A stretch of 64,000 nucleotides of DNA from a virus: positions 1-64,000 of the IMG/VR virus record IMGVR_UViG_3300024324_000416. One strand, written 5' to 3'. Positions 1 to 64,000 of the stretch are shown in pieces. Made by a program: the position numbers and the translations under genes. The notes below the pieces were generated by a model. That model saw nothing but the letters and a program-made list of their open reading frames with translations. It was not told the DNA's origin and did not search any database. Each line of letters begins with the position of its first letter. Within the stretch, counting starts at the first letter, position 1.

Positions 1-73
1 GAATTATAAATACTTTGTAACTATAATTTAAATATACCCCCTAAGTGTCAAAAAACTTATCTATGATAAATGA

Positions 74-102
74 TTGACATGGTGGGGGATTTTTAGTATA
101 AT
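74..102 (+). promoter_or_regulatory. Consensus -35/-10 promoter of the protease gene
   Basis: TTGACA at 74-79 and TATAAT at 97-102 are separated by exactly 17 bp. Transcription would start near 109, leaving a short leader with AGGAG at 121-125 before the ATG at 132. This is the early-type promoter class, unlike most structural-gene promoters in the window, which lack a -35 box. Confidence 0.85.
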
Positions 103-131
103 AGGGGGACGGCTATTTTTAGGAGATTGAT

Positions 132-1910
132 ATGAAGGTTGTACTGCTCACGGCAGCAGCGATGGTTGCGGGAGTCTTTGTTGCCCCGACCGCACAGGCA
201 TATATGTGTCTGGATTTAACTACATATAAATATGTGGAGGTTGCAGACTCTATTGAGTGTAGGTCATATAATAATAGGGGTGAGTTTTCTACTCCCGCCC
301 CTGTGCCTGCGGCACCAGAAGAAGATAACGAAATGGTAACGGAACCTGTTACAGAAGAAGATAACGAAATGGTAACAGCAGAGGAGTTGCTGGATGAAGA
401 CTATTTTGGATCTAATGAAGTTATTGTAGAACTTACCAATGGTGACCTTGTTACTGGTGAAGTCACCCCCGCCGAAAGAGCACAGTTGGAAGCACTCCCA
501 GAGGTAGCCCTAGTGGAAGACTCCGCACCTGTTTATATCCAGGCAGACAGTTGGGGACTAGATCGTATCAACCAGTCAGACCTTCCCTTGGATGATTATT
601 ATGACGGGGGCACCGATGGATCAGGCGTGCGTGTGTATGTCATTGATACAGGCGTTGACTATAGCCTTTCTGAGTTTGCCAATGTAGAGCAAACAGGCTT
701 TGATGCCATTGATGGTGACACATGGGGAGATGGTCGTTTTCTTATTAGGGACGGCAACCCTATGGACTGTCACGGACACGGCACTCACGTTGCGGGTACT
801 GTAGCGGGAACAAACTATGGCGTAGCACCAGGAGCAACCATTGTACCTGTGCGTGTTTTGAGTTGTAGTGGATCAGGTTCTACCCGTGGTGTTATTGAAG
901 GTATTAAGTGGTCTATTGAAGATGCCGCTGGACGACCCGCTGTTATCAATATGTCTTTGGGTGGTAGTTATTCAGCCACAATGAATAGTGCAGTACAAGA
1001 CGCAGTTGATGCGGGTATCACAGTTGTAGTAGCCGCAGGCAATTCAAATTCATATGCTTCTAGTTATTCACCTGCCTCTGCCTCTAATGCTATTACTGTT
1101 GCGTCATCTACCTCTACCGACAGAAAATCTAGTTTCTCTAACTACGGCCCATTGGTAGATATCTGGGCTCCTGGGTCTAGCATTACATCTGTGTGGTACA
1201 ACGGTGGTACAAGGACTATTAGTGGTACTTCTATGGCTTCCCCTCACGTTGCTGGTGCTGCCGCTGCCTACCTTTCAGAAAATCCAGGCTCCTCTCCTGC
1301 CGCTATTGATTCAGCCTTGAAGAGCATGTCTGTTTCTAAGATTAGTGATTCTGAAACTACAAGTCGTTTGCTCCAATGGAATGTTGGAACAGATCCCAAC
1401 CCAGAACCAGAACCTACTCCCACACCAACACCTACTCCCACACCAGAGCCAGATCCCGTGCCTGCTCCTGCTCCCCCAGCGGCACCTGCTCCTGCTCCCG
1501 CACCTCCGTCAGGTGGAGGCGGTGGTAGTGCTCCCGCACCTGCCCCAGCACCAGATCCTATCCTAGAGGTTCCTCCTGTGTGGGTTCCACCAACACCAGA
1601 GAATCCTGTTACGATTCAGTCACAGCCAGATAACGAAACGGTACCGACACAACCACGCACCATAGAAAAGGTGGGAAAGAAAACGGTAGTCACATTACAG
1701 TTTGATGCAGATGACTACACTTCTGTCCGTACCTACAAATGGAATGCCAAGAAGAAGAAGTGGGAGCGAGTGCGTTACATTGTACGCTTTGATGACGGTG
1801 TACAAATGTCCTTCAAAAAGAAGGGCAAGTATAAGGTAATGGGAGTGAATCTCTCAGACAACACAAGAGAAGCATTACTTACCTTCAAAGTCAAGAAGGT
1901 GAAGAAATGA
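132..1910 (+). CDS. Secreted subtilisin-like serine protease (S8 family)
   Basis: A 592-residue protein with a signal peptide (residues 1-23, ending A-Q-A), an inhibitor-I9-like propeptide (about 93-137) and a peptidase S8 domain (about 140-415). The triad is visible: Asp172 in VIDTGVDY, His216 in HGHGTHVAG, Ser367 in SGTSMASPH, with oxyanion Asn304 in AAGN. A long Pro/Ala/Gly linker follows (about 421-525), then a small basic C-terminal domain rich in Lys that may bind the cell wall. It should be exported by the infected cell or carried as a secreted product and cut surface proteins; the substrate is unknown. A 25-nt direct repeat (316-340 and 352-376) duplicates an EEDNEMVT segment. The ATG has AGGAG 6 nt upstream. 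An exported protease is uncommon cargo for a phage. The S8 assignment is near certain; the role is inferred. Confidence 0.95.
   Translation: MKVVLLTAAAMVAGVFVAPTAQAYMCLDLTTYKYVEVADSIECRSYNNRGEFSTPAPVPAAPEEDNEMVTEPVTEEDNEMVTAEELLDEDYFGSNEVIVELTNGDLVTGEVTPAERAQLEALPEVALVEDSAPVYIQADSWGLDRINQSDLPLDDYYDGGTDGSGVRVYVIDTGVDYSLSEFANVEQTGFDAIDGDTWGDGRFLIRDGNPMDCHGHGTHVAGTVAGTNYGVAPGATIVPVRVLSCSGSGSTRGVIEGIKWSIEDAAGRPAVINMSLGGSYSATMNSAVQDAVDAGITVVVAAGNSNSYASSYSPASASNAITVASSTSTDRKSSFSNYGPLVDIWAPGSSITSVWYNGGTRTISGTSMASPHVAGAAAAYLSENPGSSPAAIDSALKSMSVSKISDSETTSRLLQWNVGTDPNPEPEPTPTPTPTPTPEPDPVPAPAPPAAPAPAPAPPSGGGGGSAPAPAPAPDPILEVPPVWVPPTPENPVTIQSQPDNETVPTQPRTIEKVGKKTVVTLQFDADDYTSVRTYKWNAKKKKWERVRYIVRFDDGVQMSFKKKGKYKVMGVNLSDNTREALLTFKVKKVKK
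316..376 (+). repeat. 25-nt direct repeat inside the protease gene
   Basis: Two near-identical copies of about 25 nt start at 316 and 352 and encode the acidic octapeptide EEDNEMVT twice in the propeptide region. It looks like a simple in-frame duplication. Confidence 0.8.
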
Positions 1911-1960
1911 GCCAGAATACTTTATTGTGTTCCATTTATGACCTATTTGCAAAGTAATAG

Positions 1961-1971
1961 TATGGTATAAT
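1961..1971 (+). promoter_or_regulatory. Late-type extended -10 promoter
   Basis: TATGGTATAAT with the -10 at 1966-1971. The -35 position (1943-1948) reads CTATTT, no match. It lies in the 92-nt gap before the fibre gene, giving a leader of about 25 nt with a strong SD. Confidence 0.8.
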
Positions 1972-2002
1972 AAAATCAAATACTTTTCTAGGAGGATTGT
2001 TC

Positions 2003-3496
2003 GTGGGTTGGGATGAAGTAAAAGATGAAAAAGAAGGATATGTAAGAGTACGAAAGGGTAATGACCGTGGTAGTCTTGTTGGTCATATGCGTGACGCAAA
2101 CGATGATCCTAATGCAAAAGGATATATTGAACTAAATAAAGAAGACCTTGGCGGCATGGGTGATGGAGGATCTGCCCCACACTCCCATCCAGAGTATGTA
2201 GGAAAGACACATGCTCACGATGATAAGGCAGACACAACCCACACTCACAACAACTATGCAGACAAGACACACGATCATCCACCACAGGATCTAACCCACA
2301 ATCACAATGGGGTTTACCAGCCTGCGGGTACTTATGCAGACAAGACACATGCTCACCCTGAGAAGGCTGACACAACCCACACTCACGACACGACTCATAA
2401 TCACGACGCGGATTACGCACCTGTTCACGATCACCCGTATGCGTCTGACGGTCACGACCACGACGCTGCCTACAAGCATGACCATCCGTATGCGAAGGAT
2501 GACCACACGCATGACACATCGCATAGCCACGGCAATTACTTTCTCAAAGGTGGCGGGACTGACGATGACGGGAACTCGTTGCCCTTGCCTTACGGGGATG
2601 CGTTCACGCTGGGTGAGGCTGTCGATGGGGTCAAGGATGAGAACAGCGAGCAGAATGGTAGGCTAGATGCAGTTGAGGCTCACGGCCACCCTGACCTTGC
2701 GACCAAGGAAGATGTTGCGGCTTTGGAAGCGGAGATGGAACTGCTTGCCAAGACCTTGGAGTTCGGTGTATGGCAGGTTACTGATTCCAGTATTCGTCCT
2801 GGGAAAGTTAACTTGACCAGTAATGACTTTTCCGCAGTCGATAACATCTTGAATATCCACAACGAGGATACCAACGGTAAGACTCACGGCTGGACTGCTC
2901 TTGATGCTGGCTCGTACATTGAGTTAACCCAAGGCTCCTCCTCTGATGGTCGCAGTCTTGCTGACGCTGATTACGCCCTGTATGAGGTGACTAGCGTGAT
3001 GACAACTGACGACTGGGTTTCTATCACGGTGAAGTTGTATCAGGGTAACGGTGACGGGGTTAATGATGAGTTCTTCCGTATCAAGGTTATTGACCTTGCT
3101 GGTACTGACATTAACGACTTGGATTCGCGTTACGCAAAAACGAATCACACGCATGATGACAAGGTTCATCCTGGTAGGCCGTTCAGGTTTACTCCTGGCT
3201 TAAATGCCGACGGCGGCTTCCAAACCTTGGATGGTGGAGCACGGATTACCTTCGCCGTAAAAGACTTGAATGGCCTATCAAGGGTTCAGAACTCGTACCC
3301 TGATTTCTCTTGGGACGAGCATTGCAAAATAACTGTCTGGCATCGTGATTCTGGCGTTCTCAAGTTCGCGCTTAAAGCGGGAAAAACAACCGACTACAGC
3401 GCAGGGCATATTTCGTTCAAGGGTGGAGCGAAACTGTACGACAAGGGACTCGTTACTGGCGAGGTCTATGACATTGTGGTTGAGGGGTATTGGTAA
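2003..3496 (+). CDS. Histidine-rich tail fibre protein
   Basis: A 497-residue protein. The start is taken as GTG 2003, 7 nt after AGGAGG (1990-1995); the TTG at 1997 is too close to the SD. Residues about 50-175 hold more than a dozen His-x-His motifs (THAHDD, THTHNN, DHDHPY-like units) in a repetitive region. In T4-type fibres such HxH motifs line a trimer axis and bind iron or zinc; I infer a metal-stabilised trimeric shaft here. A C-terminal globular part (about 250-497) with another TNHTHDD unit probably carries the tip. From about 2380 the codons become richer in G/C than the flanks, which suggests a recombined receptor-binding tip. The stop overlaps the next ATG (TAATG), so it is coupled to the glycosidase gene. 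Confidence 0.8.
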   Translation: MGWDEVKDEKEGYVRVRKGNDRGSLVGHMRDANDDPNAKGYIELNKEDLGGMGDGGSAPHSHPEYVGKTHAHDDKADTTHTHNNYADKTHDHPPQDLTHNHNGVYQPAGTYADKTHAHPEKADTTHTHDTTHNHDADYAPVHDHPYASDGHDHDAAYKHDHPYAKDDHTHDTSHSHGNYFLKGGGTDDDGNSLPLPYGDAFTLGEAVDGVKDENSEQNGRLDAVEAHGHPDLATKEDVAALEAEMELLAKTLEFGVWQVTDSSIRPGKVNLTSNDFSAVDNILNIHNEDTNGKTHGWTALDAGSYIELTQGSSSDGRSLADADYALYEVTSVMTTDDWVSITVKLYQGNGDGVNDEFFRIKVIDLAGTDINDLDSRYAKTNHTHDDKVHPGRPFRFTPGLNADGGFQTLDGGARITFAVKDLNGLSRVQNSYPDFSWDEHCKITVWHRDSGVLKFALKAGKTTDYSAGHISFKGGAKLYDKGLVTGEVYDIVVEGYW

Positions 3497-4404
3497 TGAT
3501 TGGTATGGGATTTACGCAAACAACGGGTAAAGAAGGAAACTGGCCCAAGGAAGTAACACACGCACGCATCTGGGATATAGGTGCAACATGGAAGGATATT
3601 CATGTTGGCCCTGACCAATACAATTGGGGACGCTTAGACGAAGTAATGGCTAAGATGGAAGGTATGGGTTATAAACACATTACCTATGTTATTGCCGCTA
3701 CCCCCCGTTGGGCCGCACAAGATCCCAATGCCCCCCATAGTGCTCCTTGGTTAGGCCCAGGCACAAACTCTCTACCAGGAGATCTTAATGCTTCTTGGAA
3801 ACCATTCGTAGCAAACTTATCACAACGATACAAGGGTCGCATTCACGCATATGAAATTTGGAATGAACCACAACTTGCTGATTTTATGTATCCTTACGAT
3901 GATAAGAATCGTAACAAACTTGCTCAGATGACTAAAGACGCTTCTCGTATCATTAAGGGTAATGACCCTGCCGCAAAAATTGGGTGTGCGTCAGTATTGC
4001 CCAGACCAAGTTCGGGCGGTATGAAGAAGGCCAAGAAATATTTCACAGCACTTAAAAAGAAGGATAGTAAAAACTGGTGCGGCATTGACTTTGTTTCCTG
4101 CCACATTTATCCAATGGGCTCCACATCGCAAGGGAAGTTGTGGAAAGAATATCACCAAGACGTAAAGAAGACTATGAAGGATATGGGTTGCCCCACTACA
4201 AAACTATGGGTGACCGAAACAGCACTAGGATTACTCTCTGACGGAATCCCACAGGACAAGGTAGAGAAGTATATGCAAACCATTAAAGACTACGTTAAGG
4301 GTGGTTTTGTAATGTGGTATGCTTGGGAGCGTCCTGACTTAAAGGGTGCTTGGATTGGCGACGGCACATATGCATGGACAGCAATTAAAAAGAGGTGGAG
4401 TTGA
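3496..4404 (+). CDS. TIM-barrel glycoside hydrolase (clan A type)
   Basis: A 302-residue protein that looks like a clan GH-A glycosidase (GH39/GH5-like). The acid/base is probably Glu124 in EIWNEPQ at the end of strand 4, and the nucleophile probably Glu241 in LWVTETALG at strand 7. There is no signal peptide, so it is either virion-bound, cutting surface polysaccharide next to the fibre, or a lysis aid. The ATG at 3496 overlaps the fibre stop; an upstream in-frame TTG has no better signal. It is a paralogue of the first 320 residues of the protein at 14828-16927 (shared N-terminus: TQ, RIWD/RMWD, YNWGRLD/YSWGRLD). Exact family and sugar cannot be read from sequence alone. Confidence 0.85.
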   Translation: MIGMGFTQTTGKEGNWPKEVTHARIWDIGATWKDIHVGPDQYNWGRLDEVMAKMEGMGYKHITYVIAATPRWAAQDPNAPHSAPWLGPGTNSLPGDLNASWKPFVANLSQRYKGRIHAYEIWNEPQLADFMYPYDDKNRNKLAQMTKDASRIIKGNDPAAKIGCASVLPRPSSGGMKKAKKYFTALKKKDSKNWCGIDFVSCHIYPMGSTSQGKLWKEYHQDVKKTMKDMGCPTTKLWVTETALGLLSDGIPQDKVEKYMQTIKDYVKGGFVMWYAWERPDLKGAWIGDGTYAWTAIKKRWS

Positions 4405-4532
4405 TGATAAAGATGAGTGATACAAAATTTGATGATGCAGAAGACGAAGAGAACTTCAAGTTGAAAGATATTCAACCTGAACCTTTTGTTGACGCACCTA
4501 GTGATGATGAAGGGGTGTCTGAAGATGCGTAG
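4404..4532 (+). CDS. Small acidic protein (42 aa)
   Basis: A short ORF whose ATG overlaps the TGA of the glycosidase gene; GGTGGAG lies just upstream. The product is strongly acidic (about a third Asp/Glu) with no membrane segment. A second ATG at 4413 is possible. Its last codons overlap the start of the CHAP lysin by 8 nt, so it probably serves at least as a coupling ORF. Comparable acidic microproteins occur at 6549 and 11981. Function unknown. Confidence 0.55.
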   Translation: MIKMSDTKFDDAEDEENFKLKDIQPEPFVDAPSDDEGVSEDA

Positions 4533-5205
4533 TGTAAAGAAGCAACAGGAATGGGCGAAGGGCCAGATCAAGAACCCTAGCCAAAGTTGGGATGGAATGT
4601 GCCAGTCGTTTGCTCGTCAGTCATACGGCATGGGTGGTTTTGGCGGTAGTGCGACTATCGCTTATGGCAACGTTTCGGAAAAATTTAAGCACAAGATTAC
4701 AAAGTACAGCGACAAGGAATGGTGGTCTTCGATCCCTCAGGGTGCTCTGATTTATTCTGATTCGGGAAAATATGGTCATGCTTGGGTTGCTGCTGGTGAC
4801 GGTGCTGCTTATTCTAACGACTATAAGCGTAAAGGTAAGATAGATAAGGTTCCTGTAGATCTTCCTGGTTGGAGCAATGTAAAGAAGGCTACTCTTGGTT
4901 ACATTGACGGCTGCCAGTGGTATGACAAGGACGGCAGCAAGAGATTCGGTTTGTCGTTTGACTTGTGGGACGGCAAGATTCCTCCGTTTGAGAATGTTAT
5001 GGCAGCGTTTGAGGATCAGTCTCTTGCCAATAAAGCAGTTTGGCGACTTGCTTGCCGATTGCGGGATATTGGATACGGAAAAGGTTCTCCAGTTGCTTAT
5101 GAGCAAAAGTGGCCTAATAAAAATTATGGTATTTGGTGTGACGCTATGAAGTTGGATAGTAAAAACTTCAGCGAAGTTGAGTTCAATCTAATCTTTGGTG
5201 TGTAA
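4525..5205 (+). CDS. CHAP-domain lysin with C-terminal module
   Basis: A 226-residue protein starting at ATG 4525 (AAGGGGTG 7 nt upstream); longer upstream starts lack an SD. Residues about 20-130 resemble a CHAP cysteine amidase/endopeptidase: Cys26 in WDGMCQSFAR and His85 in KYGHAWVAAG are the likely catalytic pair. Residues about 147-226 form a module also found at the C-termini of the two amidases at 5338 and 6713 (LWDGK-PP, LANKAVWRL, RLRDIGYGKGSPV, WPNKNYGIWCDA), presumably cell-wall binding. It opens the lysis cassette. CHAP assignment is good; bond specificity is unknown. Confidence 0.8.
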   Translation: MRSVKKQQEWAKGQIKNPSQSWDGMCQSFARQSYGMGGFGGSATIAYGNVSEKFKHKITKYSDKEWWSSIPQGALIYSDSGKYGHAWVAAGDGAAYSNDYKRKGKIDKVPVDLPGWSNVKKATLGYIDGCQWYDKDGSKRFGLSFDLWDGKIPPFENVMAAFEDQSLANKAVWRLACRLRDIGYGKGSPVAYEQKWPNKNYGIWCDAMKLDSKNFSEVEFNLIFGV

Positions 5206-5263
5206 CGCTACTATTTACCACGCAAATTACACGGCAGACGTTTAATTTACATGCTTATTTCTA

Positions 5264-5285
5264 ACTACCCCTTTTTCGGGGTAGT
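5264..5285 (+). terminator. Hairpin before the amidase promoter
   Basis: ACTACCCC (5264-5271) pairs with GGGGTAGT (5278-5285) around a TTTTTC loop. There is no U-tract on the + strand, so termination efficiency is uncertain. A late-type promoter starts 7 nt later, a layout that recurs at three other sites. Confidence 0.55.
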
Positions 5286-5291
5286 CAAAAA

Positions 5292-5302
5292 TATGGTATA
5301 AT
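5292..5302 (+). promoter_or_regulatory. Late-type extended -10 promoter of amidase A
   Basis: TATGGTATAAT with -10 at 5297-5302; the -35 position reads TTTCGG, no match. It gives a leader of about 29 nt ending in AAGGAGG before GTG 5338. Confidence 0.8.
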
Positions 5303-5337
5303 AAAGAGTAATATAAATAAATGAGAAGGAGGTTACT

Positions 5338-6243
5338 GTGAGCGTTTCGGCAAAAGAGTTTGAGAAAGCAATCAACGAATCAGGCATTGCTAAAATCAAG
5401 TGGTGGAAAGACTGGGACAAGAACGACTGGAATGGTCGTAAAGGTTGGTCTACTAAGAGTGGAGACCCTCAGGGTTTGCTACTTCATCATAATGGTGGTG
5501 CTGCTACTGAGTCTACCAAACCCGAAGACAATAATGATTGCTCTAAAGATGACAATGGTGCTAAATTTGTAAATCGTCATCCTGACTTTAATTCGCCTGC
5601 CTCTCAATTCTTTTTGCGGCGTTGCGGTAAGTTAGATGTTAATGCTTACACACAATGCTATCACGCAGGCAAGGGCGATTTCACTGGTACTGATTGGGCA
5701 GGTCACAAGATCCCTAAAGACTCGGCTAACGGCTATCTGATGGGCATTGAGATTGCTTCCAAGGGCAAGAAGAATGACTTCACTGAAGCACAATGGGAAA
5801 CACTAACTAAGTTGGCAATTACTCTCAAAAAACTTTATGGATGGAAAGATCTCTCAAATTTCTACTTCCCAAGGCATAAAGACTGGGCAGGTTCACGGAA
5901 AAACGATATTCAGGCTTCGGGAAAATTTGTGCAGGGTAAGTTTGAAGAGTATGGGCAACTTTGGGACGGTAAGGTTCCTCCTTACGATTCAGTTCTTGCT
6001 GCTCAGGCAGATCAAACTCTTGCTAATAAGGCAGTTTTTAGGCTCACTAATAGATTGCATGATATTGGCTTTGGTAAAAGTACCCCTGTTGTTTACAAAC
6101 AGACTTGGCCTAATAAGAATTATGGATTGTGGTGTGATGCTAATGGCGTTGATGCAAGCGCAGTTTACACTATCAAGGTTCATTCACAAATTTTCGACAC
6201 TCCACTTTTGTGTGAGTGCTGTGGTCAGGAGTTGCCTGCATAG
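5338..6243 (+). CDS. N-acetylmuramoyl-L-alanine amidase (Amidase_2), copy A
   Basis: A 301-residue zinc amidase that should cleave the lactoyl-peptide bond of peptidoglycan. The core (about 30-205) has HHNGG with His50/His51, YHAGKGDF with His109, the GIEIASKG strand, and FPRHKDWAGSRK with His180, matching the Amidase_2 metal/catalytic set. Residues about 207-285 are the C-terminal module shared with the other two lysins. The last 12 residues add an unusual Cys cluster (CECCGQE). The start is GTG 5338 with AAGGAGG 5 nt upstream. It is about 60% identical by eye to copy B at 6713 through the catalytic domain, and lies immediately before the holin. Confidence 0.92.
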   Translation: MSVSAKEFEKAINESGIAKIKWWKDWDKNDWNGRKGWSTKSGDPQGLLLHHNGGAATESTKPEDNNDCSKDDNGAKFVNRHPDFNSPASQFFLRRCGKLDVNAYTQCYHAGKGDFTGTDWAGHKIPKDSANGYLMGIEIASKGKKNDFTEAQWETLTKLAITLKKLYGWKDLSNFYFPRHKDWAGSRKNDIQASGKFVQGKFEEYGQLWDGKVPPYDSVLAAQADQTLANKAVFRLTNRLHDIGFGKSTPVVYKQTWPNKNYGLWCDANGVDASAVYTIKVHSQIFDTPLLCECCGQELPA

Positions 6244-6277
6244 TGTTTATGTTGCAGACCAAAGGGGTGTATTGTGA

Positions 6278-6514
6278 GTGAAGAATGTAGATCTTAAAGT
6301 TCTTGCTTTAAGTATTGTTGGTACTGTACTTGTTCTCCTTGTGTTTGGCGGACTTATTCGGGCAATAAAGGATGGCTCTGGACTTGATCCTGGTACCGCT
6401 TCTGCCGCCTTTGCACTTCTAGGTGCTATGGTTGCAGGCTCTCTTGGAGCAACGGCAGTCAAAAAGGATATAGACAATAAAGAAGAAGAAGAGGAAGAGG
6501 ACGAAGACTACTAA
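6278..6514 (+). CDS. Holin
   Basis: A 78-residue protein from GTG 6278 (AAGGGGTG 8 nt upstream). It has two hydrophobic segments, about 8-30 (ALSIVGTVLVLLVFGGLI) and about 42-62 (SAAFALLGAMVAGSLGATAV), then a highly acidic tail of Glu/Asp. Two membrane spans, small size, a charged tail and a position between two endolysin genes fit a class II-like holin that releases lysins through the membrane. Family-level identity was not recognised; the call rests on topology and context. Confidence 0.8.
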   Translation: MKNVDLKVLALSIVGTVLVLLVFGGLIRAIKDGSGLDPGTASAAFALLGAMVAGSLGATAVKKDIDNKEEEEEEDEDY

Positions 6515-6517
6515 AGT

Positions 6518-6528
6518 TGTGGTATAAT
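6518..6528 (+). promoter_or_regulatory. Late-type promoter (exact TGTGGTATAAT)
   Basis: -10 at 6523-6528, 4 nt after the holin stop. The -35 position reads GACGAA, no match. It drives the microprotein and amidase B; the leader carries CGGAGGTAAG. Confidence 0.8.
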
Positions 6529-6548
6529 GTTTTTCGGAGGTAAGTAAA

Positions 6549-6710
6549 ATGGACCCAAGAGAACGGCAACGTTTGGCTCGTGAAGCAGCCAAGGCTGGAA
6601 AGAATCCTGCCCCTGCCCCTGCACCTGTAGAAGAGGTTGTAGAGGTAGAAGAGGTAGTGGAGGTAGAAGTAGATCAGGAAGATAAACCCAGAACATTTTG
6701 GGGTGGCTGA
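6549..6710 (+). CDS. Small Pro/Ala and Glu/Val repeat protein (53 aa)
   Basis: ATG 6549 follows GGAGG by 11 nt and is the first gene of the transcript from the 6518 promoter. The N-terminus is basic, followed by a PAPAPAP stretch, then a Glu-Val repeat (EEVVEVEEVVEVEV), then KPRTFWGG. It has no membrane segment and looks like a linker or low-complexity adaptor. It ends 2 nt before the amidase B start. Function unknown. Confidence 0.6.
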   Translation: MDPRERQRLAREAAKAGKNPAPAPAPVEEVVEVEEVVEVEVDQEDKPRTFWGG

Positions 6711-6712
6711 TC

Positions 6713-7603
6713 ATGGCTGTATCATCAGACAAGTTTAAGAAGGCACTAGATGCCTCTGGGTTAGACATTGAGTGGATGAGTGGTTGGAAGAACACTTGGC
6801 ACGGAATGAGTGCATGGAAGGGTAAGAACGGTAACCCCGTTGCCTTGATGCTTCATCATACCGCAGGTGCTTCCACAGATTCTACTGACCCCAAGCACAA
6901 GGGAAACCAATGTTCTGCTGATGACGGGCAGGTAAAGTTCGTACACCGCCACCCAGAGTTCAAAAGTCCCGCATCGCAATTCACTTTGCGACGTTGTGGT
7001 AAGTTAGCGATTAACGCCTACAAGCCTTGCTACCATGCAGGTAAGGGAGATTTTTCTGGTACAGAGTGGAAGGGTCTTGGAATTCCCAAGGACTCCGCAA
7101 ATACCTACCTCATGGGAATTGAAATCGTTTCGAAGGGACTTAAAGAAGATCTAACAGAAAATCAATGGCGAACACTCGCTACCCTTGCTAAGACACTTTC
7201 TGATTTGTATGGTTGGGGAGATACCGATACTTTCCACTTCCCCCGACACAAGGACTACGCTCCAGATCGCAAGGTAGATATCAAGGCATCAAACAAAATG
7301 GTGCAGAAGAAGTTCCAAGAGTACGCAGGACTATGGGATGGCAAGGTTCCAGCCATCGAAGGAATCTACAATGCCGAATTCGATCCTACACTCAAGAACC
7401 CTGCTACATGGAGACTTGCTAGTCGCCTAGCAGATTTGGGACACTACAAAGGCACACCTGTTAAGGGTGAAGTCGGATATCCAAAGAAAGCAATGGAAAA
7501 CTTTAATGCAAATACTAATATGGAAGACAAGTCAGCCTATGGTCCTAAGGCACATCGAAAAATCTTTAACATCGACAAGAGTGTTCCTGACGAAGAACTG
7601 TAA
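6713..7603 (+). CDS. N-acetylmuramoyl-L-alanine amidase (Amidase_2), copy B
   Basis: A 296-residue paralogue of the amidase at 5338. The same motifs appear in order: LHHTAG (His48/His49), YHAGKGDF (His108), GIEIVSKG, FPRHKDYAPDRK (His179). The C-terminal module (about 204-290) is more diverged from the WPNKNYG form in the other two lysins. The start at ATG 6713 is 2 nt after the upstream stop; a longer in-frame start at 6698 would overlap that gene. Two active-looking amidases plus a CHAP lysin in one cassette suggest different wall targets or separate roles, one virion-borne and one lytic. Confidence 0.92.
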   Translation: MAVSSDKFKKALDASGLDIEWMSGWKNTWHGMSAWKGKNGNPVALMLHHTAGASTDSTDPKHKGNQCSADDGQVKFVHRHPEFKSPASQFTLRRCGKLAINAYKPCYHAGKGDFSGTEWKGLGIPKDSANTYLMGIEIVSKGLKEDLTENQWRTLATLAKTLSDLYGWGDTDTFHFPRHKDYAPDRKVDIKASNKMVQKKFQEYAGLWDGKVPAIEGIYNAEFDPTLKNPATWRLASRLADLGHYKGTPVKGEVGYPKKAMENFNANTNMEDKSAYGPKAHRKIFNIDKSVPDEEL

Positions 7604-7758
7604 GTAAGTGTGAAGATACAAAGCACAAGAGCGATAAGTTTAGTATAGAACACAACCACACCTAGGGCGAACTCGTGGCTATGAATCTCGGGGCAAGATA
7701 TATAGGATGATGACTTAACCTATAATTCGGCGGCAGAGAAAAAATATTTTCTTAAATT
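7604..7758 (+). other. Intergenic gap, no gene seen, possible structure
   Basis: No ORF with a plausible start is visible in this gap, the longest in the window (198 nt to the next ATG). A clear inverted repeat TATAGG...CCTATA spans about 7701-7724. The central part, about 7671-7740, is richer in G/C than typical gaps here. I see no tRNA T-loop or terminator U-tract. It may hold an RNA or an operator; unassigned. Confidence 0.35.
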
Positions 7759-7769
7759 TATGGTATAAT
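7759..7769 (+). promoter_or_regulatory. Late-type extended -10 promoter
   Basis: TATGGTATAAT, -10 at 7764-7769; -35 position AAAATA, no match. It opens the fibre operon beginning with the small MGW protein at 7802, with a leader of about 25 nt. Confidence 0.8.
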
Positions 7770-7801
7770 TATATCAATACTTTGAACGAGGGTGATTATT
7801 A

Positions 7802-7963
7802 ATGGGTTGGGTTTCTCAAACCTCATACATTTATGTTTGGGGCAATGGTGGGAAGATAGGTCCAGGTGGAGGTTCTACACCAGGACCAGGACCAGGGCCA
7901 GATCCAGAGGATCTATCATTTATCCTAGACCAAAGTAAATTAGACACAGGAAAATTGGGGTAG
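7802..7963 (+). CDS. MGWVSQTSYIY microprotein, copy A (53 aa)
   Basis: Starts at ATG 7802 behind GAGGGTG. The first 17 residues (MGWVSQTSYIYVWGNGG) are nearly identical to the start of the 43-residue protein at 11981, after which the two diverge. Here a GPGPGP stretch and a short C-terminal tail follow. It has no membrane span. Both copies sit at the head of a fibre transcription unit, behind a late-type promoter with a leader. The conserved aromatic N-terminus may be a docking peptide for the baseplate or a fibre chaperone; that is inference. No known family recognised. Confidence 0.7.
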   Translation: MGWVSQTSYIYVWGNGGKIGPGGGSTPGPGPGPDPEDLSFILDQSKLDTGKLG

Positions 7964-7973
7964 GGAGATAACA

Positions 7974-8789
7974 ATGGGTAAAACATATGTAGCAGACGAG
8001 GTGCTTAAGGCAACAGACCTAAACGCATCACTAGCAGATAAGATTGATAAGGGAGATTCCACTTACACAGACTTGAATGAAGTACAGACAGCAGTAGAAG
8101 CACTTGATGCTCGTCTTACTCACATTGAAGAAAACATTGAACCATCTATTCAAACCATTGTTAATACAGACGTTACTGTTACTGCTGGTGGTGCTGTAGC
8201 CACAGTAGATCCCCTAGGATCAGGTGGTTGGTACTACGCAAACTCTGGTGTCGGTGGTGAAAAAGCAAACTGGTACTTCTTTGGTCAGGGTGGTGGAGCA
8301 CTTACAGAAATTGTCACTTTGGGTGACCTAAACTCTATTTATGGTTTCTTCCGTCCCCGTTCAAATGAAACCCGCATTCCTTACGCTGCCCTCTACACAG
8401 CACCTCAAGGTGATGCCGACGACGCAGAAACTTGGTATCGATCCCGCATCGTATGGGAGATTCTTCCTGACCAACCAGGAGTACCCAATACAGGTGGTGA
8501 TACTCACAACTGGCCCACAATCGCACCAGGAGTACACGAGCCCCTACTAGCATGGGCAGGCAAGACCGACCCTGACGTATTCACAAACGTTACTCATTAC
8601 CAAATGCTAGAACAAGATTTTGTAACCGCAGGCCCAAAGGGAGATGAAGAGATTGTTTTGTTCCTTGTTATTGGAACTGACTCAAGTGAGAGTGCAGGCG
8701 GGTATAACTTTGTTCTCAATACAACAGGGGCAGATCTTGCTCTTGGAGGATATCAGTCAACATTACTAGCAGTACAATCAGACCTGTAG
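7974..8789 (+). CDS. Tail fibre/baseplate protein
   Basis: A 271-residue protein from ATG 7974 (GGGAG upstream). The N-terminus (VADEVLKATDLNASLADKID) matches the pattern VL-A--LN seen in several neighbours (8804, 17721, 19192) and looks like a shared tail-attachment module. A short helical stretch follows (about 25-60), then a beta-rich Gly/Thr/Asn domain of the kind found in receptor-binding tips (YYANSGVGG, WYFFGQGG). No enzymatic motif seen. Probably a structural receptor-binding subunit. Confidence 0.6.
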   Translation: MGKTYVADEVLKATDLNASLADKIDKGDSTYTDLNEVQTAVEALDARLTHIEENIEPSIQTIVNTDVTVTAGGAVATVDPLGSGGWYYANSGVGGEKANWYFFGQGGGALTEIVTLGDLNSIYGFFRPRSNETRIPYAALYTAPQGDADDAETWYRSRIVWEILPDQPGVPNTGGDTHNWPTIAPGVHEPLLAWAGKTDPDVFTNVTHYQMLEQDFVTAGPKGDEEIVLFLVIGTDSSESAGGYNFVLNTTGADLALGGYQSTLLAVQSDL

Positions 8790-8803
8790 GAGGATATTGA
8801 AAA

Positions 8804-9838
8804 ATGGCAACAGTAAGTGGTGGATCTAAGCCTACTTTTACCGTAGATCAGGTTCTACATGCGGCAGAGATGAATCAACTAAACCAAGAATGGATTGTTG
8901 ACTCTGTTCCAGCAGGAAGTGCTGGTAAGAATGGTGACGTTGTTTTTGTAACTAACCAAGGTGGCGTGTGGGCAAAGGTTTCTGGATCATGGGTACAAGC
9001 ATCACTAACAAGTGCCGATATGCAATCCCTACAGGATCAAGTTGATGCTATTCAATCTAATGGATACGACGATTCAGAACTACGAGGACTTATCTCTGAT
9101 GAGGAAACCGAAAGGGTAGCAGGAGATCAAAATCTACAAAATCAGATTGATACTATTCAGTCTGGTGGATATGATGATACACAACTACGTTCTGACTTTG
9201 CAGCAGCAGATGCAGCAACTCTAACTAATGCTAATGATTACACAGATCAAGAAATTGCAGGAATTACTGTTCCTGATGTTTCTGACCTTGCTACAAAGAC
9301 TGAGGTTTCAGATGGTGATACAGCAACTCTAACTGCTGCCAATGCTTACACAGACGGCAAGGTTTATGACGCTACTTCTTTAGAGGCCGACGTTGCTCAA
9401 AACACAAGCGACATTTCTACTCTACAGACAGAGCAGGGCACACAAGATATTGCTATTCAAGCCAACACAGATGCCCTTGCTGATAAGTCAGACACAGATC
9501 ACATTCACGCCGCTGTCCCAGCACACCAACACCCACACGATCACAATACAGACTATGCTGCCATTATTCACACTCACACAGAAGTACCAGGACACAATCA
9601 CTCTAACTACGCCACAAAGACAGAACTATCAGATGGTTTAGCAGAAAAAGCAGACGATGACCACGTTCACATCCAAACGGGTAGTGGATTAACATTTGAT
9701 CCTGACCGTGAAGGCCAAGTAGTTCAATCTACAAACGGTATTGATTGGACAGCAGGAATGAGTCTAAGGGTAGTAACTTCCGTCCCAGATGAGACTGAGG
9801 GCGAAATTGGTGACGTTGTTTTCGTAGTGGGTGCGTGA
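8804..9838 (+). CDS. Tail fibre with coiled and His-rich segments
   Basis: A 344-residue protein with AGGAGG at 8786-8791 before ATG 8804. Order: attachment module (VDQVLHAAEMNQLN), a small domain with GDVVFVTNQGGVWAKVSG, a heptad-like region (about 65-215) with repeated TLT-AN-YTD units, an HxH-rich stretch (about 225-285: HQHPHDHN, HTHTEV, HNHSNY, DHVHIQ), and a C-terminal GEIGDVVFVVGA echoing the N-terminal motif. It resembles the fibre at 2003 in design, a trimeric shaft with probable metal-binding His pairs. The stop overlaps the next ATG (TGATG). Confidence 0.75.
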   Translation: MATVSGGSKPTFTVDQVLHAAEMNQLNQEWIVDSVPAGSAGKNGDVVFVTNQGGVWAKVSGSWVQASLTSADMQSLQDQVDAIQSNGYDDSELRGLISDEETERVAGDQNLQNQIDTIQSGGYDDTQLRSDFAAADAATLTNANDYTDQEIAGITVPDVSDLATKTEVSDGDTATLTAANAYTDGKVYDATSLEADVAQNTSDISTLQTEQGTQDIAIQANTDALADKSDTDHIHAAVPAHQHPHDHNTDYAAIIHTHTEVPGHNHSNYATKTELSDGLAEKADDDHVHIQTGSGLTFDPDREGQVVQSTNGIDWTAGMSLRVVTSVPDETEGEIGDVVFVVGA

Positions 9839-10695
9839 TGGCTGATCCTGGCGTGTGGGTCAAGGTTCAGCAGGGCGTTGCCACCGACGGTGGCGGTATT
9901 TACGCTAAGACTGCTGATGGTTGGACTGAGATCCCCGCAAGCAGCGTGACAAACGACCCGACCGCACCGATTGGCCCTAGCGTGTTTGATGAGGGTGCTG
10001 GAACGGGCGGCACTTACTTTGACAAGACCATAGGCGACACGACGTACAGGACTGTTGAGTTCTTGGACGACGGGACGTTTGTGTTGAGTCAGCCTGGTTT
10101 TGTTAGTTGGTGGTTGGGCAGCGCAGGCAAGAACGGCCTTGCCTCAGGGCAAAGCGCAATCATTGGCATAGGTGGCGGTCATGGTGCTGTCTGGGAGATG
10201 CACGACTGGTACTTGCCTGCTGGAACGTACACGGTCACGATTGGGCAGCCTGGGCGAAACTCTGGTAGCGCAGGCGCGTCAACAGTCGTTGAACCCGACA
10301 CGATCATTGGTGGCCTCATTAACGGGTTTGTTTGCAAAGGCGGTAACTCGTCAGACACCAACTACCCATTTGACTTGGGCGACAACAGAGGTGGGGTGCG
10401 GTTAGACAGCAACTACCAGCCAGAGTATTCATCTGGCACACCTGGGTCTGGTTACAACGGCGGTGGTGCTGGGCTGGGTGCTGATAACGCGAACAATCGT
10501 TACGGTGGTGATGCGAAACTGATTACGGGCTGGGCGCAAGCAGACTTTGATTACGGGCGGGGCGGCAACTCTGACTACGGGTATCACACGGTTGTCGCTA
10601 ACAGCGGTGACGGTGGCGGCGGTAATGAGAACTCATCTTTCCAAAAAGGCGGCTCTGGTCGTGCCTACATTCGGGTCAGGATTGTGGAGGACTGA
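9838..10695 (+). CDS. Glycine-rich tail adhesin
   Basis: A 285-residue protein. The N-terminus (DPGVWVKV...IYAKTADGWTEI) is shared with the next gene (GGVWVKV...MYAKTADGWVEV). The C-terminal half has Gly/Asn-rich runs (GSAGASTV, GGGAGLGADN, GGDGGGG-like) typical of adhesin tips built from packed polyglycine-II helices, as in phage S16 gp38. Such loops usually bind the host receptor. Codon choice is richer in G/C than the genes on either side, suggesting acquisition of a foreign tip. The start overlaps the previous stop; GTG 9835 is also possible. Confidence 0.7.
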   Translation: MADPGVWVKVQQGVATDGGGIYAKTADGWTEIPASSVTNDPTAPIGPSVFDEGAGTGGTYFDKTIGDTTYRTVEFLDDGTFVLSQPGFVSWWLGSAGKNGLASGQSAIIGIGGGHGAVWEMHDWYLPAGTYTVTIGQPGRNSGSAGASTVVEPDTIIGGLINGFVCKGGNSSDTNYPFDLGDNRGGVRLDSNYQPEYSSGTPGSGYNGGGAGLGADNANNRYGGDAKLITGWAQADFDYGRGGNSDYGYHTVVANSGDGGGGNENSSFQKGGSGRAYIRVRIVED

Positions 10696-11975
10696 TGAAA
10701 TCCACGAACCCTGACGGTGGTGTCTGGGTAAAAGTACACCCCGACAATACGGGTGGTGAACTGCCTGGTGTTGTGAGTATGTATGCAAAAACAGCAGATG
10801 GATGGGTTGAGGTTGGTTCAAGTAATGTTGCAGCAGAAGGTGCACCACCCGCACCTGTTATTACAAATCCCGAAGGTGGAAGTATTATTAAGTTTACCTC
10901 TGGTGGAAATGGTGCTGCTGGTGTTACCCTTGCTTATGGAGCAACCATTGAACCTCAAGGTGCAACTGTTGAGGTAGATCAAGACAATCTTGAAGTAATA
11001 GTTTCAGGCTCAATTCCTGATACTGACTACGTTGTTACTGTTTATGGTGTAAACGTTGCTGGTAAGGGTGAAGATGCAAAGACAAATCCTTTCCAACTGA
11101 ACTACAACGTTGCCACGGGAGGCAGCGAAAACATCGTGAATAACTACAACGGCACAAGCGAGAAGTGGAAGGTGCATACGTTCACAGGTAACGACACTTT
11201 CACGGTCGAAAGCAGCGTCAACAACTACCGCTACGTTGTTGTCGCTGGCGGTGGCGGAGCAGGCGGCGGCTCAGGCAATAACGCTCAAGGCTGGACCGCT
11301 GGAGGCGGTGGCTCTGGCGGAGTCTTGAACAGAAACGATCTTGTTCTGCCGCTAGGTGACATTCCTATCACTGTTGGCGGTGGCGGTGGAGGCGCAGGAC
11401 ACTCTGATTCTGGGTCGTCACCAAGAGGCGGTCAGGGCGGTGTATCGAAGATTGACACCTACGTTGTCACAACAGGTGGCGGCGGCGGTAATCATTCTGG
11501 CGGCTCTGGCGGCTCTGGCGGCGGTGGAGGTTTCGCAGGCGGTAATGGTGGCGGCGGAGGCGGCACGCTGGGTCAGGGCACAAACGGCACAGGTGGAAAC
11601 GGGCAAAGCCAACCAGCAGGGACAGGTGGCGGTGCAGGCGACGGCACATCAACAGCCCACACCACCGCAGGGCGCATAGACAACATCACGGGAACCGATG
11701 TGACCTACGCAAATACTTACGGAGCCATCGGTGGTGGCGGACCTGGCAACACACGCTACCAACTGACGGGAGCAAGCGGGAATAGCGGCATTGTTGTTAT
11801 CGCTTACCAGATTGGTATGAGCACCACAAGAGAAATCGAACAAGCACAGGCAGAACAAGCAGCCCGTGCCGCTGGTGTAGAAGAAGGCATCGAACAAGGA
11901 AAGCAAGAAGGATACGCACAAGCACAAGAAGAAGCAAAAGTGTGGTATAATGAACTTAACTTTAAAAAGGAGTGA
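10695..11975 (+). CDS. Glycine-rich tail adhesin with Fn3-like and helical parts
   Basis: A 426-residue protein: N-terminal attachment motif (GGVWVKV, YAKTADGW), a fibronectin-III-like domain (about 50-130), a polyglycine-rich tip (about 175-375 with many GGGG runs), and a charged helical tail (about 377-426, AQAEQAARAAG, EEAKVWYNELNFKKE). Base composition changes sharply near 11100 and returns near 11850, so the tip looks swapped in. The final codons K-V-W-Y-N encode the late-type promoter at 11941 inside the reading frame. ATG overlaps the previous stop (TGATG). Confidence 0.7.
   Translation: MKSTNPDGGVWVKVHPDNTGGELPGVVSMYAKTADGWVEVGSSNVAAEGAPPAPVITNPEGGSIIKFTSGGNGAAGVTLAYGATIEPQGATVEVDQDNLEVIVSGSIPDTDYVVTVYGVNVAGKGEDAKTNPFQLNYNVATGGSENIVNNYNGTSEKWKVHTFTGNDTFTVESSVNNYRYVVVAGGGGAGGGSGNNAQGWTAGGGGSGGVLNRNDLVLPLGDIPITVGGGGGGAGHSDSGSSPRGGQGGVSKIDTYVVTTGGGGGNHSGGSGGSGGGGGFAGGNGGGGGGTLGQGTNGTGGNGQSQPAGTGGGAGDGTSTAHTTAGRIDNITGTDVTYANTYGAIGGGGPGNTRYQLTGASGNSGIVVIAYQIGMSTTREIEQAQAEQAARAAGVEEGIEQGKQEGYAQAQEEAKVWYNELNFKKE
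11941..11951 (+). promoter_or_regulatory. Late-type promoter inside an ORF (exact TGTGGTATAAT)
   Basis: -10 at 11946-11951, embedded in the last coding stretch of the adhesin at 10695 where it encodes V-W-Y-N. -35 position CACAAG, no match. It gives a leader with AAAAAGGAGTG before ATG 11981. Confidence 0.75.
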
Positions 11976-11980
11976 TTGCA

Positions 11981-12112
11981 ATGGGTTGGGTAAGTCAAAC
12001 ATCTTACATTTATGGATGGGCCAACGGCGGTAAGCCAGGTCCAGGCACAACAGTAGCATCTGCGCCTATTTCTGCTCCTTCTGTAGAAAACGACACTACT
12101 GACGAAGACTAA
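11981..12112 (+). CDS. MGWVSQTSYIY microprotein, copy B (43 aa)
   Basis: Starts at ATG 11981, 6 nt after AAAGGAGTG. It shares MGWVSQTSYIY and the W-NGGK-GPG continuation with the protein at 7802, then has its own Ala/Ser/Pro segment and an acidic tail (DTTDED). The conservation of the first 17 codons at protein level, with different third bases in several codons (GTT/GTA, TCT/AGT), argues for selection on the peptide. Function unknown. Confidence 0.7.
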   Translation: MGWVSQTSYIYGWANGGKPGPGTTVASAPISAPSVENDTTDED

Positions 12113-12118
12113 ACTTCC

Positions 12119-12129
12119 TGTGGTATAAT
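12119..12129 (+). promoter_or_regulatory. Late-type promoter, leaderless (exact TGTGGTATAAT)
   Basis: -10 at 12124-12129 and ATG at 12136, only 6 nt between them, so transcription should begin at or within a base or two of the A of ATG. The -35 position reads GACGAA, no match. Confidence 0.85.
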
Positions 12130-12135
12130 AGCCAT

Positions 12136-14058
12136 ATGTCTAATTCATCTGGTCTTTGGTTCTATAATTTAGCACAGTCAAATACGGCATACACTAGAGC
12201 ACTAAACTCATCTATTCTTCTTGCAGATGCAACAAAGCCAAGTCAAACATTTTCATCCTTGCGTAATGTTGGAAGCGGCGGGGAAGAGTACGATCTATTC
12301 TTTGATAGTGTTGATGTAAATATGACATTTAATACAGATAATGTATATTTCTCAGGTAAGGAATATGCTAAGTTCTCCTTGTTAAAAACAAAATTTGAAG
12401 ACACAAACTCCATTGACTTTGTTATTAATGTTGATTTAGATCCAGATCAGGTAGGATTGCAAACTCTTGTTTCTAGGGATGAGTCTTTTACTATCTTTTT
12501 AGATGATGGTATTCCTGTTTTTGAATCTACCTCTACCCGCTGGCTTATCACAGATACAGAGAATGATAGGATTAGAGAGCGTAAGGCTGTTTTCGTATAT
12601 AATGCTACAGAGGCTTTTACAGGATCTTGGTTGCGTGTGCGCTCTTCTTGGAGTGAAACAGGAACGGTAGTAGAGTTTTTCCAGAGTGATGATGGTGTTT
12701 CATACAGTCAAATAGGAACCAATATTACATCTAACGCTCTTGATATGTATTTTGGAGGTAGCACAATTACTGTTGCTGCTGATACAGGAGGCTTTAATTC
12801 TACCGCTGGAAAGTTCTACAAGTTTGAAGTAACTATGAACAATCCAGTATTGACTATCAATTTCGCTGATGCAGAGCCAGATAATCCTTGGTTTTATACA
12901 GAAGGAAACCTTGTAGAGTTTGTGCTACAAAGCAAAGAATCTACTGATCCTGTTTATTTAGAAAAGAGAGATGAGCCATATGTATTCTTCCCAAAGGGGT
13001 TTGGCAGAACATTCTCTAATGCCAAAATACCACAATCTTTTTATGAGTCAGACACTTGCGACATTCGTGTAGCATTTATTATTCCAGAGCAAGCAAGCAA
13101 CTGGAACGCAGATTTAATAAGTTTAAACGCTTTTAAGTTGTGTATTGATGATGGTGCTGTTTGTGTCCAGGGAGATGCCTATATGAAGGGAGACCAAACT
13201 TTTGATGACCTAGGGTATAAAAGGGGAGAGCCACTAGGGGCAAGACTTTTCTACAATAAGAAGACAAAGATGTTGAGTCTTTTTGTGGGGAAGCCATCAG
13301 AATCCGCATCAGATTTGGAAAGTTACATTTGGGTGGGTATAGGCAATAAAAAGTTAGAAAGGGCATCACAGGTATATGATACTATCACTCTTGGATCTAG
13401 AAACACAACAAGGGAAAACGACTTAATCATTCTTAATGCTAGTTTGTCTGGTGTAGATATTGATAAAGAAAATGTTGTTAATGAGATCAAGGATTCGTTC
13501 ACTACGGTGGTTGATAGAAGCATGATTCTACTAGACAAGTCATCTAAACTAAAGTCTAAGATATCTGACGCAGACTTTGACAATGGTTTCTCTCTTATGG
13601 TAGATCTCAAGAGCGTAAGCCAACCAACATATTTACCAGAAATTAGCAAAATGGAAAATGGTGTGGGTTGGTCTCTAGGAATAAGTGAAACCATGACTCC
13701 TGTCTTGATTGTTTCAGATGGTAACAAAACGGTAACGGTAAGGGGCAGCAAATTACAAGAAGGAGAAAACGTTTTGTCCGTAGTATTGGACAGAGAAAAC
13801 GAGGTCGCAACCCTTTACAATAATGGATTAAAATACGGTATGGGTTCCTTGGAAGGTGTGGGAAGCATAGCAAACAATAGCAAACTGTTTATTGGGGATA
13901 ATGATTTTGAGTTGTATAACGTTGGAATGTGGGACTACATGCTAACCGATGAAGAGGTTAAGGGCATGAGCCAGCATCTAAGGAGTATGACCAACTACGC
14001 CAATAATGCAGAGTTTGGACTATGGCATGTTGGTATCCCAGACCTAACTGTGGTATAA
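12136..14058 (+). CDS. LamG-like minor tail/fibre protein
   Basis: A 640-residue beta-rich protein without enzyme motifs. The C-terminal third (about 470-620) reads like a concanavalin/LamG jelly roll (WSLGISETMTPVLIVSDG, LSVVLDRENEVATLYNNG, KLFIGDNDFELYNVGMWDY); the middle and N-terminal parts may hold further copies. LamG domains in phage tails usually bind glycans. The gene has no SD and starts 6 nt after a -10 box. Its stop codon is the TAA inside the next promoter (T-V-V-stop encoded by ACTGTGGTATAA). Confidence 0.7.
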   Translation: MSNSSGLWFYNLAQSNTAYTRALNSSILLADATKPSQTFSSLRNVGSGGEEYDLFFDSVDVNMTFNTDNVYFSGKEYAKFSLLKTKFEDTNSIDFVINVDLDPDQVGLQTLVSRDESFTIFLDDGIPVFESTSTRWLITDTENDRIRERKAVFVYNATEAFTGSWLRVRSSWSETGTVVEFFQSDDGVSYSQIGTNITSNALDMYFGGSTITVAADTGGFNSTAGKFYKFEVTMNNPVLTINFADAEPDNPWFYTEGNLVEFVLQSKESTDPVYLEKRDEPYVFFPKGFGRTFSNAKIPQSFYESDTCDIRVAFIIPEQASNWNADLISLNAFKLCIDDGAVCVQGDAYMKGDQTFDDLGYKRGEPLGARLFYNKKTKMLSLFVGKPSESASDLESYIWVGIGNKKLERASQVYDTITLGSRNTTRENDLIILNASLSGVDIDKENVVNEIKDSFTTVVDRSMILLDKSSKLKSKISDADFDNGFSLMVDLKSVSQPTYLPEISKMENGVGWSLGISETMTPVLIVSDGNKTVTVRGSKLQEGENVLSVVLDRENEVATLYNNGLKYGMGSLEGVGSIANNSKLFIGDNDFELYNVGMWDYMLTDEEVKGMSQHLRSMTNYANNAEFGLWHVGIPDLTVV

Positions 14059-14059
14059 T
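14049..14059 (+). promoter_or_regulatory. Late-type promoter overlapping a stop codon
   Basis: Exact TGTGGTATAAT, -10 at 14054-14059. The TAA at 14056-14058 ends the upstream ORF and ATG 14066 follows 6 nt after the -10, so one stretch of about 20 bp is stop, promoter and leaderless start. A weak TTGGTA lies 17 bp upstream of the -10. Confidence 0.85.
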
Positions 14060-14065
14060 AATACT

Positions 14066-14827
14066 ATGCCTGAAAATTATCCAGACCCAGTTGCAGGTCC
14101 ATTCATCATCCCCTCACTAGGGGACATTGCTGATGCCCCAGAGGGCTTCAAAGAGTTTGCCGACTCTATTCCTATTGGTGGAAATATCCGCATTATTGAT
14201 GCCACATCCACACCATTTACTATCACCCAGGCACATTCGGGTTCCCTACTGTCTTTTAAGGTTGCAGACGCATCCATTAAGTTTGATCCAGCACTTACAG
14301 AAGGTTTCAACTGTGGTTTGATCTCAACTGCTGGTGCTATTTATGTTGATCCCGCAGAAACCTTCCAAGGTGATAGTCAGGTATCTATTTACACTATGGG
14401 CTCTGTCGTAAAGGTAGCAGGAGATGTTATTGTTTCTAGGCCACAGGATCTATCTGAGGTTTCAGCAAACCTAAAGGTAAATAAATATGAAGCGGCAATA
14501 GTCACTATTGACGCTCAAAACGATAAGAATGGTGTTCTAACACTTAATACACAAGATAATGCAACATGGTCGGTTCCTGGGGGGTATGGTATTGGTGACG
14601 TTGTAAATATTTGTAATGCCTCTGATACTGATATGACTGTTGTTGCTGGTGATGGAGAGTCTGTAAAGTTCTGGTATGGAGCAACAACCATTGAGTCTAA
14701 TGGATCACCAGATAGATTCACATTGGCTACAAATTCAACCGCTACCCTTGTTCGCATTCCCAAGACGGGAAGTACGTCTACTGACTTTGCTTTAGGTGCA
14801 ATTGCTAGTGCTGTGAGTTGGTTATAA
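14066..14827 (+). CDS. Putative fibre/baseplate accessory protein
   Basis: A 253-residue protein. Near the N-terminus it has IADAPEGFKEFADSIPIGG, closely matched by the protein at 16928 (QAFRQFADTIPEDFPIG), and then TEGFNCGLISTAGAIYV, matched there by TEGLDVGFQVSVDP. The rest is beta-rich with GDVVNICNASDTDMTVV-like strands typical of phage tip domains. It has no SD and is leaderless behind the 14049 promoter. The repeated module probably marks one set of subunits at the same tail position. Confidence 0.55.
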   Translation: MPENYPDPVAGPFIIPSLGDIADAPEGFKEFADSIPIGGNIRIIDATSTPFTITQAHSGSLLSFKVADASIKFDPALTEGFNCGLISTAGAIYVDPAETFQGDSQVSIYTMGSVVKVAGDVIVSRPQDLSEVSANLKVNKYEAAIVTIDAQNDKNGVLTLNTQDNATWSVPGGYGIGDVVNICNASDTDMTVVAGDGESVKFWYGATTIESNGSPDRFTLATNSTATLVRIPKTGSTSTDFALGAIASAVSWL

Positions 14828-16927
14828 ATGGCTATTCTTGGAATGCATTATACGCAAGATCCAACAGACCCCGAAGCATATAAACACACCGACTGGGTTC
14901 GTATGTGGGATAACGAGGTTTATTGGAATCGCATTCACTATGGCGTAGATAAATACAGTTGGGGAAGACTTGATTACTTAGTAAATGATTTGTATGCTGG
15001 AAAAGAAATTGTGTATTGCATCGGTGGAACACCACAATGGTTAGCACAAAATCCCAGTCAGGGAGACTACAAGCCATGGATGGGTGCTGGGTCAAACTCA
15101 TTACCTTCTGACACTAGCGGCGGTACAGACTCTTACGGAGACTCATTCAGCAAAGGTACTGACGAATGGAACAAGTTCTGTTATGTACTTGCTGATAGAT
15201 ACAAGGGAAGAATAAAGGCTTATGAGTTTTGGAATGAGCCACAGTTGCTTGGCTACATGGCACCCTGGGATTCAACTACCCGTAATCTAATGGCTAAGAT
15301 GATTAAGCGAGGGGCAGGAACCTTAAAATCAGTAGATTCAAATGCCATTACTATTGGGCCAAGCATTTTTGTGGGAACCTCTGGGCGTGTGACACGAGCC
15401 ACAAAGATCGTTGAGGCTTTGGCTGGAACACAGAGTAGTTACGGCCCTTGGGAAAATCTAGATGCCATGGCCTGCCATATCTATCCAGCAGAAGGGGATG
15501 GGAAAACAGAATGGCGGCGGCAGTTAGATGAAAACAGAAGCATTATTTCAAGCAACGGTGGCCCCAGTAAAACATGGATCACAGAAACAAACTACAACCT
15601 TCTTGGCGAAGTCCTTCCAGAAGACGGAACCACATACAACCTAGTTTCTAACACATATGATGAGGCAGGTGGAAAGTTCATCTTCTGGTACGCATACGAT
15701 AGAACAGCAGACCTAGGTGGTTTGGATATCCGTGCCCCACAAGACGGAAATAGTTTTGAAGCGTTCAACGCTATGGTTGAAAAGACAAAGGGAATCACAT
15801 ACCCTCCATTATTGGATGTTACCATTACCTCATCTCACACAACATGGACGGGTAGCAATCCAACGGACTCCGCAACAGTAAGTTTCACCATATCAAATAA
15901 CGGTTTGAATGGTGTTGAGGTATCTCACAGCAAGGGTGGACTTGAGCCTGCTTTTGGATCTGTTCCCATTACCGCTGGGGGCTCCACTACATACGAAGCC
16001 GAAATAACAGAAGATCCACCATCTAGTACATACACAGTAACATTCACCATTACTGATGGAATCAATACAGAGGACTACACCGTATCTGAGGTGCTAGATC
16101 CAAAGCCCTCCCCCCTTCCACAGATTTCTCTTTCCGTAAACGGTATCGAAGGAGACTGGACTGGATCAGAAGCAAATGACTCCAAGACCTTCACCTTCAA
16201 CGTACAGAATACATCTGATAGCAATAGCCTTACTGTCACTCATAGTAGAGGTGGTCTAACTCCATCTTCCTTGTCTTTGAGTGTGGGCTCATCTGCAACC
16301 TTTACAGAAAGCATTACATCTCGTCCAGCAAGCGGTATCTATGAAGTTACTTTTACAGGTACCGCAAGTGATTCAAGAACAAAGCAATATTACGAGTCAT
16401 TCAACGTAACAGAAAAGCCCCCTCCCCCACCACCAGACGAGGGTGACGAAAGTCATCAACTAACTTGTAGTTGGAAGAATGATAGGAATAAGGAAACTCT
16501 GGAAACAGAGCATACCGTTGATGGGCCTGCCAGATACGCAGAAGATAACTGTACTGAATACTTCCAAGAGCAGTACCCAGAAAAATGGGTAGGTGGAGAT
16601 GATTGGTTCTTAACATCATACGAGTGGGACGATGATGGTGCAGAGAATGTTAATCCCCCAGGAGGAAGCGGCAACAAGGCATGGCCTATTGTTGATCTTG
16701 CAGAAGTACTTCTAAAAGATGGAGACAGCATTAACGAAAATCACTATAGGCAATTGGTTGTAATGGAAGATGGTGGAGTCCTAAACATTCCAGAAGAAAT
16801 GGATATAGGGTTCCAGTTCGCTCTGGTGTGCTATAATTATCCTGTTACGTTGGTAACGGGCAAGGTAGATAATACAGAAAGCACCGTACCAACCAACACA
16901 CTAGCAATTGTAAGTAAGGTGATTTAA
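14828..16927 (+). CDS. TIM-barrel glycoside hydrolase with tandem Ig-like domains
   Basis: A 699-residue protein. Residues 1-330 are a paralogue of the glycosidase at 3496, with probable acid/base Glu137 (EFWNEPQ) and nucleophile Glu253 (TWITETNYN). Two related Ig-like/CARDB-like repeats follow, about 335-430 (TTWTGSNPTDSATVSF) and 435-535 (GDWTGSEANDSKTFTF). A C-terminal part (about 550-699) ends with MDIGFQFALVCYNYPV, which recalls the EG--VGFQ module of 14066 and 16928. Probably a virion enzyme that trims host surface glycans while bound to the fibre complex. It starts 3 nt after the previous stop. Confidence 0.8.
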   Translation: MAILGMHYTQDPTDPEAYKHTDWVRMWDNEVYWNRIHYGVDKYSWGRLDYLVNDLYAGKEIVYCIGGTPQWLAQNPSQGDYKPWMGAGSNSLPSDTSGGTDSYGDSFSKGTDEWNKFCYVLADRYKGRIKAYEFWNEPQLLGYMAPWDSTTRNLMAKMIKRGAGTLKSVDSNAITIGPSIFVGTSGRVTRATKIVEALAGTQSSYGPWENLDAMACHIYPAEGDGKTEWRRQLDENRSIISSNGGPSKTWITETNYNLLGEVLPEDGTTYNLVSNTYDEAGGKFIFWYAYDRTADLGGLDIRAPQDGNSFEAFNAMVEKTKGITYPPLLDVTITSSHTTWTGSNPTDSATVSFTISNNGLNGVEVSHSKGGLEPAFGSVPITAGGSTTYEAEITEDPPSSTYTVTFTITDGINTEDYTVSEVLDPKPSPLPQISLSVNGIEGDWTGSEANDSKTFTFNVQNTSDSNSLTVTHSRGGLTPSSLSLSVGSSATFTESITSRPASGIYEVTFTGTASDSRTKQYYESFNVTEKPPPPPPDEGDESHQLTCSWKNDRNKETLETEHTVDGPARYAEDNCTEYFQEQYPEKWVGGDDWFLTSYEWDDDGAENVNPPGGSGNKAWPIVDLAEVLLKDGDSINENHYRQLVVMEDGGVLNIPEEMDIGFQFALVCYNYPVTLVTGKVDNTESTVPTNTLAIVSKVI
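16827..16837 (+). promoter_or_regulatory. Possible internal extended -10 promoter
   Basis: TGTGCTATAAT inside the end of the glycosidase gene, 90 nt before ATG 16928. It differs from the late consensus at one base. It may be chance. Confidence 0.35.
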
Positions 16928-17347
16928 ATGTCTGATCCCATCTTAACTGATACATACACCACTACCCCCTTGCCCCCAATGACTGTGGGTTGGGACGCAC
17001 AGGTTCCTTCATATGACGCAAGGGTGGATATGCCTCAGGCATTTCGTCAGTTTGCTGATACTATCCCAGAAGACTTCCCTATTGGAACCATGGAGCAGTC
17101 TGGCTTACCGTTTGTTATTGATGAAACACACTTACAAAAGATTATTATTGCAACAAACCCTACAGTTGAGCAATGGAATATTACTGAGGGGCTAGACGTT
17201 GGTTTTCAAGTATCAGTTGATCCAACTACGGCAAGCATCAACATCGTGATTAATGGCGGTGTAGAGCAGATGTTCCCAGGAAGTCAAATAACTGCCCTGA
17301 GCATCTTAACAAAAATCTCTGAAACAGAATGGATATTGAGTCAATAA
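16928..17347 (+). CDS. Small fibre/baseplate accessory protein
   Basis: A 139-residue protein sharing the FADTIP...TEGLDVGFQ module with 14066. It is essentially that module alone, preceded by a Thr/Pro-rich N-terminus (TTTPLPPMTVGWDAQVP). No enzyme motif. It follows the glycosidase directly and overlaps the next ATG at its stop (TAATG). Likely a structural or adaptor subunit. Confidence 0.55.
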   Translation: MSDPILTDTYTTTPLPPMTVGWDAQVPSYDARVDMPQAFRQFADTIPEDFPIGTMEQSGLPFVIDETHLQKIIIATNPTVEQWNITEGLDVGFQVSVDPTTASINIVINGGVEQMFPGSQITALSILTKISETEWILSQ

Positions 17348-17511
17348 TGTTATCACAAGCATGGTGGCTACTAGGCCCATCAACACTAAACAGGGACGAT
17401 AGGTATTACGGACGAGAGCCAGATGACTTTGTGCCATTCGTTCTTGACTATTCTTCAATTGGTGGCGATGACCAACTGAAAGAGTATTTCGAACTACCAG
17501 AAAGTCCCTAA
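17347..17511 (+). CDS. Hypothetical protein (54 aa)
   Basis: ATG 17347 overlaps the previous stop by one base (TAATG); a longer start at 17329 would overlap the coding end. It has an aromatic N-terminus (AWWLLGPST) and an acidic body. No recognised family. Coupled translation suggests it is expressed with its neighbours. Confidence 0.55.
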   Translation: MLSQAWWLLGPSTLNRDDRYYGREPDDFVPFVLDYSSIGGDDQLKEYFELPESP

Positions 17512-17513
17512 TA

Positions 17514-17702
17514 ATGACGAAGCCTTGGAACCTACTAAGAAAAAAGAACTACACCACACAGGATGTAGCCGATGAGCGTCTTGATATATGTAGGATATGT
17601 CCAGAGTTTATCAAATCTACCAAGCAATGTAAGAAATGCGGGTGTTTTATGGTAGCCAAAACAAAACTAACAAAATCCACATGCCCTCTGGGTAAGTGGT
17701 AA
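17514..17702 (+). CDS. Small zinc-ribbon protein (62 aa)
   Basis: A Cys-rich basic protein: CRICPEF, QCKKCGCFM and CPLGKW give at least five cysteines in CxxC-type pairs, a small phage zinc-ribbon pattern that commonly lies near tail or fibre genes. The start is 3 nt after the previous stop. It could stabilise a structural complex or bind nucleic acid; the role is unknown. It is the first of several zinc microproteins in the window. Confidence 0.7.
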   Translation: MTKPWNLLRKKNYTTQDVADERLDICRICPEFIKSTKQCKKCGCFMVAKTKLTKSTCPLGKW

Positions 17703-17703
17703 G

Positions 17704-17714
17704 TGTGGTATAAT
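17704..17714 (+). promoter_or_regulatory. Late-type promoter, leaderless (exact TGTGGTATAAT)
   Basis: -10 at 17709-17714, then 6 nt to ATG 17721; begins 2 nt after the upstream stop. -35 position CTCTGG, no match. Confidence 0.85.
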
Positions 17715-17720
17715 ACCAAC

Positions 17721-18710
17721 ATGGCTATTAGATATCAAGAATGGGAAGATGGCGACAAACTATACGCATCCGCCCTAAACGAAGCGGTAGCAAATGGTGT
17801 TGTCCAAGTAGATCTTGTTTCTGAGATTGCTACTGTTTTTTCTAATCACCTAGAGGTAAACGTTGTATACTGCTTGGAGGACAATCTCACCTATGGTCGT
17901 GGACAAACAGAGTTTGAGCCACTACAGGTTTCTAAGGAGACAATCGTTCTCAGCGGAGAAGATGAGCAAGGTACCGCCACCACAACAAAAACAAGGTATG
18001 ATTCGGGTGGTAGCACATATGATAACTACACATTCAAGGGAACAGACACATTTTTGGTAAAGGCACCAGGAGCAGTTGTTGACATTCTTGTAACTTCTGG
18101 TGGAGGCCCAGGTGGAACCCAACACGCATCACACGGCGCAGGCGGCGGTGGAGGGGGAGGAACTAGGTACATTACAAATGTTACTCTAACACCAGGAACC
18201 TATTCCGTTTCTATTGGGAGTGGAACAGCGTCAGCATTTTATAGGACACAGGGCCATGGTCAGGGTGGAAGGTCTGTGTTTAAGAATGAAACAACAAATA
18301 TAGTTTTGTATAATCCCACAGGTGGAGGCCCAGGTGGGCACACATACAGCACCCAGGGGCAGGGAGAGAAGTGGAGTGGTCTTAACGGAGGATCTGGTGG
18401 CGGTGCTTCCGATGGAGGAGGAGTCGGGGCAGGTGTAGCAGGAGAGGGCCAAAACGGTGGTGGACTGACTGGTGGAGGCGCAGGCCCAACCTACGGTCAA
18501 GGTGGACAGGGAACAGGTCTTACTCTTACTAACTGGAAGGAATCTGGCAACTACTATGTTGCTCACACCAACAACAGAAACCATGCAAATGGCGCAGCAT
18601 ATTCGGGAGCAGGTGGATCATCTGGTGTTGGGGGAAACAATCACGGTGCGCATAACGGTGGAAAGTCTGGGGGATCTGGTATTATTATGATGAGGAAGAA
18701 GATAAAATGA
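17721..18710 (+). CDS. Glycine-rich tail adhesin
   Basis: A 329-residue protein. The N-terminal about 75 residues (DKLYASALNEAV...NVVYCLEDNLTYGRG) match the whole protein at 19192 (DKLKPSEINILANN...NVVYSKEDYTAFRR), so this is a shared attachment module. The remainder is a polyglycine-rich tip (GGGGGGG, GGGASDGGG, GGQGTG runs) ending IIMMRKKIK, the same fold class as the adhesins at 9838 and 10695. The start is ATG 17721 six nt after the -10; a longer in-frame GTG at 17703 would precede the likely mRNA start. Confidence 0.7.
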   Translation: MAIRYQEWEDGDKLYASALNEAVANGVVQVDLVSEIATVFSNHLEVNVVYCLEDNLTYGRGQTEFEPLQVSKETIVLSGEDEQGTATTTKTRYDSGGSTYDNYTFKGTDTFLVKAPGAVVDILVTSGGGPGGTQHASHGAGGGGGGGTRYITNVTLTPGTYSVSIGSGTASAFYRTQGHGQGGRSVFKNETTNIVLYNPTGGGPGGHTYSTQGQGEKWSGLNGGSGGGASDGGGVGAGVAGEGQNGGGLTGGGAGPTYGQGGQGTGLTLTNWKESGNYYVAHTNNRNHANGAAYSGAGGSSGVGGNNHGAHNGGKSGGSGIIMMRKKIK

Positions 18711-19192
18711 TCTGCGGAATAGCACAGTTAGATGACTCAAACATTGTAGTTAATGTAATTACAAGTGATTCAGACAACTGGGGACATTTCGATACCTACG
18801 ATGAAACAAATCAGGCTATGCGTGATTGGTATGCAAATCTTCTACCTGATATGGATGTAAGCAAACTTTATCTTTTGTTTACTGGTGAACTTTGTGCTAT
18901 TAATGATATGTATGATGACAATCCTCTCTCCCCCGCAAGATTTAAGGAAAGCAATCCTTACGCAGATCCAATGCCTGAGGATGTTGGAATGTATGATGAA
19001 GATTATGGTCGCTGGTGGCCCTATGTTCCTGATGAAAATGGTGGATTTGTTTGGGGTAAGGAATATTTCACAAAAGATTTTCCAAGGGTTAGGAACACAT
19101 CAAGCACAACTACTGTATATTCCACAGATTCTTTTGATGGGGAGTTAGGTCCAGCAGACAGAAACTATGATGGTCCTATTGCGTGGTTATAA
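18707..19192 (+). CDS. Hypothetical fibre-associated protein
   Basis: A 161-residue acidic protein rich in Asp/Tyr/Trp; the N-terminus (CGIAQLDDSNIVVNVITSD) looks like a beta-strand module found in phage tail-fibre assembly or tip proteins. ATGA overlap with the adhesin stop suggests coupled translation and a partner role such as a fibre chaperone or tip subunit. Not confidently recognised. Confidence 0.5.
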   Translation: MICGIAQLDDSNIVVNVITSDSDNWGHFDTYDETNQAMRDWYANLLPDMDVSKLYLLFTGELCAINDMYDDNPLSPARFKESNPYADPMPEDVGMYDEDYGRWWPYVPDENGGFVWGKEYFTKDFPRVRNTSSTTTVYSTDSFDGELGPADRNYDGPIAWL

Positions 19193-19422
19193 TGGCTGAG
19201 AGATTTTGGATTGCAGAGGTACAGGATAAACTAAAGCCAAGCGAGATAAACATTCTTGCCAACAATACTTTTATGCAGGTAGATTCTGTAAATGATCTTA
19301 CATCTCCGCTAATTGAAAATGTAAATGTTGTTTATTCCAAAGAAGACTACACAGCATTCCGTAGGCTTGCGCCAGGTATCGGCAAAGACAAGTGGGAAAC
19401 CACAGGTGCTATTTCAGCATAA
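19192..19422 (+). CDS. Stand-alone fibre attachment module (76 aa)
   Basis: A small protein homologous to the N-terminal domain of the adhesin at 17721: DKL--S-LN near the start, then NVVYSKEDYTAFRRL and a Trp near the end. It lacks any tip domain, so it may be a remnant of a fibre whose tip was lost or a capping subunit. ATG overlaps the previous stop (TAATG). Confidence 0.6.
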   Translation: MAERFWIAEVQDKLKPSEINILANNTFMQVDSVNDLTSPLIENVNVVYSKEDYTAFRRLAPGIGKDKWETTGAISA

Positions 19423-19461
19423 CTAAGTTTATTAAATTGTTATAGGGTAATCGCTCAACCA

Positions 19462-19490
19462 TTGACTTACCCTCAAACGTATGATATAAT
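19462..19490 (+). promoter_or_regulatory. Early-type promoter, leaderless
   Basis: TTGACT (19462-19467), 17 bp spacer, TATAAT (19485-19490), then 7 nt to ATG 19498. It is the only promoter with a good -35 box between 103 and 50260, and it heads the DUF2945-RNR pair. Confidence 0.85.
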
Positions 19491-19497
19491 ATTCCAC

Positions 19498-20088
19498 ATG
19501 GCAGAAGGACACACCCCCACAGACTCAATGGCAGGAAACGCTCGTCGTGGTCTTGCACTCCGTAAGGAATATGGTCGTGGAGGAACTGCCGTAGGCGTGG
19601 CTCGTGCCCGTGATATTTCTAACAAAGCATCTCTATCAAACTCAACTGTAATGCGTATGCATTCATTCTTCTCCCGTCATCGGGTAGATAAGAAGGGGAA
19701 GGGCTGGACAGCAGGATCAGAAGGATACCCATCCAACGGTCTTATTGCTTGGCTCCTTTGGGGTGGCGATAGTGGTGCAGCATGGGCACAGTCAAAGCGT
19801 AATGCTATCAAGGGATCACAGAAGGCATTGTGGTCAGGTAGCGCATTCTCATTCCAAAAGGCAGAGTCAGTCAAAGTAGGACAGATGGTGTCTTGGAACT
19901 CATCAGGTGGTCGGGCATCGGGTAAGGTTCTTCGTGTTATCAACAACGGGTCTTACAGCGTTCCTAACTCTTCTTTGACTATTACAGGAACACCTGATTC
20001 CCCTGCCGCTGCTATTCGTGTCTATCGTGATGGCGAACCAACCGACACAATCGTCGGGCACAAAGTAAAATCTTTAACACCAAAGTAA
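19498..20088 (+). CDS. Phage protein with C-terminal DUF2945/HVA1-like domain
   Basis: A 196-residue protein. The N-terminal part (about 10-115) is basic and helical with RMHSFFSRH and IAWLLWGGDSGAAWAQ, a pattern seen in small phage proteins. The C-terminal about 70 residues (VKVGQMVSWNSSGGRASGKV...VGHKVKSLTPK) match the DUF2945/HVA1 Tudor-like fold. It could bind nucleic acid or protein; the job is not known. It is leaderless behind an early-type promoter and precedes the RNR gene, so both may act in early metabolism although they sit within the structural region. Confidence 0.7.
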   Translation: MAEGHTPTDSMAGNARRGLALRKEYGRGGTAVGVARARDISNKASLSNSTVMRMHSFFSRHRVDKKGKGWTAGSEGYPSNGLIAWLLWGGDSGAAWAQSKRNAIKGSQKALWSGSAFSFQKAESVKVGQMVSWNSSGGRASGKVLRVINNGSYSVPNSSLTITGTPDSPAAAIRVYRDGEPTDTIVGHKVKSLTPK

Positions 20089-20127
20089 GTAAAACCAACA
20101 ATACAATTTATAAGGAGTAATACATTT

Positions 20128-22182
20128 ATGTTTAGTTTCCGCTTAACCGACGACTTTATTAATCAGTATAAGGATCGTGAGGTTCCATTTGGCTTTCGTG
20201 ACGCAGGCACAAACGCACTAGGAGAGATCACCTTTATCCGCACTTACTCTCGTAAGAAAGAGGACGGTACAAAAGAGAAGTGGTGGGAAGTATGCCAACG
20301 TGTTATCAATGGCATGTACACCATTCAGAAGGATCATTGCAAGGCTAACCGACTACCTTGGAATGACCGCAAGGCACATGCTTCCGCACAGGAAGCCTTT
20401 GATCGTATGTTCAACTTGAAGTGGACACCTCCTGGTCGTGGTCTATGGATGATGGGGGCAGATATGGTTATGGAGAATCGCAATAGTGCTGCTCTCCAAA
20501 ACTGTGCTTTCGTAAGCACACGAGATATCGACAAGTACGATCCAGGTGCTTTGTTTGCTTGGACAATGGATGCCTTGATGCTTGGCGTTGGTGTTGGTTT
20601 TGATACTTTGGGGGCAGAGAAGGAAATGGATATCTACCCCACAACAGAAGAGGTAAATATCTACACAATTCCTGATAGCCGTGAAGGATGGGTAGAGAGT
20701 GTTCGCTTGCTTATCAATTCTTTCCTTACACCAAAAAAGCCACGACAAGAGTTTAACTACGAATTGATTCGTCCCTACGGATCTCCCATCAAGGGCTTTG
20801 GAGGAACAGCATCAGGCCCACAGCCACTTATCACCATGCACGAGACAATCCGCAGGGTAGTGGGTAGCAGAGTAGGCGAAAAACTAGACAGCAGGGCCGT
20901 GGTAGATATTGTTAACCTTATTGGTACTTGCGTAGTGGCTGGAAATGTTAGACGCTCTGCGACCCTAGCATTAGGTAAAACTAACGATTCTTTATTTGCT
21001 AATCTTAAAAATGCAGAAGAGTTCCCAGAACGTAACTCATTCGACCCAGAGAATCCAGGTTGGGCTTGGATGAGCAACAACTCTATTGCAGCGGAGGTGG
21101 GTACAAAATATGAGGACTATGTTGACCTTATTACGGACAATGGTGAGCCAGGTTTCATTTGGCTTGACGTATCTCGCAACTACGGACGTACAGGAGATGC
21201 ACCAGATGGCAAAGATGCACGGGTTATGGGATTCAACCCATGTGCGGAACAACCACTAGAGTCATACGAACTGTGTACACTAGTTGAGGTTCACATGAAC
21301 CAGCACGAGAGCAAGGAAGACTTCCTACGCACTCTCAAGTTTGCTTACCTTTACGGCAAGACTGTAACCTTGCTACCTACTCATTGGCAGCAGACAAACG
21401 CTATCATGCAGCGTAACCGTCGTATCGGTACATCACTCACAGGTCTTGCTTCCTTTGCCGATAGCAAGGGTCTTCCCACACTACGGGAATGGCAAGATGA
21501 GGGATACAATCGTGTGCGTGAATGTGATACACAATACTCTGAGTGGCTTTGTATCCGTGAGTCTGTGCGTGCTACAACCGTAAAGCCCTCTGGCTCTGTG
21601 TCTATCCTATCAGGTGAAACACCAGGAGTCCATTGGGGGCCAGGAGGCAAGCACTTCCTACGGGCCATTCGTTTTAGCGACCAAGACCCAATGCTTCCAC
21701 TATTCAAGGCAGCAGGGTACAAGGTAGAAAAAGATATAGTATCAGCAAATACAAAGGTGGTTTACTTCCCAGTAAAGTCAGACCACGAGCGTAGCGAGAA
21801 GGATGTTTCTCTGTTTGAGAAGATTGGTCTTGCTGCGACTACACAGAAGTATTGGAGTGATAATGGAGTATCTGTCACGTTATCGTTTGATGCAGAAACA
21901 GAAAAGAAACATATCGCACCCTCGCTCCACATGTATGAGGGACAACTTAAGGCAGTTTCGTTCTTGCCTATGTCGAATAGTACCTACCCCCAACAACCGT
22001 ATACACAAATAACAGAAGAGGAATACAATAAGTATGTTGGTAAGATTATGAAGATTGACTTTACTCCCATTTATGAGGGAGAGGAGTCATTCGACGCAGA
22101 GGGAGATCGCTACTGCACTACCGATGTTTGCGAGATGCCACAGATTATCACATCTGATATTGCCGATACAGTTGTGGTATAA
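20128..22182 (+). CDS. Adenosylcobalamin-dependent ribonucleoside-triphosphate reductase (class II)
   Basis: A 684-residue monomeric-type class II RNR, which reduces NTPs to dNTPs using B12 to form a thiyl radical. Catalytic cysteines are visible: Cys126 (LQNCAFVS), Cys372 with Glu374 (NPCAEQ), Cys383 (ELCTLVE), and a C-terminal pair Cys663/Cys668 (YCTTDVC) that would shuttle electrons from thioredoxin. AAGGAG lies 9 nt before ATG. The length is slightly below the 730-740 usual for the Lactobacillus-type enzyme. The ORF ends V-V-V-stop with the stop inside the next promoter. It supplies dNTPs for replication. Its place among tail-fibre genes, with its own early-type promoter, suggests an inserted metabolic module. 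Confidence 0.95.
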   Translation: MFSFRLTDDFINQYKDREVPFGFRDAGTNALGEITFIRTYSRKKEDGTKEKWWEVCQRVINGMYTIQKDHCKANRLPWNDRKAHASAQEAFDRMFNLKWTPPGRGLWMMGADMVMENRNSAALQNCAFVSTRDIDKYDPGALFAWTMDALMLGVGVGFDTLGAEKEMDIYPTTEEVNIYTIPDSREGWVESVRLLINSFLTPKKPRQEFNYELIRPYGSPIKGFGGTASGPQPLITMHETIRRVVGSRVGEKLDSRAVVDIVNLIGTCVVAGNVRRSATLALGKTNDSLFANLKNAEEFPERNSFDPENPGWAWMSNNSIAAEVGTKYEDYVDLITDNGEPGFIWLDVSRNYGRTGDAPDGKDARVMGFNPCAEQPLESYELCTLVEVHMNQHESKEDFLRTLKFAYLYGKTVTLLPTHWQQTNAIMQRNRRIGTSLTGLASFADSKGLPTLREWQDEGYNRVRECDTQYSEWLCIRESVRATTVKPSGSVSILSGETPGVHWGPGGKHFLRAIRFSDQDPMLPLFKAAGYKVEKDIVSANTKVVYFPVKSDHERSEKDVSLFEKIGLAATTQKYWSDNGVSVTLSFDAETEKKHIAPSLHMYEGQLKAVSFLPMSNSTYPQQPYTQITEEEYNKYVGKIMKIDFTPIYEGEESFDAEGDRYCTTDVCEMPQIITSDIADTVVV

Positions 22183-22183
22183 T
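22173..22183 (+). promoter_or_regulatory. Late-type promoter overlapping the RNR stop codon
   Basis: Exact TGTGGTATAAT, -10 at 22178-22183; the RNR stop TAA is 22180-22182. -35 position TGATAT, no match. It points into a 70-nt gap that ends in a hairpin and a second promoter. Confidence 0.8.
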
Positions 22184-22235
22184 AAATTTAGGAGACAGAA
22201 CCTTCAACTGTGGTTAGGATAGGTCTGCTGCAGAT

Positions 22236-22254
22236 TGCCCCCCAAGAGGGGGCA
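22236..22254 (+). terminator. G/C hairpin between two promoters
   Basis: TGCCCCC (22236-22242) pairs with GGGGGCA (22248-22254), loop CAAGA. No U-tract follows. It would end a transcript of about 65 nt from the 22173 promoter, or insulate the 22257 promoter from read-through. Confidence 0.55.
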
Positions 22255-22256
22255 TC

Positions 22257-22267
22257 TGTGGTATAAT
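22257..22267 (+). promoter_or_regulatory. Late-type promoter, leaderless (exact TGTGGTATAAT)
   Basis: -10 at 22262-22267, 8 nt before ATG 22276; starts 3 nt after the hairpin. -35 position is a C-run, no match. Confidence 0.85.
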
Positions 22268-22275
22268 GAACTATT

Positions 22276-25155
22276 ATGGCTAGAGACATTAATCTATATG
22301 CAGCAAGACTTTTTGGAGAGCACCCAATTGCTACATGGACTTTAGATGATATCACCTCTAACGCCTCTTTGCAGTATTTCTCTGACGACTTCCCAGCAAT
22401 TGTTGCCGACGGCTATACAACAGGTTTGCCTCTTGTTTATGGTTCTAGTCAATCAGTTGGGGTAACATCAGACAGCACGGGTATCATTATTGAAACAGAA
22501 GATCGGTTATGGTCACAAGTAAAGACATACTCAAATACAGGATTTGTAGTAGATTGGAAGTTCTGGTACAACGAGAACATTACATTTCAGGAATTGCTAG
22601 AGGAAGAGCGTTTCGTAATTGAGTTTGGTGAGGCAGGAATTGAGCATAACGGTTACGGCATGTTCACCAACGGTGGCAAATACAACAAATACACATATGA
22701 GTTTTGGACCCGCATTAATCCAAGGGTAGATGTTCCTCGTAAGATCTGGGGCACACTAACTACATTGGACGGCATCTGGGTCAAAGACAATTACATAACT
22801 TTAGCAGTAGGAAACAAGTACAAGTCTTTTGCTATCGAAAATTGGTTTAGGCCAATGCTCTTGAATGTAACATACACATCAAACCAGGCAAGGCTTCTTA
22901 TAAACGGACAAGAGGTTATCTCTCTTGATCTTAATCCAGAAGAGTTTAACTTTGATCCTATTAACGATGAGGTGACTGGTGAAGGTCTGCTTGGATTCAT
23001 GGGATACCCAGAGATTGATTTGTTTGAGGTTGATTGCTTCTCTATCTTCCCCTACATTGTTCCTGATGAAGTATGTAAACGTAGGTTTGTATGGGGTCAA
23101 GGTCTATCCGACGCAGCATCATTCTCCACATTCTTCGAAAACTCTACCACATACATTGACTGGTCGTTTGCAAATTACGCAACTTCCGCTATCTACCCAG
23201 ATGTTTTCAATTGGGACACAGGATACATTAGCGGATTGGTTACAAGCCGTGGATATGTAAAGACACCAAACTACAAACTTCCAGAAATTTTTATCCAGGG
23301 TAGAAAGTTAGAAAACTTATACAAAGAAAACCTATTCAACAACTCAACAGAAACAGTAAGCCCTGGATTCTCCTTCAAGCCTGAATTTGACTGGACGCAA
23401 AACTCATACTTCTACTTTGATAGCATTGAGAAACTAGAGTCTCCCCCGCAGATTATCTATGGAGTCTTTTCTAAGCATTGGTACGAAACTAGCACCGACC
23501 CTCAACCACTTTTCAGATTTGTGAAACGGTATACCGATGATGTTATCGACATTGTGATACAGGGAAACAACGTTCACTATATATATAACGGTGATGTAAA
23601 GTATTCTTTCCCTGTGCAGGATGATGTTCCCTTTACTGTGGGTCTTGATTTGAATGCGATTGTAAAAGAGAGTGTTGAGTTTAAGAACTTCCTTACAAGC
23701 CTTGCTGATGTTGAGGTGTTTGTTGGTGGTGATGGAGAAAGCACATTCTCTGGTTTAATTTATCGTGTTGGTCTTAGTGATACAGCAATGGTTGCTCGTG
23801 AAGAACTGGTGCAATATTTCCCAAGCGGCATTGCTAATCCTTATCACAACATGGCTACGTCAAAGGGTACCTATGTCATTAGACCCTTCATAAGATATGG
23901 AAACTTCTATCTTGACATTGAGGCAGGAGGATTCTGGGAGGATGCAATTCCTCTATCTTACTTTGGTAGGAACTTCCAAAAAGATGATGGAACCTACGAA
24001 TCAAAACTTGACTTGTTGCAACTAAACATCGGGTACGACGGATTGTACAAGATTAGAGATAATGGCTATGATGTGGGTGGTAGTGAAATGAAGTGCTACA
24101 TAACTTTCCAACCATTAGAGGCAAAGAATAATAAGTTGCTAAGAGAGTTTACATCAACACAAAGCCTACCTAAAAACAGAATAATTGATGTAAGTGGAAT
24201 GACAGCCCCAGATCTTGCTATTACAAAATTTGAATGGATAAATGGTACAGTAGTTGTGCCTCCACAAAATTACGATTCTTGGAAAATAGTTGTACATTTT
24301 GATGTTTATGCAGAAGCCGTAATATCTTCTCCATTCTCTGTAAAACAACTTTCTATGTCCTCGCAGGCGTACAAGGATGAGGCAGAGGTTGGAACTAGGT
24401 TCGGGAACAAACTATCATCAACAGACAACTTTGCTATATACAAAGAGAATACACCATATCTATATCTAACAAAAGACAGCGGCATAGAGCCACTAGACGG
24501 CCCCGTTAATACGCCAATCAACCCTAACGGTAATTTCCCATATTTGGTTGGTAACCTTAATATGTTTATTAAGCCCAATATCCTTATGGATACCGAAAAC
24601 ACCCTGTTCTCTATTGTATCTCGTAACGGAGTAATGGATATAAAGCACAACGGTACTGGTTGGGTGTTGCGTAGAAATGATCTTCCCATTGAGTATGTTG
24701 CCCTATATCAGAATGGTGAAGAGGTTACAGAGTTTACATTCGATGTAGATAAGTGGACAATGGTGGGCGTGGAGTTTGGTGAACCACTTGACTTCTCTGT
24801 CTCTACCTTATATAAGATTATTTTAAATGAGGGGGCAGTCTATCAAAACATCTCTGTGTCAGCACTATCAGAAACACAGGTAGAGAGCACCGCTATCGTT
24901 AGGCTTTGGGAAGGTGTAAGGATTCAGACTTGGGGAGACTGGGTTAATGACCCATCTGTTGAAACCTTTGCAGATCTCGTTTCTTCACGAGCATACCTAC
25001 AGTACCCCGTTGATCCAACACAGATTTATAAGATATTTACAGGTGGAAATACCACCAGCGTAGGCTCAGAAGATCCACCACTCAAGGTAGGGGAAATGAA
25101 CACAACCATGGCTACTGGCGTTGAGTGGAAAACATTTGATAGAAGACCTTCATAA
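22276..25155 (+). CDS. Large LamG-like tail protein
   Basis: A 959-residue beta-rich protein. The start (HPIATWTLDD) is typical of LamG/concanavalin modules in phage minor tail proteins, and the C-terminal region (about 760-860: LFSIVSRNGVMDIKHNGTGW, DVDKWTMVGVEFGE) looks like another. Repeated units of the pattern WY--FSPQ are absent and no catalytic motif is seen. It probably binds glycans or forms part of a large fibre. It has no SD and is leaderless. It precedes the portal, an unusual place for a tail protein. Confidence 0.65.
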   Translation: MARDINLYAARLFGEHPIATWTLDDITSNASLQYFSDDFPAIVADGYTTGLPLVYGSSQSVGVTSDSTGIIIETEDRLWSQVKTYSNTGFVVDWKFWYNENITFQELLEEERFVIEFGEAGIEHNGYGMFTNGGKYNKYTYEFWTRINPRVDVPRKIWGTLTTLDGIWVKDNYITLAVGNKYKSFAIENWFRPMLLNVTYTSNQARLLINGQEVISLDLNPEEFNFDPINDEVTGEGLLGFMGYPEIDLFEVDCFSIFPYIVPDEVCKRRFVWGQGLSDAASFSTFFENSTTYIDWSFANYATSAIYPDVFNWDTGYISGLVTSRGYVKTPNYKLPEIFIQGRKLENLYKENLFNNSTETVSPGFSFKPEFDWTQNSYFYFDSIEKLESPPQIIYGVFSKHWYETSTDPQPLFRFVKRYTDDVIDIVIQGNNVHYIYNGDVKYSFPVQDDVPFTVGLDLNAIVKESVEFKNFLTSLADVEVFVGGDGESTFSGLIYRVGLSDTAMVAREELVQYFPSGIANPYHNMATSKGTYVIRPFIRYGNFYLDIEAGGFWEDAIPLSYFGRNFQKDDGTYESKLDLLQLNIGYDGLYKIRDNGYDVGGSEMKCYITFQPLEAKNNKLLREFTSTQSLPKNRIIDVSGMTAPDLAITKFEWINGTVVVPPQNYDSWKIVVHFDVYAEAVISSPFSVKQLSMSSQAYKDEAEVGTRFGNKLSSTDNFAIYKENTPYLYLTKDSGIEPLDGPVNTPINPNGNFPYLVGNLNMFIKPNILMDTENTLFSIVSRNGVMDIKHNGTGWVLRRNDLPIEYVALYQNGEEVTEFTFDVDKWTMVGVEFGEPLDFSVSTLYKIILNEGAVYQNISVSALSETQVESTAIVRLWEGVRIQTWGDWVNDPSVETFADLVSSRAYLQYPVDPTQIYKIFTGGNTTSVGSEDPPLKVGEMNTTMATGVEWKTFDRRPS

Positions 25156-25187
25156 TCTGGTCTTGTTCCGTCACGCAAACTATAACT

Positions 25188-25198
25188 TGTGGTATAAT
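25188..25198 (+). promoter_or_regulatory. Late-type promoter, leaderless (exact TGTGGTATAAT)
   Basis: -10 at 25193-25198. An ATG at 25199 would precede the expected mRNA start; ATG 25205, 6 nt after the -10, fits the leaderless pattern. -35 position GTCACG, no match. It heads the portal unit. Confidence 0.85.
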
Positions 25199-25204
25199 AT
25201 GGTT

Positions 25205-25564
25205 ATGTCAAATAAAAGGAAAGCACTAAAGAAACCACGAGTAACTGTAGTAGACGAGAATCCAGGTTGGGGTATTTACGCTTGGAAGAAGGCAGATGGA
25301 AGTTTGTTTATGGATGAAGATCATAACCTACTTAACATTCCATCCCGACAATACGATATGGACAAGATGGCTCAGATTACCAATGCCGCTGCCCATTACG
25401 GTGAGCCAGAGGGCAGGCCATACTTTATTCCTGGTATCCAACGAGCCACAGATGAAGAGTACACAGAACAGCGTGAAAGAATGAAGTCAGGGCTACTACC
25501 AACCATGAATGACTTCAACGCAGTTACAGACGCAAAGAAGGCGGCAGGAATACAAGATGGCTAA
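25205..25564 (+). CDS. Conserved-looking protein before portal (119 aa)
   Basis: A basic N-terminus (NKRKALKKPRVTVV) is followed by GWGIYAWKKADGSLFMDEDHN, YDMDKMAQITNAAAHYG and an acidic C-terminus. No family recognised. The stop overlaps the portal start by 8 nt, so translation is probably coupled; a head-related accessory or packaging partner is possible. Start chosen by the leaderless pattern. Confidence 0.6.
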   Translation: MSNKRKALKKPRVTVVDENPGWGIYAWKKADGSLFMDEDHNLLNIPSRQYDMDKMAQITNAAAHYGEPEGRPYFIPGIQRATDEEYTEQRERMKSGLLPTMNDFNAVTDAKKAAGIQDG

Positions 25565-27113
25565 TATCGTAGCAAAGACATTTGACTTTGAAGAAGAGGG
25601 ACCACAGTTTTACGATCCATTCCAAAAGTCTTGGGATGAGATTAAAGATATGCGTGGCCTAGATACAAACTTCAAGCGTCGTACTTCACGAGTAGTAAAA
25701 GGATACCTGGAAGACTCCAAATCACGAGCAACAGGTAGAGATGACGCTGGTCGAAAGTCACTAAACTCACGGCAGGGAAAGGGTTATGCAACTTTTGATG
25801 TTATTCAACCACCCTATGATCTTGTAGAACTAGCAAACTTCTATGACTCTAACTTTGCTAACCATGCTGCTATTGACGCTAAGGTAGAGAACATCGTTGG
25901 TCTTGGTTATGACTGGAAGATGACTTCTGCTACTATGCAAAAGGTAGAAGATGAGACAGGAGAAAAACTAGACTTTATCCACAGGAAGATTGATCGTTTG
26001 AAGGCAACCATGGAAGATTGGTTAGAAAGCCTAAATAATGATTCTACATTCACAGGAACAATGGAGCGTGTCCTCACCGATATGCTTGCTACAGGTAATG
26101 GATACTTGGAGATCGGTCGAACCACAACAGGCGAGATTGGATACCTTGGACACGTTCCAGCACCCACAATGCGTGCTCGTCGTTTGCACGATGGATATAT
26201 CCAGATCGTAGCAGAGAAGGTTGTTTACTTCCGAAAGTTCGGGGCAACGAATCCAAACCCTGTTACCGATGATCCACGACCCAATGAGATTATTCACTTC
26301 AAGGAATACTCACCCCTCAATACTTACTACGGCATCCCTGATGTTATTTCTGCTTTGCAGGCAATTAAGGGAGAGCAGTTTGCCGCACAATACAACATTG
26401 ACTATTTTGAAAACAAGGCTGTGCCTCGTTACATCGTAACAGTCAAGGGTGCTCAACTATCCCCAGAGAGTGAAGAGCGTCTGTTCCGCTTCCTACAAAC
26501 AGGGCTAAAGGGACAGAATCACCGTACCTTGTATGTGCCTCTACCCTCTGATGCCGATGGCAACAAGGTTGATTTTGAAATGCATCCCGTAGAAAACACA
26601 GTACAGGATGGATCATTCAAGGACTATCGTAAGCAAAACCGTGACGATATCCTAATGGCTCATCAGGTTCCTTTGTCTAAACTAGGTGGTGTGGATGCAT
26701 CTGCTATTGCTGCTGCTCTTTCTCAAGACCGCACATTCAAGGAGCAAGTCACCCGCCCAGCCCAACGGCATCTGCAAAAAGCAATCTCTCAAATAACTAA
26801 GGAAAAGACAGATGTTGTTGAGTTGATGTTCAAAGAGGCAACATTGACTGATGAAATTGCTATGTCTCAGATCCACGAGCGTTACCTACGAAACCAAGCA
26901 ATGACTCCCAATGAGGTTCGTGAGATTCTTGGCTTGCCAGCACGCAAGGGTAGCGATAAAATGGTTGAAATGTCATCACAACAACAAGCAAGTCAGCGTC
27001 AAAATGCAGAAGGAAATTCTGCCCGTCAGCGTGAAAGGACAAACTCCCAAAGCGACGGAGTAGCCACAGTAGATGGCAGAAATCCCAAGGGTGAGGGTAC
27101 TAAAACTGAGTGA
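25557..27113 (+). CDS. Portal protein
   Basis: A 518-residue portal of the HK97/SPP1-like superfamily that forms the dodecameric DNA channel at the capsid vertex. Recognisable parts: NFYDSNFANHAAIDAKV, GNGYLEIGRTTTG, the segment IHFKEYSPLNTYYGIPD, IDYFENKAVPRYIVTV, and a Gln/Ser-rich C-terminal tail with QQQASQRQNAEGN. The start at ATG 25557 overlaps the preceding gene; upstream in-frame extension would be deeper inside it. It is followed by protease-scaffold and capsid in the usual head order. No terminase gene lies upstream, unlike most siphoviruses. Confidence 0.93.
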   Translation: MANIVAKTFDFEEEGPQFYDPFQKSWDEIKDMRGLDTNFKRRTSRVVKGYLEDSKSRATGRDDAGRKSLNSRQGKGYATFDVIQPPYDLVELANFYDSNFANHAAIDAKVENIVGLGYDWKMTSATMQKVEDETGEKLDFIHRKIDRLKATMEDWLESLNNDSTFTGTMERVLTDMLATGNGYLEIGRTTTGEIGYLGHVPAPTMRARRLHDGYIQIVAEKVVYFRKFGATNPNPVTDDPRPNEIIHFKEYSPLNTYYGIPDVISALQAIKGEQFAAQYNIDYFENKAVPRYIVTVKGAQLSPESEERLFRFLQTGLKGQNHRTLYVPLPSDADGNKVDFEMHPVENTVQDGSFKDYRKQNRDDILMAHQVPLSKLGGVDASAIAAALSQDRTFKEQVTRPAQRHLQKAISQITKEKTDVVELMFKEATLTDEIAMSQIHERYLRNQAMTPNEVREILGLPARKGSDKMVEMSSQQQASQRQNAEGNSARQRERTNSQSDGVATVDGRNPKGEGTKTE

Positions 27114-27152
27114 TGTTAAAATTTTAACAAAAAAATTAAAACGTTACAAAAA

Positions 27153-27163
27153 TGTGATATAAT
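27153..27163 (+). promoter_or_regulatory. Late-type promoter variant, near-leaderless
   Basis: TGTGATATAAT (one change from consensus), -10 at 27158-27163, 10 nt before ATG 27174. It lies in an A/T-rich 60-nt gap; -35 position ATTAAA, no match. Confidence 0.75.
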
Positions 27164-27173
27164 AGGGTACACT

Positions 27174-28385
27174 ATGGAAAAGGCAAATTTCTCATTAGAC
27201 AATAATGCTGTACGGGTTTCTATGCCCATCGCCAAGGTAGATGAAGAAAGGCGAACTGTAAGCGGTTTTGCATCTCTTGATAATCTAGATCGACAAGGCG
27301 ATATTGTAACAAAGGAAGCATCAGTAAATGCTTTTCACAACTTTGCAGGCAATATCCGTGAACAGCATGACGCAAAGAAAGCGGTAGGCAAAATGGTAGA
27401 CTTCAAGGAAGATACCTATTTTGACTCAGATGCAAATAAAATGTACGCAGGAGTTTATGTATCTGCTTATATTTCAAAGGGTGCTCAAGACACTTGGGAA
27501 AAGATTCTTGACGGCACTCTCACAGGATTTTCTATTGCAGGTAGTATTGATGAAGAGGACACTATGTATGATGGTGACCTTGAAAAGAGCGTCCGTGTTA
27601 TCAAAGAGTTTACTCTAAGTGAGTTGTCTCTTGTGGATGTTCCAGCAAATCAGTTTGCTAACGTTCTATCTATTCAGAAGAACGGCGATGTAACGGGTAT
27701 GCTTGCTAAGGCACTAATCGAAAATGTGTACTATTGCGGTCACGATGATGTGGTTCAACTGTCATCTACCGTGAAGTCAGCCTGTCCTCGCTGTAGCGAA
27801 GCAATGGAAAACATCGGCTTTGTTGAGTCGAACGACCCCGACAAGGCACAGATGGTTAAGGGCATTCTAACCACAGTAAGGAAAAATAAGGAGGTAGAGA
27901 ATATGTCCGAAAATACAGAAGCCACTCCTGAAACCCCCGAGGCAGTAGAAGAAGCCGTTGGAGAAGTGAAGGCAGAAGTTGAAGAGGCCGTAGAGGAAGT
28001 CAAGGAAGTTGTAGAGGAAACAACAGAAGAGGCAACCGAAGAGCAGGCCGAAGAGATTGATACAGTAGAGATGAAAATCGAGGCATTGACTACAGCAGTA
28101 GCCGATATCTCAACACAGATTCTTGAAATCAAGGCTCTTGCTGATGCAGTTACAAAGGTTTATTCACAGGTATCTGAGGTCTCCAAGGCAGTCGCTACAC
28201 TTAATAGCGAGTTTGTCACCCTCAGGGCACAAGATCAAGAGTTTGGAAAGCGTGTTGACGCAGTAGAAAAAGATACTGCTTTCCGAAAGTCTGCTGATTT
28301 TGGAGAAATCATGCAGTCTCAGCCAGCAATGGTTGAGAAATCACTATGGGACGGTCGTTTCCTCAAGAAGTCCGACCTATTCTAA
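27174..28385 (+). CDS. Prohead protease fused to scaffold
   Basis: A 403-residue protein. Residues about 12-175 resemble the XkdF/S78-type prohead protease; the probable triad is His65 (EQHDAKKAVGKM), Ser120 (LTGFSIAGS) and Glu150 (LSELSLVDVPAN). A short Cys/His ribbon follows (YYCGHDD and CPRCSEA, about 183-207). From about 244 the chain is very acidic (EEAVGEVKAEVEEAVEEVKE), then coiled-coil (about 300-365), typical of a scaffold delta domain. Such fusions guide capsid assembly and then mature the prohead. A strong internal start at 27903 would also make the scaffold alone. Confidence 0.85.
   Translation: MEKANFSLDNNAVRVSMPIAKVDEERRTVSGFASLDNLDRQGDIVTKEASVNAFHNFAGNIREQHDAKKAVGKMVDFKEDTYFDSDANKMYAGVYVSAYISKGAQDTWEKILDGTLTGFSIAGSIDEEDTMYDGDLEKSVRVIKEFTLSELSLVDVPANQFANVLSIQKNGDVTGMLAKALIENVYYCGHDDVVQLSSTVKSACPRCSEAMENIGFVESNDPDKAQMVKGILTTVRKNKEVENMSENTEATPETPEAVEEAVGEVKAEVEEAVEEVKEVVEETTEEATEEQAEEIDTVEMKIEALTTAVADISTQILEIKALADAVTKVYSQVSEVSKAVATLNSEFVTLRAQDQEFGKRVDAVEKDTAFRKSADFGEIMQSQPAMVEKSLWDGRFLKKSDLF
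27903..28385 (+). CDS. Nested scaffold protein from internal start
   Basis: In frame with the protease ORF, ATG 27903 (codon 244) is preceded by AAGGAGG at 27888-27894, spacing 8 nt, better than the parent gene, which has no SD. The product would be a 160-residue acidic coiled-coil scaffold without the protease, as in the lambda C/Nu3 arrangement. Expression is inferred from the sequence signal only; the leaderless parent start and the SD-driven nested start would give two separately tuned products. Confidence 0.7.
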   Translation: MSENTEATPETPEAVEEAVGEVKAEVEEAVEEVKEVVEETTEEATEEQAEEIDTVEMKIEALTTAVADISTQILEIKALADAVTKVYSQVSEVSKAVATLNSEFVTLRAQDQEFGKRVDAVEKDTAFRKSADFGEIMQSQPAMVEKSLWDGRFLKKSDLF

Positions 28386-28419
28386 ATTACAGAAAAAAAA
28401 TCAGGAGGTGAATAGAATT

Positions 28420-29760
28420 ATGTCAGACGAAATTACTACAGAAGAGTTTTCAGACGTTAGCCTAAAGAAGGCCGCTGGTGATCAGGTACAAGGTGCCGCA
28501 GATCGTCAGGGAGTCAACCCAGGTGTTAACCCAGTTCAGAACGCAACTGGTAACCCAGGCACCACTGAAAACGTTGGTAACCCAAACACACATCACGCAT
28601 CAGGATACATTGGTGTTGGTGGTGTTGGACAGCAGAACGATGGCGAGGCACTTAACTATGGAAACATGGGGCAAGCACTCAATCCTCAGGCAATGGGGGA
28701 AGCCAGTCCACTAGATATTAATCCATCTGGTCAGATTGGTGGTGGTGTCCTTAACCCAGATCAGGCTCGTCAGTTCATTGATTACGTTTGGGATGGAACC
28801 GTTCTTGCAAAGGACGGTCGACGCATCACAATGCGTGCAAACACCGTTGAACTAGAAAAGATCAACGTTGGTCAACGAGTTCTCCGTGCCGCAGCACAGG
28901 CTGATGGTTCATACGAGAACGCAGGGGCAACATTCACTAAGGTAGACCTTTCTACCAAGAAGTTGCGTCTTGACTGGGAGGTTTCAACTGAGGCACTTGA
29001 AGATAATATCGAAGGTGCAGCACTAGAAGATCACCTAGTACGTTTGATGACAGCAGCATTTGCTAATGACATTGAGGATCTAGCCATTAATGGTGACCTA
29101 GGTAAGACTACGGATCCATTCTTGGGTATCATGGACGGTTTCCATGTACAGGTGCAGAACAAGGCTCACGCAGCAGTTCCACCAGTATTCGCAACCGCCG
29201 CAGGTGCCGCAGGTGGCGCAGATACTCTAGATCAGAATGCACAGCCAGTAGGTGACTGGGATCGTTTCATCAATGAGGGTGGAGCACAAGATCCAGTTGC
29301 AGTTGCCGCAGGCGACCCAACATGGGACACCGAGGTCATGCAGGAGATCATCCTAGCAATGCCTCGTAAGTACCGTGCCATCAAGAGTGGTCTACGTTTC
29401 TACGCAGGTAGCGATACCTTTGCTAAGATCGTGGCTGCTAATGGCACAGGAACCAACACAGGACAATGGCCTGCTTCCTACGAGTATGCAAACGCATACC
29501 TCAATGGAAACGGCCAGGAATTCGGTGGGCCACAGGCTACCCGAGTTCTTGGTGTGCCCGTTCTTGAGGTACCTTACTTCCCAGAAGATTACGTTGAACT
29601 AACATTCCCACAGAACCGTATCTGGGGAATTCAGCGTGATATCACGGTCAACCGTGAGTACCAGAGCAAGAAGGACACAATTGAATACACAGTATTCATG
29701 CGGTTCGGTATTGCCTGGGAAGAGTTGGATGCAGTTGCATACACCGAGTACACAGCATAA
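28420..29760 (+). CDS. Major capsid protein (HK97 fold)
   Basis: A 446-residue protein from ATG 28420, 9 nt after AGGAGGTG; the upstream in-frame region overlaps the protease gene and is ignored. Residues 1-95 are a flexible Asn/Gly/Pro-rich region (NPGVNPVQNATGNPG). The HK97-type core runs from about 105 on: an E-loop/helix region (MRANTVELEKINVGQRVLRAA), the spine helix (HLVRLMTAAFANDIEDLAINGD), and a C-terminal A-domain/P-loop with IQRDITVNREYQSKKDTIEY and MRFGIAWEELDAVAY. It has no own promoter and is co-transcribed with the protease. The N-terminal region may be the processed delta domain. Confidence 0.92.
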   Translation: MSDEITTEEFSDVSLKKAAGDQVQGAADRQGVNPGVNPVQNATGNPGTTENVGNPNTHHASGYIGVGGVGQQNDGEALNYGNMGQALNPQAMGEASPLDINPSGQIGGGVLNPDQARQFIDYVWDGTVLAKDGRRITMRANTVELEKINVGQRVLRAAAQADGSYENAGATFTKVDLSTKKLRLDWEVSTEALEDNIEGAALEDHLVRLMTAAFANDIEDLAINGDLGKTTDPFLGIMDGFHVQVQNKAHAAVPPVFATAAGAAGGADTLDQNAQPVGDWDRFINEGGAQDPVAVAAGDPTWDTEVMQEIILAMPRKYRAIKSGLRFYAGSDTFAKIVAANGTGTNTGQWPASYEYANAYLNGNGQEFGGPQATRVLGVPVLEVPYFPEDYVELTFPQNRIWGIQRDITVNREYQSKKDTIEYTVFMRFGIAWEELDAVAYTEYTA

Positions 29761-29777
29761 TTCATATGCGCTATGTT

Positions 29778-29801
29778 GGGGGAGGGCTACGGCTCTCCCC
29801 C
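29778..29801 (+). terminator. Strong hairpin with UACG tetraloop after the capsid gene
   Basis: GGGGGAGGGC (29778-29787) pairs with GCTCTCCCCC (29792-29801) around TACG closed by C-G, an extra-stable UNCG-type loop. Only two T follow, so it is a weak-U terminator or an mRNA 3-prime end protector for the abundant capsid message. A late promoter starts 11 nt later. Confidence 0.75.
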
Positions 29802-29811
29802 TTCAAGCATT

Positions 29812-29822
29812 TGTGGTATAAT
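29812..29822 (+). promoter_or_regulatory. Late-type promoter (exact TGTGGTATAAT)
   Basis: -10 at 29817-29822; -35 position TCTCCC lies in the terminator stem. Leader of about 22 nt with AAGGAG before ATG 29851. Confidence 0.8.
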
Positions 29823-29850
29823 AGTGTCAATAGTAGTGAAGGAGACAACT

Positions 29851-30333
29851 ATGAATTTTAAAGATATGCCAATTCGGGAGTTGCGGGAATACGCAAAGAC
29901 CAACGGTATTAAGTTGCAGAGCGCAACGAAAAAGGCAGACATTGTTGCTATTCTAGAAGCAACAGAGGCACCATCAGAAGAGATCACTTTTGATGCCGAG
30001 CCTGAGACCCCTAGTGTCATAACAGCACCTACAGAGGATGCTCGTGCAGCACGAGAGCAAGAAGAAATTGATATCCGTCTAGATGAACTCGTCGTAAATG
30101 CTAACAAGCCAACCGCACAAGACGACAAGGTTTGTATTTACTCTGAGCGTCGTTACTCCTCTTCTAAGTTGGGTAAACTAGATCTAGGGTACAACATCGT
30201 AAAGAAAGATCTTGCAGTAATGTGGGTTCGACTTCCAGATGTTCGTGCAGCATCTAAGGATGAACTTGCTAGGGCACAGGCTTCTGGTATTAAGCCAGGG
30301 CAACTGGTAGGCCCAAAGGGACGTAGAATGTAA
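29851..30333 (+). CDS. Head protein with SAP/Rho-N-like domain
   Basis: A 160-residue protein. The first about 35 residues (MPIRELREYAKTNGIKLQSATKKADIVAIL) match the helix-extended-helix of SAP/LEM/Rho N-terminal domains, a nucleic-acid-binding motif found in phage capsid-region proteins. An acidic linker follows, then a compact domain (about 90-150, CIYSERRYSSSKLGKLDLGYNIV). It may decorate the head or link DNA to the connector. The start is ATG 29851 with AAGGAG 6 nt upstream. Its stop overlaps the next ATG (TAATG). Confidence 0.65.
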   Translation: MNFKDMPIRELREYAKTNGIKLQSATKKADIVAILEATEAPSEEITFDAEPETPSVITAPTEDARAAREQEEIDIRLDELVVNANKPTAQDDKVCIYSERRYSSSKLGKLDLGYNIVKKDLAVMWVRLPDVRAASKDELARAQASGIKPGQLVGPKGRRM

Positions 30334-31313
30334 TGAAGGTATATCGTAATCCCCCCAAGCCCATAACTGTAACTATTCCAGACGGAAAGCCATTTACAGA
30401 ATATGATGTTGCTGTTGTAAACAACTTCACAACTTGGGGGGATGCGATTACCTCAGACGCTTCTGGGAATATTGTCTTTGATCTTCCAGACTATCCATTT
30501 AATATGTTTGATGAAACATACGATCTCTCCGTACAAGAGGTGGCGGCAGGTTACACATGGAATGACTCCAAAACAGACTTTGTAGAAGATTTAACAATTG
30601 TTCACCCCTACATAGACCCAAACAATCCAGACTTTGATCCACAAGGAGAAGAACTTATTCGGGCACTTATTGATGCCATTACTGGTGGATTCTATTACAC
30701 CCGTATGCCGTTTGAGGGACAGGGGCTAGGTATTGATTTCTTTGCCCTCCCAGGAATGAACGGTATGGATAATGAGCCATACGCACAAGGGGGATTGTCG
30801 GAGATCCTAGACGTATGGGAGAACAACATCCACGTTTACAAGAAGTATCCAAAAGAAGGAGAAGAGTGGACAAACTGGAGGTCTTACGAACTGACACAAG
30901 ACCGCACAGCCGCTACTACGGTGTGGGGAGAGCGTAGGTTTGAGGCAGGTCATGAGCCAAGGTACAAGCGTCCAAGGTCTGATTCATACAGAAACTATGA
31001 TCGTCATTCACCATTCTTTCCCAAAAACTTTTACTACAACTGGATACTAGGTGGAGGGTACAAGAATGTCCCCGACGACATTATTCTAGCAGCACTAATC
31101 CTTTTGCGGAACTGGATTGATACAGGACACATCGGCGGTAACGTAATGGATGACTACATCAAGGAATACTCCACAGACCAATTCAAGTTAGTGTATGGAG
31201 ATAGGAGCAAGGCGTTAGGTGGATTTGGTTCTACAGGTAGTGAGCCTGTTGATATGATCCTAAAGAAATACCTAAACAAGAAGCCACAACTCCGTCGTCT
31301 TGGGGTGTTGTAA
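30333..31313 (+). CDS. Putative head-tail connector
   Basis: A 326-residue protein: an N-terminal beta region (PKPITVTIPDGKPFTEYDV), a middle segment rich in aromatic and acidic residues, and a C-terminal helical part (about 240-326, VPDDIILAALILLRNWIDTG). By position directly after the capsid region and before tail terminator-like genes it should be a connector or adaptor; no motif proves it. Confidence 0.5.
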   Translation: MKVYRNPPKPITVTIPDGKPFTEYDVAVVNNFTTWGDAITSDASGNIVFDLPDYPFNMFDETYDLSVQEVAAGYTWNDSKTDFVEDLTIVHPYIDPNNPDFDPQGEELIRALIDAITGGFYYTRMPFEGQGLGIDFFALPGMNGMDNEPYAQGGLSEILDVWENNIHVYKKYPKEGEEWTNWRSYELTQDRTAATTVWGERRFEAGHEPRYKRPRSDSYRNYDRHSPFFPKNFYYNWILGGGYKNVPDDIILAALILLRNWIDTGHIGGNVMDDYIKEYSTDQFKLVYGDRSKALGGFGSTGSEPVDMILKKYLNKKPQLRRLGVL

Positions 31314-31862
31314 ATGGGCGTGCAACTTCCAGCCTTCCTAGGTGGAATGCAATGCGATGTTTACTATTGTACATACACCTACTTAGATCAAGAGCCAGAG
31401 TCAATCCTTGTTCCATCAGGACAGTTTCAAGATGAGTTTGGCAACCCACTACCACAAGAAAACGTCGTGACTGGTGGTGCGGGGCAGAATGAATACGGTG
31501 AGGCAATAAAGGTCTGGTACATGGATAGGACGCAAAAGAAAGCCTACTGGAACGTCATGGGCACCGTAAATCTCCAAGACCTCTCAGCGGACAGAGAATT
31601 TGAATATAAGAAAAGGTTGAATGGTAGGTTTATGGGTGATGTAGATCCACGGGTAGATAGTACAGGAGAGTACCACCCATTCACAGATATGATTATTACA
31701 AACATCAAGGACACAGCAACAGGAAAGGAACTTCACCTAAACGAGGACGGTAGCCCTATCATCTTTGAGGTTATGAGTGTTGATCCTTTTATTAATCCTT
31801 GGAACGAGATTGAATATTACAAGATGCTATTAGAGCGTGCCGATGACCAGGGGATGCTATGA
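31314..31862 (+). CDS. Putative head completion/stopper protein
   Basis: A 182-residue protein beginning next to the previous stop. It contains QCDVYYCTYTYLDQE, an EYHPFTDMIITNIKD strand and IFEVMSVDPFINPWNEIEYYK, a beta-barrel-like pattern common in SPP1 gp16-type stopper proteins. The role is inferred mainly from order (connector, stopper, tail completion, terminator, tube). Confidence 0.5.
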   Translation: MGVQLPAFLGGMQCDVYYCTYTYLDQEPESILVPSGQFQDEFGNPLPQENVVTGGAGQNEYGEAIKVWYMDRTQKKAYWNVMGTVNLQDLSADREFEYKKRLNGRFMGDVDPRVDSTGEYHPFTDMIITNIKDTATGKELHLNEDGSPIIFEVMSVDPFINPWNEIEYYKMLLERADDQGML

Positions 31863-32521
31863 TAAGTGTAGATGCAACTGACTTCAATAAAGTAATAAAC
31901 AATGCTATCCAATACTCAAATGGATTTCTCAATGGTGTACAGTCCCAAGAGCAAATGATGTTGCGTCAAATAGCAGAGGTAACAAAGCAAGCATTCTACA
32001 AGTATGTTGATTCTTCTGCACGCTTAGATCCAGCATCTTTGCACCATGTATACGAATGGGGTCAGACTGGAAGCCCAGGTGCTCGTCTGTTTGATCTTGA
32101 CGCATTCATTGGTTCTGGTTTCATTAGGTTTGTATCCAAGTTTCTACCAAGTGAGTCAATCCCACCAACAGGAAATACCCCATTTTACGACAAAGCACGA
32201 ATCATGGAAGAGGGTATTGCTGTAACGATTGAGCCACAAGAGGGTAGTGTTCTTGCTTTTGAGGGGGAAGATGGAGAGATGGTTTTTACCCCCAATAGTG
32301 TAACAGTACAAAGTCCAGGCGGTCCAGAGACAGAGGGTGGATATGAGCAGGTGTTCCGTGAGTTCTTCAACAATTATCTAGACAGAGTTTTGGTACAGGA
32401 ATTGCTAAGAGACTTTTCAACAGCAGACGAGTTTTTTCGTGGATGGAGAAGGGGCATGTCTTATTCATCTGGTAAAAGGCAAGGCAAGAAGTATGCTACA
32501 ATTAAGGGAGGTATTGGATAA
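31859..32521 (+). CDS. Putative tail completion protein (HK97 gp10-like)
   Basis: A 220-residue protein; ATGA overlap with the preceding stop. It is helical at the N-terminus (DFNKVINNAIQYSNGFLNGV), the central region has AFIGSGFIRFVSKFLP and IMEEGIAVTIEPQEG, and the C-terminus is basic (RRGMSYSSGKRQGKK). These features and its place before a terminator-like gene fit the gp10/neck family; confidence is moderate. Confidence 0.5.
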   Translation: MISVDATDFNKVINNAIQYSNGFLNGVQSQEQMMLRQIAEVTKQAFYKYVDSSARLDPASLHHVYEWGQTGSPGARLFDLDAFIGSGFIRFVSKFLPSESIPPTGNTPFYDKARIMEEGIAVTIEPQEGSVLAFEGEDGEMVFTPNSVTVQSPGGPETEGGYEQVFREFFNNYLDRVLVQELLRDFSTADEFFRGWRRGMSYSSGKRQGKKYATIKGGIG

Positions 32522-33042
32522 TGGCATTAAAAGATATGGTTCCTATGGTTCCAGCGGTACCCGTTAATAGATACCTTTGGAGCAAAATAGCAGAACTAGA
32601 CCCAGACTTTGTTTTAGAATACAATGGCGTACAGCCATTCTTTCCCCTTGGCGAGAGTGCATCTGGCGGTACTCCTTGGGAAGAGTTGCCTACATTTGTA
32701 TATGACCGAATGATGGTTATCAATCCTAACCCATTCTACCCCATCAAGAAGGAGCAGATCCACTACGCTCTCAAAGCAAATCCATCAGACTCTATGGCCC
32801 TAGGTTCTGCCGTACAGTACATTCTTGACGGCATGGACGATGTAGCACAGGATATCAATGCTTACAATAAGGACAAGGACTACGGAATCTTCTTCCATCA
32901 CGTTCGGGTATTCCAAACCTCTACGCAGATCTCAAGTTCAGGGGCACAGAGGAACTACACCACAAGTCAGTATTATGTAAGTAAGTTCATCATTGAAACA
33001 GAATTTCATTACAATGAACGCAAAGCATTGCTTAACCGATAA
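32521..33042 (+). CDS. Putative tail terminator protein
   Basis: A 173-residue protein; TAATG overlap. It shows FVYDRMMVINPNPFYPIKKEQIHYAL-like strands and a C-terminal FIIETEFHYNERKALLNR. Gene order immediately before the tail tube and general size suit a tail terminator (gpU/gp17-like). No diagnostic motif. Confidence 0.5.
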   Translation: MALKDMVPMVPAVPVNRYLWSKIAELDPDFVLEYNGVQPFFPLGESASGGTPWEELPTFVYDRMMVINPNPFYPIKKEQIHYALKANPSDSMALGSAVQYILDGMDDVAQDINAYNKDKDYGIFFHHVRVFQTSTQISSSGAQRNYTTSQYYVSKFIIETEFHYNERKALLNR

Positions 33043-33045
33043 AAT

Positions 33046-33056
33046 TGTGGTATAAT
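33046..33056 (+). promoter_or_regulatory. Late-type promoter of the tail tube gene (exact TGTGGTATAAT)
   Basis: -10 at 33051-33056. TTGCTT lies at the -35 position with 17 bp spacing (weak, 3 of 6). The leader is about 65 nt, among the longest in the window, with a stem AGTGTAT/ATACATT (33084-33102) and AGAGGTG before ATG 33128, perhaps for mRNA stability. Confidence 0.8.
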
Positions 33057-33127
33057 ATACAACGAGGAAACACCCCTAACCGTAGTGTATCTCCAATACA
33101 TTACACAATAAAAGAGGTGAAAAAATT

Positions 33128-33964
33128 ATGGCAGTAAATTCGTACAAGCGTGGTGACTCCAAGAACATCATCGTCGGTGCAGCAGCACTATTTGTTCATT
33201 CAAGTGGTCCGCTACCCGATCCCGCTACCGCTGACATGCCAGCCTTTGCAGATGAGTCCTACAAGGATACTCTGATGAGCACAGGTGGCGAGAAGTGGCG
33301 CAACGTTGGATACACCCAAAATGGTATGGAAATCACCATCACACCTGACTTCGGTGAGGTTGAGGTTGATCAGTTGCTAGACTCCGCTAAGATCTTCAAG
33401 CAGGGTATGGAGGTTATGCTTAACACAACCTTCGCAGAGGCTACTCTAGAGAACCTTCTCTACGCAATCGCCGCAAGCCCAGCCGATCTTAACTACGGTC
33501 TTACCGCAAGGGATGCCGACACAGGTCTACCTGATACTTACTCAGGTGTCCGTGACGACTCCCTTAACGATGGTCAGCATGATAGCACTGGTGTTGGTGC
33601 AGCAGGTATCTCAGCCTCAACAGAGGGTGAGGGTCTAGTTGCAGCAACCGCAGGTTACGTCTCAGGCGTTACTGACGGTCTAGACATGTTGGAAATCAAC
33701 GCTGGTAACCTTGGTGAGTGCCCAATTGAGCGTGCTCTTTGCGCCGTTGGACCAGGCACAGGTGACTGTGAGGTAGGTTCCGAGATTGAGCGTATCTACG
33801 TTGCATTCCGTGCACTTAGCATGGATGCAGTAACCGTCTCAGTTTCTCGTGACGCTGCATCAACATTCGATGCCAACTTCCGTTTGCTACCTGCAAACAA
33901 TGGTTCATACGGACGTATCATCGACCGCACCTACTCAATTTCAGGTGTACCAACAATTTCATAA
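33128..33964 (+). CDS. Major tail tube protein
   Basis: A 278-residue protein that would polymerise as hexamer rings to form the tail tube. Features: NSYKRGDSKNIIVGAAALFV at the start, a WRNVGYTQNGMEITITPDF strand pair, DQLLDSAKIFKQGMEV, and a C-terminal beta region ending SYGRIIDRTYSISGVPT. It has a strong SD and its own promoter plus terminator, as expected for an abundant structural protein. It precedes tail chaperones and tape measure in the standard order. No added Ig domain seen. Confidence 0.85.
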   Translation: MAVNSYKRGDSKNIIVGAAALFVHSSGPLPDPATADMPAFADESYKDTLMSTGGEKWRNVGYTQNGMEITITPDFGEVEVDQLLDSAKIFKQGMEVMLNTTFAEATLENLLYAIAASPADLNYGLTARDADTGLPDTYSGVRDDSLNDGQHDSTGVGAAGISASTEGEGLVAATAGYVSGVTDGLDMLEINAGNLGECPIERALCAVGPGTGDCEVGSEIERIYVAFRALSMDAVTVSVSRDAASTFDANFRLLPANNGSYGRIIDRTYSISGVPTIS

Positions 33965-33991
33965 TAAAACATACAACATAATAAACCGCAG

Positions 33992-34014
33992 CCCCCGTCC
34001 CTATTGGGCGGGGG
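33992..34014 (+). terminator. Intrinsic terminator after the tail tube gene
   Basis: CCCCCG-T-CCC (33992-34001) pairs with GGGCGGGGG (34006-34014), one bulged T, loop TATT, then TTTCGG. A late promoter begins 9 nt later. Confidence 0.8.
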
Positions 34015-34022
34015 TTTCGGTG

Positions 34023-34033
34023 TGTGGTATAAT
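34023..34033 (+). promoter_or_regulatory. Late-type promoter (exact TGTGGTATAAT)
   Basis: -10 at 34028-34033; -35 position lies in the terminator stem. The leader of about 37 nt contains a small TAGGC/GCCTA stem and AAGGA before ATG 34077. Confidence 0.8.
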
Positions 34034-34076
34034 GGGGGTAGGCAAAAAAGCCTATACTACTACTTTAAGGAATAAA

Positions 34077-34409
34077 ATGGCTACAACAGTTTATGAAACA
34101 ACTGAGATTGAGTTGCTTGACGGCACCAAGATTTCTATGCGTCCACTCAAGATTTCACTACTTCGTGAGTTTATGAAGAAGTTTGGTGAGATCGCAGAGG
34201 TTGCAGATGATAACGACAAGAGCATGGATGTTCTACTTGATTGTGTCCAGATTGCTATGAAGCAATACTCTCCTGATCTCTCTGATGACCGTGAGCGTCT
34301 AGAAGATTCAATTGACCTACCCTCTGTCTACAAGGTTGTAGAAGCCGCATCAGGCATTAAGTTTGATGAAGTGGGAAACCCAGCGGCGGGACTACCTGGG
34401 ACGAACTAG
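34077..34409 (+). CDS. Tail assembly chaperone, short form (gpG-like)
   Basis: A 110-residue protein from ATG 34077 (TTTAAGGA upstream). It is an acidic, mainly helical protein (IELLDGTKISMRPLKISLLREFMKKF) with the size and position of gpG-type chaperones that coat the tape measure during tail assembly. The GGGAAAC heptamer at 34373-34379 lets part of the ribosomes move to the -1 frame and make the longer form. Confidence 0.85.
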   Translation: MATTVYETTEIELLDGTKISMRPLKISLLREFMKKFGEIAEVADDNDKSMDVLLDCVQIAMKQYSPDLSDDRERLEDSIDLPSVYKVVEAASGIKFDEVGNPAAGLPGTN

Positions 34410-34810
34410 ATCTCGCTGAGTTAGAGTCGCAAGTTTTCCTATCAGGTATATGGAAAAACTTTGAAGAGTTAGAAGACAGCCTATGCATGGCTGAACTTAT
34501 TATGATATTGGAAAGTATGCGTGAGCAGGAGTACAATGATAAAAAGTTTGCGGCAGCCATGCAGGGAGTTGATCTAGATAAAGAGACAGGTAGAAGGCCG
34601 CAGCCAAAGAAAGCAGAACAAAAGAAAGCATCCACCTTTGAGGACATTCAGGCTCGTGTTTCATCGGGTGGTGCGGCTAAAGATGCTAATGACATTCTTT
34701 CTTTGCAGGGAAGGTACGGAGCACAAAAAGGTTTCCAAATGGGCAAAGATATGGGATATGCAAGGTTCACTCAAGGCGATGAAAATGCTCCCTCAAATCC
34801 CTTAGGATAA
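34077..34810 (+). CDS. Tail assembly chaperone, frameshifted long form (gpGT-like)
   Basis: A 244-residue product made by -1 slippage on G GGA AAC at 34373-34379 (zero frame GTG GGA AAC CCA). After slippage reading continues CCC AGC GGC GGG ACT ACC TGG and stays open to 34810. The -1 extension (TTWDELDLAELESQVFLSG, then NFEELEDSLCMAELIMILES, then a basic Gln/Lys region) resembles T-domain extensions that bind tape measure. The downstream frame has no SD-backed start of its own near 34487, which supports frameshifting. Lambda uses GGGAAAG at the same step. Confidence 0.88.
34373..34379 (+). promoter_or_regulatory. Programmed -1 ribosomal frameshift site GGGAAAC
   Basis: A perfect X XXY YYZ heptamer in the correct phase, 28 nt before the zero-frame stop TAG at 34407-34409. 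The following sequence (GCGGCGGGACTACC...) is G/C-rich and may form a stimulatory structure; none was proven. Confidence 0.88.
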
Positions 34811-34818
34811 AAACTCTC

Positions 34819-34829
34819 TATGGTATAAT
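34819..34829 (+). promoter_or_regulatory. Late-type extended -10 promoter of the tape measure
   Basis: TATGGTATAAT, -10 at 34824-34829; -35 position CTTAGG, no match. The first ATG after it (34835, 5 nt later) opens a 5-codon ORF, not the tape measure. Confidence 0.8.
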
Positions 34830-34834
34830 GAACC

Positions 34835-34852
34835 ATGGAGATGCCTGAATAA
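34835..34852 (+). CDS. Five-codon leader ORF coupled to the tape measure
   Basis: ATG GAG ATG CCT GAA TAA (M-E-M-P-E) starts 5 nt after the -10 box, in the leaderless position, and its TAA overlaps the tape-measure ATG by one base (TAATG). The same overlap is used throughout the window. It may feed ribosomes to the tape-measure start by termination-reinitiation. GGAG within it could instead act as a distant SD. Confidence 0.45.
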   Translation: MEMPE

Positions 34853-37800
34853 TGAGTGATACAGACGCTAATATCAGAATCAATATTGAGACTGCCAAAG
34901 CGCAGGCTCAACTCCGTGCGTTGCAGACTCAGGTAGCAACTCTACAGAAGACCATGGCGGGTACCTCCATGGCAAATATGGGGGTAGCAGGAGCAGGTTT
35001 AGCAGCCTCCATGCCCCAACTTAAAGGCTTTAATAATGAAATTGTTACAATGGCCTCCAACACAAAGTTGTTGGACAAATCACTTGCAGGGGCATCACGA
35101 GGTATCTCTGATTCATTTACCACGATGCGTCAGTCCATTACAAAAACTGGTACAGCCTATGATTTGGCGGTACAAAAAGCAAATCTCCTAAATAGGAAAT
35201 ACAAAGAGGTAGGCAGAAACCTTGATGGAATGTCTACAGTTGTCAGAAGTTCACCAATTAAGAGCATGGCGACGGATTCGCAAATTGCCACACAGCGTTT
35301 GTCTATCTTTAACAGGGCATTGCAGCAGGGATCTACCTCTATTCTCAACTGGGGTAAGAACATGCAATGGGCAGGCCGTCAGTTGATGGTTGGCTTTACC
35401 GTTCCTTTGACTATTGCCGCAGGTCTGGCAGCCAAAGCATTTATGGATCTTGAGCGTGAGGTTATTAACTTCAAGAGGGTCTATGGTGACTTTGATACTT
35501 CTATTAATGAAACCAACGCAATGGCAGATGCCGTACAAGAATTAGCAATTGAGATGACTCGCCTAGGCTTCACAGCAAAAGAAACCACAGGTCTAGCAGC
35601 AGACGCAGCCGCTACAGGTTTGGTAGGAGATGAACTACTTAACGTAACAAGGCAAGCAACCAATTTGGCTACCTTGGGTATGATTAGTCAGGATCAAGCC
35701 CTAAACACAATGATCTCTCTAAACTCTGCATTTAAGATTCAGGGTCAAGAACTAGAGGACACCGTAAACTTCCTCAACGCTGTTGAGAACCAAACTGTCT
35801 TAGCACTCTCTGACGTTACAGAGTCTATTCCTTTAGTTGCTCCTGTTATTCAGGGTCTTGGTGGCGACATTCAAGACCTAGCAGTTATGCTTACCGCTAT
35901 GCGTGAGGGCGGCATTGGAGCAAATGAGGCAGCCAACGCACTCAAAACATCTCTAGCACGGTTGATCACCCCAGCAAAGGCGGCACGGGATAGAGCAGGG
36001 GAACTAGGCATCAACCTAAATGCAATCGTAGAAGATAATGAGGGAGACCTCATGGGCATGATTAATTCTTTGGCTCAGGCCATGGAGGGTCTGTCTGATT
36101 TAGATACCCAGAAACTACTATCTGATCTATTTGGTAAGCGTCAGTTTGCTAGGATGGGTGCTCTCTTTACTAACATCGCTGATGACGCATCACAGGCACA
36201 ACGAGTTATTGAATTGACTACCACATCTACCGCAGAACTTGCAGCACTAGCAGACAGAGAGTTAGGTGAAATTGCAGGGTCTTCAACAATGAGATTCACC
36301 TCTGCACTAGAACAACTTAAAGTTGCTATTGCTCCAATTGGCGAGGCTGTATTAAAACTTATTACACCAGTTCTTGAGTTCGGTACAAAAGTTGCAAACT
36401 GGTTTAATGACCTTGGAGATAATGCAAAGAAAGCCCTAGGTTTTCTTACAGTAGGTATCGGTGTAGTTATCCCTGGTCTAGTTATGTTTATTGGTTTGAT
36501 GGGTAACTTGACAGGTATTCTGCTAAAAGGATTCCAAACCATACTGAACCTTGTTCCAGCACTTAGGAATTTGGGTGGAGGTGCTGAGTACCTATCCAAT
36601 GAACAACTAGAGGCAGCAAATGCAGCGGCACAATTGAATACACAAGAGTCAGTTCTCAATAGCACTTTAAGTGCACAAGCAACAATTGTAGGAAACCTAG
36701 TTGGTCAATACAATGCACTAGCAACTAGCATGAGAGGTGTACCTGGCGGGGCAGGCCCAGCAGGAAAGCCACCAGTAAAGATGGCTACAGGAGGTAACGT
36801 ACCAGGATCAGGCACGGGAGATAGGGTTCCTGCACTCTTGACTCCTGGTGAGTTTGTTGTAAAGAAGAGTCAGGCAGACAAGCACCGTGGATTCTTATCG
36901 GCACTTAATGGTGGATCAGTTAAAGGCTTTAATGAAGGGGGGTCAGTACAGGTTGGCGGTAGAACCGTTCCAGTAGGATTTGATATAGGAGCATTAGACA
37001 CTCGTGCATTGGAAAAAAAGATTGCAAAGGCGTTAGAGTGGGGAGTTTCGGAAGCAGACATAGAAAGAATTATTGCACAATCTGTTGAGCAGGGTGTCAC
37101 TCAGGGAATGAGCAGTAAAGAGGGCACCAAGCAAGTATCAGAGGGTATGGCAAAAGAGTTGGGGCGAGAAGGTCTTGGATCAAGACAAAAGTATAATAAA
37201 GATGGGGAACTTTGGACAGAAAAGTCTCACGTTATGGACCCCATCCGACTTAGCACAAAAGAAGTGGACGCTTACGCAGAATCTATTAGAGCAAGCGGTG
37301 ATCAGGCTACTAAGGCTGGTAAGGCACAACTGGAACTTATTGATGCAGTTGGAGCATCAAATGTTAAGGTTGAACAACTTGGAGACGCAGTATTAGATCT
37401 TCCATCGGCAGTAAACCAAAGTCTAAAGGGTGGGGGGCAAATGTCTGGTAAGGCAGCAAAGACAGCCTTGTTAGACCCAGACGTATTAGCAAATACTTTC
37501 AATACGCAAAAAGAGCAATGGGCAAACTACTCTACTGATATGAATTTGTCTCAACAGGAAATTGACTCTGGGTTTGCACAAATTGATGCTGCACAAGCAG
37601 AATATGAACAGCATATTCGCAATATTTCTGACGATGCAATTGTTGTTGAACAAGCAACTACTGACCTTGGTGAAAATACAGTCGCTCTAAATAAGGTATA
37701 TGAAAAATCAACACAGAATACAAAGGGTGCATTTAAAGAATTCCAAAATGAAATTAAGAAGGGGGGCAAAAACATAAGACTGTCCCTGACAGAAGAAGGA

Positions 37801-40800
37801 AAGAGAATTGCAAAGGCAAAGGGGTTTGGAACAAAGTCAGATGGTGTGTTCCAAACTTCACATGGAAAGGTTGCAAATAGGAGAACATCGACAGCAGCGG
37901 GTGCCCTACCAGACAGGGGTCGTCGGGGTAACTCTGCTGGTGTTACCAACTATCAAACAGTTGCAATGACTCAACGAGGCAAGGCAGCAGCACAAGCATA
38001 TGAGAAAGGTCTGCAACAAGAATTGAAGGGAAGTGACCCATACTTAGCAGCAAGAGATAGAAACAGTCCACATCCACAAGCGGCTATTGATGGGGCAGAT
38101 GATGCTGATTCATATGAAGCATCACGAAGGGCAGCCTTAGAGGGTTCTGACCCATACACAGATGCAAAGCAATCAGAAGGTTTGGCTGGATCTCCTAGCC
38201 AATCAAATAAAAGACTTGAAGCACTACAGAATAAAAGGGCAGGAACAACACAGCAAGCAATAGTTGCGGATCAAAAGGTTGTGGCAGCAAGCAATAGGCA
38301 GGTTGCAGCACAAAATAGATTTGCCACAGTAACAAACGTTGCATCTGCTGCAATGACTAATGTTGCTAAGGGTGCTAAAGGATTTGGTAAGGCATTGCTT
38401 AAAGGTAGTGGAAAACTATCCGCTGCAACAGGAGCAATGACAGGTGTAGTATTTGCGGCATCTATGATTCCTGGTCCGTTACAAGAACTATCACAACAGA
38501 TCATGCCTGCGACATTTGGATTAATGGCTGTTCAACAACTTCTTCCATTGCTAAAGAATCCTTGGGTTGCTCTTGCTGCTGCCGTCGTCGCCGCTGGCGT
38601 GGGAATCTGGTATTTAAATAAGACCACACAAGAGGCAGCAGAAGCATCAGCAAAATATGCAAAGACAATGATGGGTGCAAGAGAAGACATTCAGAAATAT
38701 TCAGACCAATTTGGAAACCTGTCTAATATTGAAAAAGAGGCACAAAGAAAAGTACAAAGAGAAACAGGAGAGTCTGTTGATGAAGAGAGTTTGTCTGAGG
38801 CAAAAGGATTTATAGAGGCAGAGGTAGGTAAAGAACTAATTGAAAGAGTTAAGTCTGCACAGTCTAATGGTGGAGCAGACGAAGCGGCAAGGTCGTTGGC
38901 GCAAAACCTAGCAAGACAAATTGGGGCAGGAACCATTAGCGAAAGTCTTGCTAATGCTATTTCTTATGAGGTTGCAAATGCAGTTGGAGATCAAGATATA
39001 GCAATAGATTCTATTATGAACGTAAATGAAATTCTTGGCCCCAATGGAAATGATTATCTAAAAGATCCTTTGCGAATCACAACAGAACTTTTAACAAGTG
39101 GTTGGGACATGGAAGAAGCAATGAACAATGCTGGATTACAATGGGATGGTCTATCATGGTATACACAAGTATTTATGATAGCAAAGGGTGATGGTACTGT
39201 TGATCTTTTTGCACCACAAGCAGCAGAGTCTGCTATTCAAGACCTTAAAATAATTGAAGAGGGTGAAGCAGCAATTGCAGAGGCACTTGCAACAGAAGCA
39301 ATTAATGCAGAAGAAGCAAAGAACCAGTTTGCAGAATTAGCCAAATTGCGTAGCGAATATTCATCAAATGATGCCCTAAAGGAAGCGCAGACATTGTATG
39401 GAGATGATTGGGGAGACGATCAAACAATTCAATTCCAAGAAAGAATTATCGATAGTTTTAAGTCAAGCGTAAATATGGAACTCGGAAAAGAAAAAGGAGA
39501 AGAGTTTGTAGAGGGAATAAACAAAGCAACAGATGATAACCTTGCAGCAGTTGATTTCCTTGATCCAAAATCCATGGAAACAGCAAAAGACCAACTAGAA
39601 AATTCCCTTGCGTTATGGGAAACAGACTTGGGGATGGCTATGGGTCGGGACGACACAGAGGGAATTGCTATTGCTAAAGCAGGAATAGAAGAAATAAACG
39701 GGTCTTTGAAAAGTTTAAGAACATATGCAGAAGACCTTCCAAACGCACTAAATGCCGTTTCATCAGGGTTGATTGATATTGAAGAAGGCATGGATATAGA
39801 TGACCTCATTGGAAAATGGAAAGAATACAAAGAAGAGATTCCTTCTGCTCAATGGCTAATGGGACAACTTGAACCAGAGAAACCTTTGTATGAGGCAATT
39901 TTTGGTGATGATGCACTACTTGGAATGCCCGAAGAAAAGGCTAACGAGTTGAAAGAAAATATGACTACTGCAATGATTGAAGTAACGCAAGCAGGAGGAG
40001 ATATTGATGATTTGTTTGCAATGATGGACGGTGACCTGCAAGCAACTGCCGCCGCTGCTAAAGAATTTGGACACATATTTAGTGAAGAATTTGACAACCT
40101 TCCAAAGAAACAACAAACAGACTTTATTCTTAATTTTGCTACAGACACTTTAGGGTGGAGCGACGAACTTGTTGCTTGGTTTGAGGCTCAAGATCCGAAT
40201 ACACAAAAGGAGTTCCTCCTTACTGTTATGACTAAGTATGAAGAATACGGAACTCCTAGTGCGGCGATGGCTCTTGCCGACGACGATCCATGGACGGCAC
40301 GATGGATCCATCGACAAAACCCCTCTGATTTGATACGCCAAGGGGAGACCGACGACGACGGAAAGGATCCCGCTCCAACAAAAACGCCACCGACCAGCAG
40401 CGGCAGCAGCGGCGGTAGTGAACCAGAACTAGATTGGCTAGAGCAACTACTAGAGGATACAAAAGAATCCAAAATACTTTATGGAAAAATCGTAGAAGAA
40501 GGAAAGGGCTCGATCATTGCAAGGAAGGGGTACATTCAATGGCTAAGAGAAAAAACAGGTCTAACTGAGGAGGCAATACAGGAACTTGCTAAAGACAAGG
40601 AAGCCAGAGACAGGTTTAAGGAAATGAGCAAAGCCAAACGAGACGAGTATGTTCAGAAGTCTAACAATAATGCTTTCCGTAAAGAACGTGACGACGTAAG
40701 GGCTAGAGAAGAAGAAGAGGCAAAGAAGGGAACGGTGCAAGATGAACTAGGCGACACCCTTCTCAGCCAAACCATTCAAGGCAATGAAACCCTTCTTACC

Positions 40801-42339
40801 TTGTACAATGGGACAAACGCAGAAAAGAAGAAAGCAACAGAACTTGGTCAAAGAATTGTTAATTTGGATTCCACGCAAATAGATCAACAGAAAAAAATTA
40901 ATGATCAAATTAAGCAGCAAAACGATTACCTGCTATCGCAAATGAAGGTGTCCAAGATGGTAACATCAATGGCAATTGAGCGTGCTGCCCTTGGCGGTAA
41001 GACTCTGAACGATCTCCAAGTTGATAACAATGTTTATAATAAAGAGGCAGCATGGATTAGGGCAACACAGATCGAACCACAGGAAGAACTTATTGAAGGA
41101 CAACAGGATCTTATTGATGGCTACGAAAGAGAAATAGATAAGGTACAAGAAGTCATTGATGGCTACGAGAGAGAAGTTGAGCACAAGCAACGCAAGATTG
41201 ATTTGATGAATCGTGAAGATGAATTGCGTATGCGTGAATCAGATATGCTTTCACACGACCTCAAACTTATGGGGTACCAGGAAGAAACAATTAATGATAC
41301 ATACAACGCAAGAATTGATGCATTAACCAAGGTACAGCAAATAAATCAAAACATTGCTAAGTCTCAGCAGACACAACTAGGATTGTCTGATGCTCTTTCC
41401 CGTGGTGATATTGGTGCTGCCGCTCAAGCCGCTGCACAGATGCAATCAGAGCAGGCAGATTTTGCAGCACAAGCATTCTCTTCTTCCCTAGAAACAGCAA
41501 GAGATTCTGCTGTAAATTCTTTGACGGGACAAGATAGTGGTCTTACTCGTGATCAAATTGATGATAGGCAACGAGTACTAGAGGAGCAGTCTTACCAAAA
41601 CAAACTTGCAACATTAGCAATTTCAGATGAGATCTACAACATTCAAGAAAAGATCTATGGGCAAGAAGTTTTGATTGAGGCACAGGAAGTTCTTATCTCA
41701 GAAGCAAACAAGAATATTCTTGGATATCAAGATCAAATTGCTTTGATTGAAGATGGTCGTCTAAAAACTATTGAGGATATTGTTAAAGAAAACGATAAGC
41801 AACTTGCTTTTGCTGAGTGGCAGATAGCAGCAGGCACAGCAGAGCACGACAAGGCAATTGGTCGGGCAGAGCAAGAGTTCAAGGCATTAGAGGACATTAA
41901 TAATCTAGAACTTAAGAGTCTAGAAATAGAAGAGGCACAGGGCGTACAGATTAAGCAAAACCTAGATCTTATGAACTCTTTCGGAAAAGCGACAGCAAGA
42001 GCAATGAAGGCCATAAAGTCAGGAGAATTTGATCCTGTTAAGTACAGCGAAAAGGTAGGAAAGCAGTCAGCAGCACTTGCCAAGCAAATGTCATCAATTT
42101 CCTTTGACGCAACCAAGTATGAGGGTATGATTGGACCAAAGACAACAGCATCTTTTAACGTATCTCAAACAGCCTCCCCAGTCTCATCTGGTATAATGGG
42201 TGGTATAGCAGGAAACGTAACAAACAACTTTATGAATAACAGCGTAAGGGTAGATGCAGCAGGAGCAAATGCCAACGAAGTAGCAGACATTGTTATCCGT
42301 AGGTTGGAAATAGACAAGACGAAGAATACAGGAGGATAG
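34852..42339 (+). CDS. Tape measure protein
   Basis: A 2495-residue protein that sets tail length and passes through the tube during DNA ejection. The N-terminal about 450 residues match TP901/lambda-type tape measures (LQTQVATLQKTMAG; MDLEREVINFKRVYGDF; LAAKAFMDLEREV). Hydrophobic segments near 540-560 (VGIGVVIPGLVMFIGLMG) and about 1190-1265 include probable membrane-inserting helices. The motif ATGG-VPGSGTGDRVPALLTPGEFVVKK (about 645-675) is a hallmark of such proteins. Long coiled-coil stretches follow to the end. No lysozyme or peptidase motif was noticed. At roughly 0.15 nm per residue the tail would be about 370 nm. Confidence 0.95.
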   Translation: MSDTDANIRINIETAKAQAQLRALQTQVATLQKTMAGTSMANMGVAGAGLAASMPQLKGFNNEIVTMASNTKLLDKSLAGASRGISDSFTTMRQSITKTGTAYDLAVQKANLLNRKYKEVGRNLDGMSTVVRSSPIKSMATDSQIATQRLSIFNRALQQGSTSILNWGKNMQWAGRQLMVGFTVPLTIAAGLAAKAFMDLEREVINFKRVYGDFDTSINETNAMADAVQELAIEMTRLGFTAKETTGLAADAAATGLVGDELLNVTRQATNLATLGMISQDQALNTMISLNSAFKIQGQELEDTVNFLNAVENQTVLALSDVTESIPLVAPVIQGLGGDIQDLAVMLTAMREGGIGANEAANALKTSLARLITPAKAARDRAGELGINLNAIVEDNEGDLMGMINSLAQAMEGLSDLDTQKLLSDLFGKRQFARMGALFTNIADDASQAQRVIELTTTSTAELAALADRELGEIAGSSTMRFTSALEQLKVAIAPIGEAVLKLITPVLEFGTKVANWFNDLGDNAKKALGFLTVGIGVVIPGLVMFIGLMGNLTGILLKGFQTILNLVPALRNLGGGAEYLSNEQLEAANAAAQLNTQESVLNSTLSAQATIVGNLVGQYNALATSMRGVPGGAGPAGKPPVKMATGGNVPGSGTGDRVPALLTPGEFVVKKSQADKHRGFLSALNGGSVKGFNEGGSVQVGGRTVPVGFDIGALDTRALEKKIAKALEWGVSEADIERIIAQSVEQGVTQGMSSKEGTKQVSEGMAKELGREGLGSRQKYNKDGELWTEKSHVMDPIRLSTKEVDAYAESIRASGDQATKAGKAQLELIDAVGASNVKVEQLGDAVLDLPSAVNQSLKGGGQMSGKAAKTALLDPDVLANTFNTQKEQWANYSTDMNLSQQEIDSGFAQIDAAQAEYEQHIRNISDDAIVVEQATTDLGENTVALNKVYEKSTQNTKGAFKEFQNEIKKGGKNIRLSLTEEGKRIAKAKGFGTKSDGVFQTSHGKVANRRTSTAAGALPDRGRRGNSAGVTNYQTVAMTQRGKAAAQAYEKGLQQELKGSDPYLAARDRNSPHPQAAIDGADDADSYEASRRAALEGSDPYTDAKQSEGLAGSPSQSNKRLEALQNKRAGTTQQAIVADQKVVAASNRQVAAQNRFATVTNVASAAMTNVAKGAKGFGKALLKGSGKLSAATGAMTGVVFAASMIPGPLQELSQQIMPATFGLMAVQQLLPLLKNPWVALAAAVVAAGVGIWYLNKTTQEAAEASAKYAKTMMGAREDIQKYSDQFGNLSNIEKEAQRKVQRETGESVDEESLSEAKGFIEAEVGKELIERVKSAQSNGGADEAARSLAQNLARQIGAGTISESLANAISYEVANAVGDQDIAIDSIMNVNEILGPNGNDYLKDPLRITTELLTSGWDMEEAMNNAGLQWDGLSWYTQVFMIAKGDGTVDLFAPQAAESAIQDLKIIEEGEAAIAEALATEAINAEEAKNQFAELAKLRSEYSSNDALKEAQTLYGDDWGDDQTIQFQERIIDSFKSSVNMELGKEKGEEFVEGINKATDDNLAAVDFLDPKSMETAKDQLENSLALWETDLGMAMGRDDTEGIAIAKAGIEEINGSLKSLRTYAEDLPNALNAVSSGLIDIEEGMDIDDLIGKWKEYKEEIPSAQWLMGQLEPEKPLYEAIFGDDALLGMPEEKANELKENMTTAMIEVTQAGGDIDDLFAMMDGDLQATAAAAKEFGHIFSEEFDNLPKKQQTDFILNFATDTLGWSDELVAWFEAQDPNTQKEFLLTVMTKYEEYGTPSAAMALADDDPWTARWIHRQNPSDLIRQGETDDDGKDPAPTKTPPTSSGSSGGSEPELDWLEQLLEDTKESKILYGKIVEEGKGSIIARKGYIQWLREKTGLTEEAIQELAKDKEARDRFKEMSKAKRDEYVQKSNNNAFRKERDDVRAREEEEAKKGTVQDELGDTLLSQTIQGNETLLTLYNGTNAEKKKATELGQRIVNLDSTQIDQQKKINDQIKQQNDYLLSQMKVSKMVTSMAIERAALGGKTLNDLQVDNNVYNKEAAWIRATQIEPQEELIEGQQDLIDGYEREIDKVQEVIDGYEREVEHKQRKIDLMNREDELRMRESDMLSHDLKLMGYQEETINDTYNARIDALTKVQQINQNIAKSQQTQLGLSDALSRGDIGAAAQAAAQMQSEQADFAAQAFSSSLETARDSAVNSLTGQDSGLTRDQIDDRQRVLEEQSYQNKLATLAISDEIYNIQEKIYGQEVLIEAQEVLISEANKNILGYQDQIALIEDGRLKTIEDIVKENDKQLAFAEWQIAAGTAEHDKAIGRAEQEFKALEDINNLELKSLEIEEAQGVQIKQNLDLMNSFGKATARAMKAIKSGEFDPVKYSEKVGKQSAALAKQMSSISFDATKYEGMIGPKTTASFNVSQTASPVSSGIMGGIAGNVTNNFMNNSVRVDAAGANANEVADIVIRRLEIDKTKNTGG
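42187..42197 (+). promoter_or_regulatory. Possible promoter inside the tape-measure 3-prime end
   Basis: TCTGGTATAAT inside the coding sequence (S-G-I-M), 144 nt before ATG 42341. One base from the late consensus; it could raise distal-tail expression or be chance. Confidence 0.35.
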
Positions 42340-42340
42340 A

Positions 42341-42991
42341 ATGGCTGGACTATATGGACCCACAGTTACAACTGGCTTGGGAAACTCCTACATTGATAAT
42401 CGCAAACGCTGGAACCGACCACAGGCTATGTTGTGGTCAAACAATCCTGGCGAGGTTGTGAAGTCTGGTCAGTATTCTGGATCAACATATCCTTTGGGGC
42501 AAGAAGGGGTAGACTTCATCGTTGTCTCTGATCATAGCAGATCCCCTATCTCAATGGACTTTCAAAGAATAGAAAATAGAATGCGTATGGTAAATGGTAA
42601 TATGAGGTCATACCATACAGCAGACAAGTTAGCAATCAACTGTTCTTGGGGATTGCTGCCTTCACGATCATATCACAACAAAACAACATACGCTATGGAT
42701 GGATCACGCACACCCGCAGGAGGATGTGAGTATACAGCAGACGGAGGTGCTGGTGGGGTAGATATGGTAAATTGGTACAGAAATACCAAAGGACCAATGT
42801 GGGTGTTTCTGTCATACGATAACTTTGATAAGTATGTTGACGAGAATGGAACTCCAAGTGGAAACGAAATGGAAATGCTAAACTATTTCCCTGATAGGTA
42901 TCAGATGTTCTTTTCCTCATTTAACTTCTCTATTGAGAAGCGGGGCATTTACGATATGTGGAATGTATCTGTGAGTCTGGACGAAGCATAA
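42341..42991 (+). CDS. Distal tail protein (Dit-like)
   Basis: A 216-residue protein directly after the tape measure (GGAGG at 42331-42335 before ATG 42341). Position and size fit a Dit hub that closes the tail tube and anchors receptor-binding parts. Visible features are a beta-rich N-terminus (FIVVSDHSRSPISMDFQRIE) and a C-terminal FSSFNFSIEKRGIYDMWNVS strand set. Stop overlaps next ATG (TAATG). Confidence 0.65.
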   Translation: MAGLYGPTVTTGLGNSYIDNRKRWNRPQAMLWSNNPGEVVKSGQYSGSTYPLGQEGVDFIVVSDHSRSPISMDFQRIENRMRMVNGNMRSYHTADKLAINCSWGLLPSRSYHNKTTYAMDGSRTPAGGCEYTADGGAGGVDMVNWYRNTKGPMWVFLSYDNFDKYVDENGTPSGNEMEMLNYFPDRYQMFFSSFNFSIEKRGIYDMWNVSVSLDEA

Positions 42992-45900
42992 TGTACGGAG
43001 AAGAAGATTTTCAGAATTACATGAAAACATCTCACACTATCGAAACAGATAGTCGTGTGATAGCAGAATGGAATATGAACATTCCAGGTAATATTCAGGC
43101 AGTAGGCAACTATGAGGTTAGGAACGGCAACGTAGTTGAGAATGCCCCCAATGCTACAGACAGCAATACAGTTGTCACCAGTCAATACTACCAAGAAGGA
43201 GCAAGCACACCTACTCAATTTACAGACAATCGTGAGCGTATGCGTTTGCTGTACTCACTTTCAGAGTGCATAACCCCCAACCGCCCTCGTAGCGGTATCA
43301 ACAAGCCATTGTACCTAGGGTACACAACATCAGACACAATATCGGCACAATACATTAATAATTATGGTAGTTTTATTGCAGAGCGTCCAAGGTATTACAT
43401 GGGCTCACGCTTTGACTCATTTAAGTATTGGACTTCATACCGTGTTGATAAGATCGGTAAGGAGCGAGGTATCTCTAATGAGGATGGAACCATTGATGAC
43501 GTTGCCCCCTATGTTATGTACAAGAGTCCTGTCCCTGCAAATCGCATCGTAATAAAGATGCAAACAAATGTGGGAGAAAAAAACCTTGGGCCATTCCGTG
43601 TAGGAGATGACCTCATACAAGATCCTTTGTTTGGTTCAGAAAATGCTACAGTACCTACTAGTTGGTATGTACAGTTGCGAGTCAATGGAGATTGGGAAAC
43701 AGTAAAGACTCTTACAGACTCAAACATTCCTAGTGATGGATATGTGGAATTAGGTTTTGGTTATTCTTTGGGGGAGGACGCAAAGATTGTTGGCATCATG
43801 CCTACCCCCAATGCTCTACCAAATACAGCAGAAGAAGGAGACACATACTGGGTAGAATCCGCATCAGCGTACTACAAGTACAACAGACCAGAGTGGAAGG
43901 TAGTAGAACCAATTGAAGGATGGGACGTTATAGATGCTACACTACGAGACACAACCCCTGTAGCAAGCGACCTTGTAAGAAATGAGATTACTGATAAGGA
44001 AGTGCAATATATTGAGGGCATCCGTATTGTAGTCACAAACATGAACAAGCCAAACCAAACCTTTGATCTTATTGAAATGTCACCACGATTGGTAGCAGAT
44101 CTAACAAATAGAGTTATGACCTTTAACGTGTCTAAGATTCTTGGAGATTTAGCAAACAGCCCCTTGCCTGTCGGCAAGTTGCTTGCTTCTACTGGAACTA
44201 TGGGAATAAACAACAATGATGCTGCATTCTCCTACGAGAATACTGATAGCCTGCTATGTATTACAAATGCAGGAAAGATTGTAGACACAGTAATGCACAC
44301 AAAAATTAAGGTAACTTTCTATGATGTTGTAAAGAATGTGATTGTGTCTAATGAAAGCGCATTGGGTAAAATACAAACAGAGGAACAAAACGTTCACATT
44401 CCTATCAAGACCTTGTACTCTGATGGCTTCCCTCAATCGACTGGTCAGTTTGATACCGTAGATGTTACATTACGAGACAAGTACAGTTTCTTGGAAAGTG
44501 AGAAAGCACCAGAATTGTTCTTGCAGGATATCTCTCTATCCTTTGCTATCGTAATGCTGCTTGACCATATAGGTTTTACAAACTACAAGTTCTACCGATT
44601 GGAAAATGAGCAAGACGACATTATCCCATTCTTCTTTGTTTCTTCTGGCAAAAACGTAGCAGAGATTTTGCAACAACTTGCTACCGCCAGCCAATGTGCT
44701 ATGTGGTTTGATGAGGAAAACAACCTTTGTGTTGGTACTCGTGAGTGGCTGTTCTCTAATCAAAGAGAAGCCGTTGGTGTCTTGCGTGCAGAAAATGATG
44801 AGGAGGGATTGGCTAACGTCATAAGTATTGCGTCAAGAGAAAAGAAGGTAGTAAACAACGGAAGCATCTCATTTACTGAACGGTACATTCAAAGAGAGTT
44901 CGAAACAATAAAGCAAGCATTCCATACGTCAAGATGGAAGAACTGGACATACAAGCCTGTGCTACTTTGGGAGATTGCTCCTGATGAAACATTGCGAACA
45001 TACAATACCGTATCTAAAGAAGGTAGCATCTACTCCTTGAGTGCTCTCCCCTTATCAGAGGATATTACAGATCAAGAGCCACAGGTTGTTGGTGGAGAAA
45101 TAGTAAATAACGTAATGGAGTTTGGTGAGGGCATTACTTGGCTGGGGCGAGCCAACGGATACTTTTATGCTAACGGAGAGATTATTAGGTTTGATGCTAT
45201 TGAATTTTCTATATCTGGACTAGGAACTAGGTGGGTCACAGACAACGATGACTACCAGGGATACTTAGCAGACTTGCCATTTGGGGGCAAGATCTATGCC
45301 ACAGGTCGTGTGCGTATTTGGGCAGAGCCAACCTATGATCAAAACGGAAACTATGTTTCTATCAACGCTCATGGTCGTGGTCAATTTGGTACGCCAATTG
45401 TAGAGCACAAAGCAGGGCTAAACGAATACTGGACAGACAACACAAACTGCTACGGTTTGCAAATGGATTCATCATACTTGTACTCCCCTGACCACATTCG
45501 CAAATATCCTTTAGGTATGGATAATGCTATCTCGGCTATGGATGATAGCGTCCATCTTAATGCTAGAAACTCAGACAGGACTAGCGTTATCAAAAACTTT
45601 TTAGCAGATACATTCCAGACGGAACAGGAAAACTTTAGATTTAACTCAACCAACAGAGGAACGGTACAGGCTTCTTCACTTGTATTTACTGGCCCCAAAG
45701 ACTTTGAAGATCGTGGAGACAACCAAGCCAAAACCGCAGACAACCTAACATATATCTTGAAGGACTTTGGTGCCGAAGCCCCATATCATCACTACGGCAC
45801 TCGCATGAGAATTATTGGAGAGATTCTCTCTAACTCTAACACTAAGCAAACTGCCGTGGGGCAGAGTGAATATGTAACGCTACAACCAGACAACCCATCT

Positions 45901-47478
45901 GAGCAGGTTAACATTGTGGGTGGTGGAGGTGGCCTAGCCATTCAGGTAGATCCAACTACAAGTGGTGGGTACTTCTATGAATTGGTGGCCCTATCAGAGG
46001 ACGGCAACCCCAAGAATCCAGCCAACCCAACATACAACGCTACAGTAACCATGACCCCAGACAGAGGAACATCTAAGGTAGTCATCTCAACAGGTGTTGA
46101 GCACAACATAGAAGAAGCAGATAGGTTTGTAGTAACGTACAATGGCTCAGATCCATCACTTAAAGCACTATCTGGGGAGTGGACAGCAGAGGCGGTAGAG
46201 GTTAAGCAAGGAAAGGTACGCATTCGTATTGATGGAGAATACAGTTACAACGGTGCGGAGACAGTAAAGATCCAGAAGATTGGTTCTGGTGCAGTTACAC
46301 TATCTAACATATTCTTTTACAAAATGCAAGAGAAAGATGGCGAGATGATCCCCTTGGTTATGTGGGAAGGTCTTGCAGAGATCTTGGTAAATGAAGGAAA
46401 GTTTACAGAGAGTTTCAGGATATCAACAAACGAAAAAGAAACCATCTATGATATGGGTGTAGAATTTAAGGACACATCTAACTCTCGCACATTCTATCTA
46501 TACTTAAACAACAAGCAAATTGCTACTGTCACAGACGACGATCCAATTCAAAGGCCAAGAAACACTTGTGCCATGTTTGTAAGAGGAAAAGCAAAGTGTA
46601 TGTTCAGCAACATCTATGCCTTGACTGAGAGAATATCCGAAAACCCATCTGCGGTGGCAGCAAATAATATCTCTGATGTTTTTGGAACAAAGAGCATTAC
46701 TCAAACAGAGTCAATTAGAAAGTATGGAATCTCTGGAATGGTTCGTGAGTCCTACCTATCAGGAATCAAGACCGAAGGTGCCCCAGACTATCAAATGTAT
46801 TTTGATGAGTTTGGAACCATTATGCGAGAGTGTGCCTATATAGAGGCCAAGTACGATCAGGCATATCCAGCACTTGCCGCTATGCTGGCTTCTCCAATTA
46901 GTAATGCAAAGGGGTACAGCACTTCTGGCTTCATAGCAGGAGCATATGGAGCAGAGTTTTTGGTATTCAATAACACAGACACAGCATTGCAACTTGACGC
47001 AGATAGTGGCAACTTCTTGAGAATTATTGGAGTGTCCTTTACACAAGACACAACAAAAGAACTTACCGTAGACGATTACTACGGCAAGGTAGGAGACTTG
47101 TCCAAACTAAATAATCCAGACACAAATGTTTCTGCCCAAGAGTACCGTGAGAAGTATAATCAAATTATTACATCTCGTAGTAAGTATGGTGTAAAAGATT
47201 TCGATGGTATGAGTAGTGATTACATCCAAAACACGGCACAGGCAGAAAATATGATAGGGTGGATTATGAGCAAAACAATGGAGCCAAAGCAAATGATTGG
47301 TATCAATGCCTTTGGTTTGCAGCACACAGAGTTGGGCGATATCTATACCCTCAACTACAAGGTTCTAGATGGTGTTGATGCCATTTCCAATGAAGAGAAA
47401 AGGTTTGTAACATATCAGGTTGATTACGGTAAAACTGAGCAAGGCGTAAATATGTCTTTGTATTTGGTGGAGGTGTAA
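42991..47478 (+). CDS. Large tail hub/tip protein
   Basis: A 1495-residue protein from ATG 42991 (an upstream start at 42958 would overlap the Dit gene). By position it is the tail-associated hub/tip (Tal-like). N-terminal region: YGEEDFQNYMKTSHTIETDS and hub-like beta strands to about 560 (EVRNGNVVENAPN, VIAEWNMNIPG). A later region (about 970-1200) contains GGGGGLAIQVDPTTSGGYFYELVAL and FYLYLNNKQIATVTDDD, which look like jelly-roll glycan-binding domains. No lysozyme or peptidase signature was found by eye. It probably contacts the host surface and triggers ejection. Confidence 0.7.
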   Translation: MYGEEDFQNYMKTSHTIETDSRVIAEWNMNIPGNIQAVGNYEVRNGNVVENAPNATDSNTVVTSQYYQEGASTPTQFTDNRERMRLLYSLSECITPNRPRSGINKPLYLGYTTSDTISAQYINNYGSFIAERPRYYMGSRFDSFKYWTSYRVDKIGKERGISNEDGTIDDVAPYVMYKSPVPANRIVIKMQTNVGEKNLGPFRVGDDLIQDPLFGSENATVPTSWYVQLRVNGDWETVKTLTDSNIPSDGYVELGFGYSLGEDAKIVGIMPTPNALPNTAEEGDTYWVESASAYYKYNRPEWKVVEPIEGWDVIDATLRDTTPVASDLVRNEITDKEVQYIEGIRIVVTNMNKPNQTFDLIEMSPRLVADLTNRVMTFNVSKILGDLANSPLPVGKLLASTGTMGINNNDAAFSYENTDSLLCITNAGKIVDTVMHTKIKVTFYDVVKNVIVSNESALGKIQTEEQNVHIPIKTLYSDGFPQSTGQFDTVDVTLRDKYSFLESEKAPELFLQDISLSFAIVMLLDHIGFTNYKFYRLENEQDDIIPFFFVSSGKNVAEILQQLATASQCAMWFDEENNLCVGTREWLFSNQREAVGVLRAENDEEGLANVISIASREKKVVNNGSISFTERYIQREFETIKQAFHTSRWKNWTYKPVLLWEIAPDETLRTYNTVSKEGSIYSLSALPLSEDITDQEPQVVGGEIVNNVMEFGEGITWLGRANGYFYANGEIIRFDAIEFSISGLGTRWVTDNDDYQGYLADLPFGGKIYATGRVRIWAEPTYDQNGNYVSINAHGRGQFGTPIVEHKAGLNEYWTDNTNCYGLQMDSSYLYSPDHIRKYPLGMDNAISAMDDSVHLNARNSDRTSVIKNFLADTFQTEQENFRFNSTNRGTVQASSLVFTGPKDFEDRGDNQAKTADNLTYILKDFGAEAPYHHYGTRMRIIGEILSNSNTKQTAVGQSEYVTLQPDNPSEQVNIVGGGGGLAIQVDPTTSGGYFYELVALSEDGNPKNPANPTYNATVTMTPDRGTSKVVISTGVEHNIEEADRFVVTYNGSDPSLKALSGEWTAEAVEVKQGKVRIRIDGEYSYNGAETVKIQKIGSGAVTLSNIFFYKMQEKDGEMIPLVMWEGLAEILVNEGKFTESFRISTNEKETIYDMGVEFKDTSNSRTFYLYLNNKQIATVTDDDPIQRPRNTCAMFVRGKAKCMFSNIYALTERISENPSAVAANNISDVFGTKSITQTESIRKYGISGMVRESYLSGIKTEGAPDYQMYFDEFGTIMRECAYIEAKYDQAYPALAAMLASPISNAKGYSTSGFIAGAYGAEFLVFNNTDTALQLDADSGNFLRIIGVSFTQDTTKELTVDDYYGKVGDLSKLNNPDTNVSAQEYREKYNQIITSRSKYGVKDFDGMSSDYIQNTAQAENMIGWIMSKTMEPKQMIGINAFGLQHTELGDIYTLNYKVLDGVDAISNEEKRFVTYQVDYGKTEQGVNMSLYLVEV

Positions 47479-47479
47479 G

Positions 47480-48088
47480 ATGGCTACCTATGCTGAATTG
47501 CAAGCAGCCCTACAACGAGAGCACGAGCATTGGAAGGCTACTGGTGAAAGTAGAACAGCAGAGTCTACAAGGCTAAGAAACTGGTGGGCAGGGTATCAAG
47601 CCCCAGCCCCAGCACCCGCACCACCTCCTGCTCCACCACCCCCTCCACCTCCCCCACCTAAGGGACAGGATGCTATAACCGCTAATGTGCAGGTTGGAGA
47701 TACAAACATAGTTACTTGGACCAAGACTGATATGTCTGTGTCTCAATTGGAGGAACTATATTTTCAAGATGTTGGCGGCACCGAAATTCTTTCTGTAGCA
47801 AGGCACGACAATATCAATGGAGAAGAGACAGCATACCGATACCTAGGCAATGTTGATGAGTTGCAGATGCAGTTCAACAGCCTAAACCTTATGCTAAACA
47901 ATGATATTAGAAACATCTTCAACAAGTTTGCTATTGATATGTCCAAGAGAATCCCTGACCTAGAGGCAGCCGTAGAGAGCGATACCACAGGGTTTGTGGT
48001 ATACTTAGATAGTGTCAATGAGGATGAATATGTCCAACTTGAAGTTGCAACAGAGCACGAATTAATACAATTGGAGGTAAACCCATGA
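47480..48088 (+). CDS. Minor tail protein with polyproline linker
   Basis: A 202-residue protein: helical N-terminus (ELQAALQREHEHWKATGESR), a strongly Pro/Ala-rich linker (about 38-58, PPPAPPPPPPPPP), then a C-terminal domain (about 60-202) with helical pieces (LEELYFQDVGGTEIL; LDEL-QMQFNSLNLML). The linker suggests an extended spacer between tail and a binding domain. ATGA overlap with the next gene. Function in the tail is inferred from context. Confidence 0.6.
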   Translation: MATYAELQAALQREHEHWKATGESRTAESTRLRNWWAGYQAPAPAPAPPPAPPPPPPPPPKGQDAITANVQVGDTNIVTWTKTDMSVSQLEELYFQDVGGTEILSVARHDNINGEETAYRYLGNVDELQMQFNSLNLMLNNDIRNIFNKFAIDMSKRIPDLEAAVESDTTGFVVYLDSVNEDEYVQLEVATEHELIQLEVNP

Positions 48089-49137
48089 TCACCAATAACG
48101 GCAAAGACCTTATTGGAAAGTACCTATTGGGTCAGGTTCCCTCCTATGCCTCCTATATATCTTTTGGTTGCGGGGCCGATCCTTTGGAACTAGCCAAGGG
48201 AGATGAGACAGAAATGAAGTTTGAGATGTTCCGTGTTCCTATTTCGGCAAGGTCTTTGCTAGGAGATCAAATCTCTTTTGCTGCTGAGATTCCCTTTGAT
48301 CCTCGCTACCGCATTACAGAGGTTGGGGTATGGTCAGATGGCTCAAATGCCCTCTCACAGAGCGATAGCCGACTTATCTTCTCCTTTGTGGATAGTGAGA
48401 ACTGGAAGATTTATGATGCCGATCCTAACGTTCCCATTTCTATTCCTGTAGTTGCTGACCCTCTATCGGAAAAGACACTTGCTGATGAGGATGGGGTCAT
48501 TCGTGTTGTAGATGAAGTGTTCTGGTGCAATGCCTCTAACCAAACCCTTGTCCACAAAGTAACAAGCGGCTATGATCGCAGAGATGAAGGAGCAAGGTTC
48601 CTAAATCAGACTCTATTTGTTCGTGGCGATACGCAGAAGAAGATCTACATCGACGGTCGTAACGTAGACCTATCACAAAACTCACCAGAGGATTTGCTTA
48701 AATTGGCGGTAGCCCTACACAAGACAACACCTGAGGAGCCTACCACAACAAACTTTACCCCACCAACAATTACTTTAAGGTTTATGCGTGACCCAGGCAA
48801 CCCCACATCAGGTTTCGCAGAATTCACCGTACAGCCAAATCTTACAGATGAAGATGACTCAACAACATACAAAAAGTATCAGGTTCTAGAGCAGAAACTA
48901 GACGATCTAATCTACTCCGCAAACTTTACCTGGAAAGAAACACGATGGGTGGAAATGGAAATATCAAACGGTAGTGCAGATTGGTATCTAGCATTCGATG
49001 CAATGCGCTTTGATAATAAAACCACCCCAAACCCCCTATATGTTATGTCTGGATACACCGTCCCAGATGAGATTGTCAACAAGATCGCTGGTTCTAACTC
49101 ATTCCTAGAATTTAGATTTGGTCTAGAGGTTATGTAA
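48085..49137 (+). CDS. Minor tail protein
   Basis: A 350-residue protein. The N-terminus (ITNNGKDLIGKYLLGQVPSY) is a pattern frequent in actinophage minor tail proteins, followed by AYISFG-type strands and beta-rich domains; the C-terminus has LRFMRDPGNPTSGFAEFTV and WVEMEISNGSADWYL. No enzyme motif. Probably a baseplate or fibre subunit. Stop overlaps the next ATG (TAATG). Confidence 0.6.
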   Translation: MITNNGKDLIGKYLLGQVPSYASYISFGCGADPLELAKGDETEMKFEMFRVPISARSLLGDQISFAAEIPFDPRYRITEVGVWSDGSNALSQSDSRLIFSFVDSENWKIYDADPNVPISIPVVADPLSEKTLADEDGVIRVVDEVFWCNASNQTLVHKVTSGYDRRDEGARFLNQTLFVRGDTQKKIYIDGRNVDLSQNSPEDLLKLAVALHKTTPEEPTTTNFTPPTITLRFMRDPGNPTSGFAEFTVQPNLTDEDDSTTYKKYQVLEQKLDDLIYSANFTWKETRWVEMEISNGSADWYLAFDAMRFDNKTTPNPLYVMSGYTVPDEIVNKIAGSNSFLEFRFGLEVM

Positions 49138-49289
49138 TGTCTAAAAAAGTAGAAGTAAAGTACGAAGATATGCCTGAGGTTCCAGAGGACTATTTCATGG
49201 TCAGAGCCCGTGTGGTATCTCTTGATGAGAACCGCACCTCCCATTGGGTATATTTCACGGTTCCCAATCCCAACCCTAGTGTGGTATAA
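49137..49289 (+). CDS. Small tail-region protein (50 aa) ending in a promoter
   Basis: ATG 49137 overlaps the previous stop. The product is a small beta-strand-like protein (YFMVRARVVSLDENRTSHWV, VYFTVPNPNPSVV). Its last codons AGT GTG GTA TAA lie inside the late promoter at 49280, so its stop codon is part of the -10 box. Function unknown; probably a tail accessory. Confidence 0.6.
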   Translation: MSKKVEVKYEDMPEVPEDYFMVRARVVSLDENRTSHWVYFTVPNPNPSVV

Positions 49290-49290
49290 T
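49280..49290 (+). promoter_or_regulatory. Late-type promoter overlapping a stop codon, leaderless
   Basis: Exact TGTGGTATAAT, -10 at 49285-49290; TAA 49287-49289 ends the upstream ORF; 6 nt later ATG 49297. -35 position TCCCAA, no match. Confidence 0.85.
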
Positions 49291-49296
49291 AGGACT

Positions 49297-49740
49297 ATGG
49301 CTAGAGTACCCTTACCCGAAAGAGGACAACCACTAGACGTTGCCTATATCTATTCCCTTGCATCTGCCATCAATGATTTGGCGGTACAGGTTTCGGATAA
49401 TGCTACAAACTACTCAACAATCTATACTACTACAATGGGTAATCAAAACTTTAAAACAAGTGAATTGAAGTTTATTACAGCCACAGAGCAGGTTGTGAGT
49501 GGCGAGTCAGTTATTGCTGATACTACAAAAGATTTATCTTTCAACTTTCCTACAGACTACAAGTACATTCCCGTAGTTACAGTAAGCCCTGTGAACGTGG
49601 GAAAGAACAACTACGGAAATAACATAATTGTGTCGATCAAGGAGGTTACGACAAGTCGTGTTGACTACACGGTTCGGTACAACGTTACTGGATCTGTTTC
49701 CCTGTCAGTTAATATTGTAGCGGTAGGAATTCCTCAGTAA
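49297..49740 (+). CDS. Putative baseplate/fibre protein (147 aa)
   Basis: Leaderless start at ATG 49297. The N-terminus (ERGQPLDVAYIYSLASAINDLA) resembles the LN/N-L attachment modules of the fibre array, and the C-terminal about 90 residues look like a single beta-sandwich (LSFNFPTDYKYIPVVTVSPV; YTVRYNVTGSVSLSVNIVAV), a typical H-type receptor-binding domain of phage fibres. Stop overlaps the next ATG (TAATG). Confidence 0.6.
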   Translation: MARVPLPERGQPLDVAYIYSLASAINDLAVQVSDNATNYSTIYTTTMGNQNFKTSELKFITATEQVVSGESVIADTTKDLSFNFPTDYKYIPVVTVSPVNVGKNNYGNNIIVSIKEVTTSRVDYTVRYNVTGSVSLSVNIVAVGIPQ

Positions 49741-50261
49741 TGTCGGATGTTAAACCTCCCCGTGCACCTCGTCGTACCAAAACCCTATGGTTCCTCAATG
49801 GAACATTAGTTAAGAAGATTCACATTTCCAGGGCACAAGGAATGATTACTTTACATGATATTAATAGATGGGAAAAGTTTATGATCCCTCTGTCCGAATG
49901 GAAGAAGAAGCGGAGGCGTGCATACCTAGTTAGTGAAACTGCTAGATTATTAAACTTACACCGAAAATCCCTGCCTAGATTAGTTAGCCGTGGTATTCTA
50001 CCACCCCCTGTAGGTGCTACCAAGGACGGCATCCCTGTGTTCGGTAAAAAGGCATACTACAGCGAGGATACAATCAAGGATATGAGAGAGATTTTAGCGG
50101 GGCAGCACATAGGACGACCTCGTAAAGATGGATTCATTACAAATAATAAAACACCCACGGCCCTAGAGTTATCAATAGCCATGGGGGATTCGACACAACT
50201 ATATACTAAAAATAAATCAGGAAACTTTATTCCTGTGTTCGCAGAAGAAATATACGACTGA
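49740..50261 (+). CDS. HTH DNA-binding protein with AT-hook-like tail
   Basis: A 173-residue basic protein. A central MerR/excisionase-like winged helix runs about 60-120 (AYLVSETARLLNLHRKSLPR, LVSRGILPPPV, FGKKAYYSEDTIKDMREIL), followed by GRPRKDG, an AT-hook-type element. The N-terminus is rich in Arg/Pro (PPRAPRRTKTLW). It lies between the last tail gene and the first replication promoter, so it could regulate the early/late switch or assist recombination. Regulatory role is inference. Confidence 0.75.
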   Translation: MSDVKPPRAPRRTKTLWFLNGTLVKKIHISRAQGMITLHDINRWEKFMIPLSEWKKKRRRAYLVSETARLLNLHRKSLPRLVSRGILPPPVGATKDGIPVFGKKAYYSEDTIKDMREILAGQHIGRPRKDGFITNNKTPTALELSIAMGDSTQLYTKNKSGNFIPVFAEEIYD

Positions 50262-50265
50262 CCCC

Positions 50266-50294
50266 TTGACAAAATCAGGGGTAGTGTGTATAAT
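50266..50294 (+). promoter_or_regulatory. Early-type consensus promoter of the replication operon
   Basis: TTGACA (50266-50271), 17 bp, TATAAT (50289-50294) preceded by TGTG. The leader has AAGGAGG (50317-50323) before ATG 50329. Confidence 0.92.
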
Positions 50295-50328
50295 ATACTT
50301 ATAGAGAAAACCTTTGAAGGAGGTTATT

Positions 50329-50529
50329 ATGGAAAACACCAAGGTTACTTGGACACTAGGTTACACACTTAATACTGGAAACTTCCAGTCACTACGCCTT
50401 GACGCTTCTGTTGAGGACTATGTTCGTGAAGGTGAAACCACTAAAGATGCATCAGATAGAGTCTATGCATTCGTTGAGCAAGAGTTGGTAAATAAATTGG
50501 CAGAAGCCAAGGAGGAACTAAGTGGCTAA
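50329..50529 (+). CDS. Small early protein (66 aa)
   Basis: First gene after the main early promoter, ATG 50329 with AAGGAGG 5 nt upstream. Sequence pattern WTLGYTLNTGNFQSLRLDASVE, then a helical tail (DRVYAFVEQELVNKLAEAKEE). Similar small proteins occur near actinophage replication genes, but I cannot name a family. Overlaps the next gene by 8 nt with AAGGAGG just before that gene. Confidence 0.65.
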   Translation: MENTKVTWTLGYTLNTGNFQSLRLDASVEDYVREGETTKDASDRVYAFVEQELVNKLAEAKEELSG

Positions 50530-50833
50530 GAAACAACCAAAGTATGCCGTACTTGACTATTGGAAAGATTCGGTGTATAATACTTATGGTTTCTACCCAC
50601 AAATGAATAGGAACACAGAACAATGGGCTGCTAGAGATTTAGTAGATTCTTACGGTATGCCTACTGTCCTTGAGTTAATAGATTATTACATTTCTATTTG
50701 TGCTACTACCCCAAAATGGGATACCTTTAAGTACAAGTGTGATGACCTCTTGACTAAGAAAAACGAAATAGAAGAAGATTTAAGATTACGAGAAGAAAAC
50801 AGGAAGAAGGCAAAAGCGTGGCTACTAACCTAG
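50522..50833 (+). CDS. Small helical protein before the helicase
   Basis: A 103-residue protein from GTG 50522 (AAGGAGG 50509-50515). It is helical, with YWKDSVYNTYGFYPQMNRN, LIDYYISICATTPKWDTFKYKC and a charged C-terminal helix. Its position directly before the DnaB-type helicase, with overlapping reading frames, makes a helicase loader or partner possible, but no AAA+ motif is present. Confidence 0.6.
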   Translation: MAKKQPKYAVLDYWKDSVYNTYGFYPQMNRNTEQWAARDLVDSYGMPTVLELIDYYISICATTPKWDTFKYKCDDLLTKKNEIEEDLRLREENRKKAKAWLLT

Positions 50834-52047
50834 AAGATAGGCTGTTGAGTGCAGTCCTAAAAGATGCACAGATTCACGTTCTGCTACAGGCAGATGCAAC
50901 TAAGTTGTTCCGCACACACGGGGATGTGTGGGAGTTTGTTCGGAAGTATTACGAGCAGAACCAAGTTGTGCCCACCGTGAATCTCGTGAAGGAGAGGTTT
51001 ATTGACTTTGAGCCACAGATTGAGGTAGGAGCAACCAAGCACCATCTAGACGAATTGCGTGCTGACTACCTGCGGGACAACCTTCGCAACACTCTACGCA
51101 CAGCGGCAACGTCCGTTCAGGAGGGTGAGACTGTTGAGGCATTGGATAAGTTGATTGCTGATGCTGCTGAACTAAAGAGGATAACTAGTGAGGTTCGTGA
51201 CCTAGACGTATCAGACATTGACAATGCTCTGGACTACTTTGAGCAAGTTCGTATCCTAAATGAGTCTGGCTCCCACGGCATTCGCACAGGGCTACCAGGC
51301 TTTGATAACTACCTACCCGCAGGTATTACACCAGGGCAGTTGGGTGTGCTTCTTGCCTACCCTGCTATTGGTAAGTCCTGGTTCGTTGTTTACATGGCGG
51401 CACAGGCATGGATGCAGGGACGCTCACCACTTGTTATCTCTATGGAGATGACAGAGCAAGAGGTTCGCAACCGCTTCTTCACCGTGCTAGGTGCAGGAAT
51501 GTGGCGGCATCGCAAGTTGAGCCGTGGTGAAGTAGAACTAGATCAAATGAAGTCATGGATGGAAAAGACATTCGCAGGCAAGCCACCTATCCATATCATT
51601 TCTAATGAGGGTATTGGCGAGATCAATCCTGCTGTTGTGCGTGGTAAGATTGACCAGCACTCACCAGACATTGTTTTCCTAGATTATCTTAACTTGATGA
51701 CTTCTAACACCAAGGCAGACTCAGAGGTTGTTAAGATGAAGAATCTAAGCCGTGAGTTGAAGTTGCTTGCCCTATCAAGTGCTGTTCCTATTGTGGCTAT
51801 TTCATCTGCTACCCCTGATGACGTAACCCGCATGGACGTAGCACCTACCCTTGGTCAGACCTCTTGGTCACGCCAGATTGCATATGACGCTGACTGGCTG
51901 TTGGCTCTGGGCAGGGCAGCAAATAGTGATACGCTAGAATGTGTATTCCGCAAGAACCGTAACGGATTCCTAGGAGAGTTTATGCTCACAGTAGATTTTG
52001 ACTCTGGTAGTTTTATCTACAAGGACTTTGAGGATGACGACCTGTAA
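50818..52047 (+). CDS. DnaB-type replicative helicase
   Basis: A 409-residue hexameric 5-prime to 3-prime helicase. An N-terminal helical domain (about 1-125) is followed by the RecA-like core: Walker A AYPAIGKSW (about 180-188; Ala at the first position is usual in DnaB), then VISMEM (H1a/H2 region), and Walker B DIVFLDYLNLM (about 280-290). Motif H4-like VFRKNRNGFLGEF near the C-terminus. GTG start at 50818 overlaps the previous gene by 16 nt. It unwinds DNA for the phage Pol III alpha and works with the primase at 52380. Confidence 0.92.
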   Translation: MATNLEDRLLSAVLKDAQIHVLLQADATKLFRTHGDVWEFVRKYYEQNQVVPTVNLVKERFIDFEPQIEVGATKHHLDELRADYLRDNLRNTLRTAATSVQEGETVEALDKLIADAAELKRITSEVRDLDVSDIDNALDYFEQVRILNESGSHGIRTGLPGFDNYLPAGITPGQLGVLLAYPAIGKSWFVVYMAAQAWMQGRSPLVISMEMTEQEVRNRFFTVLGAGMWRHRKLSRGEVELDQMKSWMEKTFAGKPPIHIISNEGIGEINPAVVRGKIDQHSPDIVFLDYLNLMTSNTKADSEVVKMKNLSRELKLLALSSAVPIVAISSATPDDVTRMDVAPTLGQTSWSRQIAYDADWLLALGRAANSDTLECVFRKNRNGFLGEFMLTVDFDSGSFIYKDFEDDDL

Positions 52048-52123
52048 TCACGACTACGTTGAGTGGAGGGGTAGAGAGATCTGTCAGGAGTGCGGTGTTG
52101 AAAAAGACTACACAAATGAGTAA
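52034..52123 (+). CDS. Zinc-ribbon microprotein (29 aa)
   Basis: ATG 52034 overlaps the helicase stop; AAGGA ends 9 nt upstream. The peptide has TCNHDYV and EICQECGVEKDY, a Cx-His...CxxC pattern able to bind one zinc. Small Zn ribbons of this type are common beside phage replication genes. Too short for certainty; coding is supported by the motif and the tight overlap. Confidence 0.55.
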   Translation: MTTCNHDYVEWRGREICQECGVEKDYTNE

Positions 52124-52124
52124 A

Positions 52125-52136
52125 TGATGGTATAAT
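52125..52136 (+). promoter_or_regulatory. Late-like extended -10 promoter, leaderless
   Basis: TGATGGTATAAT, -10 at 52131-52136, 7 nt before ATG 52144. -35 position CTACAC, no match. It is the only promoter without a -35 box in the replication region. Confidence 0.75.
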
Positions 52137-52143
52137 ATGTTCC

Positions 52144-52467
52144 ATGAAAACTGCACATCGGAGTATCAAAAGGTTCTCTATTGACGGAAGGATCATATCA
52201 TCCACAGCGTTCTCCCGAATGCAGCAGATCTACTCAGAGGTACTAGAAGAACAAATGCGGGAGGCAGGATATGTACCACGCCTTGACCTCATGCCAGAAT
52301 GGACAACTTCATATCAGAAATCATATTACGAATTTGAAATATCCATATACGGGACATACGTCGGAAGGAAAAAAGCAAAGTGCCTAGAAGGAGTAGAAGG
52401 CGGGAAGCCAGTCTATTTTCACCAGAACAGACCGAAAGAGTCATCCTTGCCTCAGGCGGCACCATAG
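52144..52467 (+). CDS. Hypothetical protein (107 aa)
   Basis: A leaderless-type start at ATG 52144. The product is basic at the N-terminus (KTAHRSIKRFSIDGRI), helical in the middle (QQIYSEVLEEQMREAG), with EFEISIYGTYVGRKKAK near the C-terminus. Its 3-prime end overlaps the primase gene by 88 nt in a different frame. Both ORFs look real because each has its own start signal. No family recognised. Confidence 0.6.
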   Translation: MKTAHRSIKRFSIDGRIISSTAFSRMQQIYSEVLEEQMREAGYVPRLDLMPEWTTSYQKSYYEFEISIYGTYVGRKKAKCLEGVEGGKPVYFHQNRPKESSLPQAAP

Positions 52468-53327
52468 CAGGAGAAGTAGACACGGACTGGATCATATTCT
52501 GTCCGTACCATGCCAACACCCGAACACCTGCTGCTGAGATCGACAAAGAGAACGGCACGTTCTTCTGCTTTGGCTGTCGCAAGATTGCATCTCTCATGGA
52601 GTATGTGATGGAGATGACGGGCCAGAATGAGTTTAGTGCCCTGCGTCTTATCAAGAAGTATGAGCAAGAGGTAAACTTTGTTGATGTTCTAGACAAGAAG
52701 TTGGTTGAGAAGCCTGACTATGTTCAGTTTGATAACGAAACGGTAACAAGGCTGCATGAGCAAGCACTTTCAAGTGACCGTGCCCGTGACTACTTTGCGG
52801 GTAGAGGAATAACAAACCTAACAACATATAAACTAGGATACTCACAGGCACAGGATATGGTGACAGTTCCTCAGTTTGATCCAAGTGGAACTATCTGTGT
52901 GGGATGGGTGGCTCGTAGCATTGAGGGCAAGGACTTCAAGAACACCCCCAAACTACCTAAATCAAAGATACTATTCAACCTACACAGGGTTAGAAGTTCG
53001 GAGTATGTCTATGTAGTAGAGTCATCGTTTGATGCCATTAGGCTGCACGATGAGGGCGTTCCCGCTGTTGCTACATTAGGGGCAAACGTATCCAATAAGC
53101 AATGCGACCTAATGAAAAAGTATTTCAATCAAGTTTATGTTGTACCAGATACCGATGAGGCAGGAAAAATGATGGGTGAAAAGGTATTGACTCAGTTGGG
53201 TACTCGTGGTATAATTATAGGGTTGCCAGATCGCTACAAGGATGTTGGTGATCTTACAACAGAAGATATAACTAAATTACATGATAAAGTACAAAATCCA
53301 TTAACATTACTAGGAGAAAAAATATGA
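52380..53327 (+). CDS. DnaG-like primase
   Basis: A 315-residue primase, shorter than cellular DnaG (about 580-600). Zinc finger of the CHC2 type: Cys41, His44 (FCPYHA), Cys63, Cys66 (FCFGC). Toprim domain: Glu214 (VVESSFDAI), then Asp257/Asp259 (PDTDEAGK). It lacks a C-terminal helicase-binding domain. It makes RNA primers for Pol III alpha. The start GTG 52380 has GGAAGGA about 13 nt upstream and lies within the preceding gene. ATGA overlap with the SSB gene. It contains the 53187 promoter. Confidence 0.9.
   Translation: MPRRSRRREASLFSPEQTERVILASGGTIAGEVDTDWIIFCPYHANTRTPAAEIDKENGTFFCFGCRKIASLMEYVMEMTGQNEFSALRLIKKYEQEVNFVDVLDKKLVEKPDYVQFDNETVTRLHEQALSSDRARDYFAGRGITNLTTYKLGYSQAQDMVTVPQFDPSGTICVGWVARSIEGKDFKNTPKLPKSKILFNLHRVRSSEYVYVVESSFDAIRLHDEGVPAVATLGANVSNKQCDLMKKYFNQVYVVPDTDEAGKMMGEKVLTQLGTRGIIIGLPDRYKDVGDLTTEDITKLHDKVQNPLTLLGEKI
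53187..53215 (+). promoter_or_regulatory. Early-type promoter inside the primase gene
   Basis: TTGACT (53187-53192), 17 bp, TATAAT (53210-53215) with CGTGG before it. It lies about 110 nt before the SSB start and fits separate strong expression of SSB. Confidence 0.8.
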
Positions 53328-53989
53328 GCATTGTAAAAGGTCTCAAAAACGTAGAGACAATTGTTAACAAGAAGACATACGACTCAAGTGGCCCCAAGAC
53401 ACGTTGGCTACAACTTGACGACGGGCAGAGTGCAAAGATTCGCTTTGCTAACGAACTAGACGAGGACTCACCAAACTTTGACGAAGGTCGCAATCTTGCT
53501 ATCGTCGTTCGTGAGCACTCCAATCCCAAGGACTACAAGCGTAAGGCTGTTTGTACCATGGAGTCAGAGGGACGAGACTGGGCAGAGGAGATGCACCGCA
53601 AAGATCCAAAGGCAGGCTGGGGCGGTCGTAACCGTTTCTACGTCAATGTCCTAGTGGACGACGGCATGGAAGATCCATACATCGCAGTATGGTCACAGGG
53701 ACTAGGTAAGCAGTCTGCTGTTCACACTATGTTGGAGTACACCTCCGACACGGGCAGCATCAGTAACCTAACTTGGAAGATCAAGCGTCAGGGCACAGGA
53801 ACCGACACTACCTATGTGTTGCTCCCAACTGCTCCTGATTCTGAGCCTTTCGATTGGTCACCATACGAACTATACAATCTTGAGAATGTTGTTCGTAAGG
53901 TTCCCTACGCAGAGCAAGAGCAGTTCTACCTTGGCTTTGAGGGTGGAATGCCCACTTCATCTGCAAGCACCACAAACATTAACTGGTAA
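53324..53989 (+). CDS. Probable single-stranded DNA-binding protein
   Basis: A 221-residue protein with a plausible OB-like beta core (RWLQLDDGQSAKIRFANELD; RNRFYVNVLVDDG; TWKIKRQGTGTDTTYVLLP) and a C-terminal Ser/Thr tail ending NINW. It lies between primase and polymerase and has an extra promoter and terminator, as expected for a protein needed in large amounts. Cellular SSB motifs and the acidic tip are absent, so the call is from context and fold-like pattern. Confidence 0.65.
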   Translation: MSIVKGLKNVETIVNKKTYDSSGPKTRWLQLDDGQSAKIRFANELDEDSPNFDEGRNLAIVVREHSNPKDYKRKAVCTMESEGRDWAEEMHRKDPKAGWGGRNRFYVNVLVDDGMEDPYIAVWSQGLGKQSAVHTMLEYTSDTGSISNLTWKIKRQGTGTDTTYVLLPTAPDSEPFDWSPYELYNLENVVRKVPYAEQEQFYLGFEGGMPTSSASTTNINW

Positions 53990-53995
53990 GGTGGT

Positions 53996-54022
53996 TGGCG
54001 GTGGGGAATGCCCTCACCGCCA
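53996..54022 (+). terminator. Strong hairpin after the SSB gene
   Basis: TGGCGGTGGGG pairs with CCC-T-CACCGCCA (11 bp, one bulged T, loop AATG). No U-tract follows (CCCCCTTCC), so it may act as an mRNA stabiliser as well as a terminator. Confidence 0.7.
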
Positions 54023-54062
54023 CCCCCTTCCGTCTAAACAAATTAATAAAAGCAGCAAACTA

Positions 54063-54094
54063 TTTGGTCAGGGCTGAGAAAGCCCCCCACCAAA
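54063..54094 (+). terminator. Second hairpin before the 54114 gene
   Basis: Outer stem TTTGGT (54063-54068)/ACCAAA (54089-54094), inner stem GGGCT (54071-54075)/AGCCC (54081-54085), internal loop and GAGAA apical loop. AGGAAAGGTA follows as the SD of the next gene. It might be regulatory rather than a terminator. Confidence 0.5.
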
Positions 54095-54113
54095 AATATA
54101 CTTAGGAAAGGTA

Positions 54114-54797
54114 ATGCCAAACATAAAATTTCTTATGCGACCAGAGACAGTAGGCTTTGAAGCCCCTGTGCCTGCAAGCAAATGCGTGCCAGACTGGTAT
54201 GTAAAAACACTTCCCTACATTGATGAGCAAACAAAAGAGTTGCCGCTAACTAAAGACGGTGGAGTAAATAGAACTATCAAGAGTTGTATGCCTGTATTTG
54301 ATGCAATGACTCAAGGATACATATGGAAGACTCCCTGCGATATACAATTTAACTTAGATGAATTCTCAAGGGTCACTCACCCAAACATGCCTTTTCAGGT
54401 TTTAGATTTTACTCATTCTACGCAACAGACACAACACTATCCTAATTTAGGTCAAGGGTTCAAGTGGATGTTGCCCTTCCAGATTCAGACCCCCAAGGGG
54501 TACAGCACTTTATTTAAACATCCTTCACATCAGGACTTGCCATTCACCACACTAGAAGGTATTGTGGATACAGACAGGCACCCCATTCCCACGCATTGTC
54601 CTGCGTATATTCCTGCTGAGTTCCAAGGTGTAATACCCAAGGGCACTCCCATCGTTCAGATGATCCCATTCAAGCGGGAGGCATGGAAGTCAATGTCAGA
54701 GGTAGATGGTAGAATAGAGGAAAGAGTCATACAGTTTGCAACCAAGTTTGAAAAACAATATAAGATAAACTACAGAGATAAGAAGGTATACAAGTAA
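54114..54797 (+). CDS. Conserved-looking phage protein of unknown function (227 aa)
   Basis: AGGAAAGG is 5-10 nt before ATG 54114. The protein has CVPDWYVKTLPYIDEQTKELP, TIKSCMPVFDAMTQGYI, LFKHPSHQDLPFTTLEGIVD, IPKGTPIVQMIPFKREAW and a basic C-terminus. The layout resembles DUF6065-like proteins of phages and cyanobacteria, but I would not claim identity. Its place between SSB and DNA polymerase suggests a replication or DNA-metabolism role. Stop overlaps the polymerase ATG (TAATG). Confidence 0.7.
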   Translation: MPNIKFLMRPETVGFEAPVPASKCVPDWYVKTLPYIDEQTKELPLTKDGGVNRTIKSCMPVFDAMTQGYIWKTPCDIQFNLDEFSRVTHPNMPFQVLDFTHSTQQTQHYPNLGQGFKWMLPFQIQTPKGYSTLFKHPSHQDLPFTTLEGIVDTDRHPIPTHCPAYIPAEFQGVIPKGTPIVQMIPFKREAWKSMSEVDGRIEERVIQFATKFEKQYKINYRDKKVYK

Positions 54798-57700
54798 TGT
54801 ATTCACCCTTGCACGTTCACACTCACTACTCACCCATGGATGGTGTAGCCACCCCTCAAGAATATATTGATAGGGCATTGGCAATCGGCATGGAGTCAGT
54901 AGCCATCACAGACCACGGCACGCTATCAGGTCACCGTGAGTTCTATCGGGTAGCCAAGGAAGCAGGCATCAAGCCTATCCTAGGTATCGAAGGCTACTTC
55001 ACTAAGGATCGCCACGATAAGCGAGACAAGGCAGAACGCACAGACCCACTAGACTTAAACTACAATCACTTGGTAGTGCTTGCTAAGAATGCTAAGGGTC
55101 TTGCCAATCTATCTAAGATTAGTGAGATTGCTTGGACGGAGGGATTCAACCGAAAGCCACGCTTTGACTTTGAGATCCTAGACAAGTACGGTGATGACCT
55201 TATCATTACCTCTGGCTGCATGTCGGGTATGATTAACAAGGCTATTGAGGCTGGTGAGTTTGCCGTAGCCAAGGAACATCTCAAGTGGTTTGATGATCGC
55301 TTTGGTGATGACTTCTACGTTGAGGTTATGCCACACAACCAACCAGGCATGAACGCTGCACTAGTGGAGTTGGCAAAGGAAGGTGGCTACCAACTTGTAG
55401 TGACTCCTGACTGCCACCATGCAACGTTAGATCAAAAGATCATCCAAGAAGTTATGCTACTTAATAACACTCACGCAAAGATGGATAAGGAAGCAGACTT
55501 TAAGAAGTCTCTCAAGTATGACAACCTCATGGAACGGTTTGACTACCTCTATGGCTCTGACCGCATGATGAGTTTCAATAAGTTTGATATTCATCTGCTT
55601 GATTACAATGAGATGAAGTCTGCTATGGGTGATGACTGGGACGAGTCAATGGCTACTAATTCTCTTGCGGCAGCAGAAAAGGTAGAGGACTACAATATCA
55701 AGTCTAACCTAAACCTACTCCCTGTCACACACAAAGACAGCGACGAAGAGATTCGCACCCTTGCCTTTGCAGGGCTCAAGGATCTCAAACTAGATGAGCA
55801 TCCAGAATACGTTGAGCGTCTGGAAGAAGAGTTGTCCATCATCAAGGATAAGAAGTTTGCACCCTACTTTATTGTTGTGCGTAACATGATCCAATGGGCA
55901 AAGAAGAATGACATTATGGTCGGCCCTGGTCGTGGTTCTAGTGCAGGCTCACTCCTGTGCTACACCCTAGGCATCACAGAGGTAGATCCTATTGAGCATA
56001 ATCTTTTGTTCTTCCGCTTCATTGACCTTGACCGTGATGACTGGCCTGACATTGACACAGACATTATGGACACTAGGCGTGAGGAAGTCAAGCAATATCT
56101 AGAAGCACAATACAAGCACGTTGCCTCTATCGCTACTTTCTTAACTTTCAAAGATAAGGGTATGGTGCGTGACATTTGTCGTGTGCTCAACATCCCCTTG
56201 GGTGAGGTCAACCGTGCCCTAAAGAACGTAGAGACTTGGGATCACTTCTGCTCCTCTCGTACCACAGCAGACTTCCGTGAGAAGTACCCAGAGATTGTGG
56301 AGATCGGTGAGCAGTTGCGTGGTCGTATCCGTGGCACAGGCATCCATGCCGCAGGCGTGGTGACTAGCAAGAAGCCTATCTCGCAGGTTACTGCTATTGA
56401 GACTCGTGTAGATCCTTCCTCCAAAGAGCGTATCCCTGTAGTCGGGGTAGATATGGATGAGGCAGCAGAGATCGGTCTTATCAAGATTGATGCACTAGGG
56501 CTTAAGACTCTATCCGTTGTGCAAGACGCACTCAGCATCATTGAGGAACGCACAGGAAATAAGATTGACATAACACAAGTTAAGTTAGATGACAAGAAGG
56601 TGTACGAAATGCTTGCAGCAGGTCGCACCAAGGGTGTGTTCCAATGTGAGACTACACCTTACACTAACTTGCTTGTCAAGATGCAGGTTTCTAACTTTGA
56701 GGAACTTGCTGCTTCTAACGCTCTCATTCGTCCTGGTGCTATGAAGTCTATCGGTCGTCAGTACCTAGACCGCAAGAATGGCAAGCAGGCTGTAGAGTTT
56801 ATCTCACCTTTGATGAAGGACTGGACAGCAGACACATTCGGTCTGATCCTTTACCAGGAGCAGGTTATGCGTGCTTGCGTAGAACTAGGCGGTATGACGA
56901 AGGGCGAAGCAAACAAAGTCCGTAAGATCATTGGTAAGAAGAAAGACGTTAAAGAGTTCAACAAGTTTAAGAAGAAGTTTGTTGCTGGTGCGTCCAAGCA
57001 TATTGGTTCTACTTATGCTGAGTCCATGTGGACTGACTTTGAGAAGCACGCTGGATACTCATTCAATAAGTCTCACGCTGTTGCATACTCCATGTTGTCA
57101 TACTGGACTGCATGGCTCAAGACTAACTATCCTCTAGAGTTTATGTACGCTATCTTGCGTAACGAGAAGGATACTGACTCTCGCACAGAATACCTTATTG
57201 AGTGCAAGCGTATGGGTATCCCCCTCAAGTTGCCTCACATCAACGATAGCGAACTAGACTTTACTATCGAAGGCAAGGGCATTCGTTTCGGTATAACATC
57301 AATTAAGTATATCTCTGCGTTGGTTGGCGAACGGTATCTCAATCATCGTCCATTCAAGTCGTACAAGGAGATTGAGGAACTGACATACACCAAGGGTGCT
57401 GGTCTTAACAGCCGTGCTCTCAAGGCTATGAATGCCGTAGGTGCATTGACATTCCCAGACAACGCTGCTGATGAAGAGAAGGTGCGTAGCAATCTGTATG
57501 AGTACCTTAATCTACCAGAGTTCAATGTGGATGTGCCCTCGCACTTCTATGCATTCCTTGATGACTGTGATGACCATGAGGACAAGGGTGTGTTCATCTA
57601 CATGGGTGTAGTGAACGGTATCCGTCAGGGTAAAGGTTGGAGTCTGGTAAACATCATGGATGGTACAGGCACCGCAGGATTCTTTGATGAACAGAACACA

Positions 57701-58063
57701 ACTATTGAGAAGGGCAAGAGTTATGTTATACTTGTCGCAAACAATAGAGTTATGGAGTTTGTCCCTGTGGAAGAGATTCGTGACAACAAGGCTTCATTCG
57801 TTAGGTTCCTAAACCTAAAGCAACTTTCTTTTGCAGAAGATGAGTTCTATGTATTGGCTTGGAAGCCTCGCAAGACTAAGGCTGGGGCAAACATGGGATC
57901 TTTGTTGGTTGCTAATTCATCACGAGAGATGCGTGCGGTAACTGTGTTCCCATCATCTTTTGCTATGGCTCACACTCGCTTGGAGTTGGGCAAAGCATTC
58001 AAGATGGAGTTCGGTAAGACTAAGCAAGGCGATTTAACGTTGGAAGAAGTAATCAGAAACTAA
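54797..58063 (+). CDS. DNA polymerase III alpha subunit (DnaE type, C family)
   Basis: A 1088-residue replicative polymerase. The N-terminal PHP domain (1-270) has all nine metal ligands expected of an active proofreading nuclease: His6, His8, Asp15, His40, Glu65, His91, Cys141, Asp205, His207. The palm has GPGRGSSAGSLL (about 376-387) and the catalytic DxDxD in WPDIDTDIMD (about 416-425); the third catalytic Asp is near GLIKIDALGL. Fingers and HhH regions follow (FQCETTPYTNLL, LILYQEQVMRA, GYSFNKSHAVAYS). The C-terminal OB domain appears short. It copies the phage genome and probably needs no separate epsilon subunit. Confidence 0.95.
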   Translation: MYSPLHVHTHYSPMDGVATPQEYIDRALAIGMESVAITDHGTLSGHREFYRVAKEAGIKPILGIEGYFTKDRHDKRDKAERTDPLDLNYNHLVVLAKNAKGLANLSKISEIAWTEGFNRKPRFDFEILDKYGDDLIITSGCMSGMINKAIEAGEFAVAKEHLKWFDDRFGDDFYVEVMPHNQPGMNAALVELAKEGGYQLVVTPDCHHATLDQKIIQEVMLLNNTHAKMDKEADFKKSLKYDNLMERFDYLYGSDRMMSFNKFDIHLLDYNEMKSAMGDDWDESMATNSLAAAEKVEDYNIKSNLNLLPVTHKDSDEEIRTLAFAGLKDLKLDEHPEYVERLEEELSIIKDKKFAPYFIVVRNMIQWAKKNDIMVGPGRGSSAGSLLCYTLGITEVDPIEHNLLFFRFIDLDRDDWPDIDTDIMDTRREEVKQYLEAQYKHVASIATFLTFKDKGMVRDICRVLNIPLGEVNRALKNVETWDHFCSSRTTADFREKYPEIVEIGEQLRGRIRGTGIHAAGVVTSKKPISQVTAIETRVDPSSKERIPVVGVDMDEAAEIGLIKIDALGLKTLSVVQDALSIIEERTGNKIDITQVKLDDKKVYEMLAAGRTKGVFQCETTPYTNLLVKMQVSNFEELAASNALIRPGAMKSIGRQYLDRKNGKQAVEFISPLMKDWTADTFGLILYQEQVMRACVELGGMTKGEANKVRKIIGKKKDVKEFNKFKKKFVAGASKHIGSTYAESMWTDFEKHAGYSFNKSHAVAYSMLSYWTAWLKTNYPLEFMYAILRNEKDTDSRTEYLIECKRMGIPLKLPHINDSELDFTIEGKGIRFGITSIKYISALVGERYLNHRPFKSYKEIEELTYTKGAGLNSRALKAMNAVGALTFPDNAADEEKVRSNLYEYLNLPEFNVDVPSHFYAFLDDCDDHEDKGVFIYMGVVNGIRQGKGWSLVNIMDGTGTAGFFDEQNTTIEKGKSYVILVANNRVMEFVPVEEIRDNKASFVRFLNLKQLSFAEDEFYVLAWKPRKTKAGANMGSLLVANSSREMRAVTVFPSSFAMAHTRLELGKAFKMEFGKTKQGDLTLEEVIRN

Positions 58064-58071
58064 GGAGAAGA

Positions 58072-58422
58072 ATGACATATCTAAATGACATGGACGACCT
58101 GGCACACACGCTACACGCTCACGCAAAGCGTCAGGGCTTCTACGAGCCTTACGATCACATGGATGAGGCAGACTACGTTGTGTTCTACCTCAAGCAACTT
58201 GCTATGGTGCATAGCGAAGTAACCGAAGTGCTAGAAGCAATCCGCAAGGAGAAGGGCGACGAGGAAGTAGTAGAGGAACTAGCAGACATTATGATTCGTG
58301 TGCTTGACTTCTGGGCATTCCTCAATGAGACAGGCTACACAAAGCGTAGCCTAGCAGATGCTCTCAACAAAAAGGTAGAGACAAACAAGCAACGTGAGTG
58401 GCGACACGGGGTGCTTGCGTAA
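58072..58422 (+). CDS. MazG-like nucleoside triphosphate pyrophosphohydrolase
   Basis: A 116-residue protein with the all-alpha NTP-PPase signature E49xxE52 and E69xxD72 (HSEVTEVLEAIRKEKGDEEV, ELADIMIRVLDF). It would hydrolyse (d)NTPs or ppGpp-like alarmones to monophosphates. Phage MazG genes often sit with replication and nucleotide genes. AAGGAG 4 nt before ATG 58072. Stop overlaps RecA start (TAATG). Confidence 0.88.
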   Translation: MTYLNDMDDLAHTLHAHAKRQGFYEPYDHMDEADYVVFYLKQLAMVHSEVTEVLEAIRKEKGDEEVVEELADIMIRVLDFWAFLNETGYTKRSLADALNKKVETNKQREWRHGVLA

Positions 58423-59417
58423 TGAGTGTAGAGGCAGTTCTCGCACAACTAAACCCAAAGATGCGACAAGCAATTAACTTTGGTAGTGACATTCAGTATG
58501 ACCGTCAGCCCTTGCCTAGCCATGCTTTGACTCGTGCCCTCAATGGTGGGTTGCCTTATGGTAGGCAGTCCCTCATCTGGGGCAGTAAGAGTGCTGCTAA
58601 GTCTTCCCTGTGTCTACAGATCGTAAGTATGGCTCAGGAGGCAGGCAAGTCCTGTGCTTGGATCGACGCAGAGCAATCGTTCGATCCATCCTGGGCACAC
58701 AAGTTGGGGGTAGATGAAAAAAACCTCATCGTATCAGAAGCAAAGACAACTAATGATATGGCAAACACAGGCACAGACCTTATGAAGGCAGGCATTGATG
58801 TGTTGGTTGTTGACTCTATCTCTGCTCTCCTACCCGCCATCTACTTTGAGAAGGGTAATGAAGAGTTGAAAGACTTGGAGAACACAAAGCAGATTGGTGC
58901 TGAGTCAAAGGATATGGGCAACGCAGTAAAGATGCTGAACTACGCTAATAAGAAGACACTACTTATTCTTATCTCACAACAGCGTAATCAGATCTCTGCC
59001 ATGTACACACAGTTGCAACCCACAGGTGGTCAGGCAACTAAGTTTTATTCATCTGTTGTTATCAAACTATTCTCTTCTGAGTCGCAGAAGCAAGCACTAG
59101 AAAAGAAGATCCAGATTGGAGACAAACTAATCAATGAGGTTGTTGGTCGTAAGATCATCTGGGACGTTCAGTTTTCTAAGACCTCACCCCCATTCCAGCA
59201 GGGAGAGTATGACTTCTACTTCCGTGGTGATTCTATCGGAATCGACATTATTGGTGACCTTGTAGATCTATCAGTTAACATGGGCATCATCGAAAAGGGT
59301 GGTGCATGGTACACCTGTGAAGGCGAACGGTATCAAGGACGAGACAACCTTATCGCAGGAGTGCGTGAAGACCTAGACGTACAAGACACCTTGATTGCCA
59401 AGGTACGAGATGCCTAA
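58422..59417 (+). CDS. recA: RecA-type recombinase
   Basis: A 331-residue RecA/UvsX-type strand-exchange protein. Walker A GSKSAAKSS (about 54-62), catalytic Glu84 in WIDAEQSFDP, Walker B DVLVVDSISAL (about 125-135), and the L2/Q-loop region LISQQRNQISAMYTQLQPTGG (with Gln at the expected ATP-sensing position). The C-terminal domain is shortened compared with bacterial RecA (about 350). It is used for recombination-dependent replication and repair. Two in-frame upstream starts would overlap MazG; ATG 58422 is preferred. Confidence 0.93.
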   Translation: MSVEAVLAQLNPKMRQAINFGSDIQYDRQPLPSHALTRALNGGLPYGRQSLIWGSKSAAKSSLCLQIVSMAQEAGKSCAWIDAEQSFDPSWAHKLGVDEKNLIVSEAKTTNDMANTGTDLMKAGIDVLVVDSISALLPAIYFEKGNEELKDLENTKQIGAESKDMGNAVKMLNYANKKTLLILISQQRNQISAMYTQLQPTGGQATKFYSSVVIKLFSSESQKQALEKKIQIGDKLINEVVGRKIIWDVQFSKTSPPFQQGEYDFYFRGDSIGIDIIGDLVDLSVNMGIIEKGGAWYTCEGERYQGRDNLIAGVREDLDVQDTLIAKVRDA

Positions 59418-59550
59418 ATTTAATGTGTACGAAGGACAATTCATTTGCTATGAGTGTAAGGGCACAGTCCCTACAGCACGCTTCTGGACTAAGAAATACT
59501 TGCTCTCTTGGAAGTGCAAGTGTGGTCACGTTAGTGAGGTGAACTTATGA
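59410..59550 (+). CDS. Zinc-ribbon microprotein (46 aa)
   Basis: ATG 59410 overlaps the RecA stop by 8 nt. Cys pattern FICYECKG and WKCKCGHVS: CxxC and CxC-H, one zinc-ribbon. Basic and aromatic. Probably a nucleic-acid-binding accessory. Its stop overlaps the next ATG (ATGA). Confidence 0.65.
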   Translation: MPKFNVYEGQFICYECKGTVPTARFWTKKYLLSWKCKCGHVSEVNL

Positions 59551-59723
59551 GTGAAGGGATACTAAAGGTTACAGAGTCAGGGACATACACATTGTGTGAG
59601 GTCTGTGGTTTTATCAGATCTGATATGTCCCCCGATAATCATGTGAGGGTGGTGCATCATGGTCTTCCTCCCGAAGACATTCTACCCCAAAGCAAAAGTA
59701 AAACTTTGGAGCGAAAGGGTTGA
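59547..59723 (+). CDS. C2H2-like zinc-finger protein (58 aa)
   Basis: ATGA overlap with the previous gene. TLCEVCGFIRSD...NHVRVVHH gives C-x2-C and several His within the finger spacing, as in small phage C2H2 fingers. The C-terminus is basic. It may bind DNA near RecA and the nucleases; unproven. Confidence 0.6.
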   Translation: MSEGILKVTESGTYTLCEVCGFIRSDMSPDNHVRVVHHGLPPEDILPQSKSKTLERKG

Positions 59724-59726
59724 GAA

Positions 59727-60044
59727 GTGGTAGATTATAATAAACGAGAAGCATCAGAAGCAAAACGTATGGGAGCAAAACTTCATAAAAATTCGGGAAG
59801 AGGGATGAAAAAAGGCGACGGCACATGGAAAAGATTCCTAGTCGATTGGAAGTTTGCTAAGAAGTCCTTTACTTTAAATAAAGATGTATGGTCTAAGGTA
59901 GTAACAGACACACTAAAGTCAGATAGAGAAAAGAATCCTGCACTCATCATTGTGCTAGGAGAAGGCAACGACATTGTTCGACTAGCAATTATAGAACAAG
60001 AAGTGCTTGAACAACTTGACACAGACAATAGCGATATGGTATAA
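59727..60044 (+). CDS. Putative Hjc/RecU-like Holliday junction nuclease
   Basis: A 105-residue protein from GTG 59727. It has NKREASEAKRMGAKLHKNSG, RGMKKGDGTWKRFLVDWKFAKKSF and PALIIVLGEGNDIVRLAII: an early Glu, GD and D-x-K arrangement of PD-(D/E)XK nucleases, with GxxKGDG-like and PALIIV strands as in Hjc. It would resolve branched DNA during replication or packaging. It ends D-M-V-stop with the stop inside the 60016 promoter. The RuvC-like gene at 61428 gives a second resolvase type. Confidence 0.75.
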   Translation: MVDYNKREASEAKRMGAKLHKNSGRGMKKGDGTWKRFLVDWKFAKKSFTLNKDVWSKVVTDTLKSDREKNPALIIVLGEGNDIVRLAIIEQEVLEQLDTDNSDMV

Positions 60045-60045
60045 T
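60016..60045 (+). promoter_or_regulatory. Early-type promoter overlapping a stop codon
   Basis: TTGACA (60016-60021), 18 bp, TATAAT (60040-60045) with TATGG before it. TAA 60042-60044 ends the upstream nuclease. A leader of about 20 nt precedes ATG 60071. Confidence 0.85.
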
Positions 60046-60070
60046 ATATCTAACAACAGAGAGGCTTGTA

Positions 60071-60394
60071 ATGAGCGACAGCGTAATAGAGTTGGTAAAC
60101 GAAGTATCAGAGTTTACTGATATTGCCGACTACATGAATGACGATGCACTTACAGAGGTGCTGGCAACTATTGTAAAACTAATAGCACAGCCAGACATTC
60201 CTGCAACTGCTGCTATTCCACTTATCATTAGGTTGGAAGCGTGGGCGGCTGCGTTCAACATGCAAGCAAGTTATTACACGAACATTGACAAAAGTGATCG
60301 TGCTAGGAAGAATCTTTATTATTCAATCACCGACTCCACACGCCGTCTTGTCGATGCTTTGAAGTATACGACAAGGAATGGTTATCGTGGCTAA
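60071..60394 (+). CDS. Small helical early protein (107 aa)
   Basis: AGAGAGG-type SD before ATG 60071. An all-helical acidic N-terminus (IELVNEVSEFTDIADYMND) with VLATIVKLIAQPDIPATAAIP, then a basic tail. Similar small proteins precede Cas4-like nucleases in actinophages, but no function is known to me. It overlaps the nuclease start. Confidence 0.6.
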   Translation: MSDSVIELVNEVSEFTDIADYMNDDALTEVLATIVKLIAQPDIPATAAIPLIIRLEAWAAAFNMQASYYTNIDKSDRARKNLYYSITDSTRRLVDALKYTTRNGYRG

Positions 60395-61181
60395 GAACCT
60401 AATGAAGGAACTAATTGTGGCACACAAAGGAAAGTCTTGGTTAAACGCAAATGAGTTCACCAAGCGACTAGAAGAAGGATACTTGCGTCAGTTTGGAAGC
60501 AAGTTCACAACTAAGAAGACCTTTGCTCCATCAGGTCTGGCATGGAACCAGGGCGAGTGTCCTCGCTATTGGTACATCGCATTCAACGGGGCAGAGTTTG
60601 TAGATGACGAGCGTGAGGCAAAGGCAGTAGCCAACATGCAGCACGGCACAGTATCTCACGAGCGTATCCAGAAGGCACTAGATCTATCTGATATTCCCGC
60701 TGAGATGGAGGTTAAGATTCGTAATGAAGATCCTCCTATCTTTGGGTATGCTGACGGCATCCTAGATTGGGCTGGTGACGAGAATGTTGTGCTAGAGATC
60801 AAGACCATGCGTGAGGAAGGCTTTGCTAGAGTCAAGGCCGCAGGCAAGCCAAAGAAGCATCACATCTTCCAGTTGCTCGTCTACATGAAGATCCAAAAGG
60901 CAACCAGGGGCATCATCATGTATGAGTCCAAGAACGCTAATGAGTTGCTGGCTCTTCCTGTTGAGATCAATGACACCTACCGTGATTACATGGACTACCT
61001 ATGGGGTTGGCTCCGTGAGGTTAGGTCTGCCTTTGACAACGACACGTTGCCTGAAAAGAACTACCGATCAAATTCAAGGGTATGCAAGAACTGCCCAGTC
61101 AAGGCTACCTGTGATACACTTGGAGATGGAGTAATCAAAATTAAATCGTTGGAGACCGTACCAGATGCTGAAGAACTGTGA
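60387..61181 (+). CDS. Cas4-like PD-(D/E)XK exonuclease with Fe-S cluster
   Basis: A 264-residue protein. Nuclease motifs: His86 (MQHGTVSHE), Asp123 (GYADGILDW), Glu137-x-Lys139 (VVLEIKT) and Gln162 in the FQLLVY helix. Four cysteines fit a 4Fe-4S site of the Cas4/AddB type: Cys58 (NQGECPRYW) and Cys233, Cys236, Cys242 (RVCKNCPVKATCDT). It probably resects DNA ends for RecA-mediated recombination. No CRISPR array or cas1/2 is present, so it is a stand-alone phage nuclease. GTG 60387 is chosen; ATG 60378 is possible. Confidence 0.88.
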   Translation: MAKNLMKELIVAHKGKSWLNANEFTKRLEEGYLRQFGSKFTTKKTFAPSGLAWNQGECPRYWYIAFNGAEFVDDEREAKAVANMQHGTVSHERIQKALDLSDIPAEMEVKIRNEDPPIFGYADGILDWAGDENVVLEIKTMREEGFARVKAAGKPKKHHIFQLLVYMKIQKATRGIIMYESKNANELLALPVEINDTYRDYMDYLWGWLREVRSAFDNDTLPEKNYRSNSRVCKNCPVKATCDTLGDGVIKIKSLETVPDAEEL

Positions 61182-61431
61182 GTGGTGTGGAAAAGACTTT
61201 GATGCTAGTGTTTCCTATCAAGTCTACTGCTCTGCTGAGTGTAGAACTACTGCAACAAAAGACAACACATCACAGAAGCAAAGAGCAAAGAAGGCAGAAG
61301 CACGAAAGAGCAAAGACCGTAGGTGTACAACCTGTGGTAAACCACTTTCAATATACAACGATGAAAACTATTGTTCCTCTTGTATCGGAAGTAAAAAAGA
61401 TTACAAGAAATTTCTAAGGAATATTAAGTGA
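61165..61431 (+). CDS. Double zinc-ribbon protein (88 aa)
   Basis: ATG 61165 overlaps the previous gene by 17 nt. Two Cys4 units: NCEWCGKDFDAS...YCSAECR and RCTTCGKPLSIY...YCSSC, joined by a highly basic Lys/Arg helix. TRASH/DUF2116-like fingers look like this. It may bind DNA or RNA, acting with the nearby nucleases. GTGA overlap with the RuvC-like gene. Confidence 0.7.
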   Translation: MLKNCEWCGKDFDASVSYQVYCSAECRTTATKDNTSQKQRAKKAEARKSKDRRCTTCGKPLSIYNDENYCSSCIGSKKDYKKFLRNIK

Positions 61432-61985
61432 CACCTTTTCTGTCTGTTGACTCCTCTACGCAGTCCTTAGCATTTGCTATCTGGACTAAACGACTTGAGG
61501 CTTGGGGAAAGATTGTATTTAAGCATGAGGCAAAGGGCATCTACGATAAGGTGGGAGTCATAGGGAAAAAGACAGGAGCGTTCACTAATGAACTTCTGGA
61601 AACCTGGGACATAACTAGAATGATAATTGAAAAGCCTATCTTTGCCAACAGTCCTATGACTGCTGCTAACCTGGCCCTTGCACAAGGCTCTCTCGTAGGT
61701 GCTGCGCTGGTTTCAGGTGTTAAGGAGGTAGTTGGGGTAGAGCCGATTACCTGGGCCGCACACATCGGCAACGCAAATTTAAATAAGAAAGAAAAGGAAC
61801 AGATCAAGTTGGACTTTCCAGGGCAGTCAGCAAACTGGTATAAGACTAAACAAAGAGATTTCCGCAAGCAACGCACTATGGACTATGTAAATAATAGATT
61901 TGGAATAGATATTAAAGATAATGACGTAGGGGACGCTATCGGCATCGGATGTTGGGCGTTGGATAAAGGAATGTTTGACAAATAG
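61428..61985 (+). CDS. RuvC-like Holliday junction resolvase
   Basis: A 185-residue RNase H-fold nuclease. Acidic set: Asp8 (LSVDSSTQSLAFA), Glu69 (MIIEKPIF), Asp166 and Asp169 (DNDVGDAIGIG), in the RuvC order. It begins at GTG 61428 (GTGA overlap, TAAGGA upstream). It would cleave four-way junctions before packaging. Length is close to bacterial RuvC (about 170). Confidence 0.82.
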   Translation: MTPFLSVDSSTQSLAFAIWTKRLEAWGKIVFKHEAKGIYDKVGVIGKKTGAFTNELLETWDITRMIIEKPIFANSPMTAANLALAQGSLVGAALVSGVKEVVGVEPITWAAHIGNANLNKKEKEQIKLDFPGQSANWYKTKQRDFRKQRTMDYVNNRFGIDIKDNDVGDAIGIGCWALDKGMFDK

Positions 61986-62003
61986 GACGATTTAAGGTAT
62001 AAT
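61975..62003 (+). promoter_or_regulatory. Early-type promoter, leaderless
   Basis: TTGACA (61975-61980, within the end of the RuvC-like gene), 17 bp, TATAAT (61998-62003), 6 nt to ATG 62010. Confidence 0.88.
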
Positions 62004-62009
62004 AGAGAC

Positions 62010-62168
62010 ATGAGTAAAGGCCACAGCGTTGGACTACACAATAATAAGGCGTGGTTATTTAAGAGGTATTGTGTTGATAAGAAAGCAGTCAAAGCAATAG
62101 CAAAAGAGGCAGGTGTGAGCGAAGTAAGTGTTTATGCCTCTATCAAGAAGATGGGATTAAAGAGATGA
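62010..62168 (+). CDS. Small HTH protein (52 aa)
   Basis: Leaderless start at ATG 62010. The protein is essentially one helix-turn-helix (KRYCVDKKAVKAIAKEAGVS, EVSVYASIKKMGLKR) like the HTH of resolvases or small regulators. It has its own early promoter and an ATGA overlap with the oxygenase gene. A local transcriptional regulator is the simplest guess. Confidence 0.7.
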   Translation: MSKGHSVGLHNNKAWLFKRYCVDKKAVKAIAKEAGVSEVSVYASIKKMGLKR

Positions 62169-62779
62169 TACAGGAAGTTCTTTCGTATAAAGAAACCTTG
62201 ACTCTAGATGAGATCAAGGGAAATGTTTTTGTTATTGATGACTTCCTTGCTCCCATTGATGCTGAATTTCTTATGCGTGCCATGTTTGATTGGGATCACT
62301 TCCCTTGGTACATGGTTCCCCGTGACGTTGCGGGGGTAGGAGAGTATGTAGAAAATCCAGACCCAAGAGATATGTATTTTAAGCATGACTTCTTTAACTC
62401 CCACTTTAATGTTTCTCCCACCATTCGCCTCATGGCACCATTTGTAGAGAAGTTGGTTCCTCGTGCCATCTCACGCATCCGTGCAAATGTATATGCAGCG
62501 AGGGAGGAGCCATTTCAGTTTGGCTTCCACACCGACTACGACGATATTGCAACGGCAGTTTACTATGTAAACACTAATAACGGTGCTACTCTGTTTGAGA
62601 GTGGTGACAGCGTTGAGTCCAAGCAAGGCAGGCTGGTGTTGTTTGATTCTAATCTAAAGCACACTACAAGGAACCATACAGATATTTCGTCAAGGATGTT
62701 GATTAACTTTAACTATGTGCCCTGCTCAAAGAAATTTGATGTAGGCCCAGGAACCTACAAAGAAATTAATTATGGATAA
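62165..62779 (+). CDS. 2OG-Fe(II) oxygenase
   Basis: A 204-residue dioxygenase of the prolyl-4-hydroxylase type. Fe(II) ligands His122 and Asp124 (GFHTDYDD) and His166 (NLKHTTRNH, or His171), 2-oxoglutarate Arg177 (SSRMLINFNY). Phages use such enzymes to hydroxylate proteins or modify DNA bases; the substrate cannot be read here. It begins with an ATGA overlap after the HTH gene and overlaps the next gene by 8 nt. Confidence 0.85.
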   Translation: MIQEVLSYKETLTLDEIKGNVFVIDDFLAPIDAEFLMRAMFDWDHFPWYMVPRDVAGVGEYVENPDPRDMYFKHDFFNSHFNVSPTIRLMAPFVEKLVPRAISRIRANVYAAREEPFQFGFHTDYDDIATAVYYVNTNNGATLFESGDSVESKQGRLVLFDSNLKHTTRNHTDISSRMLINFNYVPCSKKFDVGPGTYKEINYG

Positions 62780-63155
62780 TACTATTGACCTACCAACAAA
62801 ACTAAACCAACAGAAGAAACTAGAGGAAGAGATCAATGTGCTAAATAAGAAGGTAGATGACTACACAGAACAGGTTGCTCTCGTAGACCTCATCGCTAAC
62901 GCACCATCAGGGCCAGCCATCTCTGTTGCCTGTGACCAAATCAAGCGTCTGTTGCTTGAGAAGAATGTAGCATACGGCGACTCTGCCCTATCCCCTATCC
63001 AGATCTTTGCAAAAGCGGGGGCACAAGAAGGTATCGCCAACCGCATTGATGACAAACTAAATAGGATTAAGAACAATCAAACTTATGTTGGAGACAATGA
63101 CCTTGACGATTTGATTGGCTACCTTATCCTTTATAAGATTTCTCAATCTAACTAA
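62772..63155 (+). CDS. DUF1599/MazG-like nucleotide-metabolism protein
   Basis: A 127-residue protein with an N-terminal coiled coil (LEEEINVLNKKVDDYTEQVA) and a C-terminal domain like DUF1599 (LLLEKNVAYGDSALSPIQIF, NRIDDKLNRIKN, DLDDLIGYLILYKI), a helical nucleotide-handling domain. It may process or sanitise nucleotides, perhaps with the oxygenase in base modification. ATG 62772 overlaps the upstream stop. Confidence 0.75.
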   Translation: MDNTIDLPTKLNQQKKLEEEINVLNKKVDDYTEQVALVDLIANAPSGPAISVACDQIKRLLLEKNVAYGDSALSPIQIFAKAGAQEGIANRIDDKLNRIKNNQTYVGDNDLDDLIGYLILYKISQSN

Positions 63156-63159
63156 TCTA

Positions 63160-63188
63160 TTGACAATTCGTTACCATTCTGGTATAAT
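63160..63188 (+). promoter_or_regulatory. Early-type consensus promoter
   Basis: TTGACA (63160-63165), 17 bp, TATAAT (63183-63188) with TCTGG before it. A leader of about 22 nt contains AAAGGAAAG before ATG 63217. Confidence 0.92.
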
Positions 63189-63216
63189 AGATATTACCTA
63201 CTAACAAAGGAAAGTA

Positions 63217-63528
63217 ATGGCTAAGAGAATCAGGCGGTCCAAGTTCGTCCAGCAACACGATCAACTAAATACTCATTGGGTGACAACCCCATCCTATCAG
63301 GTGTCCGAACGTCGGACGTTAGAGCCTGGTGATGAGATCAAGATTACTGAGGTGTGGGGCACTCGCTTCCGTTTTGTGCGGCACGTTTACAATCCAAAGA
63401 CAGAGACAGAGTGGATTGATTGCGTCGAACTACACAAGGGGCAGTATGCCCAGCAGAGGTCATTCCGACCAGAGCGTATCAAGGTTCTGCCTAAGAAGCG
63501 TAAGAAGAAGCAAAAAGAGACACAATAG
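63217..63528 (+). CDS. Small basic protein (103 aa)
   Basis: AAGGAAAG 3-10 nt upstream of ATG 63217. The product is highly basic (KRIRRSKFVQQHD at the start, KKRKKKQKETQ at the end) with a beta-rich middle (EPGDEIKITEVWGTRFRFV) that looks like an SH3-type or KOW-like fold. Such proteins often bind nucleic acid or ribosomes. Similar small proteins occur in actinophages. Function unknown. Confidence 0.65.
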   Translation: MAKRIRRSKFVQQHDQLNTHWVTTPSYQVSERRTLEPGDEIKITEVWGTRFRFVRHVYNPKTETEWIDCVELHKGQYAQQRSFRPERIKVLPKKRKKKQKETQ

Positions 63529-63539
63529 TGTGATACAAT
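63529..63539 (+). promoter_or_regulatory. Possible promoter for a short RNA
   Basis: TGTGATACAAT, -10 TACAAT at 63534-63539, starting at the end of the previous stop codon. No -35 box. Expected start near 63546. Confidence 0.5.
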
Positions 63540-63545
63540 ATAAAG

Positions 63546-63593
63546 GTTGTTTCGACAACAGGGCACGACTCAAAAGGTCGTGCTCTTTTATTT
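63546..63593 (+). ncRNA. Candidate short structured RNA
   Basis: Hairpin GTTGT-TTCG-ACAAC (63546-63559) is followed after one base by a terminator hairpin (63561-63585) and a U-tract. With the 63529 promoter this would be a terminated RNA of about 48 nt with no ORF. It could also be a leader/attenuator of the 63622 gene, which has its own SD after the terminator. Confidence 0.4.
63561..63593 (+). terminator. Intrinsic terminator with U-tract
   Basis: GGGCACGAC (63561-63569) pairs with GTCGTGCTC (63577-63585), one G-U pair, loop TCAAAAG, followed by TTTTATTT. It is the clearest Rho-independent terminator in the window and closes the replication region. Confidence 0.9.
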
Positions 63594-63621
63594 ACACTAA
63601 AGAATAACAAGGAGAACGACA

Positions 63622-64000
63622 ATGAATAAGATTAAACAAACGGCTGGGGTAATAGTATCAACTGCTCTCATAGCAGCAGCAGTGGCGTTACCAGCAGCAG
63701 CAGCAGTTCCTATGGATGACGCAAAAGCGGCGGTAGGCGGATCGAACGTAGATGACGGAGAAGATGGCTGGATGGACTACCCAAGTGTTGTTCAAAAGGG
63801 TGAGAAGTATTTCCCAACAGCGGTATCATTTTATCAAGGCCCAGAGTATAAGGAAAAATGGAATAAATGTCGGCTGCATATTCGGCAGAGGGAGTCTCGC
63901 AATGTGTATGGGGCACTAAACCACAGCGGGAAATACAAAGGTGCATATCAAATGTCACCTGAGTTCTCTGTTGGTGCTGGCTGGCGGATACAAAAGAGTA
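63622..64000 (+). CDS. Secreted transglycosylase/Rpf-like protein (partial)
   Basis: ATG 63622 with AAGGAGAA upstream; the frame stays open at the window edge (126 codons seen). Signal peptide about 1-28 (TAGVIVSTALIAAAVALP, AAAA). The domain beginning near 80 (CRLHIRQRESRNVYGALNHS, GKYKGAYQMSPEF) matches the resuscitation-promoting-factor/lysozyme-like fold; the Glu in QRESR is the likely catalytic residue. It should cut glycan strands of the wall. The C-terminus is not in the window. Confidence 0.8.
   Translation, partial: MNKIKQTAGVIVSTALIAAAVALPAAAAVPMDDAKAAVGGSNVDDGEDGWMDYPSVVQKGEKYFPTAVSFYQGPEYKEKWNKCRLHIRQRESRNVYGALNHSGKYKGAYQMSPEFSVGAGWRIQKS

Follow-up and report, generated by a model that had tools for sequence, protein, structure and literature searches.

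Our results indicate that about 15 genes of this virus very probably carry a -10 hexamer placed so that the mRNA would begin at or near the ATG, with neither a leader nor a Shine-Dalgarno (SD) sequence, and would be loaded in that form by the ribosomes of the host. The new parts are the conservation of this arrangement across a phage lineage and the repeated switching between leaderless and SD-led initiation at one gene. The window, by which we mean the whole stretch of 64,000 nucleotides that was analysed, covers positions 1-64000 of a virus record 78,439 bases long, the remainder of which was also read (locus L006).

According to the mechanism we propose, a -10 hexamer ending 6-7 nt (8-10 nt at two sites) before the ATG of ~15 genes would have RNA polymerase initiate at the first base of the ATG or a few nucleotides away, because the hexamer ends so close to the start codon. 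The resulting mRNA would lack a 5' leader as well as an SD sequence, and its 5'-terminal AUG would be bound directly by the ribosomes of the host, which is probably an actinobacterium, in the way known for leaderless mRNAs in mycobacteria. Observed directly are the sequence, the spacing, the missing SD and the retention of the spacing in distant relatives; the transcription start, the leaderless translation and the host we infer. Some of the messages would additionally exist in a leadered form, produced by transcription reading through from promoters further upstream.

The preliminary description had listed eleven starts within the window, and upon re-measurement its TATAAT-to-ATG gaps proved exact at 11/11 sites. 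At eight of the window sites (gap 6-7 nt) the -10-like hexamer begins 12-13 nt before the ATG. The sites are as follows:

12119-12138, plus strand: extended -10 TGTGG-TATAAT, hexamer at 12124-12129, gap 6 nt, ATG 12136 of a 640-aa gene (12136-14058) of tail-fibre type with a weak LamG-like match.
14049-14068, plus strand: TGTGG-TATAAT, gap 6 nt, ATG 14066 of a 253-aa gene.
17704-17723, plus strand: TGTGG-TATAAT, gap 6 nt, ATG 17721 of a glycine-rich, tail-fibre-like gene of 329 aa.
19462-19500, plus strand: TTGACT-N17-TATAAT (early-type promoter), gap 7 nt, ATG 19498 of a 196-aa gene.
22257-22278, plus strand: TGTGG-TATAAT, gap 8 nt (short leader possible), ATG 22276 of a 959-aa gene.
25188-25207, plus strand: TGTGG-TATAAT, gap 6 nt, ATG 25205 of a phrog_9394 gene (119 aa) directly before the portal gene.
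27153-27176, plus strand: TGTGA-TATAAT, gap 10 nt (leader of ~3 nt expected), ATG 27174 of the head maturation protease (403 aa).
34819-34854, plus strand: TATGG-TATAAT, gap 5 nt, 5-codon mini-ORF ATGGAGATGCCTGAATAA at 34835-34852.
49280-49299, plus strand: TGTGG-TATAAT, gap 6 nt, ATG 49297 of a 147-aa gene.
52126-52146, plus strand: GATGG-TATAAT, gap 7 nt, ATG 52144 of a phrog_17515 gene (107 aa) before the primase.
61975-62012, plus strand: TTGACA-N17-TATAAT (early-type promoter), gap 6 nt, ATG 62010 of a 52-aa ORF.

The large size attributed to these genes holds for about half of them and fails for the rest. Further sites lie past the window in the same record, at 66883, 70073 and 68089 (the last with TATAGT), together with short ORFs at 69663 and 77764. 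The B12-dependent (class II) ribonucleotide reductase gene at 20128-22182 is SD-led.

The claim that none of these starts has an SD sequence is borne out by the predicted pairing with the anti-SD. The mean duplex energy is -1.0 kcal/mol at the 11 leaderless-type starts, as compared to -2.2 at random positions and -6.5 for 75 other genes. The last value should be interpreted with some caution, being partly circular because SD strength helped to call the starts of those genes, whereas the leaderless value is not circular; the presence of the -10 inside the tested stretch also leaves less room for an SD in the leaderless set. All 11 leaderless-type starts use ATG, whereas GTG opens 13/75 of the other genes.

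Evolutionary conservation of the -10/ATG spacing supports the leaderless reading beyond what a single sequence could offer. We looked for a -10 lying 5-10 nt before the start codon in orthologs drawn from three Streptomyces phages and from viral contigs whose head protease or DNA polymerase is related to that of this phage; the counts refer to related sequences and not to independent events. The best-conserved leaderless site is 25205, where the -10 is kept in 34/36 orthologs at 6-7 nt. At 52144 it is kept at 5-8 nt in 23/26 orthologs (34-47% amino acid identity), and at the 27174 protease in 36/40, mostly 9 nt from the start. The gene at 22276 has few relatives beyond near-identical contigs; its -10 is kept in 3/3 orthologs, and relatives L131 and L133 display a gap of 6 nt. 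Retention is partial at 49297 (14/29 orthologs). The arrangement is found in 0/3 orthologs of 19498, all of them distant, and in only 2/43 orthologs of 62010, where it is not conserved. As a control, a -10 at 5-10 nt occurred in 32/628 orthologs across 24 gene families. Within the groups compared, the hexamer is nearly invariant and the other upstream columns are 33-55% identical, but the hexamer itself selected the aligned rows, so the ortholog counts are the real test. No ortholog of 12136 beyond near-identical contigs, and none of 14066, was found among the related viral contigs; these two sites, 17721 and the mini-ORF at 34835 have no informative orthologs. Taken together, the spacing appears to be under selection at 25205, 52144, 27174 and 22276, partly so at 49297, and not at 19498 or 62010.

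The same counts bear on how close to the ATG transcription would begin. Instead of being leaderless, the messages could carry leaders of 2-10 nt, with ribosomes making use of a very short leader. This is consistent with the wider gaps, 8-10 nt, of 22276 and 27174, with the ~9 nt kept throughout the protease family, and with those SD-led orthologs of 49297 in which AGGAG starts about where transcription should begin. As a general account we regard it as somewhat improbable but deserving of real weight, given that 6-7 nt is the commonest spacing at most sites; for 22276 and 27174 themselves, leaders of 2-4 nt are probably the case.

The gene at 49297 merits separate consideration. Among its orthologs, some have a leaderless start and others an AGGAG within a very short leader, and the protein tree of these orthologs requires four changes of state, at least three of them on well-supported branches, a count that is approximate for a short protein with some long branches. 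In the SD-led relatives (L237, L219, L227, L235, L254 and others) the distance from TATAAT to ATG is ~13-17 nt with AGGAG between them; consequently, their leader would be only ~8-10 nt and would start near the SD. The notion of one programme throughout does not withstand at least three switches between leaderless and SD-led states at this gene. Repeated switching at one gene does provide natural pairs in which the benefit of either mode of initiation could be studied.

Leaderlessness could alternatively mark one temporal class, the late genes, as in phiYS40. The genome does contain two types of promoters. Left of 50 kb most TATAAT hexamers belong to an extended -10 (TGTGG, TATGG) without a -35, and right of 50 kb TTGACA or TTGACT at 16-18 nt from TATAAT is common. 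A -35 with at most one mismatch accompanies 2/30 hexamers on the left versus 11/20 on the right, and a TGTGG-like extension 18/30 versus 2/20. Examples of the -35/-10 type are found at 97, 50289, 60040, 61998 and 63183, and of the -35-less type at 12124, 22262, 25193 and 49285. From gene content we infer that the two classes may be called late and early. Seven window sites are located on the left, among the structural genes, behind extended -10 promoters without a -35, as a late class would have it. However, five leaderless starts (19498, 62010, 66883, 68089 and 70073) are preceded by TTGACA/TTGACT-N17 promoters, and there are many TGTGG promoters in front of SD-led genes. We consider a purely late class unlikely, and dropped it once leaderless starts had been found behind both promoter classes. 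The "systematic design" of the preliminary description accordingly holds as a lineage-wide arrangement and fails as a single programme, since leaderless and SD-led genes occur under both classes.

A sigma factor was also considered as the cause of the -35-less promoters. Coruscant HUN41_00097 (L296:19021-19530) is annotated as a putative sigma factor and has an ortholog in this record at 64208-64735, before the terminase large subunit. Profiles show no sigma domain and match only phrog_9507, a family with no assigned function, and the candidate was rejected on that ground.

The gene before the portal extends the observation to cultured phages. In 10/10 of those examined, eight Streptomyces phages (StarPlatinum, Muntaha, Tomas, Belfort, Mildred21, Evy, NootNoot and Coruscant) and two Rhodococcus phages (Weasels2 and Trina), a -10-like hexamer lies 6-7 nt before an in-frame ATG of this gene. 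The arrangement looks real and inherited, and not coincidental, because related cultured phages keep it, and since these phages infecting Streptomyces and Rhodococcus are in culture the leaderless claim is testable now. GenBank places the start of NootNoot gene 42 two codons before the leaderless ATG, and those of StarPlatinum gene 48 and Tomas gene 50 five codons after it, which shows how gene starts go wrong. Distance profiles peak at 6-7 nt in this phage, its contig relatives, NootNoot, Coruscant, Wakanda and phiYS40; for Coruscant the 6-7 nt class holds 11 sites, where the background is 0.30 per offset, and lambda has no such peak at this cut-off.

These phages also inform the suggestion that the promoters are real but merely boost transcript amount, translation proceeding mainly by reinitiation on longer read-through transcripts. 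Most leaderless-type genes do closely follow a gene on the same strand, and the -10 of 14066 overlaps the TAA stop of the preceding gene, with the ATG 8 nt beyond that stop. Reinitiation is nevertheless an improbable main route. The starts lack an SD, the 6-nt spacing has been kept, which translation from read-through messages would not require, and in several Streptomyces phages (e.g. Tomas, Evy, NootNoot and Coruscant) a terminator-like hairpin with a T run was recognized by eye just upstream of the pre-portal gene, a position that makes read-through a less likely origin of its message. In the present record a terminator scan of 11500-31400 performed no better than shuffles.

A further possibility is a deliberate programme, in which infection would shift the host ribosome pool to leaderless initiation, as proposed for phiYS40, and in which the genes retaining the arrangement, foremost the pre-portal gene, are those that need to be expressed after the shift. 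As a side case of this reading, the mini-ORF at 34835-34852 would be a natural leaderless two-cistron device passing ribosomes on to the tape-measure gene. We give the whole of this, the shift, its timing and the device taken jointly, little credence. The stop of the mini-ORF overlaps the ATG of the tape-measure gene (34852; 2495 aa) as TAATG, and the GGAG inside it may be the plain SD of that gene. The mini-ORF is absent in L134, the sole closer relative covering the site. No tape-measure relatives at moderate distance were found besides near-identical contigs. The 5-nt gap given in the preliminary description is exact, but the mini-ORF is a weak case and its status as a leaderless gene doubtful.

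The number of sites exceeds what the abundance of the hexamer would produce. The 78,439-base record has 51 copies of TATAAT on the plus strand and 9 on the minus strand, and 12 plus-strand copies are followed, 5-10 nt downstream, by an ATG that begins an ORF of 50 codons or more. Circular shifts of the motif positions gave a mean of 2.4, and 1/20,000 reached 12, the shifts drawn including the near-zero one; at exactly 6 nt, where the distance profile of this phage peaks, 8 cases compare with 0.41 expected, a number likewise reached by 1/20,000 shifts. No minus-strand TATAAT lies 5-10 nt before such an ATG, other permutations of the same six letters gave at most 3 cases each, and the 12-base string TGTGGTATAATA occurs 8 times forward, with 0 in reverse and 0 for the mirror control. 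That a common hexamer falls near ATGs by accident, as its 51 coding-strand copies and the clearly irrelevant ones within genes might suggest, is hardly credible in view of the circular shifts, the permuted hexamers, the minus strand and the orthologs, whose counts refute chance at the conserved sites; a chance origin is possible for single sites that are not conserved.

A scan of viral contigs for TGTGGTATAATNNNNNNATG returned at least 120 single matches, and among the matches listed half open an ORF of at least 60 codons, versus 20% of random ATGs. This suggests that the -10/ATG arrangement is wider than this lineage, and perhaps widespread in environmental phages. At other sites in contigs L007-L126, exact TATAAT was seen 29 times at 6 nt versus ~5 per offset, in contigs chosen for carrying the motif and hence no fair negative control.

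A probable actinobacterial host is suggested by the nearest cultured relatives, the Streptomyces and Rhodococcus phages; a scan of genome contigs with the protease alignment gave weak matches only, from mixed phyla. More than 20% of actinobacterial genes are predicted to be leaderless, with TANNNT ~12 bp upstream (PMC3160421), and in mycobacteria a 5' ATG or GTG suffices for translation and nearly a quarter of transcripts are leaderless (PMC4633059). The leaderless share of ~15% of genes is ordinary for the likely host group. Mycobacterial leaderless transcripts were mapped by experiment, whereas those described here are predicted, with ATG at 11/11 starts and no GTG. The leaderless (TA-led) genes of Actinobacteria and Deinococcus-Thermus likewise combine TANNNT near the ATG with lack of an SD, and there too the initiation signal changes between orthologs (PMC3160421, PMC12340547); those genes are chromosomal, whereas ours are phage genes that include the one before the portal.

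Among phages, Stanwilliamsviridae (the Streptomyces phages NootNoot, Coruscant and Wakanda) display the leaderless arrangement at matching genes and a similar order of genes (ribonucleotide reductase, portal, protease, capsid and tape measure; DnaB, primase, SSB, DnaE and RecA). They differ in that their genomes are 127-134 kb and the present record is 78 kb, with ~40-52% amino acid identity at the protease and DnaE, and no tRNAs were found in our window. Our literature search, which covered few subscription journals, turned up no publication about leaderless genes in Stanwilliamsviridae. The left part of the genome has the promoter class, extended -10 without -35, that is favoured by sigma remodelling through P23-45 gp39 or T4 AsiA (PMC7403470), a resemblance only, as no such protein was identified here.

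Phage transcripts were described as often leaderless in the AR9 paper (PMC5312081), and the middle and late messages of Thermus phage phiYS40 are mostly leaderless (PMC3594737). Like our phage, phiYS40 has many leaderless-type genes and the same 6-7 nt peak in its sequence. In its programme, early promoters are of the -35/-10 type and later ones have a -10 only, leaderlessness is confined to middle and late messages, and IF2 rises and IF3 falls during infection. Here, in contrast, leaderless starts also stand behind -35/-10 promoters; the phage belongs to another lineage, and its host probably to another phylum. The literature searched contained no report of leaderless starts conserved throughout a phage lineage, although phiYS40 is a clear single precedent. 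Leaderless phage messages were thus already known from phiYS40, and what the present lineage adds is unusually good evidence that such starts are conserved.
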